Virus record (IMG/VR): IMGVR_UViG_3300032235_000348
Coordinates: 1 to 43,635 of that record
Direction: 5' to 3' (one strand)
DNA from: a virus
DNA: 43,635 bases
Shown: positions 1-43,635 of the stretch, one piece after another
How the letters are laid out: each line of letters opens with the position of its first letter
Position numbering within the stretch: the stretch's first letter is position 1
Translations under genes and position numbers: made by a program
The notes under the pieces: generated by a model
The model's input: only the letters and a program-made list of their open reading frames with translations
Database searches by the model: none
Told to the model about the DNA's origin: nothing

Positions 1-1
1 A

Positions 2-1342
2 GCAATTGAAGTTCTCAGATGTCCTGGGCAAATTGCTAGTGGCGAAGTTGAAAATCCACAACCTATTACTACTAGTCCGTTAGCCGGTGCACAAGCAGTC
101 GACGATGCTAGACCATTAACTGTTTTAGCTGAAGGGATTCGTGAAAGCGGACTTAGTTTTGCAAATATTATAAACAGAGGATTACCAAATCCTGGTTTAC
201 CAGGAGTTCCTAGCAATTTCTCTAGAGCAATTTTAAGTGCTGAAGATGCGTTTAACGATGTTAATCAATATACCTCAGATGCTAATGCTCTGTTAAATCA
301 GGTTTCGGGAGTAGCTGGACAATTTGATCAAATAGCTTCTCAACTAGGAGCAAATCCATTAGGGGGATTAGATCCTCTAAAAGAAGGAATTAGCATGGCC
401 GCATCTGCATTCGGTACTATTTCTTCTCCTAACAATTTAGCGGCTGCTGCTGTAACCGCTGCTGGATCCTCGATTGGTAACATTGCAAATATTACTGAAG
501 CCGCAGTAGGACTTGCAACAAATGTTGCCGATGCTATTTCGTCTGTTCCCGGAGTAACTGCACTGCCTCAGCAAGTTGCAGCTTTAGCAAACTCTAATGT
601 TGCTGGATTAGTTAACGACATTGGAAGGACAGTATCTAAAATACAAAACGCAGTACCGAGCGATTTAACAGGAATCACCTCGAGATTAGGTATTGATCCA
701 TCATCGTTAGCAGGGCTAAGTTCGGAGCTGTCTAGTAAATTAACTAGTCAATTACAAAGAGTTGCTGATTTAGTTCCAGAAAATACAAATGTTACAGAAT
801 TAGATCAGTTAGGATTATTCTTTGATAACATAACTGGGTTCCAATTACCAAATCTTCCTCCAATTAATCCTCAAATTCCTGCACCAGAACCGTTAATTGA
901 TGCTGCGTTAAATTTTGCAGTTGACGCAAACGGAAAAATTACAGGAATTCTTAATGGAGAAACTGCATTAGCTGCATTAACAGAAATTAACGGAGTTTCG
1001 AATGCTATTGGAAACTTGTCTGCAGGATTAGACGCTGGATTAGGATCAGGATCTTTACTAGATCAATTATCAACAATTCAATCTCAAGTAAACACAGTAG
1101 TTGGTGATGCAGCAGGAGTAGTAAATCAAGTAGGATCTTTGGCTCAAAATGCAATCAATGCGGTTAATCCGGCTAGTATAGGACTAGGGTCAGTTGAGAG
1201 TTTTACTAACTCTGTTGATTCTATTGTGCAAACAGCAGATAGGTTAGCTTCTACCACACTCAATGTTCAATTTGGTAGTAGACAAACACAAAATCCGCTA
1301 ACTACGTTAATACAGAATTCTAACATTCGAGGAAGCATCTAA
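2..1342 (+). CDS. Ala/Asn/Gly/Ser-rich structural protein, 5' truncated by window edge
   Basis: The frame is open from base 2, so the gene starts upstream of the window. The first in-frame ATG inside the window (395) is internal, because the coding-like sequence before it is continuous with what follows. About 447 residues are visible. They are rich in Ala, Asn, Gly, Ser, Leu and Ile, with almost no Cys or Trp and long stretches resembling amphipathic helix. A proline-rich segment (PNLPPINPQIPAPEP) lies near nt 850-895. The stop is 2 bp before the ATG of the gp5-like hub gene, so the two are translationally linked. Position directly before gp5, gp25 and gp6 suggests a baseplate, tail-tube-cap or hub-associated protein, for example the slot of T4 gp48/gp53. 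I do not recognise the family from sequence, so the role is inferred from context only. Confidence 0.75.
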   Translation, partial: AIEVLRCPGQIASGEVENPQPITTSPLAGAQAVDDARPLTVLAEGIRESGLSFANIINRGLPNPGLPGVPSNFSRAILSAEDAFNDVNQYTSDANALLNQVSGVAGQFDQIASQLGANPLGGLDPLKEGISMAASAFGTISSPNNLAAAAVTAAGSSIGNIANITEAAVGLATNVADAISSVPGVTALPQQVAALANSNVAGLVNDIGRTVSKIQNAVPSDLTGITSRLGIDPSSLAGLSSELSSKLTSQLQRVADLVPENTNVTELDQLGLFFDNITGFQLPNLPPINPQIPAPEPLIDAALNFAVDANGKITGILNGETALAALTEINGVSNAIGNLSAGLDAGLGSGSLLDQLSTIQSQVNTVVGDAAGVVNQVGSLAQNAINAVNPASIGLGSVESFTNSVDSIVQTADRLASTTLNVQFGSRQTQNPLTTLIQNSNIRGSI

Positions 1343-1344
1343 GC

Positions 1345-3513
1345 ATGGCAGTTCAAACACGCAGACCAGTAGACGACGATTTTATTGGTCCAGGACCGTA
1401 TTTGGCAATGGTTACTAATCACTTGGATCCTACTTACATGGGGGGATTAGAAGTAACATTAATTAGAGCAATTCCTGGTCGTAGTACTACGCGAACCTCG
1501 AACGTGATTGTAAAATATTGCAGCCCTTTCTTTGGGGTAACTCCACAAAGTCACGAAGGAAACAATTCGTCAAACTTTAACGACGTTCAAAAATCTTACG
1601 GAATGTGGATGGTTCCTCCTGACATAGGGTGTACTGTTATGGTATTCTTTGTCGAAGGTGATATTAATCAGGGGTATTGGTTTGGTTGTGTGCCAGACAT
1701 GTATCAAAATCACATGGTTCCTGGTATTGCAGCTAGCCAATATTCAGCTATGACTGAAGAACAACTGCGGCAATACGGCACTAGGAATGTTCCTGTAGCA
1801 GAATTTAGTAAAAATACTAGAAACAGTAATGGAAATACTAGCTCGTCCAACCCGGATAGATATACCAAGCCAGTGCATCCGTTTGCTGATAGATTAGTTC
1901 AGCAAGGATTATTAATTGATAATATAAGAGGAATAACATCTAGCAGTGCTAGAAGAGAAGTTCCGAGTAGAGTATTTGGAATTAGTACTCCGGGACCAGT
2001 TGATACCAACGCTCCATTGAAGCCGGCAGGATTTAGTACAGGTGGCGGTCAGGGCGTTATGATGCCAACTAGTCGCTTAGGTGGACATCAGTTAGTAATG
2101 GATGACGGCGATGCTGAGGGTAAGAACGAATTATTTAGAATTCGTACAAGAACTGGCCATCAAATCTTACTTCACAATTCTTCAGATCTTGTTTATATTG
2201 CTAACAGTAAAGGAACTGCTTGGATCGAGTTAACTTCTGCAGGAAAAATAGATGTATACGCAGAAGATTCTGTTTCTATAAGAACAAAAGGTGATTTTAA
2301 TCTCCATGCAGATCGAGATTTTAATTTAGAAGCAGTGAGAAATTTCAACATTGCAACCACTGAAGGTGACTTAAATTTCAATATTCGAAAGAAAATTAAT
2401 GTAATCGGCGATGAATTTTTTGGATTTATCTCAGGAAACTTTAATCTCACTGTTGCTGAAGACGCAAATATTGGAGTAGGGTCGAATTTTAATTTAGGAG
2501 TGGCATCAAATGGTAGAATAACTGTCGGCGGAAACGCCGGTATTGCTGCTGGCGCCACGATGGCAATTTCCGGCGGCGACAACGTTTCTATATCATCGGC
2601 TGCAATTTTACAATCAGCTGGCAGGATTGATCTTAACGGAGCATTAGCTAATGCTCCAGAAATTGCAGATTCTGCAGAAGTTCCGGTTCCTTTGAATTTA
2701 TATAGTGTACCTCAAAGAGACGCTGGCGCGGGCTGGGCAGATAATAACTTCTATAAATCAACTAGTTTGGTTAGTATCATGCAACGAGTTCCGACCCATG
2801 AACCATGGGACCAACATGAAAATATTAATCCTGATCAATTTTCGTTAGCTAATACTGGGTCTGATTTAAGAGGAGCAAGTACTGGCGAAGATGGTCAGCC
2901 AATTGAAGGTGATGCTACTGCAAATACTCCTTACCCTGCAACTGCTGGACCAGCTTCGGATAGAGGAAGAGTGCAGGATAGACCGTTTGCATGGTCAACT
3001 GATAGGCCTTTTATAGATAAAGTCAAACAAGTATCTACAGCGTTGCGTTTTCCGCCCATTGATTTACTTGCTATGATGAGCTTAGAAAGTGCTAGAACGT
3101 TTGATCCTTGGATTAGAAACAATCTCGGATACACTGGATTAATTCAGTTTGGCACTCCAGCTGCAAGAGAACTTGGCACAACAACTGACACCCTAAGACG
3201 TATGAGTAGAGTTCAGCAAATGGAATATGTTGAAAGATATTTTAGACACTGGGGATGGCCTAACTCTAGATGTCCTAACCCTACGTTAGCTAATTTATAT
3301 CTAACAGTTCTTCTTCCGGCTTGTAGATTTGCAGGACCTAATGATAGAATTGCGGTTTCTGGAGATTCCAGAACTGGAGGATGGTATCGTAGCAACAGAG
3401 GATTCGATCCGCAGAGGAGAGGATACTTTACTCCTGCTATGGTCGAACAAGCTGTAATGGTTCATAAACGTGAAGTTCAGCAGATATTATCTCGCGCAGG
3501 CGTAACCCTATAA
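1345..3513 (+). CDS. 5: Baseplate hub/tail spike (gp5-like) with C-terminal transglycosylase-like domain
   Basis: A 722-residue protein with three parts. Residues about 15-125 resemble the OB-fold of gp5/VgrG hubs. Residues about 253-432 are a repetitive beta-rich stretch with gp5/VgrG-type short repeats (for example GKIDVYAEDSVSIRTKGDFN), expected to form the trimeric beta-helix spike. Residues about 553-722 form a lytic-transglycosylase-like domain: LESARTFDP, then GYTGLIQFGTPAARELGTT, with E581 the likely catalytic acid. T4 gp5 instead carries its lysozyme between the OB-fold and the spike, so the domain order and enzyme class differ here. The product should pierce the outer membrane and cut peptidoglycan during injection. 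The gene sits between the unknown upstream protein and gp25, the normal hub position. The start ATG follows an upstream GAGGAAG. The hub call is firm; the enzymatic call rests on motif resemblance. Confidence 0.88.
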   Translation: MAVQTRRPVDDDFIGPGPYLAMVTNHLDPTYMGGLEVTLIRAIPGRSTTRTSNVIVKYCSPFFGVTPQSHEGNNSSNFNDVQKSYGMWMVPPDIGCTVMVFFVEGDINQGYWFGCVPDMYQNHMVPGIAASQYSAMTEEQLRQYGTRNVPVAEFSKNTRNSNGNTSSSNPDRYTKPVHPFADRLVQQGLLIDNIRGITSSSARREVPSRVFGISTPGPVDTNAPLKPAGFSTGGGQGVMMPTSRLGGHQLVMDDGDAEGKNELFRIRTRTGHQILLHNSSDLVYIANSKGTAWIELTSAGKIDVYAEDSVSIRTKGDFNLHADRDFNLEAVRNFNIATTEGDLNFNIRKKINVIGDEFFGFISGNFNLTVAEDANIGVGSNFNLGVASNGRITVGGNAGIAAGATMAISGGDNVSISSAAILQSAGRIDLNGALANAPEIADSAEVPVPLNLYSVPQRDAGAGWADNNFYKSTSLVSIMQRVPTHEPWDQHENINPDQFSLANTGSDLRGASTGEDGQPIEGDATANTPYPATAGPASDRGRVQDRPFAWSTDRPFIDKVKQVSTALRFPPIDLLAMMSLESARTFDPWIRNNLGYTGLIQFGTPAARELGTTTDTLRRMSRVQQMEYVERYFRHWGWPNSRCPNPTLANLYLTVLLPACRFAGPNDRIAVSGDSRTGGWYRSNRGFDPQRRGYFTPAMVEQAVMVHKREVQQILSRAGVTL

Positions 3514-3525
3514 GGAATTAATAAA

Positions 3526-3963
3526 ATGGCTTACAAAAATACAGTAATTACTCCTCCTAATATTAGTAATCAAGCTAGTGCAAAGAAGAGCCAATTTTAT
3601 AAAGGATTTTCTACAGTAAATTCTGCATCGCTGACTACAAAGTTATTTGATTTTGATCTTATCAAGCAAGATATCCTAAACATCTTTCAGACTAAAAAAG
3701 GCGAAAGGGTAATGAATCCAGAGTTTGGAACAATTATTTGGAGTTTGATCTACGAACCCTTTACGAATGATATTAAACAATCAATTAGTGAAGATGTTAC
3801 TAGGATCTTAAATTACGATCCTAGAGTAACTCCTACGGTAATCAATATTACTGAAGCTGAATATGGAATGATAATTGAAGCAACTTTATATTATAAACAG
3901 CAAGATCTTAGTTCGCAAATGATTTTTCAATTTGATAGACAATTAGGGCTAGTCACTGCTTAA
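3526..3963 (+). CDS. 25: Baseplate wedge subunit gp25-like
   Basis: A 145-residue protein of the usual gp25/GpW-gp25 size. The family signature is at residues 57-79: a KKGER turn, then MNPEFGTIIWSLIYEPF. This is the hallmark of the wedge protein that seeds sheath attachment at the baseplate; T6SS TssE is the bacterial homologue. The remaining sequence predicts the alpha/beta fold of the family, with NYDPRV near residue 96-101 corresponding to the conserved D-x-R region. TAAGGA precedes the ATG by 10 nt and gives a good ribosome-binding site. It follows the hub gene by 12 bp and precedes gp6, the order seen in T4-like marine phages. Some databases call this family a lysozyme, but that activity is not supported by the sequence. 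Confidence 0.93.
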   Translation: MAYKNTVITPPNISNQASAKKSQFYKGFSTVNSASLTTKLFDFDLIKQDILNIFQTKKGERVMNPEFGTIIWSLIYEPFTNDIKQSISEDVTRILNYDPRVTPTVINITEAEYGMIIEATLYYKQQDLSSQMIFQFDRQLGLVTA

Positions 3964-3990
3964 ATTATAATATACCTACATAATAATATC

Positions 3991-3998
3991 AATAAATA
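3991..3998 (+). promoter_or_regulatory. Candidate T4-type late promoter -10 box before gp6-like gene
   Basis: AATAAATA matches the T4 late consensus TATAAATA at 7 of 8 positions. It lies in the 63-bp gap between gp25 and gp6, one of the few non-coding gaps in the structural block. A start about 6 nt downstream would give a leader of roughly 22 nt before the ATG at 4027. The local sequence is very AT-rich, so a chance match is possible. Confidence 0.4.
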
Positions 3999-4026
3999 TG
4001 TTATCCAAGGAATGGCGTAACATATT
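3999..4026 (+). promoter_or_regulatory. Leader element with AAGGA and a two-codon mini-ORF (copy 1)
   Basis: TGTTATCCAAGGA (3999-4011) is followed directly by ATG GCG TAA (4012-4020), then six bases, then the gp6 ATG at 4027. The same arrangement recurs before the fourth fibre gene at 27532-27564 with only C/T variation in the 13-mer. AAGGA lies 15 nt from the real start, which is further than normal for a Shine-Dalgarno sequence. The element may be a translational control site, but function is inference. Confidence 0.4.
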
Positions 4027-7000
4027 ATGATACCATCTACAAAAAACCAGTTATTAGTCGCAGAAGATTGGACTAAAATATATCAAAGTTTCCGCAATGC
4101 GGACTTTCAGAGTTATGATTTTGATACGCTTCGTCGTACAATGATCAATTATCTCCGTGAAACTTATCCGGAGGAATTCAACGATTATATCGACTCAAGT
4201 GAATATATTGCTCTAATCGATCTTATTGCATATCTTGGGCAAAACTTAAGTTTTAGAATAGACTTAAATGCCCGAGAAAACTTCTTAGAAACTGCACAGC
4301 GTCGTGACAGCGTATTAAGACTTGCACAGCTTATTAGCTATAATCCTAAGCGTAATGTTCCAGCTAACGGTCTTTTAAAAATTGCAGCTATTCGTACAAC
4401 TGAAAATGTAATAGACGCAAACGGAGTTAACCTTGCTAATCAAGTAATTGGGTGGAATGATAACACTAACGTTAACTGGTATCAGCAATTTGTTAGCATT
4501 TTAAACTCTGCAATGCCTGGAGCATCTGTATTTGGTCGTCCTTATGATAAGAAAGTAATCAACGGAATCAATTCGGAACAATACAGAATTAATAATCAGG
4601 GCAATGACTTGCCAATCTTTACTCTATCTAAGCCAGTTAACGGTGTTCCGATGTCATTTGAGATTACTGGAGCAACATTTAGCGAGAAAGACTATATCTA
4701 TGAGCAGCCACCTTTACCTGGCGGCGCTCTTTCTTATATTTTTCAAAATGATAATCAAGGGTCTGGTTCACCTAACACTGGATTTTTTGTACATTTTAGG
4801 CAAGGATCTATTGCATCGTCACCGTTTTCAATTCCTGCACCGGTTGCAAATGAAATTGTAGCTATCAATGCAAACGGTATCAACAACGACGATGTATGGT
4901 TGTGGCAACTAGGGCCTAACGGCACTTACGATACGTTGTGGACTCGCATTGATTCTTTAGTTGGAAACAATGTTATCTATAATAATATAGCAAATGATGT
5001 TCGAACAGTATACACGGTATCGTCGAGAGCAAACGACCAGATTGATTTAAACTTTGCTGACGGCAGCTTTGGAGACTTACCTAAAGGTAATTTCCGTTTA
5101 TTTTATCGACAAAGCAACGGACAGACGTATTCTATTACACCTGATCAAATGTCCGGCGTAAATGTTACAATGAAATATGCTAACAAGTCTGGTGTAATTC
5201 ATCAATTATCGTTAACTCTTAGTTTGCAATACACTGTAACAAATAGCAGTGGTCCAGAATCAATTGGAAATATTAAAAATAAAGCACCTCAAACATACTA
5301 TCTACAGAATAGAATGATTACTGCTGAAGATTACAATATTGCTCCGCTTACTGCTGGAAATAATGTATTAAAAGTTAAGAGCATTAATCGAGTTTCAAGC
5401 GGAATTTCAAAATATTTTGAATTATCAGATGTTAGTGGAAAGTATTCGAGCATTGATATTTTTGCACACGATGGAATTTTGTACAAGGAAGAGAAGTTAC
5501 CTTCTTTTGAATTTAAATTCCAGTCAAGAAACCAAGTGTTTGCTGCACTTAAGAATCAACTTGCTCCGATTGTAAGTTCAAATAGTTTTAAAAACTTCTA
5601 TTTTGAAAAATATCCTAGACCTTCGTTCTCTACGTTAAACTATGATTGGGTAACGGTTACTAAAAAGTCAAATCAGACAACTGGTTATTTCCAAGATCAG
5701 TTTTCAGTTCCAGTACAGGTAGGATATTTTAGCAATAATAATGCTGCATATATTACTGCAGGAGCATTGGTAAAGTTTAACACTACTCCGAATGCTACAC
5801 CGACTTACGTTTGGTCAAAAGTAATTCAAGTAGTAGGCGACGGAGCAAACTCAGGAAAAGGCGCACTCAACGACGGCACCGGACCTGTAATTTTATCAGG
5901 AAAAATTCCAGCAGGCTCAGTAATTATTGAAGTGATTCCTACTTTTGTAACATCATTTAGCTATGCATTTGAAACACAGATGGTGAACCTATGCATGGCT
6001 CAAAGAAATTTTGGATTAAGTTTTGATAGACTTACTAGACAGTGGTTTATTATTGTTGATAGCAACTTAGATTCTAAGTCAGACTTTAGTTTAACTTACC
6101 AAGGCGATTCATCTAATGTGCAAAAGGACTCAAGTTGGATTATTAGATTTGAGTGGACTGGATCTTCTTATGCTGTAATATACAGATTATTAGAGTATAT
6201 TTTTGAAAGCGATAAGCAAACAGCATTTACTGTAAGCTCGTCAAAAACAAATTATGACTTTACAACTGACACAGTAATTAAAGATCGCATTGATGTATTA
6301 TCGATTAATACTCAACCAGCATCCTCTAACGCATTAGGTACAGACTATAGATGGCAAATTGATAGTTCTATAGTTGAGACAGACGGATATGTAGAACCTA
6401 AGAAAGTTGTTATTAGCTTTTATGATGCAAACAATGACGGCCAAATTGATACACCTGATGCTTTTGAAGAAATTGTTCCTCAAGAAGGAACTAACACTGG
6501 GTTTGTTTATTTTCAAATAACATCGAGCGGTAATCGATACACTCTAATGAGCGATCAAACTTTAATTTCTGCGTATGCATCTGAAGATTTAGTAGACTTA
6601 AATAGTATTGAAGACGGGGATTTGTTTTATTTTTATGAAACAAACACTGTTAAGCAGTGGAGCGCGACTTCGGCAACGTTTAATTTGAACACAAACTATT
6701 TTGCTAAACCAGGTAGAAGTAACATTAAGTTCCATTACATGCATAACACTTCAGAAGATAATAGAATAGACCCTAGTAAGTCAAACATTATTGATATCTA
6801 TGTATTAACATCAGATTACGATACTTCATACCGACGATATCTAACCAATGGTGGTACAGAACCATTAGCACCTACTAGCCAAAGTTTAGAAAATAATTTC
6901 TTAGAAACGTTAGAACCAATTAAGTCAATCTCGGATACTTTAATTTTCCATCCGGCAAACTATAAAGTATTGTTTGGCACTAAGGCAACTTCAAATCTGC

Positions 7001-7365
7001 AAGGAACTTTTAAAGCAGTTCGTAATCCTTCGAGAATTACCAGCGATAATGATTTAAAAACTAGAATCTTGTCAGCAATTAACGAATTCTTTAGCCTTGA
7101 TAATTGGGATTTTGGACAATCGTTTAATTTTACTGAGTTATCAACTTACGTATTGAACCAATTAACACCGGATATCTTGAATTTTATTATTGTGCCAAAA
7201 AATTCTAGTCTTCCATTCGGCAGCTTATTTGAAATATCATGCCAATCAAATGAAATACTAGTAAACGGTGCAACAGCAGACGATATTGAAATTATTGATG
7301 CAGTCACTGCATCGGAAATTAATGCAGTATCTCCTGTAATTACTAACACAAATGCGAGCTCATAA
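4027..7365 (+). CDS. 6: Baseplate wedge protein gp6-like, enlarged
   Basis: An 1112-residue protein, considerably longer than T4 gp6 (about 660). The N-terminal 120 residues carry the conserved wedge core with TYPEEFNDYIDSSEYIALID and RIDLNARENFLETAQRRDSV, typical of gp6 of marine T4-like phages. The C-terminal 100 residues contain the LKTRILSAINEFFSLDNWDFG motif shared with gp6/J-type baseplate proteins. The middle 700 residues are beta-rich and look like inserted domains. Residues 800-811 (DANNDGQIDTPD) match an EF-hand calcium loop. gp6 dimers form the inner ring of wedges that triggers sheath contraction. The gene follows gp25 after a 63-bp gap with a possible late promoter, and its stop is 2 bp before the next ATG. 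Confidence 0.87.
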   Translation: MIPSTKNQLLVAEDWTKIYQSFRNADFQSYDFDTLRRTMINYLRETYPEEFNDYIDSSEYIALIDLIAYLGQNLSFRIDLNARENFLETAQRRDSVLRLAQLISYNPKRNVPANGLLKIAAIRTTENVIDANGVNLANQVIGWNDNTNVNWYQQFVSILNSAMPGASVFGRPYDKKVINGINSEQYRINNQGNDLPIFTLSKPVNGVPMSFEITGATFSEKDYIYEQPPLPGGALSYIFQNDNQGSGSPNTGFFVHFRQGSIASSPFSIPAPVANEIVAINANGINNDDVWLWQLGPNGTYDTLWTRIDSLVGNNVIYNNIANDVRTVYTVSSRANDQIDLNFADGSFGDLPKGNFRLFYRQSNGQTYSITPDQMSGVNVTMKYANKSGVIHQLSLTLSLQYTVTNSSGPESIGNIKNKAPQTYYLQNRMITAEDYNIAPLTAGNNVLKVKSINRVSSGISKYFELSDVSGKYSSIDIFAHDGILYKEEKLPSFEFKFQSRNQVFAALKNQLAPIVSSNSFKNFYFEKYPRPSFSTLNYDWVTVTKKSNQTTGYFQDQFSVPVQVGYFSNNNAAYITAGALVKFNTTPNATPTYVWSKVIQVVGDGANSGKGALNDGTGPVILSGKIPAGSVIIEVIPTFVTSFSYAFETQMVNLCMAQRNFGLSFDRLTRQWFIIVDSNLDSKSDFSLTYQGDSSNVQKDSSWIIRFEWTGSSYAVIYRLLEYIFESDKQTAFTVSSSKTNYDFTTDTVIKDRIDVLSINTQPASSNALGTDYRWQIDSSIVETDGYVEPKKVVISFYDANNDGQIDTPDAFEEIVPQEGTNTGFVYFQITSSGNRYTLMSDQTLISAYASEDLVDLNSIEDGDLFYFYETNTVKQWSATSATFNLNTNYFAKPGRSNIKFHYMHNTSEDNRIDPSKSNIIDIYVLTSDYDTSYRRYLTNGGTEPLAPTSQSLENNFLETLEPIKSISDTLIFHPANYKVLFGTKATSNLQGTFKAVRNPSRITSDNDLKTRILSAINEFFSLDNWDFGQSFNFTELSTYVLNQLTPDILNFIIVPKNSSLPFGSLFEISCQSNEILVNGATADDIEIIDAVTASEINAVSPVITNTNASS

Positions 7366-7367
7366 TA

Positions 7368-10300
7368 ATGGCAAATAAAAGTATCAAACCAGTTGATGTT
7401 AACAACAGATCAAATACACGTCGTACTGCTGATCTGCTACCTGGATATTTAAGAACTGATAAAAATGAGAAATTTTTAGCAAACACTCTTGATCAATATA
7501 TTCAGCAGCCTCAGTTAGAAAGACTCAACGGGTTTGTTGGTAGTAAATTAAGTTTGAATTACGATCCAGAATCTGATACATATGTTAACACTGGCGGAAA
7601 ACTAAGAACTGATTATCAGTTAGAACCTTCGATGGTTATTCGCGACAACAATGCCGATATTAAAAAAGTTTCTGGATATGATGATTTAATCAACCAGCTA
7701 AGTTTTTACGGTGCAAATGTAAGTAATCTTGACAGACTATTTAGACCAGAATCATACTCGTATGATCCATGCATCGATTGGGACAAGTTTATTAACTATC
7801 GTCAATACTATTGGATGCCAAACGGTCCGGACTCTATTGAGATTACTGGACAACAAAAGAATACAGTTAGTACCTACACAGTAACTGACTCAGCAGACAA
7901 GCTGCATTTAATTTTTAATCCAGATGGGTTAACTCCTACTCCTTTGTTGACATTATACAGAGGTATGACTTATGTATTCAATATCAACAGTGAATATCCT
8001 TTTTACATTAAAACTGCATACGTAAAAGGTGTGCAGAATTTATATCCAGCTGCATCAAATCAAGGAACTAAGTCCGGTCAAATAATTCTTACCGTAGACG
8101 ATACAACTCCAAATGTTTTGTTCTATTTTGCAGAAGGTAATGACACTGCAATTGGTCAGTTTGCTGTTAAGCAACTATCAGAAAATACTGTACTTGATTT
8201 AGAACAAGAAGTTATTGGAAAACAAACGTATCAATCAGGTAACGGAGTAACTTTCTCTAACGGAATGAAAGTTCGATTTGTTGGGAATGTAACTCCTGAC
8301 AGTTATCTTGATAAAGATTTTATCATTGAAGGAGTTGGTAGTTCTATTAAATTAATAGAATTTGACACCCTTAAAACAGTTGGACTATCAACAACTAATA
8401 TCGACGTTGATTTTGATGCTACTCCTTTTGATGAATACCCGTTCGATGATTTCTCTTTCGTTCCATTAACGCCTGAGTACATCACTATTAACCGTGCAGC
8501 TCCTGATTTAAATTCTTGGAGTAGATATAATCGCTGGGTACATGAAGATGTTATTTCATCGTCTGCAAGCGCAAATAATGTTCCAGCAGTATTTGATGCT
8601 AGTATGCGAGCGCAGCGCCCGATTATTGAATTCATTGCAGGCATGCAACTTTTTAACTTTGGATCTAAAGCTAAACAAAATGTAGATCTTATTGATACAG
8701 TTACTAAGAGTGCATTTTCTACGTTTGAAGGAAGCGCAGGATTTTACATCGACGGAGTTCAAGTCGAAGAGGGATTCCGTGTTATTTTTAATGCAGATAC
8801 TGATCCGTTAGTTCGAGGAAGAATTTACAGAGTAACATTTTCCACGGTTAACAACCGACTAGTAGTTAATTTAGAAGAAGCCATTGACAGTGAACCTGTA
8901 CTAAACAATTCAGTAGTTGCAATTCGTGGAACTTCGAGTGCTGGAACTAACTGGTGGTATAACGGATCCGAATGGATATTTGGTCAGCAAAAAACTGAAT
9001 TAAATCAAGCTCCACTATTCGAGCTGTATGATAAAGACGGAAATCGTTTTGCTGATCAAAACTTTTATAATAGTTCGTTTAACGGAACTAAAATCTTTGG
9101 CTATTCTGTAGGAACAGGCACTCCTGACCCTGTACTAGGATTTCCGTTAAACTATCGAAATGTTGTAAATGTTGGCGACTATTTGTTTGAAAACTTCTTT
9201 ATGACAGATGAGTTTACAGACTTCACTAATGGCAATTTGTCCGTCCTTACAGTATCGGGAAATTATTTAAAATTTAATTCTGATGATAATGAAACATTTA
9301 GAGATGTTTGGACTCCGCAAAAAGAACAGAAAATTCCAATCATTCAATTTCAAGTAATTGAAAGTGCAACACCGTCTATTCAGATTACTTCTATAGAAAA
9401 TCCAGGATACGACCAAAGCATGACATTGGGAGTGTTTGTCAATGATGTTGAACAACTGCTCAATATTGATTATGTAATTGCTCGAACAGGATCCCAAGCA
9501 TATGTAGTATCAACTACTAGTTTTAGTAAAGATGATCGAGTATTAATTAAAGTATATTCTGTTAAAACGCCAATCAATGACGGGTATTATGAAGTTCCGA
9601 CAAATTTGTCAAACAACCCGCTTAACGGTCCAATCGGAGAATTTACATTTGCTGAATTAAGCGATCATGTAAAAACTATCACAGAAAATCATCCAACTTT
9701 TAACGGAGTTTTTCCAGGTACTGGTAATTTAAGAGATCTTGGCGATATAAATTCTTACGGTACTAGATTAGTAAGCCATAGTAACCCTGTAGGTTTTGCT
9801 CATTATTTTATCGGCACTGATGAAAATAATTTGATCTCTGCAATTCGTAGAGTATCGGACGATTATAACCAATTTAAAGCAAGTTTAATTAGACAGGTTG
9901 CAGACCTTAAAGCATTCCAAGATCCTATCATTATGCTAGACAAAGCATTGATGTTATTGTCAGCTAACAAGGATAAAACTTTTCCGTATCACTATTCCGA
10001 TATGGTTCCTTACGGAGAAAATTATACTGGTCGTAACTATACTGTTACTGATTCTAGAAACAAGCGTTACAGTTTATTATCAGTATTTGACAGCGAAGTA
10101 TTAAGTGAAAGAGCTGTTTTAGTTTATCTAAATGATACTTTGCTAGTAAAAGACACTGACTATGTAATTGAAAAATTTAGTCCTTCTATTCTAATTAATG
10201 CGCCTTTGGTTAAAGGAGACATAATCACAGTCAAGGATTATCAAAGCACAGTTGGAAACTATGTGCCACCTACTCCTACTAAACTCGGTTTATATCCTAA

Positions 10301-13300
10301 ATTTGTACCACAGATTTATGTAGACGATACGTTTGTTAGTGGGCCAAGACAAGTAATTCAAGGACACGACGGAAGCCTTACTGTTGCATACGGCGACTTT
10401 AGAGACAATGTAATTTTAGAATTCGAAAAGAGAATCTATAATAATATTAAAGTAAATTATAGATCTGATTTACTAAATGTAACGGAGTTTCTTCCAGGCG
10501 CATTTAGAAATTCACAGTTTACTAGAAACGAAACTAATGGAATTTTGTCTCCGTTATTCTTAAAGTGGACCGGAGCCTTTGGTGTTGACTTTAAATCAAA
10601 CGATACTTTTGATGAATTAAACTCGTTTACTTTTAATTATTCTTCAAATATTGACAGTATACACAAGAATTCATTGCCAGGCAACTGGAGAGGAATTTAC
10701 AAATATTTCTACGATACAGATAGACCGCATACTCATCCTTGGGAAATGCTAGGGTTTTCTAATAAGCCAGAATGGTGGGAATCAGAATACGGAGAAGCAC
10801 CTTACACTAGTGGCAATTTAATTCTGTGGAATGATTTAGAAGAAGGTAGGATTCTCCAAGGCGATCGAGCTGGAGTTGATCCTTTATATTCAAGACCAGG
10901 ACTAAGTGCTATTATCCCAGTTGACAGTAGCGGCAATCTTTTAAGTCCAACTGACACTGGATTAGCAACCACTCCGGTAATTAATCCCTCAGATCCAAAT
11001 AGAATTATTGTTCTTCGCAGCGAGCAAATTGCAGAAGACTGGAAATTTGGCGACGGCGCACCTGCCGAGAATGCATGGAAAAGAAGTAGCTACTGGCCGT
11101 TTGCAGTACAGGTATTGATGGCATTGTCTAATCCAGCTTCGTATGCTGCTAAAATGTTTGATACATCTAGGATGATTCTAAACAAAACAAATCAATATAG
11201 ATATGGAGAATCAAATGAATTTATATCTCCGTCGAAAGTTGCATTGTTTGGTGATATCGTTGACGGTAATCGAACCCTTGCTTCTGGGTATAGCGTATTT
11301 GTAATTGAACTTGGTACTACACGAGACAACAATTATCTAGAAAAAATAAAAGCCGATCTAAGCAATTTGAATTATAATTTGTCATTTAAGCTAGGCGGTT
11401 TTGGCAGTAAAGATAAGCTACAAATTTCAATCGATGCAGTTGACCCGGATAGTCCTTACCCAGGAGTTCTTGTTCCTTCTGAAGACTACAACATTATTTT
11501 CAATCAAAGCAGCCCGATCGAAAGTATAGGAATTTCTGGATTAATTATTCAGAAAGTTACCTCAGGATACTCAGTACGGGGATATGACAAATATCAGCCT
11601 TACTTTACAATTTTAAAACCATATGCTTCGAATGCTGATCAAACTTTAAGAGTCGGCGGCAGAACTGCTTCATACGTTCGTTGGAGAGCTGAAACAACAT
11701 ATAACGTAGGACAAATTGTATTTTATAACGATCGTTATTATCAGGTAAAGCAAAAGCATCTTACAGATACGACATTTAATGCATCATACTACCAGAGTTT
11801 GCCGTACTTGCCGACGCTGGGCGGAGTAGGTGTTCAGAGAAGAACTAAATTTGACACAGAAGAAACTATTGTTCCTTATGGAATTGTTTACTCTAATATT
11901 CAAGAAGTTTACGATTTAATTGTTGGTTACGGCAAGTGGTTAGTGTCAAAAGGATTTGTATTTGATGAATTCAATAATGATCTAGGACAGGTTTTAGATT
12001 GGGATTTTGCATCTAAAGAATTTCTATATTGGACTACACAAAATTGGGCAACTAATTCTGTAATCACTATTAGTCCGTTTGCTAACAAAGTCAAGTACTA
12101 TTCAACTCAAGGTGTTGTTGATAGTATTGTTAATAATTTTTATGAATATAGTTTATTAACAGCAGACGGCTCTCCGTTCTCAAGAAATGCGTTTGATATT
12201 GTTCGACTAGACGGCGAATTTACAATCTCAACGGTTAACACTAAAGAAGGCTTGTTCTTTGCTAGAATTAATATTGTGCAAAAAGAACATGCAGTAATCT
12301 TTAATAACTTTACTTTGTTCAATGACATTGTTTATGACGTTGATACAGGATATCGTCAGCGTCGAATAAGCCTTAAAGGATTTAGAACCGCAGATTGGAA
12401 TGGTGATTTTTACAGCCCTGGATTTGTGTTTGACCAAGCAAATATCAGTGATTGGAAGAAATACACAGATTATAAAATTGGCGAAGTAGTTCGATTCTCT
12501 GGAAAATATTATTCAGCTCCAAAGGGATTAGCAGGTACTAATGAGTTTAATTTCAACGATTGGGTTCTGCTAGCTGAAAGACCAGAAGCGCAGCTTCTTC
12601 CAAACTTTGAGTATAAAATTGGACAATTTGAAGATTTCTATAGTTTAGATATAGACAACTTTGACACTGGTCAGCAAAGCATGGCTCAGCATTTAACTGG
12701 CTATACTCCTCGTCCATATCTAAATAATATTATTGGAGATCCAATTGCTCAGTATAAGTTTTATCAAGGTTATATTAGAGAAAAAGGTACAAGAAATCCA
12801 CTAACAAAAATTTCTAAATCATCTCTAAATACATATCAAGCCAGCATTGATTTCAATGAGGAGTGGGCATTCCGTGTAGGATATTTTGGCGGATACAACA
12901 CATACCAAGAATTAGAAACTTCGTTGGATTCTACACAGTTTATTGAAAATCCTCAAATTATTGAATTTGTTGCAGAAAAACCTGTAGGAAATACTGACGT
13001 AGTTTATTATAAAGATGAAAGCGACATCATTATCTCTCCGGAAGATCTTGATATCAATCAAATTTTTCCAGTTATTGAAACTAGTGATGTAGAAGATATT
13101 TTCCAGCTACCGGTAGCTGGTTATGTAAGATTCGACGATGTTAACGGAACAGCTTATAATAAGAATAGCATTTTAGATATTGCAAACAACAGTGCATTAA
13201 TTGAAGGCAGTACTATTTGGTTAGGATTTAAAGAAAACAGTGATTGGGATGTGTTAAGGTACACTAAGGTACCGGCAATTATCACTAATGTTGAAATCTA

Positions 13301-16300
13301 CGAAGTTGGTCAATCGATACTGTTTACAACATCAGCAAATCATCAATTGACTGTTAATGACTTGATTAGTGTTAGTCGAATCTCAAATGATATTGATCAA
13401 TGCTACATAGTATCTGAAATTATTTCTCCCACACAGTTTACAGTATTTTCTACTCTTTACGATATTCCAATTCTTCCTGAAATTATATCGGGATTACTTT
13501 TTGTATTCAAATCCTCGAGATTATCTGACTTTTCTAAATTAACTGATATACCTTTCTTAGAAAGATGGCAAAACGGAGAAAAGATTTGGGTCGATGATAA
13601 CGGTTCGAATCTTTGGGCAGTGTATGAAAAAACTGAAAACTATGAGTCTTCGAAATATCCAAGCGTAGTTAATAAGCCTTCACAGCACTATGGTACAAAG
13701 ATCTTTGCCTCAGATTTTACCAGTACATTTATTGTGTCTGCTCCGGACTATTACGATGCAGTTGACAATCTTTTAGGAAGAGTATTCTTATTAGATAAAA
13801 ATGCAGACGGTTCTCCGAACTTAATTTTTAGCTATTCTTTAAATGACGAAAATGTTTATTTCGATAGTACAGCGACAAACTCTTTTGGATTTAGCTTAGA
13901 ATCTGATCCTATTAAGAAATTAATATTTGTCGGCGCTCCGAGAACAACTAATGTAAGAACTGCGTCAAGTTCAACTGTTGTTAATCCGAGTTTGTCGTTC
14001 CTAAGTTTTGATAATCAAGGAATTGTTAAGATTTCATTGTATGATGAGAGCGATATTGACGAAACTGCAAAAGTTGTAGTAACTACTCCAACTCCGGCAG
14101 ACAATGTACTTTTTGGATATGATTTAGCATACTCTACAATTACTAATTCTTTGTTAGTTGGTGCTCCTGGACAAAATAATAGTGCAGGATCAGTATACAA
14201 ATATACAATCATCTCGACAGCATCAACCGTGTCAACAATATATCAAGGTGCTATTGCACTTCCAACTTTAGCTTCTGGTTATCGTTTCGGATCGGCAATT
14301 GCTGGAAATGCTAGCTTAACTCGTTATGCAGTTTCTGCACCAGGATACATTAACACTGTTAATCCCGATTCTGCAGGTTCGAGAGGTGCAGTATATGTTT
14401 ATGATACATCGTTAGTTACTCCTCAAATAATTACAGGAGACACGCTATCATTGCCAGCATTGTTTGGACCTACTGATATATTTGGTTCCACAATAAAAAT
14501 GACCAAAGACGGTCAGTATTTGATAATCGGAAGTCCGCAAGCCTACGACAATTTACATGAAACACAAACAGGTGTAGTAGATATATTCAAGTGGAATGGA
14601 ACTCAGTTTACTCATCATCAAAGAATATATTCGCCAATTGATTCTAATGGTGCAAGTTTTGGATACGACATTTCGGTAGATGATGAAGGAGAGCTTTTAG
14701 TAATTTCGTCAATTGGTGATGGAAAGACTGCTGTTCCTACTTTTAACAAATATTCTGAAAGACTAGATCCAACAACAGCATTGGCAGAATATCAGTCAAT
14801 ATATATTAATGATCCGGAAAGTACTCCAACTAAGTTATTGACAACTTTTGACAGCGGCTCGACTGGCTTCTTTAGTACTATAATCGATGCTGGATCGGTA
14901 CATGCTTATAGTAGATTCGGTACTAAGTGGGCTCATTCTCAAGAGATTATTGATCCAGAAATTGATACTGGTAGTTTTTATGGAGCAAGTGTTGCTGCTA
15001 CAAACGATCTAGTTTACGTTGGCGCACCGGCCTTTTTAGATTCTTTAAACAACGGCAACGGACAGATTTACCTATTTTCTAAAATTGATCCTTCAATTAA
15101 GGGATGGAATTTACTAAGAGAGCAAGAGCCATTAGTTGATATTAATAAGATTAAACGAGCTCTTACAATAAACACTACCGATGATCAAATTCAAGACTAT
15201 ATCGATGTCATTGATCCAATTAAAGGTAATATCATCGGAACTGCAAGAGAAGAACTAAAATATATAACTTCTTATGATCCTGCAGTTTATAGTGTAGGTA
15301 TTGACGGTGTTAATGTTAGTGTTAACAGCAACTGGCTAGACTCGCATGTTGGCGAACTATGGTGGGATCTTTCAACTGTTAAGTACGTTTGGTACGAACA
15401 GGGAGAGCTAGAATATCGCAAGAATAACTGGAATAATGTTTTTCCTGGTAGCTCAATTGATGTGTACGAGTGGGTCAGAACAGAGTATCTTCCTACCGAA
15501 TGGAGTGCTATTGCAGACACCACTGACGGATTAGCTCGCGGTGTAAGCGGACAGCCAAAATTTGTAAACAATAATGTTGTATCAGTTAAGCAAGTATATA
15601 ATAATGTAGCAAATGCATTTACTAATGTTTACTATTATTGGGTTAAGAATAAAAATATTACACCATCGAATGTAGATGGACGTCGTAGACCTGCACTCGA
15701 AATTGCTAGAGAAATTGCAAATCCAACTGCTACCGGAAATAAATTCCTAGCAGTATTATCGCCCACGTCGATGATTGTTGCAAATTCAAAGTCTTCAATA
15801 ATGTCAGATTCAATTAATTTAAACATTAGTTTTGACTATATTAACGATGCAGCAAATCGTCACACAGAGTGGTTACTACTACAAGAAAACGATCCAAATA
15901 GTAGACCTAACTGGTTACTAGAAAAGAAACTATTTGATAGCTTGTTAGGACACGATTCGATTGGCAATCCGGTTCCTGATCCTCAGCTTCCGAGTAAGTT
16001 AAAATATGGTGTTGAAATTCGACCTAAGCAATCTCTGTTTGTAGATCGAAAAGAAGCATTAAGAAATATAATCGAATTTGCAAATAGTGTAGTATCGGCT
16101 GAACTAATCACCGATAGAGTAAACTTTACAAATCTTAACTCTAAAGATGAACTTCCTGCTGAAGAAACTTATGATTTACTAGTTGAAGATATTTTTGAAT
16201 TAGAATTAGTGCCAACATCGCTGTTACAAACTGCAGAATTATTAGCTAACATCGACAGCGACGGAAAAATAATTTCAGTATCAATTCTAAATCCAGGATA

Positions 16301-19300
16301 TGGTTATAAAACTCCGCCTACAATTTCTATATCAGGTCCAGGCACTGGCGCTGAGCTAGAATCGATTATTAATGACCAAGGTAGTATTACTGGCGTTATT
16401 GTTGTTAATGGTGGGTTTAATTTCACAGAATCACCAGAGCTAACTGTTAGACCATTTACTGTAGTAGTTCAAACTGATAAAAATCTAAACGGCAAATGGT
16501 CTCTTAATATTTGGGACAAAGATCAAAAGCAATGGGATATAATTAAAACCCAAGTTTATGATACTACTTTATATTGGGAATACATTGATTGGGCCAGCGC
16601 CGATTATAACGAACTAGCATCAATCGAATACAATGTTGAGTCAACCTACGAGATTAACGGGTTACTAGATATCGAAGAAGGAATGCATGTTAAAGTTCTT
16701 AACAGCGGCAACGGACGTTTTATAATCCTCCGAAGAACCGATGGAACATCTGGATCTTTTGATGATGATTGGGATATTGTTTATTCTCAAAATGGAACAA
16801 TTCGTTTCCTAGATTCTCTTTGGGATGTTAACGAATCATTCTATGCATGGGACGAGTTCGCTGGATTTGATCAGACTCGATTTGATCAAGCACCAGATCA
16901 AGAAATTTTCTATGCGTTAACTGCACTAAGAGATGACATATTCATCAATAATCTTAAGATTAATTGGAATAAGCTATTCTTCAAAGCTGTTCGTTATGCG
17001 TTTAGCGAGCAAACAACTTTAGATTGGGCATTTAAGACTACTTTTATTAGTGCTATTAACAACTTAGGTAGTCTAAATCAAGTTCCGACATATAAACTTC
17101 AAAATAGTCAAAATTATGAGGATTTTCTAGAAGAAATCAAGCCATATCACACTAAAATTAGAAGATTTACTGAGGTTTATACAGGAACTGAGTTTTCGCA
17201 GTCATACACTACAGACTTTGACTTACCTTCGTATTTCAACGAATTGACTCAAAAATTTGAAACTGTTAATTTTGGTAACGATTTATTGTTGTCATATCCT
17301 TGGAAATCTTGGTATGATAACTTTACATATGGAATAGAATCAATTGAAATTTATGACGGCGGAGCAGGTTACACAGAAGTTCCTGCAGTTCACATTGTTG
17401 CAGCTAACGGCGACACTGGACAAGGTGCTGAAGCAGTTGCTCATATTTCGCTAGGAAAAATATCTAGAATTGATATTATTAATCCAGGATATGGATATAC
17501 TTCTGCTCCAACTATTGTCTTAAACGGCGGCGCAACAGTAACTTCTTCTGCAAAAGTATATGCAAGACTTGGAAACTGCCCAGTAAGAATCAACCATTTA
17601 ACTATGAAATTTGATAGAGTTTCGGGAGTTAGAGAAATTGGTAACAAATATTACACTGATGTATTTGTTAGCAACGGAGAAGATGTTACCTATGATTTAA
17701 CTTGGGTTCCAATTCCAGATAAAACTGAAATTACAATGACTCTTAACGGCGTCTTACAGCTAATGGATAGTTACACTATTGAATATAGCGAAAGAAAATA
17801 TAGTCCACAGTCAAATACAACTTATACTAAAAAGTTTGCAACTCTAAGATTATTGTTTACGCCACAGAACGGAGATACAATTGAAATAACTTATCCTAAG
17901 AATTTGGATTTCTATACAGCAGTTGATCGAATTGAAGATTATTATGCACCAGGTTCTGGAATGCCGGGCAAAGAGTCTGATCAGTTAATGACAGGCTTGT
18001 CATATCCTGGACTTCAAATTGATACACTACCATTTGATGCAACAGGCGGCTGGGATGTAGTACCTTACGGAGTTTCATCGTGGGATAACTATTCGCTTGA
18101 GTCGGGTTACATGTCGTTCTCGACTACAGCTCAGACCACGCAAACATTTACTTTAACCAACATGATTATTACTACCGGTACACAAGTAAATGTTTATCTT
18201 AACGGACTACGAGTAGACAGCACATTATCAAATGCAGTTGTTCCTACCTTAATTGGTAAAGGAACAGGTGCAGTTGACTACATCGAAATTCAAGGTCCAG
18301 GAGCAGGATATTCTTCAACATTTACTTCGGTGACAATTTCTGCTCCTAATAATCTAAGCGGTACACAAGCAACAGCAAATGCTATTGTAGTTGATGGTTC
18401 GATTGCTGGCATTAGCATTCTTAATAAAGGCAGTGGATATACAGAAGATCCTGTAGTAACAATTACTGGACCTTCTACAATTCAAGCATATGCTAAGGCT
18501 GTTCTTAAAGCTGAATTTACTACGTCGACGTCGACAGTTATTAGAACTGAAGTAGTAATTCCAGGAGGAACATCAACGTTTGCTACTACTTCTACCCTTG
18601 TTGTCTTTAGATATTCGACCAGCGATGGTACATTACAGCCTACTGATTTAGGAAATCTTGATTCAGTTATTAGTGGCGGAGACCTAGCTTATACCACTGC
18701 ACTTGGATTGACACCGAGCGAAATTATATTAGATGGTGGATCAACATCGACACAATTTATATCTGGTATGAACGATGATGGATTCTTAAATCCTTACAAC
18801 AGTTATGCTCCGGAGGAATGTGTTCCTGGACAGGTACAAGAAGCAATCGGAATCAGCGTATATGATCAGCCAGTTAATACTTCGCCGATTATTGCTAATA
18901 AAAATTATATCGTTGACGGATCGACATCGACATTTAGTCTAGGAGTTAAGCCGTCCAATTACGATTCTGTAATTGCAATCTTTAATAATTCTAAATTAAC
19001 TTTGTCAGAATTCACTATCGATTATAAGAATAACACATTTACTTTTAACTCAGCAAATCCGGGAACAGGTTGGCTTAGCTTAACATCTATGCAGCTAGCC
19101 GGAATTAGACTAATCGATCACTATACTGATACTACTGAAACAACGTCTTCGATTGTTACATCAGTTGCATATTCAGATGTTGGAAGTAATGGGTCGAGTG
19201 TGTATGTAACAATAAATGGAATTCCTGCAGCAGCCGGAGATGCTTACACTATTGAAAATTATCAATCAAGAGCAAAGCTAAGTTTCTTCCAAACTGGTAC

Positions 19301-20747
19301 AATTCAAGCATATTTGTTCAATGCTCCAGTTAAAGCATTTAGTGAAATCAATGAGCAAATTATTACAGCTTATAATAACGATTCCGCTTTTGTATTATAT
19401 CAATCCCCAGGAGTTGCAGGTCCCCTCCATAGTCAAGTAATTGTTACTTTAGATGGATTGAGGTTAAATCCTCCAGTTACTACATATTATCAAGTAACTG
19501 ATAATCAGTTAACATTTGATGTTAGCGAGTCTATTAGATTCCCATCAAGGGGAGTTAGCCTTGCAGATCTTGAAGTTTATGTTAATGGCGTTCGAGAAGA
19601 AGTTCCAGGAATTTGGAGATTAACTCAAACTAAAAATCAGATAACCTTTACTCAAGGATCTTTAACAACAGGCGATGTAGTAGCAATTGTAGTTAAGAAG
19701 GGTCATGATTACCTCATCGAAAACGATCAATTAGTATTAGTAAATCCAGTTGAAGCTACTTCTGAAATTCGAATTACAACGTTTACTAATCATGATCCGT
19801 CCTTTATTAGAACTGAAAGATTTACGGGTAACCCAACAAATCAATACCCTATGCAAAGAGCAGCACTAGATTCGTCTTATGTTTGGGTAACTTATAACGG
19901 AACACCGTTAATGACTGACGTAGATTACCGAGTAAGTACTGACGGTTATACAGTCATTGTTAGAGACGGAATTTTTGAATCTATCAATGATGCAGTAGTG
20001 ATCACTAGCTTTGCAAGTCAAGAAATTAGAATGTCTTCTTATAGAATTTTCAAAGACTTGCTAGGCAGAACTCATTACAAGAGATTGAGCAACGAAAATA
20101 CTACATACCTTACTCAAGACTTGTATACTACATCTACATCAATTGTTGTTGAAGATGCAAGCGTGTTAACTCCGCCAGATGTTAATTCTAAAATACCAGG
20201 CGTTGTTTTAATTGACGGCGAAAGAATTGAGTTCTTTACAGTAGTTGGAAATACATTAGGGCAATTGAGAAGAGGCACACTCGGCACTATGCCAGCTTCA
20301 GTTTATCTATCAGGCAAGCCAGTAATTGACCAAGGTGTAATTCAAACAATGCCAGTTAGAGATTTTGCTCAAACAACTGCAACAATCATTTCAACGTCGA
20401 CCCAGGTGACATTTGATTTAAGTAACAGCATCAGATTTAATACATCAGTTGCGTTTACTGATCAGGTCGAAGTTCGATACGGCGGAAGAAAATTATTGAA
20501 GCCAAACTTATACACCGTGCAACACGATTACGATTTATCGTATGATAGCACATCGACAGCTGATACAGTGTTAGTACCAGAGTTTTCGATCTCAACATCG
20601 AGTGTATTAACTTTGAATTTTGCTCCTGACGCAGGCGTAAAATTAGAAGTTATTGCAAGAAATTCTACTGTATTTGATCAGACAACAATTAATTTTATAC
20701 GTGAAAGGTCGGCTTCGTTGCCAGATAAATATCGATATGGACAATAA
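7368..20747 (+). CDS. Giant virion structural protein (4459 aa) with FG-GAP-like propeller and carbohydrate-binding-like modules
   Basis: The N-terminus (LLPGYLRTDKNEKFLANTLD, then YQLEPSMVIRDNN and FINYRQYYWMPNGPDSIEI) resembles the very large structural proteins (often named VrlC) next to gp6 in T4-like marine phages. Residues about 2115-2575 hold six clear and one weak V/I-G/S-A/S-P motifs (near 2124, 2188, 2264, 2322, 2387, 2446, 2551), spaced mostly 60-75 residues, as in integrin-type FG-GAP beta-propellers. Two W-x4-5-Y-x2-G-x2-V modules (about 1438 and 1695) resemble CBM5/12 chitin-binding folds. Five GxGY repeats lie near 2974, 3328, 3371, 3641 and 3684. The C-terminus has IDGERIEFFTVVGNTLGQLR, common in phage tail proteins. 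Probably a baseplate-periphery or fibre protein contacting host glycans; the role is inferred. No frameshift is visible over 13.4 kb. Confidence 0.85.
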   Translation: MANKSIKPVDVNNRSNTRRTADLLPGYLRTDKNEKFLANTLDQYIQQPQLERLNGFVGSKLSLNYDPESDTYVNTGGKLRTDYQLEPSMVIRDNNADIKKVSGYDDLINQLSFYGANVSNLDRLFRPESYSYDPCIDWDKFINYRQYYWMPNGPDSIEITGQQKNTVSTYTVTDSADKLHLIFNPDGLTPTPLLTLYRGMTYVFNINSEYPFYIKTAYVKGVQNLYPAASNQGTKSGQIILTVDDTTPNVLFYFAEGNDTAIGQFAVKQLSENTVLDLEQEVIGKQTYQSGNGVTFSNGMKVRFVGNVTPDSYLDKDFIIEGVGSSIKLIEFDTLKTVGLSTTNIDVDFDATPFDEYPFDDFSFVPLTPEYITINRAAPDLNSWSRYNRWVHEDVISSSASANNVPAVFDASMRAQRPIIEFIAGMQLFNFGSKAKQNVDLIDTVTKSAFSTFEGSAGFYIDGVQVEEGFRVIFNADTDPLVRGRIYRVTFSTVNNRLVVNLEEAIDSEPVLNNSVVAIRGTSSAGTNWWYNGSEWIFGQQKTELNQAPLFELYDKDGNRFADQNFYNSSFNGTKIFGYSVGTGTPDPVLGFPLNYRNVVNVGDYLFENFFMTDEFTDFTNGNLSVLTVSGNYLKFNSDDNETFRDVWTPQKEQKIPIIQFQVIESATPSIQITSIENPGYDQSMTLGVFVNDVEQLLNIDYVIARTGSQAYVVSTTSFSKDDRVLIKVYSVKTPINDGYYEVPTNLSNNPLNGPIGEFTFAELSDHVKTITENHPTFNGVFPGTGNLRDLGDINSYGTRLVSHSNPVGFAHYFIGTDENNLISAIRRVSDDYNQFKASLIRQVADLKAFQDPIIMLDKALMLLSANKDKTFPYHYSDMVPYGENYTGRNYTVTDSRNKRYSLLSVFDSEVLSERAVLVYLNDTLLVKDTDYVIEKFSPSILINAPLVKGDIITVKDYQSTVGNYVPPTPTKLGLYPKFVPQIYVDDTFVSGPRQVIQGHDGSLTVAYGDFRDNVILEFEKRIYNNIKVNYRSDLLNVTEFLPGAFRNSQFTRNETNGILSPLFLKWTGAFGVDFKSNDTFDELNSFTFNYSSNIDSIHKNSLPGNWRGIYKYFYDTDRPHTHPWEMLGFSNKPEWWESEYGEAPYTSGNLILWNDLEEGRILQGDRAGVDPLYSRPGLSAIIPVDSSGNLLSPTDTGLATTPVINPSDPNRIIVLRSEQIAEDWKFGDGAPAENAWKRSSYWPFAVQVLMALSNPASYAAKMFDTSRMILNKTNQYRYGESNEFISPSKVALFGDIVDGNRTLASGYSVFVIELGTTRDNNYLEKIKADLSNLNYNLSFKLGGFGSKDKLQISIDAVDPDSPYPGVLVPSEDYNIIFNQSSPIESIGISGLIIQKVTSGYSVRGYDKYQPYFTILKPYASNADQTLRVGGRTASYVRWRAETTYNVGQIVFYNDRYYQVKQKHLTDTTFNASYYQSLPYLPTLGGVGVQRRTKFDTEETIVPYGIVYSNIQEVYDLIVGYGKWLVSKGFVFDEFNNDLGQVLDWDFASKEFLYWTTQNWATNSVITISPFANKVKYYSTQGVVDSIVNNFYEYSLLTADGSPFSRNAFDIVRLDGEFTISTVNTKEGLFFARINIVQKEHAVIFNNFTLFNDIVYDVDTGYRQRRISLKGFRTADWNGDFYSPGFVFDQANISDWKKYTDYKIGEVVRFSGKYYSAPKGLAGTNEFNFNDWVLLAERPEAQLLPNFEYKIGQFEDFYSLDIDNFDTGQQSMAQHLTGYTPRPYLNNIIGDPIAQYKFYQGYIREKGTRNPLTKISKSSLNTYQASIDFNEEWAFRVGYFGGYNTYQELETSLDSTQFIENPQIIEFVAEKPVGNTDVVYYKDESDIIISPEDLDINQIFPVIETSDVEDIFQLPVAGYVRFDDVNGTAYNKNSILDIANNSALIEGSTIWLGFKENSDWDVLRYTKVPAIITNVEIYEVGQSILFTTSANHQLTVNDLISVSRISNDIDQCYIVSEIISPTQFTVFSTLYDIPILPEIISGLLFVFKSSRLSDFSKLTDIPFLERWQNGEKIWVDDNGSNLWAVYEKTENYESSKYPSVVNKPSQHYGTKIFASDFTSTFIVSAPDYYDAVDNLLGRVFLLDKNADGSPNLIFSYSLNDENVYFDSTATNSFGFSLESDPIKKLIFVGAPRTTNVRTASSSTVVNPSLSFLSFDNQGIVKISLYDESDIDETAKVVVTTPTPADNVLFGYDLAYSTITNSLLVGAPGQNNSAGSVYKYTIISTASTVSTIYQGAIALPTLASGYRFGSAIAGNASLTRYAVSAPGYINTVNPDSAGSRGAVYVYDTSLVTPQIITGDTLSLPALFGPTDIFGSTIKMTKDGQYLIIGSPQAYDNLHETQTGVVDIFKWNGTQFTHHQRIYSPIDSNGASFGYDISVDDEGELLVISSIGDGKTAVPTFNKYSERLDPTTALAEYQSIYINDPESTPTKLLTTFDSGSTGFFSTIIDAGSVHAYSRFGTKWAHSQEIIDPEIDTGSFYGASVAATNDLVYVGAPAFLDSLNNGNGQIYLFSKIDPSIKGWNLLREQEPLVDINKIKRALTINTTDDQIQDYIDVIDPIKGNIIGTAREELKYITSYDPAVYSVGIDGVNVSVNSNWLDSHVGELWWDLSTVKYVWYEQGELEYRKNNWNNVFPGSSIDVYEWVRTEYLPTEWSAIADTTDGLARGVSGQPKFVNNNVVSVKQVYNNVANAFTNVYYYWVKNKNITPSNVDGRRRPALEIAREIANPTATGNKFLAVLSPTSMIVANSKSSIMSDSINLNISFDYINDAANRHTEWLLLQENDPNSRPNWLLEKKLFDSLLGHDSIGNPVPDPQLPSKLKYGVEIRPKQSLFVDRKEALRNIIEFANSVVSAELITDRVNFTNLNSKDELPAEETYDLLVEDIFELELVPTSLLQTAELLANIDSDGKIISVSILNPGYGYKTPPTISISGPGTGAELESIINDQGSITGVIVVNGGFNFTESPELTVRPFTVVVQTDKNLNGKWSLNIWDKDQKQWDIIKTQVYDTTLYWEYIDWASADYNELASIEYNVESTYEINGLLDIEEGMHVKVLNSGNGRFIILRRTDGTSGSFDDDWDIVYSQNGTIRFLDSLWDVNESFYAWDEFAGFDQTRFDQAPDQEIFYALTALRDDIFINNLKINWNKLFFKAVRYAFSEQTTLDWAFKTTFISAINNLGSLNQVPTYKLQNSQNYEDFLEEIKPYHTKIRRFTEVYTGTEFSQSYTTDFDLPSYFNELTQKFETVNFGNDLLLSYPWKSWYDNFTYGIESIEIYDGGAGYTEVPAVHIVAANGDTGQGAEAVAHISLGKISRIDIINPGYGYTSAPTIVLNGGATVTSSAKVYARLGNCPVRINHLTMKFDRVSGVREIGNKYYTDVFVSNGEDVTYDLTWVPIPDKTEITMTLNGVLQLMDSYTIEYSERKYSPQSNTTYTKKFATLRLLFTPQNGDTIEITYPKNLDFYTAVDRIEDYYAPGSGMPGKESDQLMTGLSYPGLQIDTLPFDATGGWDVVPYGVSSWDNYSLESGYMSFSTTAQTTQTFTLTNMIITTGTQVNVYLNGLRVDSTLSNAVVPTLIGKGTGAVDYIEIQGPGAGYSSTFTSVTISAPNNLSGTQATANAIVVDGSIAGISILNKGSGYTEDPVVTITGPSTIQAYAKAVLKAEFTTSTSTVIRTEVVIPGGTSTFATTSTLVVFRYSTSDGTLQPTDLGNLDSVISGGDLAYTTALGLTPSEIILDGGSTSTQFISGMNDDGFLNPYNSYAPEECVPGQVQEAIGISVYDQPVNTSPIIANKNYIVDGSTSTFSLGVKPSNYDSVIAIFNNSKLTLSEFTIDYKNNTFTFNSANPGTGWLSLTSMQLAGIRLIDHYTDTTETTSSIVTSVAYSDVGSNGSSVYVTINGIPAAAGDAYTIENYQSRAKLSFFQTGTIQAYLFNAPVKAFSEINEQIITAYNNDSAFVLYQSPGVAGPLHSQVIVTLDGLRLNPPVTTYYQVTDNQLTFDVSESIRFPSRGVSLADLEVYVNGVREEVPGIWRLTQTKNQITFTQGSLTTGDVVAIVVKKGHDYLIENDQLVLVNPVEATSEIRITTFTNHDPSFIRTERFTGNPTNQYPMQRAALDSSYVWVTYNGTPLMTDVDYRVSTDGYTVIVRDGIFESINDAVVITSFASQEIRMSSYRIFKDLLGRTHYKRLSNENTTYLTQDLYTTSTSIVVEDASVLTPPDVNSKIPGVVLIDGERIEFFTVVGNTLGQLRRGTLGTMPASVYLSGKPVIDQGVIQTMPVRDFAQTTATIISTSTQVTFDLSNSIRFNTSVAFTDQVEVRYGGRKLLKPNLYTVQHDYDLSYDSTSTADTVLVPEFSISTSSVLTLNFAPDAGVKLEVIARNSTVFDQTTINFIRERSASLPDKYRYGQ

Positions 20748-21396
20748 TAAACAACACTCACTATCTCAGGAAGAGCGCAATAATTCAGCTAATGAGCATG
20801 GAAAATTGCATATTCAGGGTCATATTAAAATTTATGATCCTGAAACAAAAGAGGTATTCATTGATAAGCGCAATGCAATCCACTACGAAAATTTTAGTAT
20901 TGGATTAGCTCAAGCTATGAGTAATCAAGGCCAAGGCTTTATTGCAGAAATGTGTTTTGGCAATGGCGGAAGTAGAATTGATCCAACAGGAATTATCACT
21001 TATTTGACGCCTAACTCAGTTGGGTTGAATGCAAGTTTATACAACCAAACTTACATTAAAAACATAGATGCAAGTAGCTCTTTAAACTTAGATCCTGCTA
21101 GAAATTTTATGGAAGTTCGTCACATTACAGGAACAGCATACACTGATATTTTAGTAAGTTGTTTGTTGGATTATGGCGAGCCTGCAGGCCAACAAGCGTT
21201 TGATAATAGCACAAATATGGATGGCTCATATATTTTTGACGAGCTAGGACTTCGTGCTTACAGCCCAGATAACATTGAAGGAAATGGGATGTTACTAACT
21301 CATGTAATTTTCCACCCTGTACAAAAGAGTCTTAATAGATTATTGCAGATTGATTATACAGTGAGAATTCAAAGTCTTACTAACGGGGCATTTTAA
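20737..21396 (+). CDS. Conserved T4-like virion/baseplate protein, unknown role
   Basis: I place the start at ATG 20737 (MDNNKQHSLSQEE), which overlaps the preceding stop by 11 bp. The longer open frame back to 20653 lies inside the end of the giant gene and is not needed. The 219-residue product is soluble, with no membrane segment. It contains GHIKIYDPETKEVFIDKRNA near its start and HPVQKSLNRLLQIDYTVRIQ near its end. From memory these resemble a protein found beside the large structural gene in marine T4-like phages. It may fill the place of a T4 wedge protein such as gp8, but I cannot show homology. Its stop overlaps the next ATG (TAATG), so it is co-translated with the first fibre gene. 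Confidence 0.75.
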   Translation: MDNNKQHSLSQEERNNSANEHGKLHIQGHIKIYDPETKEVFIDKRNAIHYENFSIGLAQAMSNQGQGFIAEMCFGNGGSRIDPTGIITYLTPNSVGLNASLYNQTYIKNIDASSSLNLDPARNFMEVRHITGTAYTDILVSCLLDYGEPAGQQAFDNSTNMDGSYIFDELGLRAYSPDNIEGNGMLLTHVIFHPVQKSLNRLLQIDYTVRIQSLTNGAF

Positions 21397-23243
21397 TGAG
21401 CTATATTATATATTATTCAGATCCTGCAAAAAATGCTACTCCGATCATAGTTTCAGACGGAACTAAGAATTCGCAGTCTAGCAGCTTGACTCTTATTGGT
21501 AGAAACTATCCAGGCTATGGTCAAGCGATTGGCGAGAATTTAATACATCTTTTAGAAAATTTCTCAAGTCCAACTCCGCCTAACAATCCAATTGAAGGAC
21601 AGTTATGGTTTGATACTAGCGATCCGAATAATAAGAAATTAAGAATTAATGACGGCGGAGTTAGCGCATCTCGTTGGTCTCCGATCAATGGTATTTTCCA
21701 ACAACCAAACGAACCAACTAATGTAAAAAATGGTGACATTTGGGTCGACACTGCTCGCCAGCAATTGAATTTTTATAATGGTACTAGTTTTACATTAGTT
21801 GGTCCTAGCTATTCAAGCACTACTAGAACAGGCAGCTATCCTGAGTCAGTTTTAGATACAACAGGTGTTGAGCACAATGTTATTATTCAATATGTAAATG
21901 ATGTTGCAGTTGAAATAATTGCAACTGAAGATTTTACACCGAATCCAATTATTGAAGGATTTACTGCAATTGAAGCAGGTGTTAATATATCTTCTCTTAA
22001 CGTTGGCACATCGCAAGAACCGAATATTCCTAAGATTAACGGAGTAGCAGAATCGGCATATTACTTGCAGCTTTCGGTTCCGACACCACAAAAAGTTATT
22101 GCTGACTCATTCATGAGGAAAGATATTGATCAAAGATTAACTGGATCGCTGAGCATTGCTGCAGATGGCAACGCTCTCCGTATTGGTAGCGATCCTACTT
22201 TCATTATCGAACGAAGAAGCCAGTATAATGCTGCTTTTGTAAACACTTATAATAATGGACAGTTTACATTTGAAATTGCAGGAACTAATAGACCTGTAAT
22301 GATCATGGACGGTGCAAATCGTAGAGTAACAATTAACGACCAGTTAACTGAAACATCACAGTCCGGGCTTTCGGTATACGGCTCAATTAGTGCTACAAAC
22401 AGTGCAACATTTAATACATTGTATGTAACATCGTCAGCAACAGACATCAATCAAGTACCTAATAATGCTATACAAGTTGTTGGAGGTGTCGGTATTGGCG
22501 GCACGTTAGTCGTAACTGCTGAGCACATTTTGCGCGGCCCGTTAGTGATAGGTGAGACACAAATTCCTCCTATTGTTCCGCAAAACACTGTTTCTAACAT
22601 TATTCTTCCAACTAAAAATGAAGAATATAATATGGGAGATCCTAACCTTCGTTGGCAAAATGTTTATGCAAGAGTTTTCCAAGCAGGTGCCGGACAAGAA
22701 GCACAATTTGTAGGCGTAGCTTCTTCTGCAACGTTCTTAAGGTCGCCATCGGCGGTAACTATTAACGGTGATGTAACATCTGTACCGACATCTTTTAGAG
22801 GCGGTGGCCAAGCATTGTCAGTTGCTATCACAGCAACCGGTGCAATGATTATCAATAAAACATCATTAGTAACTTCAACAGGAACTGATTGTTTACTAGT
22901 TGCAAATCCGTCAGATGGTAAACTATATAAGCAATCTAAGAGAGATTTCTTAAAAGACGCAAACTATTATGACGTACTAAATCCTTTAGTTAATATTGGA
23001 TATAGTACCCCTGCTGGCAGCTTTGTTCCATTAGGTACAATGTTGCCGTATGCAGGAGACATTGCTCCGCCTGGGTGGCTTTTATGCGATGCATCAAATA
23101 TTAACGTAGATCCTAAGTATCAAAATCTACGTGATTTGATCGGCAAAAAATACGACCCAACTGGTGTAAACTTCTTGTTGCCTAACTTAGCAAGTAAGTT
23201 AGCTTCAGGGACCACCGCAATTAACTATATTATAAAGTATTAA
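21396..23243 (+). CDS. Tail fibre-like protein 1, tail-collar C-terminus
   Basis: A 615-residue protein, first of four tandem paralogues. Residues about 1-130 form the shared N-terminal domain: SSLTLIGRNYPGYGQAIGEN, IHLLENFSSP, GQLWFDT and a second GDIWVDT repeat ending in FTLVGP. This conserved part probably docks the fibre on the baseplate or on another fibre. The middle is beta-rich, with the N-x-G-x-x-x-x-RW-x-x-V-(Y/F)-A motif (MGDPNLRWQNVYAR, near nt 22630) typical of fibre shafts. The C-terminus has PYAGDIAPPGWLLCDA followed by LRDLIGKKY, a phage tail-collar domain. The start overlaps the previous stop as TAATG. The specific receptor is unknown. Confidence 0.85.
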   Translation: MSYIIYYSDPAKNATPIIVSDGTKNSQSSSLTLIGRNYPGYGQAIGENLIHLLENFSSPTPPNNPIEGQLWFDTSDPNNKKLRINDGGVSASRWSPINGIFQQPNEPTNVKNGDIWVDTARQQLNFYNGTSFTLVGPSYSSTTRTGSYPESVLDTTGVEHNVIIQYVNDVAVEIIATEDFTPNPIIEGFTAIEAGVNISSLNVGTSQEPNIPKINGVAESAYYLQLSVPTPQKVIADSFMRKDIDQRLTGSLSIAADGNALRIGSDPTFIIERRSQYNAAFVNTYNNGQFTFEIAGTNRPVMIMDGANRRVTINDQLTETSQSGLSVYGSISATNSATFNTLYVTSSATDINQVPNNAIQVVGGVGIGGTLVVTAEHILRGPLVIGETQIPPIVPQNTVSNIILPTKNEEYNMGDPNLRWQNVYARVFQAGAGQEAQFVGVASSATFLRSPSAVTINGDVTSVPTSFRGGGQALSVAITATGAMIINKTSLVTSTGTDCLLVANPSDGKLYKQSKRDFLKDANYYDVLNPLVNIGYSTPAGSFVPLGTMLPYAGDIAPPGWLLCDASNINVDPKYQNLRDLIGKKYDPTGVNFLLPNLASKLASGTTAINYIIKY

Positions 23244-23247
23244 AAAT

Positions 23248-25122
23248 ATGAGCTATACATTAAGACTTACCAATGGAAAGATTTTGTTAACTCTAGCTGA
23301 TCAGCAGTTAGATAGTGTATCAACGAGCTTAACCTTAATTGGTAAGAACGTTAATGCATATGGCGATGACATCAACACAAACTTCATTCACTTACTGGAA
23401 AATTTTGCCAACACAACTGAACCAACTAGTCCGTTAGCTGGACAGCTTTGGTTTAATACGCTAGAGCAAAGGATGTATTTTTACAATAACTCTTTGCAAT
23501 TCAAGCCAGTTGGTGGACCTATAGTGTCAACATCAGAGCCGGTCGGTCTTGTATCAGGCGACCTTTGGATTGACACTACTGCAAAACAACTAAAATTTTA
23601 TGACGGTTCGAATTTAATTACAGCGGGTCCTGGATACGATGCTACATTAGGCAAGTCAGGAGTATTAACAGAAACAGTTCTTGATAGCTCTTTAGCTAAT
23701 AAGACTGTATCAAATATCTATTCCAATGGCAATTTAATTGGAATTATTAGTGATTCTCAGTTTGCACTAAACACATCTTTGTCAACTAGCACTGGAATTA
23801 CTACAGTCAATCGCGGAATCAATCTTGCTTCTGGAACTAAGTTCTACGGAACAGCAACTAACGCAGAAAGTTTAAACGGCGTAAATGCAGCAGACATTTT
23901 AGTTTCAACAATTACGACTCCGCAGAGCATTAGTAGCACATTAAATGTTTACAACGACGACGGAGTGTCAGTTGGGACCTTTGATGATCTTCAACTGTTT
24001 GTTATTGCACCTGATCGAGTTGCAACTATTGCAGTCGGCGATGTACAAGATTTTAATTTACTATTACAAACTCCTACAGACCCTAATGTTAATGCGTTGT
24101 ACTTTAAATCGTCAACGGGTCAATTAGGAATTTTTACAGATAATCCTACTTCGCCTGTTGATATTAATAGCAACGTTAGAATTCGTGGAAACTTAACTGT
24201 AAGCGGAACTGCTACATACGTTGATGTTGTAGATCTAAAAGTTGCTGATAAAACTATCGAACTTGCTAATACATCAACATCAGATGTTATTTCAAGTGGC
24301 GGCGGCATTGTACTAAAAGGCACCACAGATAAAACATTTCTGTGGACTCAAGGATTTAATGCATGGGTATCCTCAGAATCCATTAACCTCCAAGCAGGAA
24401 AAACTTTCCAAATTGGAGGCAATACAGTTCTTTCTGAAACATCGTTGGGTACTATTGTTACATCGGCACCTGGCTTAACAACAATCGGTAATTTAACTTC
24501 TGCTACAATCGGCTTAGTGAATATTAATTCGAGTACAATTAGCACAAGAGTTTCGACAACCTTAACAATTGCTGGAGGGTTAACTACCGGAGTTGACTTT
24601 TCAGGCAAAAGATTGTTTAACGCTTATACACCAGTAACTGGTGATGCAGGAAATCTAGTTGCAACTAAAAGCTATGTTGATAGCGCAGTTTCAGTTGCTA
24701 GAGGCGGCCAATATGCATTTACAATTGATGTTACAGGACAGGCAACCGGCCCGGAAGATCCAAACTTGGATAACTTTGTAATTTCATATTTGGAAATGGT
24801 ACTTCCGCCAGGAGAACCGTCGCCGTACGGAGTTACTGACAATTCTAGAGCAAGAATCATTGTTACAAGATACCAGTCATCTTCGTCTACCGCCGTAAGT
24901 AATCCTCTTAATTTTGCTCCTGTTGATGTATATGAAGCTGGTACTACTAGTACAATTAACGCAGTCGGATATCAAACAAATTATGTAGCTACAGTGCCAA
25001 TTCCAGCGTTATCTCTTTCAGTAAATAGAGCGGTAAAACAATATATTGTGTCGGCACAAACGTGGGTAAGATACGTAGTAACTGGAACTTCAAACACAGT
25101 GTATACTGACGGTACATGGTAA
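23248..25122 (+). CDS. Tail fibre-like protein 2, no collar domain
   Basis: A 624-residue paralogue of its neighbours. The N-terminal domain repeats the same pattern: SLTLIGKNVNAYGDDINTN, IHLLENFAN, GQLWFNT, then GDLWIDT and LITAGPGYD. The shaft contains PVDINSNVRIRGNLTVSGTA and YVDVVDLKVADKTIELANT, repeats common in marine phage fibres. TPVTGDAGNLVATKSYVDSA near nt 24630-24690 resembles the segment preceding fibre tips. Unlike the other three paralogues it ends in a different beta-rich domain (about residues 490-624) with no collar-type PPGW motif, so its tip probably recognises something else. It starts 4 bp after the preceding stop; the ribosome-binding site is weak, suggesting coupling. 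Confidence 0.82.
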   Translation: MSYTLRLTNGKILLTLADQQLDSVSTSLTLIGKNVNAYGDDINTNFIHLLENFANTTEPTSPLAGQLWFNTLEQRMYFYNNSLQFKPVGGPIVSTSEPVGLVSGDLWIDTTAKQLKFYDGSNLITAGPGYDATLGKSGVLTETVLDSSLANKTVSNIYSNGNLIGIISDSQFALNTSLSTSTGITTVNRGINLASGTKFYGTATNAESLNGVNAADILVSTITTPQSISSTLNVYNDDGVSVGTFDDLQLFVIAPDRVATIAVGDVQDFNLLLQTPTDPNVNALYFKSSTGQLGIFTDNPTSPVDINSNVRIRGNLTVSGTATYVDVVDLKVADKTIELANTSTSDVISSGGGIVLKGTTDKTFLWTQGFNAWVSSESINLQAGKTFQIGGNTVLSETSLGTIVTSAPGLTTIGNLTSATIGLVNINSSTISTRVSTTLTIAGGLTTGVDFSGKRLFNAYTPVTGDAGNLVATKSYVDSAVSVARGGQYAFTIDVTGQATGPEDPNLDNFVISYLEMVLPPGEPSPYGVTDNSRARIIVTRYQSSSSTAVSNPLNFAPVDVYEAGTTSTINAVGYQTNYVATVPIPALSLSVNRAVKQYIVSAQTWVRYVVTGTSNTVYTDGTW

Positions 25123-25132
25123 GGAAAATTTA

Positions 25133-27511
25133 ATGGGATATATTATAACCAAATCTGACAACGAAACTTTAATTCTATTAAATGACGGACAGGTTGACAA
25201 CGCTGTTTCTTCCTTAACATTGGTTGGTAAAAACGTTTCTGGATTCGGTGATGCGCAGAACGAAAATTTTGTGCGACTTCTTGAAAATTTTGCAAATAGT
25301 AGTGCAAATCTTTCAGGAAGTGGACAACCTCGAAGTCCATTACGCGGACAACTTTGGTTTGATACTAATCCAAATGTTAATAGACCATTAGTTTATGACG
25401 GTGTTAGCTGGCGTCCGCTTGCTGTTACGATTGTCGGTACTACAACTACTAACACATTAATCAACGCTACGGCAAATCCTCCAATTCCTTTTGCCGCTAA
25501 TCGACTTGGTGACTTTTTCTTTAATACAACGAATAACAAGCTATACGTTGTTTCAAGCACTAATACTGCATTAACATTGATCGGTCCAGAAGCAGTTAGT
25601 GGATTTGAAGATACTAGAATGTCGTCCACTACGATGTTTGATTCTTCGAACAATCCTAAGCCAGTAATACAAATGATTGTAGATGGCGAAGTAGTTGCAA
25701 TAGTTAGTAGTTCAACTTTCCAGGTTTCTAATACAACACCGGTTACTGGATTTACTCGAGTTTATAGAGGTGTGACCTTTAAAAACTATAACTCTTCTAC
25801 AAGATACACTACTGCTACTACTGATGTTGTTTTACACGGATTGCATGAGCAATTAGACGCTTCTTATCCTAGAAGAAATGTTAACGAATCTATTACTGCT
25901 GATTGGAATATTGCTTCGGGTAAATCATTGTATTTTGGAAGCGGATCTAACTCTTTAGTATATTGGAATACTGCTACTTCGGCACTTGTTGTTGCTGCAA
26001 CATCGGGCAATGTTTCACTAACAGTAGGTGCTAACTCGTTATCTTTTAACGGTTCTGCATTACTGCCTTCGTCTAGTTATAATTTAGGGTCGGGTGATAA
26101 TAAATTTGCCACTCTATATTCTACAACATTAAGCGCAGGCAACTCTACTGCTACGGGATTTTTAGAAGGTGATTGGACATTATCCGCAAGTAGTCAGTTC
26201 AAGCCAAACTCTGATATTTCAAATAATTTAGGAACTTCAACTGAAAGATTTAATACGGTCTTTGCAAGAACGCTAAACGCTGGCAGTGCTGCAACTTCTG
26301 GATTTATTACTGGAGTATGGAATTTAAACGCTGACTCTACAATTGTTCCGATATCCAATTTAGCAAATAATTTAGGTCAAAGTTCACGAAGATTTAATAC
26401 AGTATTTGCATCAACAATTTCAGGATTAACTTCTATAGTAGGATCTGCAAGTGTTGCTGGAAATATTACGCCAGCTGCTGATGCAACACATTCACTAGGA
26501 GCGTTGGGGCTACGTTGGAATGACGTATTTGCAAATAATTTACAAGCAACATCTGCATTTATTGAAACCTTGCAAATTGGTAATAGTAGCATTTTGTCGT
26601 CGGCAGTTACTACTGGAACATTCTCTAATCTACAAGCAACTTCAGGGGATATCACTAATTTAACATCTAATAGTAGCACATTTATATCGTTAGTAGCAAC
26701 TAACGGAACTATAAGCATTTTAAATTCTCCTGCTGCTACACTCGGAACTGCTAATATAACCAATGGCACAGTTGCAACATTAGCTTCTACAAATGCTACA
26801 ATTAGCAATCTAAATTCTTTAATTGCATCATTTTCTACAGCAACTATTACTAGAGGAACGGTTACTAATTTACAAGCAACAACAGCTACAATTAATACAA
26901 TTGACGGCGCTGTAATTAGAGAAAACGGAAACAGAGTAATTTCTTCCTTCTCAACAGGAACTACTGGATTAACTAATTCTTCAGCTAACCCCGGACAAGT
27001 AGTACTTAGCGGTGTATTGGCAGTAAAAAATGGCGGCACTGGAAATACAACATTTAATGCTGGGTATGTTAAAGCAAACGGCGCTAGCGCATTTACAACA
27101 GTCTCATCAATTCCATGGTCAGATATTGCAGGATCGCCGGCAACTTCGATGCCATCTGGATCGGTAATTTTATTTGCAATGGCTTCACCACCGGCTGGTT
27201 GGACTAAGGTAACAGATTCTTCATACAACGATAGAGCGTTGCGTGTTGTTACAGGAACTGGAGCTGGTTTGAGCGGTTCGGTGAATTTTACATCAGCGTT
27301 TACTAATCAAAGTGTTAATGGTTCAGTAATATCAACAGTTACTAATGTTTCCTTAATTATTACAAATTTTGAGGACATTGAAAACGAACAAAATCAATTC
27401 AGAGTTTATAGATATGCAATTAGTGACCCAGGCCACGCACACGAGTTTGTTGGAACTTCTATCGATTTAAGTGTCAAGTACCTCGATTTGATCATTGCAT
27501 CAAAAGACTAA
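25133..27511 (+). CDS. Tail fibre-like protein 3 with shaft repeats and collar-like tip
   Basis: A 792-residue fibre paralogue. The N-terminal domain shows SSLTLVGKNVSGFGDAQNEN, VRLLENFAN and GQLWFDT. The shaft (about residues 310-470) has four repeats of the N/S-LG-x4-RF/RW-N-x-VFA type. Next comes a low-complexity run of short Ala/Thr/Asn/Leu repeats (TNLQATTATINTI-like, about residues 495-590), likely a beta-roll or beta-helix. The tip has SVILFAMASPPAGWTKV and ends in TSIDLSVKYLDLIIASKD, closely matching the tip of fibre 4. An HAH triad (H768, H770) lies before the end. TAAGGAAA about 10 nt before the ATG is a good ribosome-binding site. Confidence 0.85.
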   Translation: MGYIITKSDNETLILLNDGQVDNAVSSLTLVGKNVSGFGDAQNENFVRLLENFANSSANLSGSGQPRSPLRGQLWFDTNPNVNRPLVYDGVSWRPLAVTIVGTTTTNTLINATANPPIPFAANRLGDFFFNTTNNKLYVVSSTNTALTLIGPEAVSGFEDTRMSSTTMFDSSNNPKPVIQMIVDGEVVAIVSSSTFQVSNTTPVTGFTRVYRGVTFKNYNSSTRYTTATTDVVLHGLHEQLDASYPRRNVNESITADWNIASGKSLYFGSGSNSLVYWNTATSALVVAATSGNVSLTVGANSLSFNGSALLPSSSYNLGSGDNKFATLYSTTLSAGNSTATGFLEGDWTLSASSQFKPNSDISNNLGTSTERFNTVFARTLNAGSAATSGFITGVWNLNADSTIVPISNLANNLGQSSRRFNTVFASTISGLTSIVGSASVAGNITPAADATHSLGALGLRWNDVFANNLQATSAFIETLQIGNSSILSSAVTTGTFSNLQATSGDITNLTSNSSTFISLVATNGTISILNSPAATLGTANITNGTVATLASTNATISNLNSLIASFSTATITRGTVTNLQATTATINTIDGAVIRENGNRVISSFSTGTTGLTNSSANPGQVVLSGVLAVKNGGTGNTTFNAGYVKANGASAFTTVSSIPWSDIAGSPATSMPSGSVILFAMASPPAGWTKVTDSSYNDRALRVVTGTGAGLSGSVNFTSAFTNQSVNGSVISTVTNVSLIITNFEDIENEQNQFRVYRYAISDPGHAHEFVGTSIDLSVKYLDLIIASKD

Positions 27512-27531
27512 TATTGGTTAAACCGATAGAT

Positions 27532-27564
27532 TGTTATCTAAGGATGAACGGTAAATAGTACATT
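27532..27564 (+). promoter_or_regulatory. Leader element with AAGGA and a four-codon mini-ORF (copy 2)
   Basis: The 53-bp gap 27512-27564 separates fibres 3 and 4. TGTTATCTAAGGA (27532-27544) matches the gp6 leader at 12 of 13 bases. ATG AAC GGT AAA TAG (27544-27558) follows, then six bases and the real ATG at 27565. GGTAAATA (27550-27557) only loosely resembles a late -10 box and would give no leader. A GGTTAAACC palindrome precedes the element. No convincing terminator is seen in the gap. Confidence 0.4.
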
Positions 27565-29829
27565 ATGCCATATTCACTAATAAAAACCAACGGAATTCAA
27601 TTAACGATTGTACAAGATGGTACTATCGATACTACCACTGATTTAGTCTTTGTCGGTAAAAACTATACAGGCTACGGAAGTCCAGTTAACGAAAATTTTC
27701 TTAAACTTTTAGAAAATTTTGCCAACGGAACTGCTCCGAGAAAACCTTTAATTGGCCAAACTTGGTATGATACTTCTAACAAAAAATTAAAACTGTTTGA
27801 TGGGAAGAAGTTTAAATCTATTGGAATTATTGATTATGGCATTCAGCGTCCAGTTGGTATGAATGCTGGTGATTTGCATTTTAATCAAAATACAAAAAAG
27901 CTATATGCATTTGACGGTGTAGAATGGTTGCTAGTTGGTCCAGCTGATCAAGTCAGCGGCGGCGTTGGATTAGTTTCAAGTGTAATCACTGACAACAATC
28001 TCCAGCAACATCCTGCTTATGTAATGACACTTGGAGGCAGCACTGCAACTATTTTTTCTGCAGATGTACCAGCATATTCTACTCCTTCAAGTAGTGTATA
28101 TTATAATAATTTCAAAAAGATCTATCCGGGCATAACGCTATCAGGTACAAACACCTTAGGAATTAGCGCAACAGCAGCATCGACTGGAACACTGTTATGG
28201 GGAACTTCTGCATCATCTCTAGGATTAGTAAAAAATAATGAATTAATATCTGCCTTTGATTTAGTATTACAGACAGATTTAGAAAACGGCGCAAATTATC
28301 CGTTAGCTATACTCGACGATGAAGGGATTACAGTTGGCCTCCAGAGAGTATTCCAGATGCACGTTACTAATGGTAATGTTGCAAATCTAAGTGCAATTAA
28401 TGGAAATAAAATTCAACTTAACGTTAAAACAAATGCAGGAACATATACAAACGTAATTTCAATTGACGGTTCTTCTGGATTTGCAGTATTGCCTAATTCT
28501 AGTTTAGCAGTTAACATTGGCTCGTCTTCGAACAGATTTAATGGTGTATTTGCAAACACACTAACTTCATCTCTGTTTACTGGTACTACAGTATCAGTTG
28601 TTAATTCTTTTGCAAACACAGCTAGATTTATTAATCTAACTGCTACTGTAACAAATTTGACTAATTTGACTTCTAATGGAATTATTGGAACAAATATTAC
28701 AGCAACTAATTTAACTGTTTCTGCGTTAACTGGTACTACTATTAATGGCACTACGATTTCGGGAACTAGTGTCTTTGATAGTGGAAGCCGAGTTATTACT
28801 ACGGCAACTGTTGGAAACTACGGAGTTAGATCGTTAGCTGGAACAACTAATCAAGTAACTGTTAGTGCAGCAACCGGCGCAGTAACAGTTAGTCTTCCGA
28901 GCACAGTATCTATTAATAGTTTAAGTGCTGCGGTAGTTAGTGGTACTGAAGTATACGACAATGGATTAAGAGTCCTTACACTTGCTACAATCCCTAGCGC
29001 AGGTGTCTCGTCTGTTTCGGGCAGCGCAGGACAAATTTTAGTAAACGGACTAGTTGGATCATCGACTGGATCTATATCATTAAGTTTCCCTTCAAATGTA
29101 AGCATTAACACGTTAGATGCTACTACGGTTAATGCAACTAATGTTAATGCTAACGGTCTTCGTGTTATTAACACATATACATCAGGAGGAACAGGTTTAA
29201 CAAATATTTCAACAAATCTTGGAGAAATCAGACTTGGTGGAATTTTAGCAATATTACACGGCGGCACAGGAGCTTCTGATGCAGCAACCGCTCGTTCTAA
29301 TCTAGGAGCACAAGCTACACTAGTTTCCGAAACCAATATTAAAAGTATTGACGGCAGAACATTAGTCGGATCTGGAACTATTAACCTTATTCCTCAAGGA
29401 ACTGCAATGTTGTTTGCTCAAACAGCCGCACCAACGGGATGGACAAAAGTTACTACTCATAATGATGCTGCGCTGCGTGTAGTTAGCGGAACAGCTACGT
29501 CAGGCGGAACTAGAGGATTTACTTCGACCTTTGTATCTACAGTAGTTTCAGGTACTGTAGGTGATACGACTCTTACAGAAGCACAAATACCGTCACACAG
29601 GCACCTTAGTGGAGTAATCGACGATAGTCCGAACGCCTTTTTCAATCAAGGCGCTGAAGGACCTAGTTACGTTGGTCCTGACGGAATTGATGGAAATAAT
29701 AACGATAGCTATTATGCAGGATATACTAGCTACACTGGCGGCGGCGAAGCTCACAGCCACTCATTTACAGGCACTTCAATCGATCTTGCTGTTAAATACG
29801 TAGACGTAATTATAGCAACAAAGGATTGA
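27565..29829 (+). CDS. Tail fibre-like protein 4, collar-like tip with HxH motifs
   Basis: A 754-residue fibre paralogue and last of the tandem set. The N-terminal domain has DLVFVGKNYTGYGSPVNENF, LKLLENFAN and GQTWYDTSNKKLKLFDG. The shaft includes SSLAVNIGSSSNRFNGVFAN, the same repeat type as fibre 3, followed by Thr/Asn/Val-rich short repeats. The tip has AMLFAQTAAPTGWTKV and ends in TSIDLAVKYVDVIIATKD, homologous to fibre 3, with a variable insertion between them. HRH (678-680) and HSH (730-732) triads are in the tip. In T4 gp37 HxH motifs bind iron in the fibre needle, but homology is not shown here. It is the only fibre gene preceded by a sizeable gap. Confidence 0.85.
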   Translation: MPYSLIKTNGIQLTIVQDGTIDTTTDLVFVGKNYTGYGSPVNENFLKLLENFANGTAPRKPLIGQTWYDTSNKKLKLFDGKKFKSIGIIDYGIQRPVGMNAGDLHFNQNTKKLYAFDGVEWLLVGPADQVSGGVGLVSSVITDNNLQQHPAYVMTLGGSTATIFSADVPAYSTPSSSVYYNNFKKIYPGITLSGTNTLGISATAASTGTLLWGTSASSLGLVKNNELISAFDLVLQTDLENGANYPLAILDDEGITVGLQRVFQMHVTNGNVANLSAINGNKIQLNVKTNAGTYTNVISIDGSSGFAVLPNSSLAVNIGSSSNRFNGVFANTLTSSLFTGTTVSVVNSFANTARFINLTATVTNLTNLTSNGIIGTNITATNLTVSALTGTTINGTTISGTSVFDSGSRVITTATVGNYGVRSLAGTTNQVTVSAATGAVTVSLPSTVSINSLSAAVVSGTEVYDNGLRVLTLATIPSAGVSSVSGSAGQILVNGLVGSSTGSISLSFPSNVSINTLDATTVNATNVNANGLRVINTYTSGGTGLTNISTNLGEIRLGGILAILHGGTGASDAATARSNLGAQATLVSETNIKSIDGRTLVGSGTINLIPQGTAMLFAQTAAPTGWTKVTTHNDAALRVVSGTATSGGTRGFTSTFVSTVVSGTVGDTTLTEAQIPSHRHLSGVIDDSPNAFFNQGAEGPSYVGPDGIDGNNNDSYYAGYTSYTGGGEAHSHSFTGTSIDLAVKYVDVIIATKD

Positions 29830-29832
29830 TAA

Positions 29833-30126
29833 ATGAAATTAGAACCAGGAAAATATTGTCCTCTTATTAAAAAGGATTGTATTGGGCTTCAATGTTCATG
29901 GTTTATGCTAGTAAGAGGTAAACATCCACAAACAGGCGAAGACATCGATGAATGGAATTGTGCTGTAACTTGGCTACCAGTATTGCTAATTGAAAATAGT
30001 CAGCAACAAAGGCAGACAGGTGCCGCAGTTGAAAGCTTCAGAAACGAAGTTGTTAAAGCTGCTGAAACTAGTCAACAGTTGCTAGCTTTTGAACTGCAAC
30101 AAAAACTACTAGGAAATAACCAATAA
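29833..30126 (+). CDS. Small conserved four-cysteine phage protein
   Basis: A 97-residue protein starting 3 bp after fibre 4. The N-terminal half has C9, C16, C21 and C43 in the pattern CPLIKKDCIGLQC ... WNC, which suggests a zinc or iron-sulphur site or a disulphide-bonded knot. The C-terminal half (about 52-95) is a predicted helix with IENSQQQRQTGAAVESFRNE. From memory, close relatives occur beside tail-fibre genes in many tailed phages, with unknown function. A role as fibre-assembly factor is possible from position alone. It is the last gene of the plus-strand block, and its stop (30124-30126) abuts the terminator hairpin. Confidence 0.8.
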   Translation: MKLEPGKYCPLIKKDCIGLQCSWFMLVRGKHPQTGEDIDEWNCAVTWLPVLLIENSQQQRQTGAAVESFRNEVVKAAETSQQLLAFELQQKLLGNNQ

Positions 30127-30154
30127 AAAAAGCCCTAGTTACCTAGGGCTTTTT
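30127..30154. terminator. Bidirectional intrinsic terminator between convergent gene blocks
   Basis: AGCCCTAG and CTAGGGCT pair around a TTAC loop, extended by flanking A and T runs on either side. The T run follows the stem on both strands, so it can end both the plus-strand late transcript and the minus-strand transcript. It fills the 31-bp gap between the two converging stop codons and marks the strand switch of the window. Confidence 0.88.
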
Positions 30155-30157
30155 ATT

Positions 30158-30757
30158 TTAAGCTTCAGCAGTAGCTTCTTTAGCAGCTTTCTTACTTTTG
30201 GGCGGATCGAGTTCATCGGCCGCCTTTCTTAGCTTTGCTGCTTCCTTGTACAATGCGTCAGCACGTGAGCGCATTTCCGAAGGAGTTAAAGAAATATCAG
30301 GGTTTACAGTCTCTGGAGTATCAACAATAACTTCTGCAGTGTTTGTTTCAGCTAGAGTTGGGACTACAGTATTTGAGCCGTCTTTGATAGCAAGATCATT
30401 AAGGCTAATTCCCTTTTGCTGAGCAATAATATTATTAAGCTCATCTAGCGGAATTGACGACTTTGTGTCAGGAGTAATCAGTACACCTGCTGTAGGAACT
30501 TTCTTCAAATACCCGTTGGTATGAAGATAGTGCAGCATATTGCTCCCATCTGGAAAGCGACGTACTGCCATTACGTCAGCAAGTTCGTCTGCCTGCTGCC
30601 CGATATCAGATTCTACAAGACTCATCAGTGAATCATGATATGAATCCATAAGAGACTGAGTTCCTACTACAAGTGCTGAATGCGGATCACCTGGAATAGT
30701 TCTATAAGCAACGACGATTTTTGCGCCGTTATTCTTCATTCGACCAACGTGTTTCAT
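30158..30757 (-). CDS. Conserved T4-like phage protein, unknown function
   Basis: A 199-residue protein. The N-terminal 120 residues look globular: KHVGRMKNNGAKIVVAYRTI, then SALVVGTQSLMDSYHDSLM and VAVRRFPDG-like beta/alpha alternation. The C-terminal 60 residues are charged and helical, ending in a Lys/Ala/Glu tail (KKAAKEATAEA). No enzyme motif is visible. From memory, similar proteins are conserved in cyanophage-type T4 relatives. AAGGAATTTTAA before the ATG gives a good ribosome-binding site, 10 bp after the stop of the upstream gene, so it is the last gene of the unit starting at the VWA gene. The stop touches the bidirectional terminator. Confidence 0.78.
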   Translation of the reverse strand: MKHVGRMKNNGAKIVVAYRTIPGDPHSALVVGTQSLMDSYHDSLMSLVESDIGQQADELADVMAVRRFPDGSNMLHYLHTNGYLKKVPTAGVLITPDTKSSIPLDELNNIIAQQKGISLNDLAIKDGSNTVVPTLAETNTAEVIVDTPETVNPDISLTPSEMRSRADALYKEAAKLRKAADELDPPKSKKAAKEATAEA

Positions 30758-30767
30758 TTAAAATTCC

Positions 30768-31031
30768 TTATTCTGCAGGCACTTCTTCGTTGCTCTGCTC
30801 TGCTGGAGGAGCAACTGCATTTAGGAAGTTGTTCAACTTGTTAAATGCGTTACCAACAGCTTCCATTTCAGCAGCACGGAATGCGCCACGCTGGCTAGCA
30901 ACATCGATAATAGCACGAAGATTGCCAAGGTCCTGTACAGTTAGTTCAGGGGCCTGCGCTACTTCTTCTCCGCCGATAGCACCGGTGTCAGTTACCTGAC
31001 CTTCATCAATTTGTTTAGGCTTCTTAGACAT
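30768..31031 (-). CDS. Small conserved T4-like phage protein, unknown function
   Basis: An 87-residue acidic protein. The N- and C-terminal thirds look disordered (rich in Glu, Pro, Gln and Ala). The core (about 29-70) is helical with LTVQDLGNLRAIIDVASQRG followed by AEMEAVGNAFNKL. From memory this core matches a small conserved protein of cyanophage-type T4 relatives with no known function. AGGAGA lies about 7 nt before the ATG. It sits between the 93- and 199-residue unknown genes in the same transcription unit, with an 11-bp gap and a 10-bp gap. Confidence 0.75.
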   Translation of the reverse strand: MSKKPKQIDEGQVTDTGAIGGEEVAQAPELTVQDLGNLRAIIDVASQRGAFRAAEMEAVGNAFNKLNNFLNAVAPPAEQSNEEVPAE

Positions 31032-31041
31032 ATTTTATCTC

Positions 31042-31323
31042 CTATACATTCTTGTCTAAATATGGACATGAAAGACTCATAATAGTTAGTTCTTTAGCGA
31101 CCTCGACACCTATTTCGTGGATCTGAACTACTTTATTATCGTAGTCTACCTTTAACCCTTTAACAATAGCATATCTGCTATCTAAGTTTTGGTAGACCCA
31201 TTTGTCTATCATCTCAATTCGGTTCGTATTCAGTGTCATTTTAGCAAAATGCTTTGGGATGTAAGTTAGACGTCTTGCATCTAAAACATTGAACGGATTC
31301 ACTGAGCCTTTTGTTAATGACAT
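31042..31323 (-). CDS. Small hypothetical protein
   Basis: A 93-residue protein without recognisable motifs. It mixes short strands and helices (RLTYIPKHFAKMTL, KWVYQNLDSRYAIVKGLKVD, VVQIHEIGVEVAKELTIMSL), has a single Cys near the end and no membrane segment. The central RYAIVKGLKVDYDNKVVQIH looks like a beta-hairpin, so a small alpha/beta fold is likely. It follows the VWA gene after a 28-bp gap and probably shares its transcript. A GATAAATA string at 31337-31344 resembles a late -10 box but would leave almost no leader. Function unknown. Confidence 0.7.
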   Translation of the reverse strand: MSLTKGSVNPFNVLDARRLTYIPKHFAKMTLNTNRIEMIDKWVYQNLDSRYAIVKGLKVDYDNKVVQIHEIGVEVAKELTIMSLSCPYLDKNV

Positions 31324-31351
31324 TATATACCTACTTTATTTATCCTGACGA

Positions 31352-32590
31352 TTACTTGTAGTAAGCGTATTGGCCAAACGGCGGAACAATTGATTCTGTA
31401 CCGTGAATAATAAACAGTGATTCACAGTAATCTCCATCACCCCAACTACCGCAAGGATAGCCGTCAGTGAACATGATGAATCGCTTAGGTTCGATGTCGT
31501 TGTCCTTCATGAACTTGTAGTTTGCATCGAAGTCAGTGCCGCCACCGCCTTTGACTTGGTAGTTCATGATGTCGTCAGCATTGTCGCCGCTAAACTTCTC
31601 GTAGTTGTAAACTCGAGTATCAAAGCACCATAGCTGAAGATTAAAGTCCTGGTATTCATCCATAATGCCCTTAACTTCGGAAAGGAAGTCTTTGGCCTGC
31701 TTGTCTGAAATAGAACCGCTCATATCAACTGCGCAGCAAACATCAATAGTTTCTTCATTGACCATTCCTGGTAGAATAGCACCGCACATTTGACTCTTAC
31801 GATTAGGACGACTAAAGCTAAAGTTACTCTTGAGAATGCTCTGAATGTTCATACGAAGCAGTTCTCGCCAATCCATCTTAGGCTCAGTAAAGTCCTTGAT
31901 AAGACGAGCTACGCCTGCAGGAACCTTGCCTGCGCCTGCTGAATGAGCGGCGCTGACCATAGCTTCCTTAATTTCGTCTCGAATTTGCTTTAGCTCTTCC
32001 TTGCTGTAACGAACCGGACCATTGCCGTCTTGATCACTATCGCCGTCCCCGTCGCCTTCACCGTCAAGGTGTTCGTCTAGTAGGTCACCGAGTGAACTAA
32101 TGTCGATCTTGTCTGCCTTTTCGTAGAGTTCGTCGTAGATCTGTTCAAACGACCAACCTCGATACTTATTGTCCTGGAAGACTTTAATAAAGCTCGGAAA
32201 TTCGCCGATCTTATCGTCCTTGCAGATCTGATTAACAGCATAGTCCATTGCAATGTTAGCTAGTTTTTTATCGCGGCTTTCGCAACGACCCATATGGTCA
32301 AACACATTGTGAAGAACTTCGTGTGCAAAGCCAAACTCAGCTTCCTTGGGCTTTAGCTTGTCGACAAATCCGACATTGTAATAAAAGTTACGACCATCAG
32401 TTGCTAGGGTTGGAAGCCAGTCGCTAGCATCAATAAGATTGAGTCGAGTTGCAAGATTGCCAAAAAATGGATGGCGTAGTAGAAGACCGACGCGAGCAGT
32501 AGTTAGCTTCTCAATGACACGATTTTTTTCTTCGCGTGTGTATTCGCGAACTTCTGCCTTTTTAGTCTTTTCTTGCTTCATAATCGACAT
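31352..32590 (-). CDS. Metallopeptidase-like (DUF2201-type) protein with VWA domain, partner of MoxR ATPase
   Basis: A 412-residue protein. The N-terminal half carries H90-E-V-L-H94, an HExxH zinc motif, followed by NIAMDYAVNQICK, as in DUF2201-type putative metallopeptidases. Residues about 176-190 are an Asp/Gly-rich acidic linker (GEGDGDGDSDQDGNG). The C-terminal VWA domain has a complete MIDAS: D289-x-S291-x-S293, T352 and D376 (FTDG). In bacteria, VWA proteins like this, including CobT, work with MoxR/CobS AAA+ ATPases as metal-insertion or remodelling chaperones. The MoxR gene lies immediately upstream, across a terminator. This gene has its own sigma70 promoter (TTGACT-18-TATAAT) and GGAGA before the ATG. 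Codons are visibly GC-richer than in flanking genes. The substrate in the infected cell is unknown. Confidence 0.87.
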   Translation of the reverse strand: MSIMKQEKTKKAEVREYTREEKNRVIEKLTTARVGLLLRHPFFGNLATRLNLIDASDWLPTLATDGRNFYYNVGFVDKLKPKEAEFGFAHEVLHNVFDHMGRCESRDKKLANIAMDYAVNQICKDDKIGEFPSFIKVFQDNKYRGWSFEQIYDELYEKADKIDISSLGDLLDEHLDGEGDGDGDSDQDGNGPVRYSKEELKQIRDEIKEAMVSAAHSAGAGKVPAGVARLIKDFTEPKMDWRELLRMNIQSILKSNFSFSRPNRKSQMCGAILPGMVNEETIDVCCAVDMSGSISDKQAKDFLSEVKGIMDEYQDFNLQLWCFDTRVYNYEKFSGDNADDIMNYQVKGGGGTDFDANYKFMKDNDIEPKRFIMFTDGYPCGSWGDGDYCESLFIIHGTESIVPPFGQYAYYK

Positions 32591-32622
32591 GTGATTCTCC
32601 GTATGATTTAAAATACTTCCGC

Positions 32623-32652
32623 ATTATATACGGCGGGTAGGGTATAAGTCAA
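32623..32652 (-). promoter_or_regulatory. Sigma70-type promoter of the VWA gene
   Basis: On the minus strand TTGACT (32652-32647), an 18-bp spacer and TATAAT (32628-32623) form a near-consensus promoter in the 111-bp gap after the MoxR terminator. The start would be near 32616, giving a leader of about 26 nt with GGAGA before the ATG at 32590. Confidence 0.82.
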
Positions 32653-32669
32653 GTAATGTTTTGATAAAA

Positions 32670-32693
32670 ATAAAGGGCCCGAAGGCCCTTTAT
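32670..32693 (-). terminator. Intrinsic terminator after the MoxR gene
   Basis: A 10-bp perfect stem, ATAAAGGGCC paired with GGCCCTTTAT, closes a four-base loop that reads TTCG on the minus strand, the very stable UUCG tetraloop. Minus-strand sequence after the stem is T-rich (ATTTTTATC). It begins about 9 bp after the MoxR stop and separates MoxR transcription from the VWA promoter. Confidence 0.88.
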
Positions 32694-32701
32694 TCTCGGT
32701 T

Positions 32702-33781
32702 TTACTCCATGGCGGAGATAATGTACTTACCGTACTTGTCGTGGAATTCATCAAAGCTGTTAAGCTTCGAAGCATCAAACGGAAGATTGTACTGAGTAAG
32801 TGCAACCTTAGCGCCCATAACAACAAGCTCAGTTGGGAAGTTGTCCATCATGAAACGGAAGAAGCAATCTGCCTGTTCGTTCCAATCCTTTTCCTTCTTT
32901 TCGTGTGCAGTCTGTAGCTCGTAACACATGGAAATAGTCAGCGAATACATTGCTGAAATTTCCTTGATGTTCAGCTTCTTAACTTCACCCTTGAGCACTT
33001 GCTCAGGACGCGGTAGCTGCTTGGCAATCTTACGATGTGCCATAAACTTAACAGCAAGACCGTCACCGACTGCACCAGCAACTAGGTCAGTTAGTGTACT
33101 GTCACCGAGGTCATCGTCGCCGAGTAGATCGGAAACAAACGACCAAGAACGCGGAGTTGCAAAAGCACGACTTGCGCTCTTCGGATCAAAGTCATAAAGA
33201 TCCTGCTTGGCAAAGCCGAGGTAGCCAACTACCTGCTCGTGGATCTTGTTCTTAACAGCCCATTCCTGCCAATCATCAAAGCTGGTCTTCAGTTCAAGGT
33301 GTAGGAAGCGGTTAGCTAGCGGAGCAGGCATACGATAAGTAACGCCCTTGTCGCTTTCACGGTTACCAGCAGCAACAATGCTTACACCCTTAGGCAGTCG
33401 GTAAGTACCAACTCGACGGTTAAGAATTAGCTGATATGCAGCAGCTTGAGTAGCAGGAGCAGCGGAGTTAAGTTCGTCTAGGAACAAAATTGCAGTGGAT
33501 TCAGGATCGCTTGGAAGCTCAATCGGTGGAGCCCAAGTCATTGTCTGCAGGTCGGGATTATAAAAAGGAATGCCCTTGATGTCAGTGGGTTCCCAAAGAG
33601 AAAGTCGGATATCGATAACTTCGCGATCCTGTTCAGCACCAATCTGGTGAACAATATCGGACTTACCAATGCCCGGGGGACCCCACATAAACACAGGACG
33701 GTTTACCTTGAAGCACTTGCGAATAGCGGCCTTTGCTTCGTTAGGAGTCTGTGTCCGATTAACACTTGCTACTTCTGCCAT
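32702..33781 (-). CDS. MoxR/CobS-type AAA+ ATPase
   Basis: A 359-residue AAA+ ATPase. The Walker A motif is G34-PPGIGK-S41, Walker B is ILFLDE at 98-103, sensor 1 is N140 in VAAGN, and a candidate arginine finger is R158 in PLANRF. ALW-type WEPTDIKG and the NSAAPATQAAAYQLI helix are characteristic of the MoxR branch, in which CobS also falls. MoxR ATPases remodel or load metals into targets with VWA-domain partners, and the next gene downstream encodes one with a full MIDAS. In cyanophages a related gene is annotated cobS; cobaltochelatase activity is not implied here because the large CobN subunit is absent. The gene is flanked by its own promoter and terminator, is GC-rich compared with the rest of the window, and starts after AAAGG. 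Confidence 0.9.
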   Translation of the reverse strand: MAEVASVNRTQTPNEAKAAIRKCFKVNRPVFMWGPPGIGKSDIVHQIGAEQDREVIDIRLSLWEPTDIKGIPFYNPDLQTMTWAPPIELPSDPESTAILFLDELNSAAPATQAAAYQLILNRRVGTYRLPKGVSIVAAGNRESDKGVTYRMPAPLANRFLHLELKTSFDDWQEWAVKNKIHEQVVGYLGFAKQDLYDFDPKSASRAFATPRSWSFVSDLLGDDDLGDSTLTDLVAGAVGDGLAVKFMAHRKIAKQLPRPEQVLKGEVKKLNIKEISAMYSLTISMCYELQTAHEKKEKDWNEQADCFFRFMMDNFPTELVVMGAKVALTQYNLPFDASKLNSFDEFHDKYGKYIISAME

Positions 33782-33833
33782 GTAATAAAACCTTTTAGTT
33801 AAGTTGATGAATACAGCGTCTTACTGTTCCGTG

Positions 33834-33862
33834 ATTATAATGTAAAAGGGGTAAGTGGTCAA
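33834..33862 (-). promoter_or_regulatory. Sigma70-type promoter of the MoxR gene
   Basis: TTGACC (33862-33857), exactly 17 bp, then TATAAT (33839-33834) on the minus strand. The -35 box contains the TGA stop of the upstream gene. The leader to the ATG at 33781 would be about 45 nt. Strength should be high for a host sigma70 polymerase, which fits early expression. Confidence 0.85.
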
Positions 33863-34266
33863 CTGGTTTTTTCTGACATCTCAGAATTATTTTGATTCGA
33901 CATAGCCTTAGCAAAGCCGAACTTTTGAACATCACCACTGAACAGTACCAGTTGAACTGCGGTTTTTTCTTTAAAAACAACGATTGATTTTTTAGTGAGG
34001 TAGTATGGCCCGTCGATAAATCTATCTAACCAAATAGTAACTTGATTCGTAATAGTAATTTCTTTTGGAAATTCTATGTTATAGCTCTTCATATCCATTT
34101 GAGAAGTGAATACTTCGAACCCATATTCAGTTAAGCGAAATCCGCCATCTAACTTTTTACGAGGATTCTGCCAAAGTAAATTATGATTTTTAGCCATAGT
34201 CTTTGCATCGGTTGACCAACCTAGATGATCGCTGACAATTTTAGTTAAATGGCTCTTAATGTCCAT
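33859..34266 (-). CDS. Hypothetical protein (135 aa)
   Basis: A soluble 135-residue protein of unknown function. The N-terminus is helical (IKSHLTKIVSDHLGWSTDA), followed by a beta-rich part with GGFRLTEYGFEVF, ITITNQVTIWLDRFIDGPYY and KKSIVVFKEKTAVQLVLFSG. This order resembles a small winged-helix-like or phage accessory fold, but no family is recognised. The C-terminal 15 residues are polar and probably disordered. The start overlaps the preceding stop as TAATG, so it is translationally coupled to the 34266-34550 gene. The -35 box of the MoxR promoter overlaps its stop. Confidence 0.75.
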   Translation of the reverse strand: MDIKSHLTKIVSDHLGWSTDAKTMAKNHNLLWQNPRKKLDGGFRLTEYGFEVFTSQMDMKSYNIEFPKEITITNQVTIWLDRFIDGPYYLTKKSIVVFKEKTAVQLVLFSGDVQKFGFAKAMSNQNNSEMSEKTS

Positions 34267-34550
34267 TATTGCATCTTTTCGCCCGATGTTAATTTATAAA
34301 CAGAAAAGTCTGTGCAGTTGAATAGCTTGTTAAGTTTTTCAGCTAAGTTAATAGCATGACCGCTATTCGAAAAAGATACTTTTTTATATTTTGGACCTAG
34401 TTGATGTGCTAACATACTAAAGGTTTTCAAATTAACTGGACGATCTTTGTAAAAGACCGCCCAAATGGCATCAGCTTCCAAAACTTGCTCAGTCTTATAG
34501 GTCTTCTTATTCGTAATTTCTAATAATATTACGGGCTTAGGTCTACTCAT
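34266..34550 (-). CDS. Hypothetical protein (94 aa), start corrected to ATG
   Basis: I choose the ATG at 34550 (MSRPKPVILLEITNKK) rather than a GTG at 34565, because the longer form begins inside an inverted repeat with no ribosome-binding site. The product alternates strands and helices: PVILLEITNKKTYKTEQVLE, ADAIWAVFYKDRPVNLKTF, then KVSFSNSGHAINLAEKLNKL. This is a compact alpha/beta protein of unknown function. The stop overlaps the next ATG. It is preceded by a possible late promoter (34583-34590), making it and the next gene the only minus-strand pair with such a signal. Confidence 0.7.
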   Translation of the reverse strand: MSRPKPVILLEITNKKTYKTEQVLEADAIWAVFYKDRPVNLKTFSMLAHQLGPKYKKVSFSNSGHAINLAEKLNKLFNCTDFSVYKLTSGEKMQ

Positions 34551-34583
34551 ATAAGCGTGTCTCACAATAATATATACGCTTAT
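34551..34583. repeat. Inverted repeat between possible late promoter and start codon
   Basis: ATAAGCGT (34551-34558) and ACGCTTAT (34576-34583) are perfect 8-bp arms with a 17-bp spacer. One arm touches the ATG of the 94-residue gene and the other touches the late-type -10 box. Because transcription would start inside the distal arm, a DNA operator is more likely than an RNA hairpin. Confidence 0.5.
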
Positions 34584-34590
34584 ATTTAGC
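34583..34590 (-). promoter_or_regulatory. Candidate late promoter -10 box (GCTAAATA)
   Basis: On the minus strand GCTAAATA resembles the T4-type late box TATAAATA at the last six positions. No acceptable sigma70 -35/-10 pair is visible here, unlike at the other minus-strand units. The start would be near 34577, giving a leader of about 27 nt to the ATG at 34550. AT-rich context makes this tentative. Confidence 0.35.
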
Positions 34591-34599
34591 CGTTTTGGG

Positions 34600-34824
34600 C
34601 TAGAGACTGCCCCCGTCCATAGTAATAGTAATACTGTCTTGTTGCTGCATATTGAATGCTATTGCATCTAATTCTCCAGCAATACGTGTCATTACTACGG
34701 CTAATGATTCTTCTAGCATTCCGACCTCATCTATGGTCAAATTGAGGCTTTTTTGGCCACTTTTTCGAGCAATTCGAGCCTTTTCTAGGAACATTTCGAT
34801 AGGTAATGTGTTAAGTGGTTGCAT
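34600..34824 (-). CDS. Small helical conserved phage protein
   Basis: A 74-residue, mostly helical protein: NTLPIEMFLEKARIARKSGQ, LNLTIDEVGMLEESLAVVMT and RIAGELDAIAFNM. The pattern of two or three amphipathic helices suggests a small helical bundle that dimerises or binds a partner. No motif gives a function. From memory, similar short proteins are found near RNase H in cyanophage-type T4 relatives. The ATG overlaps the upstream gene by 14 bp and is preceded by TAGGGAT, an acceptable ribosome-binding site. It is the last gene of the queE unit. Confidence 0.72.
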   Translation of the reverse strand: MQPLNTLPIEMFLEKARIARKSGQKSLNLTIDEVGMLEESLAVVMTRIAGELDAIAFNMQQQDSITITMDGGSL

Positions 34825-35299
34825 CAGTATCCCTACTCAAAGAATTCAACATAGTTCTCATTTCTAATTCGGTCTTATAAGGACCTTTAAATGGATATCT
34901 CTCTAATGTAATTAGCTTTGGACAAAAAGATTTAACCCATCCTTTTCTAAATTTAATTACATAATAACCGGCGCAATAAAGGCTTTTACTTTTTACACTC
35001 TTTGCATATATTGGTAACTTTTTTTGAACATTCCAAAGAGGATTAAATGCTTTTCCGTTAACCGGAAAACCGTCGATGTCGTTAGCAGCTTCTTTCTTCT
35101 TTTCTACAGGAGCATCTAACGAATCAATAGTAATTCCAAATCTTTCTTTAATTTCTGTTAAATCATGGAGATCATATCTTTGGCCACGACTTAATAAAGT
35201 ATAGCCTTTCTTTTCTTTGCTTAGAGTAGCAATCTTTTCGCCGCCACGCTCTACAATCCAAAACTTATTTGGAACTAGTACTTTAGTTTTAGTGGTCAT
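34811..35299 (-). CDS. Conserved hypothetical protein (162 aa), linked to RNase H
   Basis: A basic protein of 162 residues. Residues 1-60 form a beta-rich unit with NKFWIVERGGEKIATLSKEK and GYTLLSRGQRYDLHDLTEIK. A charged linker (KKKEAAND) follows. The C-terminal unit includes GFPVNGKAFNPLWNVQKKLP, SLYCAGYYVIKFRKGWVKSF and ERYPFKGPYKTELEMRTMLN. The aromatic and Lys-rich C-terminal unit suggests nucleic-acid binding, but no family is recognised. It overlaps the RNase H gene at its start by 4 bp (ATGA), so a role in replication or RNA-primer processing is possible from context alone. Confidence 0.75.
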   Translation of the reverse strand: MTTKTKVLVPNKFWIVERGGEKIATLSKEKKGYTLLSRGQRYDLHDLTEIKERFGITIDSLDAPVEKKKEAANDIDGFPVNGKAFNPLWNVQKKLPIYAKSVKSKSLYCAGYYVIKFRKGWVKSFCPKLITLERYPFKGPYKTELEMRTMLNSLSRDTDATT

Positions 35300-36282
35300 T
35301 GATGATACCTTGCATTTAGTGGATCTGCATAGCTTTGTGCTTGTTCAGCAATCTTAGCTAGATCAAATTGAGCGCAAAACTTCATGAGTCGAATACCAAC
35401 TTGGCTGATGTTCTTTTCCTTGTCAATTTCATCTTTAATTGTGTTATTGATCACTGTTTTGATATGATCGGGCTGAGCTGTAAGATCACAAAGTAAAACA
35501 TTTCGATTGTAATCTTCTAACACGCGATGTTCAATACCTTCATGATCCATCCAACGCTGTAACATTAGGTTGTTCCATGCCCAGCCTTTAGAATTACGAT
35601 CCTCAAATGCTTCATGTAATCCTACTTTGTTTTTGCTGCCTTTTTTACGAACACCAGGATATGCACTAAACACGTTATCGCTAGTATCGCCTCTCATGCA
35701 CTTTTCAAACAACTGCCATTCAGGATTTGGTGCAGGCTTAAATTCTCCAGTTTTCTTATCCTTAACAGGCTTGCCCTTGTCGTCAAAGTAACCTTCGTGT
35801 GTAGTAGTAACACCTTGCACACCGTTATATTGTTTTACATTAGGCGCAATAAGCTGTGCAAAGTCGCCGTCAGTTGAAATAATAACATGATTGTCTTCAG
35901 GATGATTCCTTATCCACCCTGCAATAAGATCGTCTGCTTCGAGCACAGGATTTTGCAAAACAGTGCAGTTAGTTTTAGTATGAACAAACTCTTTAAAAAC
36001 GTCAAACGTTTCCCAAAATAGCTGATCTTCTTCAGCTTCTCGCGGAGTAAGTGCTGCTCTAGCATCACTGCGATTTCTTTTATAAGGTGCATAAACATCC
36101 TTACGCCAGCTACGACCTTCTAGGCAAAAAACTACATGCTTTCCACCAAAGTCGGCCCACGCCTTGCGTATAGAACTAAGCATGACATGCAGACTCATGC
36201 CAACCTTTTCTTGTGCATCGCCTCTCATAACGTGACGAGCTCGGAAAAATGTATTAGCAGTATCTACTAGAATATATGTCAT
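35296..36282 (-). CDS. rnh: T4 RNase H-like 5'-3' exonuclease (FEN/PIN fold)
   Basis: A 328-residue flap-nuclease family protein, close to T4 RNase H (305). Metal-binding acidic residues are in place: D7 (YILVDTANTFFRAR), E115, D117 and D118 (LEADDLIAG), D138 and D140 (STDGDFAQL), and D199 and D202 (RGDTSDN). The RNRSDARAAL region near 69-78 corresponds to the mobile arch that grips flaps. A helix-hairpin-helix-like G-V-R-K-K-G stretch follows at about 210-215. The enzyme removes RNA primers and 5' flaps from Okazaki fragments during phage replication. It overlaps the preceding gene as TAATG and the following gene by 4 bp. Confidence in family is high. Confidence 0.92.
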   Translation of the reverse strand: MTYILVDTANTFFRARHVMRGDAQEKVGMSLHVMLSSIRKAWADFGGKHVVFCLEGRSWRKDVYAPYKRNRSDARAALTPREAEEDQLFWETFDVFKEFVHTKTNCTVLQNPVLEADDLIAGWIRNHPEDNHVIISTDGDFAQLIAPNVKQYNGVQGVTTTHEGYFDDKGKPVKDKKTGEFKPAPNPEWQLFEKCMRGDTSDNVFSAYPGVRKKGSKNKVGLHEAFEDRNSKGWAWNNLMLQRWMDHEGIEHRVLEDYNRNVLLCDLTAQPDHIKTVINNTIKDEIDKEKNISQVGIRLMKFCAQFDLAKIAEQAQSYADPLNARYHQ

Positions 36283-36659
36283 TAACTAACCTCTGACTTT
36301 CCATTACCTAAATTGTTAACATTAATGTAACCACTAAACCTGCGATCCATCATAACTCCTTCTTCATTGCCAATTTCTCGACATAAATCTTGGAACCATG
36401 CATCGACTAGCTCTTCGTCTGTACCGCCTGTATAACCGTTGTTGCGCAACATTACTATAAAGTATTCATTCCAGTCAAGCTCAAAGAATCCATTTCTAGG
36501 ATTTTCGGGATTAACATGAGTGTCTAATACTGCAACCCAAGGCTCTTTATTAGTAGTAGCTGCTGTTTTAGGATCTACTTCACTAGGTGGAACAATGTAA
36601 TCCCCTGCAACTTTTTTAGTAAATCTTTTTTGATACCAGTTTTTAATAAATTCAAACAT
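36282..36659 (-). CDS. Conserved T4-like phage protein (125 aa), start corrected
   Basis: I place the start at ATG 36659 (MFEFIKNWYQKRF), preceded by TTAAGGATT at good spacing and 11 bp after the queE stop. A longer frame to 36683 would overlap queE and lacks a ribosome-binding site. The product has a short basic N-terminal helix, a linker, then a compact domain with PWVAVLDTHVNPENPRNGFF, ELDWNEYFIVMLRNNGYTGG and a C-terminal SGYINVNNLGNGKSEVS. From memory the family is conserved in cyanophage-type T4 relatives, function unknown. Its place between queE and RNase H suggests co-expression, not necessarily a shared pathway. Confidence 0.78.
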   Translation of the reverse strand: MFEFIKNWYQKRFTKKVAGDYIVPPSEVDPKTAATTNKEPWVAVLDTHVNPENPRNGFFELDWNEYFIVMLRNNGYTGGTDEELVDAWFQDLCREIGNEEGVMMDRRFSGYINVNNLGNGKSEVS

Positions 36660-36670
36660 AACAATAATCC

Positions 36671-37522
36671 TTAAGTTGCCCAAGCATTTTTAAACAACGG
36701 AACCTGTAAGCGATCGCTGTAGCGTAAGCCGTGCTTTAGTGCTAACAATGCAACATTTTTATTGTTCATTGAATATACGTCCTCAACACCGCCAACCGGC
36801 ATTAAGTAAATCGGGCCAGTAAATCCTGCATCACGATAGATCTGACTAACTTCTAATGCTTCTGCTGCGTCCTCTTCTGTGGCAACAACAAACTTGAGAT
36901 AAGCATAACCGTACTGTTCATAGCTGCACACAATATCTGGACGAATTGCTTCTTCGCGCTTCTCACCGCTAACACTTAATTTAGCACTAACAGAGAATGT
37001 AATTTCACGATCAAATGGTGCGTCAACGCCACTGTACCATTCGTCTAGAAAATGCATAAACTCTGGAGTTAGTTCTTGTGTACCGTTTGTTTCAAAGGTA
37101 ATTTCCTTTAAGTTACGCATCTTAGGATTGCTGAGCAAATCCGGATATGAACGCTGCCATCCTAGCAACGGCTCGCCGCCCGTAATAACAAGGTGCTCAT
37201 CACGCCATTCGTTAAACGGAAGCAGTCCCATGATTCGATCTACGATCTCATCAGTATCTACCTGCGGGGACAAATGCTTGAAACGCGGGTCCCAAGATGC
37301 GTAACTATCACATCCTGTAGTGACAAGTGGAAGTGCGTTGTAATCAGTGTACTTACTTGGATCGACGTTTACTGCTTCTTGACTCAGTTCGCCCTTGGGC
37401 ATACCAAAGCCTGCACATTTGAAGTTACATCCAAATGTTCGCAAGAAAATACTAGGAACGCCCATATATCGGCCTTCACCTTGTACACTGTAAAATAATT
37501 CTGCTAGTTTAATTTTGCTCAT
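36671..37522 (-). CDS. queE: QueE-like 7-carboxy-7-deazaguanine synthase (radical SAM)
   Basis: A 283-residue radical SAM protein. It starts with LAELFYSVQGEGRYMG and RTFGCNFKC, the QueE signature, and has GGEP at 115-118 for SAM binding. Cysteines for the 4Fe-4S cluster would be C32, C36 and then C71 in TTGCDSYASWD, a much wider spacing than the CX3CX2C of most radical SAM enzymes but compatible with the modified cluster loops of QueE. The enzyme converts carboxy-tetrahydropterin to carboxy-deazaguanine. FolE and a QueD-like protein are encoded upstream, so the pathway is nearly complete in the window. Its strong promoter lies so close to the ATG that the mRNA would be leaderless. Homology is firm; activity is inferred. 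Confidence 0.9.
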   Translation of the reverse strand: MSKIKLAELFYSVQGEGRYMGVPSIFLRTFGCNFKCAGFGMPKGELSQEAVNVDPSKYTDYNALPLVTTGCDSYASWDPRFKHLSPQVDTDEIVDRIMGLLPFNEWRDEHLVITGGEPLLGWQRSYPDLLSNPKMRNLKEITFETNGTQELTPEFMHFLDEWYSGVDAPFDREITFSVSAKLSVSGEKREEAIRPDIVCSYEQYGYAYLKFVVATEEDAAEALEVSQIYRDAGFTGPIYLMPVGGVEDVYSMNNKNVALLALKHGLRYSDRLQVPLFKNAWAT

Positions 37523-37527
37523 AATGT

Positions 37528-37556
37528 ATTATACCTATTTTTATTAAGAAAGTCAA
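37528..37556 (-). promoter_or_regulatory. Sigma70-type promoter of queE, apparently leaderless
   Basis: TTGACT (37556-37551), a 17-bp spacer and TATAAT (37533-37528) on the minus strand. Only five bases (ACATT) separate the -10 box from the queE ATG, so transcription should start at or next to the first base of the start codon. A TAGG within the spacer/-10 region could serve as ribosome-binding site only on read-through transcripts from guaC. Confidence 0.82.
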
Positions 37557-37559
37557 TTG

Positions 37560-38654
37560 TTACTTGTTTACAAACACTTGATTGGCTTGCTGAGTAACTC
37601 GAACAAAAGTTGTACATTTACTCAATTGTTTTAATGAAGGCGCACCGACATATGTACAAGTACTACGGAGTCCGCCAAGTATATCCTTAATCGTATTCTC
37701 AACTGCTCCCTTATAAGGGATTTCCACTGTACGCCCTTCACTACTACGATATTCTGCAACACCACCGTGATGCTTGTTCATAGCAGTTTCTGAACTCATT
37801 CCGTAGAACTGAACGAACTGCTTCTTTTCTACGATAAATTCTTTGGTAACTTTTTCACCCCACTCGCTGTATTCTTCAACTTTAAGCTGGTTGGTTTGGA
37901 AATATCTATTAATGATCTTGCCGCCGCCTTCTTTGTGACCAGCAAGCATACCGCCCAGCATTACAAAATCTGCTCCTGCACCAAAGGCTTTTGCAACATC
38001 TCCTGGGCATACACATCCTCCGTCGGCGATGATATGTCCGCCAAGACCGTGAGCAGCATCAGCGCACTCCATAATAGCACTAAGCTGAGCATAACCAACG
38101 CCAGTTTGAATACGAGTTGTGCAAACGCTCCCAGGACCGATGCCCACTTTAATAATGTCTGCTCCACGTAAAATTAACTCCTGTGTCATATCTGCGGTAA
38201 CAACATTGCCCGCAATAATTGTGTGATTGGGATATTCTTTTCTAACTTTAGCTACAAAGTCTCCAAAGTACTCGCTGTAGCCGTTTGCAACGTCAATGCA
38301 AATGAATTGTATGTATGGATATTTTTGAATAAGACCACTTAATCTTTCAAAATCATGGTTACTTGTGCCAGTGCTAATTGCGTATCTATATGGATTCAAT
38401 TCAAAGGGAATTTCAGCTGTAGTCTTTGTTAGACATGTAAACAAGGCATTATCTTGTAATGCCCTAGCCATATCTATGGTACCAACTCCGTCCATGTTTG
38501 CAGCCATAATTGGTATGCCGCACCATTCAATACCACTATGCTTGAACTTGTAAGTTCTGGATAGACTTACTTCTTTACGACTTCCAAGAGTGCTTCGCTT
38601 AGGACGAATTAAAACGTCTTTAAAGTCTAAAAGAATTTCGTTTTCAATTCTCAC
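37560..38654 (-). CDS. guaC: GMP reductase
   Basis: A 364-residue IMPDH/GMP-reductase family enzyme. The catalytic loop is [16 protein letters not shown] with C178. The C-terminal third ([20 protein letters not shown], then [20 protein letters not shown] and TTFVRVTQQ) matches GMP reductase rather than IMP dehydrogenase, and there is no CBS-domain insertion. The reaction is NADPH-dependent deamination of GMP to IMP. In a phage this would recycle guanylate to IMP, feeding adenine nucleotides or adjusting the GTP pool used by FolE. The ATG overlaps the upstream phosphoribosyltransferase by 4 bp (ATGA), so it belongs to the folE unit. Identification is strong; the physiological reason is inferred. 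Confidence 0.92.
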
Positions 38655-39160
38655 TTAGTCCACCAATCTTCCCAAGGAAAATCAATCCAGACGTCGTTTT
38701 CTGCCTTGTTAATTTCTTCAGCACGGTATGTTACATCGTCAAATTCTGATGCAAGATTTTCAAACAATACTGCAAATCTAGTTGATTCGCCCCATACATA
38801 ATTCCAACGTTCATCGTTTACTGCACAGCTACTTTGCCAGTCTTGTTTAATCCAATTAAACGTTGCACCTGAGTCATTAATGTCATCTACAATTAAAATA
38901 CGCTTTGGAGAATCTTGATAACCATAAGCATCTTCAGCCATCCAGCAATTGGATTCGGGCCCAATATCACTGTCCCGCAAACTTACATTAAGTGAGTGCA
39001 TGGGAACATTAAAATAGTGACTAATCATGACTGCTGGGATCAACCCTCCTCGAGTTAATCCCACAACGTAATCTGGTCGCCATCCACTAAGACTAATATC
39101 TCTGCAAAGTTTATTAACTAACTGCTGAATATCCTCATTGGAAATTTTACGTTTATCCAT
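38651..39160 (-). CDS. Purine (xanthine/guanine-type) phosphoribosyltransferase
   Basis: A 169-residue type I phosphoribosyltransferase. The PRPP-binding motif is [15 protein letters not shown] at 87-101. The N-terminal [19 protein letters not shown] matches the PPi loop of purine transferases, and the C-terminal [10 protein letters not shown] resembles the FPWE substrate-binding end of Gpt-type xanthine-guanine enzymes. It should transfer phosphoribose from PRPP to a purine base, giving IMP, XMP or GMP. It overlaps guaC downstream and the 100-residue gene upstream by 8 bp. Alongside guaC and folE it suggests control of guanine nucleotide flux. It could instead act on a deazapurine base, but nothing in the sequence shows this. 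Confidence 0.87.
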
Positions 39161-39455
39161 GCCTTAGTGCTTCCATTGTTAAAATTTTGCCAATTTCATG
39201 ACCCATGTCTTGCTCGTCTGTAATGATATGTAAATTAGCTTTAGTTCTATCAGTGTGTGGGTCATAGCTGCTAGTTTCGACTACATATCCGCCTGTTGCT
39301 TTGCATACTCTGAAATTAATTCCAGGAGCATCTAATCTATTACTATAAGGACTGCCGATAAATGCACTTGCTTTTGCTACACCATTGCTCACGTATTCTT
39401 CCTTTTCTGTATCTTCAGCTAACCACTGACGTACTTTTTTCTTAGCCCAACTCAT
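39153..39455 (-). CDS. Hypothetical protein inside folE unit (100 aa)
   Basis: A 100-residue protein with a basic N-terminal helix (SWAKKKVRQWLAEDTE) followed by a beta-rich segment: NRLDAPGINFRVCKATGGYV, VVETSSYDPHTDRTKANLHI and ITDEQDMGHEIGKILTMEAL. This looks like a two-layer alpha/beta fold. There is one Cys and no nucleotide-binding motif. From memory it resembles a short conserved protein in T4-like marine phages. It overlaps folE by 4 bp at its start and the phosphoribosyltransferase by 8 bp at its end, so expression is tightly coupled to purine and pterin genes. Function unknown. Confidence 0.75.
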   Translation of the reverse strand: MSWAKKKVRQWLAEDTEKEEYVSNGVAKASAFIGSPYSNRLDAPGINFRVCKATGGYVVETSSYDPHTDRTKANLHIITDEQDMGHEIGKILTMEALRHG

Positions 39456-40144
39456 CGTGGTGCAAACTCCTGTTGTAGTTTAATGTTATCAAAAAACTCT
39501 TTCTTCGTACCCGGATCGTCTTTAAATGCACCACGCAGTACAGTTGTTTGTGTAAGAGAACTATGTGCCATAATACCACGATTTTCGCAGCAACCGTGAG
39601 TGGCTTGGATATAAACGCCGAGGTCAGTTGCTCCTGTTGCTTTAGCAATTTCTCGAGCAATGTCGTTAGCTAGTTCTTCTTGTAGTGTTCCTCGACGAGC
39701 GCACCATTGTGCAATGCGAGTATACTTACTTAGACCGATTAGCTTTTCAGCAGCAATGATACCAATATATGCAATTCCGCTAACTGGCTGATGATGATGC
39801 GAGCACATGCTCTTTAGTTCTGACCGTACTACAAGCATTCCGTCATAGCGGTCTTCGCTGTTATTTGGAAATGCAGTAGCATCAGGTGCCGGCGCATAAC
39901 GACCATTCATAATTTCGTAGATATACATTTTTGCAAGTCTACGTGCAGTTCCTTGGCTATTAGGATCAGTATGACGATCAATAATTAGCGAGTCAAGTAC
40001 GCCTTCAAACTTTTCAGAAATTTCATTAACTAGTGGATCAAAATCCTGTTCGCTAATGTATTTAGAAATGTTATCTCCTGCCCAATATCGAGCGCCATCG
40101 GCTTTAATAGAGTCTGTAATTTTTTCGTATGTTTTCTTATTCAT
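39452..40144 (-). CDS. folE: GTP cyclohydrolase I
   Basis: A 230-residue type I GTP cyclohydrolase. The zinc and catalytic residues are complete: C114-S-H116-H117 (CSHHHQPV), where C114 and H117 bind zinc and H116 is catalytic, plus H183-G-C185 in THGCCENRG. GLSKYTRIAQWCARRG at 137-152 is the family GLSK motif, and GTLQEELANDIA follows. It opens GTP to dihydroneopterin triphosphate, the first step to both folate and 7-deazaguanine. With queE and a QueD-like gene nearby the deazaguanine route is more likely. The first gene of its unit, it has a perfect-consensus promoter with a palindrome over the -10 box, and GGGGA 5 nt before the ATG. Confidence 0.94.
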   Translation of the reverse strand: MNKKTYEKITDSIKADGARYWAGDNISKYISEQDFDPLVNEISEKFEGVLDSLIIDRHTDPNSQGTARRLAKMYIYEIMNGRYAPAPDATAFPNNSEDRYDGMLVVRSELKSMCSHHHQPVSGIAYIGIIAAEKLIGLSKYTRIAQWCARRGTLQEELANDIAREIAKATGATDLGVYIQATHGCCENRGIMAHSSLTQTTVLRGAFKDDPGTKKEFFDNIKLQQEFAPR

Positions 40145-40158
40145 GATTTCCCCGAAAG

Positions 40159-40179
40159 TTTGTATAAATTATATACAAA
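40159..40179. repeat. Palindrome centred on the folE -10 box
   Basis: TTTGTATA and TATACAAA are perfect 8-bp arms around a 5-bp centre (AATTA). The palindrome covers the TATAAT of the folE promoter and the likely start site. This placement fits a repressor operator that would block polymerase. Its A/T content means chance is possible. Confidence 0.5.
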
Positions 40180-40196
40180 TATTTAGGCAATGTCAA
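40168..40196 (-). promoter_or_regulatory. Perfect-consensus sigma70 promoter of folE
   Basis: TTGACA (40196-40191), exactly 17 bp, TATAAT (40173-40168) on the minus strand: a full match to the sigma70 consensus. The start would be near 40161, with a leader of about 17 nt holding GGGGA. A CTAAATA in the spacer looks like a late box but is explained better as part of this promoter. Confidence 0.92.
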
Positions 40197-40199
40197 TTA

Positions 40200-41270
40200 T
40201 CAATTGATATTTTCAAGTAGATGTTTAGCACTAAAGAAGTGCTCTGTCAACGACTGTGCCTGCTTTTGTAGTTCTGGTAATTGAGATTCGTAATTTTCCA
40301 TGTGCTGGATAATAGCATTACAAATATATGGACGACAGTTGATATAAGAATCCCAGTCTTCAGTCCATTCGCTAGGATACTTAAATGTATCGCTGTACAT
40401 TTCATTATAGCTTAAACGATCTGGAACCATAGGAATAGCATTTAGTAGGGCACCTTCATAGCAGCTAATGCCAAGTGTTTCTTGTAAGTTTGCACTGAAT
40501 ACCATTTTAGCTTCTCCGAGCAAATTATGATACTCATTTTTAGTCAGCGATTGATCTTGGCAAACAATAAATTCGTATTGCGGTAATTGTTCTTTGAGAT
40601 CTCGAAAAATCTCAACTTGTTTTTCTGGAGCAATGCGATGCGGAAACAAAATTAAATCTCGCTTGGGCATATTCTTGTATGGAGTAAACATTCCGTCCAT
40701 GTATTCCATGGGCCATCCTGTACGAACAATTCTTCCAGGATGCCAATGCTTAACTCCCTCAACGTCTTCATCGTCGAGCAAGTTCTTGCAAAACATTTCA
40801 ATATGAAAGTCTGTAGCAAAATAATTATGATCAAAACAATAAAAGAAACTAAATTCAGCGTTACGTACCCAAGGAGCGTCTCCAATCAATCGACCTAAGA
40901 AGTCTTGAGGATCATATGAGCCGGCATGCCATAGACCGTGTGTTGTTACAGGAATCTGCAACAATTCGCTCATATATTTTAAGTTGATAATTCCAGGATG
41001 CCAAGCATCTGTAAAAATAAAGTGATCGCCAGCTTTTACTTTGCCTTCGCAAAACAGTCGACTCATTTGTTCCACTTGTTTTGCTTTGTAGATATTTGTT
41101 CCGCCAAAGTTTAAAAATGCACCCGGTGTAGTTGCATTAGGAATATCAGTTGGGCCATAAATGATGTGTACCTCGTGACCATGCTTTTCGAGCAAGGTTG
41201 GAATATGATTTTTCCATTGTCCGGTATAACGAGTTTCTACAGCTTCAAGATCGACGAGGTACACAGTCAT
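40200..41270 (-). CDS. GT-B glycosyltransferase
   Basis: A 356-residue protein with a GT-B outline. The N-terminal Rossmann-like half begins TVYLVDLEAVETRYTGQW with LEKHGHEVHIIYG. The C-terminal half begins at DLILFPHRIAPEKQVEIFRD and carries the donor-binding E-x7-E pattern, E264 and E272, in QETLGISCYEGALLNAIPM. This is the pattern of retaining GT4-like transferases. Targets could be phage DNA bases, virion proteins or host polysaccharide. Its position between the QueD-like unit and folE makes DNA modification worth testing, as T4 glucosylates its hydroxymethylcytosine, but no close resemblance to T4 alpha- or beta-glucosyltransferase is visible. It starts 3 bp after the preceding stop, with TAGGAG upstream. 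Confidence 0.85.
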   Translation of the reverse strand: MTVYLVDLEAVETRYTGQWKNHIPTLLEKHGHEVHIIYGPTDIPNATTPGAFLNFGGTNIYKAKQVEQMSRLFCEGKVKAGDHFIFTDAWHPGIINLKYMSELLQIPVTTHGLWHAGSYDPQDFLGRLIGDAPWVRNAEFSFFYCFDHNYFATDFHIEMFCKNLLDDEDVEGVKHWHPGRIVRTGWPMEYMDGMFTPYKNMPKRDLILFPHRIAPEKQVEIFRDLKEQLPQYEFIVCQDQSLTKNEYHNLLGEAKMVFSANLQETLGISCYEGALLNAIPMVPDRLSYNEMYSDTFKYPSEWTEDWDSYINCRPYICNAIIQHMENYESQLPELQKQAQSLTEHFFSAKHLLENIN

Positions 41271-41273
41271 AAT

Positions 41274-41480
41274 TTATCGGCTCCTATAAGCTTCACGCGA
41301 AGCTTTGGCGTCTCGTCGAGCCTTGCGCTGCAAGTACTCTTGAGTACGTTGCCAATCCTTATATTCCTTTGACCGATATAGGTCTGCAGGATCATACTTA
41401 ATAAGATTCTCTCGGCAATGGGTGAGCCATGCTTCGAGGTCGTTGAAGATCTTATTAACTGTAGGATTAGTAATTGCCAT
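41274..41480 (-). CDS. Small basic helical protein (68 aa)
   Basis: A 68-residue protein, largely helical and strongly basic at its C-terminus (RTQEYLQRKARRDAKASREA). The N-terminal part (TNPTVNKIFNDLEAWLTHCR) resembles a helix that could pair with another subunit. The charged tail suggests nucleic-acid binding or a coiled coil. AAGGT precedes the ATG. It is transcribed between the QueD-like gene (15 bp upstream) and the glycosyltransferase (3 bp downstream). No family is recognised, and a partner role to either neighbour is speculative. Confidence 0.7.
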   Translation of the reverse strand: MAITNPTVNKIFNDLEAWLTHCRENLIKYDPADLYRSKEYKDWQRTQEYLQRKARRDAKASREAYRSR

Positions 41481-41495
41481 TATATTTTACCTTAA

Positions 41496-41882
41496 TTATA
41501 GAGTTGATGGAAAAATGAGGAAACAACCATTTTCGTTGTCCTCGCTTACTGAAATCCTAACCTCTCGATTAGGATATCTTGCTTCAATGACTGCCCATAA
41601 ATCGCGAGCAATCATTTCGCAGGATCTGTGATTAAGTTCAAGCGTACCGTCAGTATAACTGCGTTCAAGCCATCTCTTAAATTGTATAAATTCAATTTCT
41701 CTATCATCGTGAAAAACTTCGATGTAGACTTTAAAGTGGAAAATATGTCGATGCGGAACACCTAAGAAACTTACATCATCCCATCCGCCAGTTGCTAGAT
41801 TAGGATCTGTGTCCGCTCCGGGGTACATATGAATGCCTTCCTTTTGAAAGGTAACCCAGATAAAAGATTTTTCGTTGCTCAT
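41496..41882 (-). CDS. QueD-like T-fold protein (6-carboxytetrahydropterin synthase family), divergent
   Basis: A 128-residue protein with the layout of QueD/PTPS: an early strand and His (KEGIHMYPGA, H18), a paired H44-x-H46 (VPHRHIFHFKVYIEVF) matching the LHGHSY zinc motif, then EIEFIQFKRWLE like the V-M-D-F-x-x-L segment. A helix (SCEMIARDLWAVIEA) follows, then a strand ending in SEDNENGC in the place of the conserved E-T-x-x-x region. It would turn dihydroneopterin triphosphate into carboxy-tetrahydropterin, the step between FolE and QueE. The catalytic Cys of classical QueD is not at the normal place, so activity may differ. Its ATG overlaps the upstream stop by 4 bp. Confidence 0.68.
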   Translation of the reverse strand: MSNEKSFIWVTFQKEGIHMYPGADTDPNLATGGWDDVSFLGVPHRHIFHFKVYIEVFHDDREIEFIQFKRWLERSYTDGTLELNHRSCEMIARDLWAVIEARYPNREVRISVSEDNENGCFLIFPSTL

Positions 41883-42400
41883 TTTATAATCTCATCATTT
41901 TTATAAACATCCCAAGTGTTGTAATATTCTCTCTTAGTAAGATCACTTAGGGGAACACACCAAACACCAATGTTTGTTGCGTCGAAATCTTTGTCGTCAA
42001 TTTTAATTGTAGCATTATAATTAAGCAAACTCAAGTAAGGAATCTTAACTGAAATTTGAGGAATGAATCTACGATGTTCATTGAAGCATGCCTCGGCAAC
42101 ATCTTCAATATACTTTACATCGAAGTCTAAGGTACACCAGAAGCCACTATTTAAACAAGATTTGATCATATTATCCCATGTGGGCCAAAATTCTTCGTCA
42201 TCGGTTGGAACAAAACTTTGATTTGCACCAAAGTAAATGTGTTCACAATTATACCATTTAGCGAGCTTAATAAGATCCTCGCCATCGTGGCTTCCTACAA
42301 CAAATAGTGTCTTCATTCCAAACGCAGGAGTTTTTTCAACTTCTGTGCCTACAAAAATAGTAACGTTATCGGACTTACCATCAGTGTAATCTCTAATCAT
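41879..42400 (-). CDS. Conserved phage protein of unknown function, partner of QueD-like gene
   Basis: A 173-residue soluble protein of alpha/beta character: NVTIFVGTEVEKTPAFGMKT, LFVVGSHDGEDLIKLAKWYN, HIYFGANQSF and a C-terminal IDDKDFDATNIGVWCVPLSD. Repeated strand-helix units suggest a Rossmann- or TIM-like fold with VGSHD and FGAN turns as possible ligand loops. It has no recognised catalytic motif. From memory, it resembles a protein next to deazaguanine genes in cyanophage-type phages. Its stop overlaps the QueD-like start as ATGA, strong coupling that makes it a candidate pathway component. It is the first gene of a unit with its own sigma70 promoter; AAGG precedes the ATG. Confidence 0.78.
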   Translation of the reverse strand: MIRDYTDGKSDNVTIFVGTEVEKTPAFGMKTLFVVGSHDGEDLIKLAKWYNCEHIYFGANQSFVPTDDEEFWPTWDNMIKSCLNSGFWCTLDFDVKYIEDVAEACFNEHRRFIPQISVKIPYLSLLNYNATIKIDDKDFDATNIGVWCVPLSDLTKREYYNTWDVYKNDEIIK

Positions 42401-42428
42401 TTAATTGTACCTTGCATAATATGCACTA

Positions 42429-42457
42429 ATTATAATGCTACGACATTAAAAAGTCAA
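42429..42457 (-). promoter_or_regulatory. Sigma70-type promoter of the QueD-like unit
   Basis: TTGACT (42457-42452), a 17-bp spacer and TATAAT (42434-42429) on the minus strand, in the 61-bp gap after the DpdA-like gene. The start near 42422 gives a leader of about 22 nt with GCAAGG before the ATG at 42400. It matches the queE promoter in both boxes and in spacer length. Confidence 0.85.
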
Positions 42458-42461
42458 ATAA

Positions 42462-43634
42462 TTAATCGTTGTTCAATACTTCATCTTCGAGTGCTCTAAG
42501 AGCATCGTCGTCCGGATTAGCAAGATCAATCTCATCGGCATCGGTAACTTCGTCGAAGCTGAACAAGTTGCCAAATGTATTAGCTGCTGGCCCGCCTTGA
42601 AGACGAGCACCTTCGAGACTTCTTAAAAATGGACCAGCCTGCTCAATCATTTCAAATGCTTCATCCTTGGTCTTGGTATTAAACAAGTCTTCTATAAATG
42701 AGTTGAAATATAAGATGTTTCTAGGAACCCAATCTGAATACTCATCACTCATGTCGTTCGCTTTGACTTTCTTCCAATGCTTCCAAGTAAGTTTATCCTT
42801 AGTCTTAGCAATTTCAATGTCCATAAGATGCTGAGCACGTTGCACGGCTGCAATGTGACAGTAAACATTATGGCCCATCATTAGTGCATAGCTAAAGCTA
42901 TCCCACGAAGTTTTATTTGGAATTTTTCCTAGCTTGTTGAGCTTTGGAACTACGGTGTAATGTTCTGGATTTAAGTGATCAAACTTAACTCCTTCTCCTA
43001 GTTCTTGCTGTGTCTTAGGAACGCCAACGTCGTAATAAGCAATGTCGCCTAGTGTTAGTCTTCTACCAAATTCTGATTCGAATGGAAACGGAATATCTGA
43101 ACCAGCAAGCCCTTTATTATCCGGCGCTTTGTCCATGATCACTGACCAACGCTTTGGAGTATGTACGGCATTAGTGTAAACAAGACCATGTGCAGTTGCA
43201 ATAAACGGACTTGCACAGTCAAAGCTGATAGTAAGTTCTGGATTAATATTCTTTCTAAGCTGACGCTGAATTAGTGTTAGATAGCAACTCCAGTCTAACT
43301 GTGCTGTTCCTAGAAAGTGAATCCAATTCTTATCTTTTAGCAAGTTATCTTCTCTAAGAGACATCAGCCTCTTTAAAGTAATATCCATTTTGCACATGTT
43401 TGCGCCACCAAAGGCCCAGCCTTCGGCTTCGCGGCCTGCATATGGTCCAGTAGGATCGCTAAATTCTTTAACACCTTGATACCACTTTTCAGCAGTATCC
43501 CAATCGCCGCCCTGTAAAACGTTAAGCCACTTTGTTTGTCCTAGTCGATTTTCTAAGAAATACTTGTTATTGAATCGTGTCTTGTCTAAGCAGTCTTCAA
43601 AAGTCTTTAGACCGGTCTTTGGACTATGGATATG
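42462..43634 (-). CDS. dpdA: DpdA-like (tRNA-guanine transglycosylase-fold) DNA modification protein, 5' truncated by window edge
   Basis: The frame is open to the right edge of the window, so the true start lies beyond it; an internal ATG at 43397 is not the start. About 390 residues are visible. Features that recall TGT/DpdA enzymes are HFLGTAQLDWSCYLTLIQRQ, then ISFDCASPF (codons near 43206-43226), whose Asp could be the catalytic or substrate-binding acid, and SYALMMGHNVYCHIAAVQRA, like the H-N-x-x-x-x motif near the TGT C-terminus. No C-x-C-x2-C zinc motif is visible in this part. DpdA exchanges guanine in DNA for a 7-deazaguanine base. FolE, QueD-like and QueE genes nearby support that role. 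The acidic C-terminal tail (about 40 residues) looks disordered. Confidence 0.58.
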   Translation of the reverse strand, partial: HIHSPKTGLKTFEDCLDKTRFNNKYFLENRLGQTKWLNVLQGGDWDTAEKWYQGVKEFSDPTGPYAGREAEGWAFGGANMCKMDITLKRLMSLREDNLLKDKNWIHFLGTAQLDWSCYLTLIQRQLRKNINPELTISFDCASPFIATAHGLVYTNAVHTPKRWSVIMDKAPDNKGLAGSDIPFPFESEFGRRLTLGDIAYYDVGVPKTQQELGEGVKFDHLNPEHYTVVPKLNKLGKIPNKTSWDSFSYALMMGHNVYCHIAAVQRAQHLMDIEIAKTKDKLTWKHWKKVKANDMSDEYSDWVPRNILYFNSFIEDLFNTKTKDEAFEMIEQAGPFLRSLEGARLQGGPAANTFGNLFSFDEVTDADEIDLANPDDDALRALEDEVLNND

Positions 43635-43635
43635 A

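Follow-up and report, generated by a model that had tools for sequence, protein, structure and literature searches.

A predicted integrin-like FG-GAP beta-propeller within a giant baseplate-region protein of uncultured phages

Residues 2083–2572 of a giant virion protein are predicted to form one seven-bladed FG-GAP_2 beta-propeller, which would have the integrin alpha fold without its calcium sites and which, as judged from sequence comparison, appears to be an insertion in a phage scaffold protein, with a conserved segment on either side. The protein is encoded in a 43,635-base IMG/VR virus record, possibly a fragment, whose whole length is referred to here as the window. The phage is uncultured and probably jumbo-sized. 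Taken together, an inserted propeller of integrin fold that faces outward and contacts the host is, in our assessment, the probable explanation. Its fold part comes from a structural model, and we infer its exposure and ligand binding. The baseplate genes and the giant ORF of the window are as follows:

1345–3513, + strand: gp5-like baseplate hub protein (phrog_13211, E = 5e-50; Phage_base_V below cut-off)
3526–3963, + strand: T4 gp25-like baseplate wedge protein (phrog_43, phrog_261)
4027–7365, + strand: T4 gp6-like baseplate wedge protein, directly upstream of the giant ORF (phrog_10646, E = 3e-297; phrog_219; Pfam Gp6-like below cut-off)
7368–20747, + strand: giant virion protein of 4459 amino acid residues, the propeller-bearing scaffold, orthologous to PA5oct gp355, Atu_ph07 gp180, 121Q 582 and RaK2 ORF070

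Similar to those of PA5oct and 121Q, these genes are in the order of hub, gp25, gp6 and giant protein, and the giant ORF, which directly follows the gp6-like gene, lies in the position that gene 7 has in T4. No similarity between the giant protein and T4 gp7 was detected (hhalign probabilities <1%, phmmer E > 0.3 and no match to Pfam Baseplate_wedge), and the giant protein was rejected as a T4 gp7 homolog on all three counts. Thus, its place in the baseplate is assigned from gene order, and our claim is limited to the gp7 slot. The giant protein matched phrog_10938 with 1145 bits and was 28–31% identical to the proteins of PA5oct and Atu_ph07 over ~1350 amino acid residues of the query stretch. 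Its orthologs were found in PA5oct, Atu_ph07, Phosso, 121Q, RaK2, GAP32 and other phages, and the phage clade of the window is related to RaK2, PA5oct and Atu_ph07. The record of the PA5oct ortholog, gp355, carries a mark of detection by ESI-MS/MS. Gene order and this mark support the assignment of the giant protein to the baseplate and, with it, the baseplate-region location given in the original prediction. PA5oct gp355, Atu_ph07 gp180, 121Q 582 and RaK2 ORF070, all of phrog_10938, have an orthologous scaffold (~24–31% identity over long stretches) and the same gene order. Different from the giant protein of the window, however, they lack the propeller, as does the ortholog of GAP32.

The region originally predicted to hold the propeller, 13710–15092, is in frame with the ORF at 7368–20747 and corresponds to residues 2115–2575. 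Six motifs of the GAP type, defined as [hydrophobic]2-[GSA][AS]P, start at residues 2122, 2187, 2263, 2321, 2386, and 2550. When the residues of this region were shuffled 10,000 times, these motifs numbered 0.25 on average and 4 at most, and six were never reached. In the remaining ~3,900 residues of the giant protein, they were found only at residues 1714 and 3377. Moreover, seven [FY]Gxx[hydrophobic] motifs were found at residues 2108, 2173, 2249, 2307, 2372, 2431, and 2538, and the distance from the FG motif to the GAP motif within each repeat was ~14 residues. The seventh GAP position, in blade 6, is decayed to VISSIGD, which agrees with the six clear motifs and one weak motif noted from the sequence beforehand. 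The FG-to-FG steps were 65, 76, 58, 65, 59, and 107 residues, of which the last is longest because blade 6 has a long loop. A spacing of mostly 60–75 residues, as noted originally, therefore holds roughly (58–76 residues) except for this last step.

Pfam FG-GAP_2 (PF14312) matched the propeller region in three stretches with an E-value of 2.1e-10 and 39.9–41 bits, compared with a curated cut-off of 23. When the whole 4459-residue protein was searched, the E-value was 4.2e-5 and the score, 24.1 bits, was barely above the cut-off of 23. Such a score would suit chance motifs or low-complexity beta repeats with no real propeller. This reading, to which we give practically no credence, is refuted by the shuffles, which never reached the observed motif count, by the FG-GAP_2 matches in all 37 aligned relatives (best E-value of 1e-26) and by the high model confidence and the fold matches described below.

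The alignment supplied to AlphaFold2 consisted of the propeller stretch and 36 relatives from IMG/VR (37 rows). The resulting model was all-beta with a mean pLDDT of 81.7 and a pTM of 0.84, and its strands formed seven blades of four strands each, the N-terminal strand included. The predicted propeller and its parts, of which blades 1–6 were delimited by model strands and motifs and blade 7 by model strands and the Pfam match, are as follows:

13614–15083, + strand: complete FG-GAP_2 seven-bladed beta-propeller, residues 2083–2572 (Pfam, AlphaFold2 and Foldseek)
13614–13637, + strand: N-terminal strand WAVYEKTE, residues 2083–2090 (strand 2084–2087 in the AlphaFold2 model)
13698–13835, + strand: blade 1, residues 2111–2156, motif SAP
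13893–14081, + strand: blade 2, residues 2176–2238, motif GAP
14124–14255, + strand: blade 3, residues 2253–2296, motif GAP
14298–14435, + strand: blade 4, residues 2311–2356, motif SAP
14490–14630, + strand: blade 5, residues 2375–2421, motif GSP
14655–14948, + strand: blade 6, residues 2430–2527, decayed motif VISSIGD (14700–14720)
14988–15083, + strand: blade 7, residues 2541–2572, motif GAP, best single Pfam FG-GAP_2 match

The long loop of blade 6 has low confidence at about 14745–14834. It also contains a TFDSGSTGF motif (14844–14870), of which T.FD...T.F was strongly conserved in nearly all relatives. In the N-terminal strand, the W was invariant and the K nearly invariant among the 37 relatives. 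Because the pattern of the outer strands in the other blades recurs in WAVYEKT, the domain starts at residue 2083 (13614) and not at residue 2115. The region predicted originally lay inside the propeller, but its start was ~30 residues late and missed this strand. We propose that, in the model, the N-terminal strand joins blade 7 as its outer strand and would close the ring in this way. The strand order and the full-length fold matches suggest that the modeled propeller forms a closed seven-bladed ring. Structure prediction, the check suggested originally, hence did not return the non-closed fold that would have spoken against a propeller.

Fold comparison with Foldseek placed integrin alpha structures of the PDB at all of ranks 1–29, with matches that spanned the whole model, E-values as low as 7e-13, TM scores up to 0.67 by target length and identities of 11–16%. 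The seven-bladed, integrin-like architecture predicted originally is thus borne out by the model. The model of a relative with CBM inserts had a pLDDT of 81.4 and a pTM of 0.82, and integrins were again the best matches. In addition, a sequence profile used without structure matched integrin alpha-4 and alpha-M with an E-value of ~4e-4, which is weak but significant.

Similar to the phage propeller, the integrin alpha head (alpha5, alphaV, and alphaM) has seven blades with FG..GAP motifs. DxDxDG calcium motifs are a hallmark of integrin blades. These calcium cages, found in blades 4–7 of integrin alpha, are however practically absent from the phage propeller, in which one off-position look-alike, DKNADG, was found at residue 2143; 25 of the 37 aligned sequences had no DxDxDG at all. 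Therefore, the phage propeller resembles integrins in fold and repeat family and not in integrin chemistry. Integrin alpha also has a beta-subunit partner, whereas the phage propeller is part of a virion protein. An I domain inserted into the propeller is tolerated by integrin alpha, similar to the CBMs in the phage relatives.

The relatives were found with the whole giant protein as query. With the window propeller alone, nothing was found in phage records or IMG/VR, owing to the small number of close relatives and the rapid divergence of the domain. The non-redundant set of homologs from IMG/VR and cultured phages comprised 226 proteins, of which 182 had the propeller. The full propeller profile identified 174 of them, and the other 8, whose divergent propellers were missed by this first profile, were recovered by a blade-level profile (at least 4 blades). 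All seven blades scored >5 bits in 93 relatives, and no blade did so in shuffled protein controls. The 44 homologs without the propeller, a few of which are cut short upstream, included those of all nine cultured phages, which matched neither the propeller profile nor the blade profile. Thus, the search for the same region in other large phage structural proteins, as suggested originally, succeeded among the homologs at large but in none of the nine cultured orthologs. At the propeller site of 121Q, the flanking segments nearly meet, with 18 residues between the extrapolated anchors; the sites of PA5oct and Atu_ph07 hold about 118 and about 1,341 residues of other sequence, respectively. As the orthologs without the propeller evidently infect hosts, the scaffold does not need it.

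The tree of 185 rows, for which no root was inferred, was built from the segment after the propeller and is therefore independent of the trait. Presence and absence of the propeller required only 3 changes on this tree, compared with 38 in shuffles. The nine cultured phages were all on the propeller-less side, and the propeller group contained no cultured phage. The pattern is compatible with one gain followed by two losses (L199; L123 together with L146), and the distribution is consistent with one gain or with one deep loss elsewhere.

The mean identities of three neighboring segments were 58.2, 52.6 (propeller), and 59.6%, and the propeller was lowest in 381 of 448 pairs, which are non-independent. 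The extra divergence of the propeller relative to its flanks is modest. Between the window and its relative L001, the identity was 48% in the propeller and 57–69% elsewhere in the protein, which makes the propeller the most divergent region. CBM5/12 modules were identified within the propeller region in 31 of the 37 aligned relatives, mainly in loops after GAP motifs and after blade 3 as read from the alignment consensus; in many relatives, the loop after the GAP motif of blade 2 holds one. No CBM5/12 was found inside the propeller of the window or of its nearest relatives, L001, L025, and L002. The scaffold of the giant protein contains the following module:

11682–11765, + strand: CBM5/12-like module, residues 1439–1466 (Pfam PF02839, E = 1.2e-7, two stretches)

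A second CBM5/12-like copy in the scaffold, read by eye, starts at residue 1694 (12447). The CBM part of the alignment profile also matched a protein of the Anabaena contractile injection system entry 7b5h. Given this match, the CBM5/12-type modules may, by analogy, be structural.

In the explanation that we favor, the propeller would stand on the outside of the baseplate, its loops, which bear CBM5/12 in relatives, would be presented to host-surface glycans or proteins, and adsorption would be helped by the propeller next to the separate tail fibers. We favor this outward, host-contacting role because of the faster divergence, the CBM5/12 inserts and the gp7-slot protein of phage S-MbCM6 with FG-GAP and lectin-like domains (see below). 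On these sequence features, the host-surface contact suggested in the original prediction is plausible, although the absence of integrin cation cages speaks against it.

Propellers are common protein-protein docking platforms, and T4 gp7 is near the attachment of gp10 and gp11. Alternatively, then, the propeller could be a structural connector, in which a docking platform of the wedge holds the separate tail fibers (ORFs at 21396–29829) and makes no host contact. Four neighboring fiber-like ORFs share N-terminal PHROG matches and something must hold them, the scaffold is conserved on both sides of the propeller, and a CBM-like domain is also found in the Anabaena contractile injection system entry. 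In PA5oct, however, a fiber gene and several virion genes lie at the corresponding location and no propeller is present, so that such a dock is not generally needed. Moreover, divergence is faster in the propeller than in the scaffold around it, and the inserted carbohydrate-binding modules suit sugar binding better. We thus consider a connector unlikely. The CBM5/12 modules of most aligned relatives would also fit a passive role as a surface decoration, in which the propeller, by binding to polysaccharide, mucus or particles in the environment, would raise host encounter without a specific receptor; other phages have Ig-like and lectin-like decorations that serve in this way. The position in a baseplate protein close to the tail tip, however, suits host contact more, and a purely passive role seems quite improbable to us.

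Returning to host contact, it may be that this large clade of uncultured phages gained an integrin-type propeller once in a core wedge protein of the contractile tail. The propeller, whose loops would bear exchangeable CBMs, may since have served the baseplate as an integral receptor-binding organ separate from the fibers. We put this forward tentatively and at somewhat less than an even chance. As predicted here, the best-known cell-adhesion fold of animals forms part of the tail in a widespread phage group, of which the collections searched contain no cultured member, and one site of a conserved baseplate scaffold is marked as a plug-in place for putative host-contact modules. The propeller also provides a concrete domain for receptor-binding tests in phages that metagenomes alone have revealed. 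Should host binding be demonstrated, the propeller could help predict the hosts of these phages.

FG-GAP repeats are found in the database annotation of phage nt-1 and uncultured phages and also in giant viruses. The 'FG-GAP repeat protein' of Vibrio phage nt-1, a 407-residue virion protein of cyanophage S-TIM5 and the 'hemagglutinin' of Atu_ph07 belong to the same repeat family or fold as the window propeller. Different from the latter, however, they are separate and small and not embedded in the gp7-slot scaffold. A 3692-residue protein of Phosso and the FG-GAP proteins of giant viruses also share the repeat family or fold, but that of Phosso is in another large protein. In this second giant protein of Sinorhizobium phage Phosso (PV764938 57900–68978; L332:3803–8630), residues 1–1609 contain at least 16 FG-GAP_2 stretches. 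Despite these, the gp7-slot protein of Phosso has no propeller. Attachment or entry roles were proposed for prasinovirus FG-GAP proteins in a 2024 paper, in which its prasinovirus was described as possibly the first virus with confirmed FG-GAP repeats (PMC11467894).

The nearest known architecture is that of gp080 of Synechococcus phage S-MbCM6 (NC_019444 50779–71847; L339:6780–27848), which has 7022 amino acid residues and is encoded between the gp6 and gp9 genes. Similar to the window protein, gp080 is in the same gene slot, is of giant size and possesses FG-GAP_2 (E = 1.8e-40), along with two LamG, YHYH and Reelin-like modules. Unlike the window protein, however, gp080 matches T4 gp7 and Pfam Baseplate_wedge, and the two proteins share only GxGY repeats and, by blade profile, the propeller. 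The two propellers were likely acquired independently. The gp7 slot also collects adhesion-type domains in cyanophages, as in S-MbCM6.

Propellers of other families are found in the baseplates of PhiKZ, whose gp131 has a C-terminal seven-bladed propeller (4GBF) for which receptor contact was proposed, and of phage phi11, whose RBP has a five-bladed propeller for which receptor contact was modeled (PMC4901313). The Pfam match of gp131 is RCC1-like and not FG-GAP, and gp131 was rejected as a relative of the window propeller, to which it shows no similarity. The phi11 propeller has five blades, compared with seven in the window propeller. Thus, phages with FG-GAP domains and baseplates with propellers of other families have both been recorded before. 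In the open-access literature searched, no phage baseplate protein was described as having an FG-GAP propeller.

A GxGY...P repeat module is found at 16287–16307, 17478–17498, and 18420–18440, inside the ORF at 7368–20747. It matched many places in S-MbCM6 gp080 and also phrog_460 'head closure Hc2', a label that probably reflects a mobile beta module rather than a function. Downstream of the giant ORF, four consecutive ORFs at 21396–29829 (+ strand) encode proteins of 615, 624, 792, and 754 amino acid residues that have a common N-terminal domain, phrog_15511, and differ in their remainders. Three of them also match phrog_14394, and a Collar domain is found close to the end of the first. They are probably paralogous fibers on one attachment domain. 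At 31352–33781 (– strand), a MoxR-like AAA ATPase adjoins a DUF2201 metallopeptidase/VWA protein, for which the PHROGs name of 'HNH endonuclease' looks like a misnomer. In cyanophage S-TIM5, an annotated ATPase is likewise beside an 'HNH endonuclease', shortly before the FG-GAP protein of this phage. Finally, a gene of the IMP dehydrogenase/GMP reductase family (Pfam E = 8e-69) is found at 37560–38654 (– strand).

Follow-up and report, generated by a model that had tools for sequence, protein, structure and literature searches.

A MoxR-type AAA+ ATPase (32702–33781; 359 aa) and a DUF2201 protein with a putative metallopeptidase N-terminal domain and a VWA C-terminal domain (31352–32590; 412 aa) are encoded side by side on the minus strand of the window, a 43.6 kb IMG/VR virus record from a giant freshwater phage, and they probably constitute a core jumbo phage remodelling pair whose dosage is set by DNA signals, with the ring subunit in excess. 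The pair itself is already known, and its description in jumbo phages by Iyer et al. 2021 (PMC7824862) has the same two proteins and the same domain fusion in phages of group 2.2, although the part of that paper dealing with the pair does not mention a conserved terminator, promoters or codon bias. The combination of a conserved terminator, a near-consensus promoter for the ATPase gene and a weaker one for the VWA gene is new here, and neither this promoter-terminator-promoter architecture nor the codon signature of the pair was found in the open-access literature; the same literature yielded no experimentally shown function for the pair. What has been said of its role so far comes from a brief suggestion in a comparative-genomics paper, and the reference annotation of one half is HNH endonuclease. 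Taken together, the conserved motifs, the codon bias and the conserved dosage signals point to a machine that is abundant and whose subunits have a fixed ratio.

Organization and conservation of the gene pair

Both open reading frames were confirmed at the positions given in a preliminary description of this DNA; they are on the minus strand, as are all features of the pair described below. The ATPase is a homologue of N4 gp24 (PHROG 1297; P0002) and the VWA protein of N4 gp25 (PHROG 1314; P0001). The plus strand of the window carries myovirus baseplate and virion genes, and the minus strand metabolic genes. The top relatives of the pair are in jumbo phages of 285–490 kb and in IMG/VR contigs as long as 355 kb, and homologues of the two halves are present in 745 and 798 public phage records.

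Gene order and strand, with the ATPase gene upstream of the VWA gene, are kept at all 135 loci with both genes, a set that takes in the window, the named phages and, for one contig, some stretches that overlap. The median gap between the two genes is 83 bases, and the only wide gap among these loci (2.9 kb) is in PA5oct, where the genes are parted by four ORFs. Each of the 21 loci with a single gene reaches the contig end before a full partner would fit, and the distance matrices of the two genes are correlated (Mantel r 0.82, 0/2000 permutations, 100 distinct clade members). By these comparisons the two genes share one history and are co-inherited, and the pair is core in this jumbo phage group. 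They are not neighbours in 4MG, an rv5-like phage. We note that one of the four intervening ORFs in PA5oct (L002 21114–23875) codes for a putative homing endonuclease.

Related arrangements are found further afield. N4 (Schitoviridae) has a homologous adjacent pair, gp24 and gp25, in which the MIDAS residues and zinc histidines are conserved, although the proteins are only 27–28% identical to those of the window, the gap is 167 bases and a GC3 excess is not clear. Bacterial MoxR/DUF2201 pairs (e.g. on Synechocystis pSYSA) likewise have a MoxR ATPase gene directly upstream of one for a DUF2201 VWA protein, but in the pSYSA pair (~31% identity) the genes overlap by 4 bases and there is no terminator. 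A genome-contig search gave three relatives, at least one of them on a phage-sized 335 kb contig, with no clear host among the three matches. An anti-phage defence module was considered and dropped, as a PADLOC search for one gave no useful match; the sole match of an NCBIfam search was a meaningless tryptophanase, and an Rfam search of the window identified no RNA family.

Motifs and predicted folds

Both Walker motifs of the ATPase are intact and conserved (Walker A, GPPGIGKS, residues 34–41, 33659–33682; Walker B, LFLDE, residues 99–103, 33473–33487), in agreement with the preliminary description, and the conserved residues include G34–S41, D102–E103, the sensor-1 N140 and the arginine finger R158. 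The protein scores above the cut-offs of the Pfam families AAA_3 and AAA_5, and its PHROG 1297 match is at 1.5e-100. Its AlphaFold model (pLDDT 81.7) has a helix-2 insert (strands 71–75/80–84, after the second helix) and a short pre-sensor-1 hairpin near 123–128, and these, with the Walker motifs, sensor-1 Asn, arginine finger and neighbouring VWA gene, are features of MoxR membership. The top Foldseek matches are NorQ, including NorQ–NorD VWA complexes, and CbbQ, and we take them as family-level evidence only because the TM-scores are low (about 0.3–0.4).

The VWA protein has above cut-off matches to PF13203 (DUF2201_N, ‘putative metallopeptidase’; 6.7e-40, residues 28–275) and PF09967 (DUF2201, VWA-like; 1e-13, residues 285–408). 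The zinc motif HEVLHNVFDH (residues 90–99; 32294–32323) provides an HExxH with H99 as the third histidine, and all five MIDAS residues are present (DMSGS at residues 289–293, 31712–31726, plus T352 and D376), so that the HExxH and complete MIDAS claimed earlier are indeed there. Among 105 distinct proteins the HExxHxxxxH motif is present in 104 and DxSGS in all, and the five MIDAS residues are invariant as far as N4 and 4MG. There is also an invariant C-terminal PFG, which may be a point of contact with the ATPase ring. The one exception is the Atu_ph07 protein (L004 20016–21305), which has HQILH, and therefore retains the zinc histidines but has lost the catalytic glutamate; this suggests that peptidase activity may be dispensable. 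The AlphaFold model has a pLDDT of 75.5, and the VWA half (residues 278–412), from which the listed PDB fold matches of the protein come, matches VWA/I-domain folds with Z of about 12; the Foldseek matches include midasin MIDAS domains. Judged by motif, both proteins look functional, as had been suggested, and the VWA protein would have peptidase activity.

PHROG 1314 is labelled ‘HNH endonuclease’ in PHROGs, and hence in many RefSeq phage records. We reject this label since a Pfam scan of the VWA protein finds no HNH family and DUF2201_N occupies the region concerned, and it is likely to be a propagated annotation error.

Two bacterial systems are comparable. In the Rubisco activase CbbQ–CbbO there is likewise a MoxR ATPase, one of our top fold matches, with a MIDAS-bearing VWA partner, but the N-terminal part of CbbO reportedly has no characterised homologues, there is no peptidase domain, and the substrate is Rubisco. 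In NorQ–NorD, NorQ is the nearest fold match of the phage ATPase and the NorD VWA domain has a DxSxS-T-D MIDAS, but the pair inserts metal into NOR, and the available description of NorD does not mention a metallopeptidase domain.

Promoters and terminator

The promoters and terminators reported here are consensus matches rather than mapped starts. The ATPase gene is preceded by a sigma70-type promoter, TTGACC-17-TATAAT (33834–33862), matching the consensus at 11/12 positions, and is followed by an intrinsic terminator (32661–32697; −20.3 kcal/mol, z −5.3) with a GGGCC-UUCG-GGCCC core. On the minus strand the hairpin reads AAUAAAGGGCC-UUCG-GGCCCUUUAUU with a U-rich tail, and beyond it is a second promoter, TTGACT-18-TATAAT (32623–32652), upstream of the VWA gene. 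The preliminary description had the two adjacent genes separated by a terminator and a new promoter; this is borne out, and the arrangement is conserved across relatives.

Among distinct gaps of 40–300 bases, a terminator is present in 70 of 76 pair gaps; among other codirectional gaps the figure is 21 of 290, and after shuffling it is 2 of 380. The more distant RaK2, 121Q, XaC1, Atu_ph07 and Phosso also have one after the ATPase gene, although by eye no clear second promoter is seen in the pair gaps of RaK2, 121Q and XaC1. A promoter matching at least 10 of 12 positions precedes the ATPase gene in 94% of 97 distinct relatives, but only 6% of other genes with upstream gaps of under 40 bases and 25% of those with gaps of at least 40. 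For the VWA gene the proportion is 59% at this threshold, rising to 91% at 9/12 or better. At 11/12 or better the figures are 84% for the ATPase gene, 35% for the VWA gene, 15% for other genes with gaps of at least 40 bases, and 2% for the rest. RaK2 and 121Q have TTGACA-16-TATAAT upstream of the ATPase gene. Among the nearest relatives, part or all of the effect of the terminator can be offset by the second promoter.

Other near-consensus sigma70 promoters are present in the minus-strand gene block at 37528–37556, 40168–40196 and 42429–42457, and the window as a whole has six such sites where 0.67 are expected.

Base composition and codon usage

No other 2,430 bases of the window are as rich in GC as the pair (45.8% vs. 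38.2% overall), with a median GC of 45% for 60-base lines inside it and 37% outside. The preliminary description was thus correct about the direction of the difference, but its figures of 52–60% against 23–30% exaggerate the size. The gaps around the pair are AT-rich (GC 0.39, 0.34 and 0.29), and the excess is chiefly in GC3 and not GC2, with GC3 at 0.46 in each of the two genes and a median of 0.28 in the others. Codon choice is strongly skewed: AGA is used for none of 35 Arg and TTA for none of 58 Leu, and AAG for 88% of Lys.

The same bias is seen in other genomes. The median GC3 percentile is 100 for the ATPase gene and 93 for the VWA gene over 106 loci with enough neighbours. In PA5oct the pair ranks 4th and 13th of 264 ORFs; in RaK2, XaC1 and 121Q the ATPase gene is 1st or 2nd of 35–38 local ORFs; and GC3 is also raised for the pair in Phosso and Atu_ph07. 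The signal is weaker in the 355 kb relative G003 (ranks 23 and 44 of 315), and N4 and 4MG have little or no clear excess; the N4 ATPase gene has fewer rare codons than any of the genes around it. The earlier suggestion of different codon selection is supported by this recurrence across the clade and in the named jumbo phages.

Because distant jumbo phages share this use of GC-rich codons, we read the bias as translational selection for high expression and not as a sign of foreign origin. High expression is also the safer reading because the major head protein gene of G003 ranks alongside that for the ATPase, and for this reason the signature is rejected as a mark of early genes specifically. 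Most of the top-GC3 ORFs of PA5oct are in the terminal repeat, which is suggestive for early genes. We note that short, possibly coding ORFs rich in GC3 also form a block on both strands of G003 (L184; 245–260 kb).

Proposed mechanism and dosage

By analogy with known MoxR systems, the ATPase would assemble as a hexameric ring and remodel its target at the expense of ATP. One VWA protein would dock on the ring, its MIDAS metal gripping an acidic residue of the target, and docking would bring the zinc metallopeptidase domain to the target, which would be remodelled by ATP hydrolysis in the ring and then possibly cut or released. The CbbQ6O1 stoichiometry and MIDAS-dependent substrate binding have been shown (PMC4660213), and a NorQ hexamer with one NorD is supported by a second study (PMC9976466).

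The near-consensus promoter would drive the ATPase gene, with the terminator halting most transcription past it, and the VWA gene would be transcribed by read-through and from its weaker promoter; codons suited to high expression would lift output further. A strong ATPase promoter, a terminator and a weaker VWA promoter imply that the ring subunit should be in excess, which would fit the need of a 6:1 complex. The different dosage envisaged earlier accordingly becomes, as a function predicted from conserved signals, a conserved device favouring ATPase excess. Two proteomes fit this. In phAPEC6 virions the ATPase was identified (gp265c, 49.52 kDa, 6 peptides; the calculated mass of the 121Q ATPase is 49.51 kDa) and no protein at the 54.06 kDa of the VWA protein, though a protein missing from a virion list tells little. 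For PA5oct, detection by ESI-MS/MS is marked for the ATPase and not for the VWA protein. That the whole device, from near-consensus promoter through ATPase gene, terminator and weaker promoter to the adaptor-protease, supplies an excess MoxR ring for an abundant early remodelling-proteolysis machine acting on a host target is a tentative and rather doubtful extension.

Role in infection and alternative explanations

As to when the pair acts, an early target in the host or in replication/transcription is modestly favoured over virion assembly. The part of Iyer et al. dealing with group 2.2 jumbo phages proposes a virion-assembly role, with the MoxR–VWA pair of the archaeal virus ATV as precedent (PMC7824862). 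Such a chaperone would help to fold or assemble tail or head parts and would process structural proteins, and it is a possible but doubtful explanation. The pair does come after the tail sheath, tube and neck genes in RaK2, 121Q and XaC1, and the ATPase is present in phAPEC6 virion preparations. However, the phAPEC6 list also includes thymidylate synthase and SSB, so that co-purification of the ATPase with virions is likely. Moreover, N4 gp24 and gp25 are well away from the structural genes and are flanked by the gp15/gp16 RNA polymerase genes, which serve middle transcription, and by the replication genes; the neighbours in PA5oct, Phosso and Atu_ph07 are genes of DNA and nucleotide metabolism; and the pair is found both in N4-like podoviruses and in contractile-tailed phages, whose tails are unrelated. 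The sigma70-type promoters, of a kind typical of genes that the host RNA polymerase transcribes, also argue against virion assembly. We therefore lean towards an early or middle role because of these promoters and the replication-type neighbours, promoter type and neighbours being the only basis for doing so.

Other explanations concern the individual features. Hairpins at transcript 3′ ends often protect mRNA, and the intergenic hairpin could be such a stabilising structure rather than a dosage-setting terminator, in keeping with the lack of an obvious second promoter after it in RaK2, 121Q and XaC1; this seems unlikely, as the U-rich tails suit termination, and the form persists despite drift in loops and stems. 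Less probable still is a chelatase-type metal-loading machine (CobS/CobT or NorQ/NorD-like), an idea already present in the preliminary description, that would place metal in a host or phage enzyme. NorQ–NorD, the nearest solved relatives by fold, do insert iron into nitric oxide reductase, there is weak similarity to a PHROG ‘porphyrin biosynthesis’ family (PHROG 249; 3e-7), and BchI is one of many AAA+ matches (Z 9.6). In the window, itself a fragment, no chelatase large subunit or cofactor genes were found, PA5oct has separate genes annotated as ‘porphyrin biosynthesis’, and the HExxH domain points to proteolysis more than to chelation. Recent acquisition of a GC-rich pair from a GC-rich bacterium, to which the base composition and the VWA protein relatives on betaproteobacterial plasmids could be taken to point, is very remote. 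These plasmid relatives are ~27–33% identical, compared with 71–99% for the 80 best viral contigs and ~34–47% for other jumbo phages, and jumbo phages whose base composition is quite different show the GC3 excess as well. With this clade-wide recurrence, the distance to bacterial homologues and the co-inheritance of the two genes, recent foreign origin is rejected, and the different origin raised earlier is not sustained given the constant order and strand and the single history.

Other features of the window and its relatives

A single 4,459-aa ORF on the plus strand of the window (7368–20747) matches virion structural protein families. On the minus strand (36671–40144), genes for a QueE-like radical SAM protein, a dehydrogenase-like protein, a phosphoribosyltransferase-like protein and a GTP cyclohydrolase are clustered, and may represent a 7-deazaguanine (preQ0) pathway, perhaps for DNA modification. 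The 355 kb relative G003 has 13 tRNA genes in one cluster (L172, L188), and ARAGORN predicts a tmRNA-like gene in the same genome (L188 8174–8753) with the tag AKKVNANDSQFLMVA.
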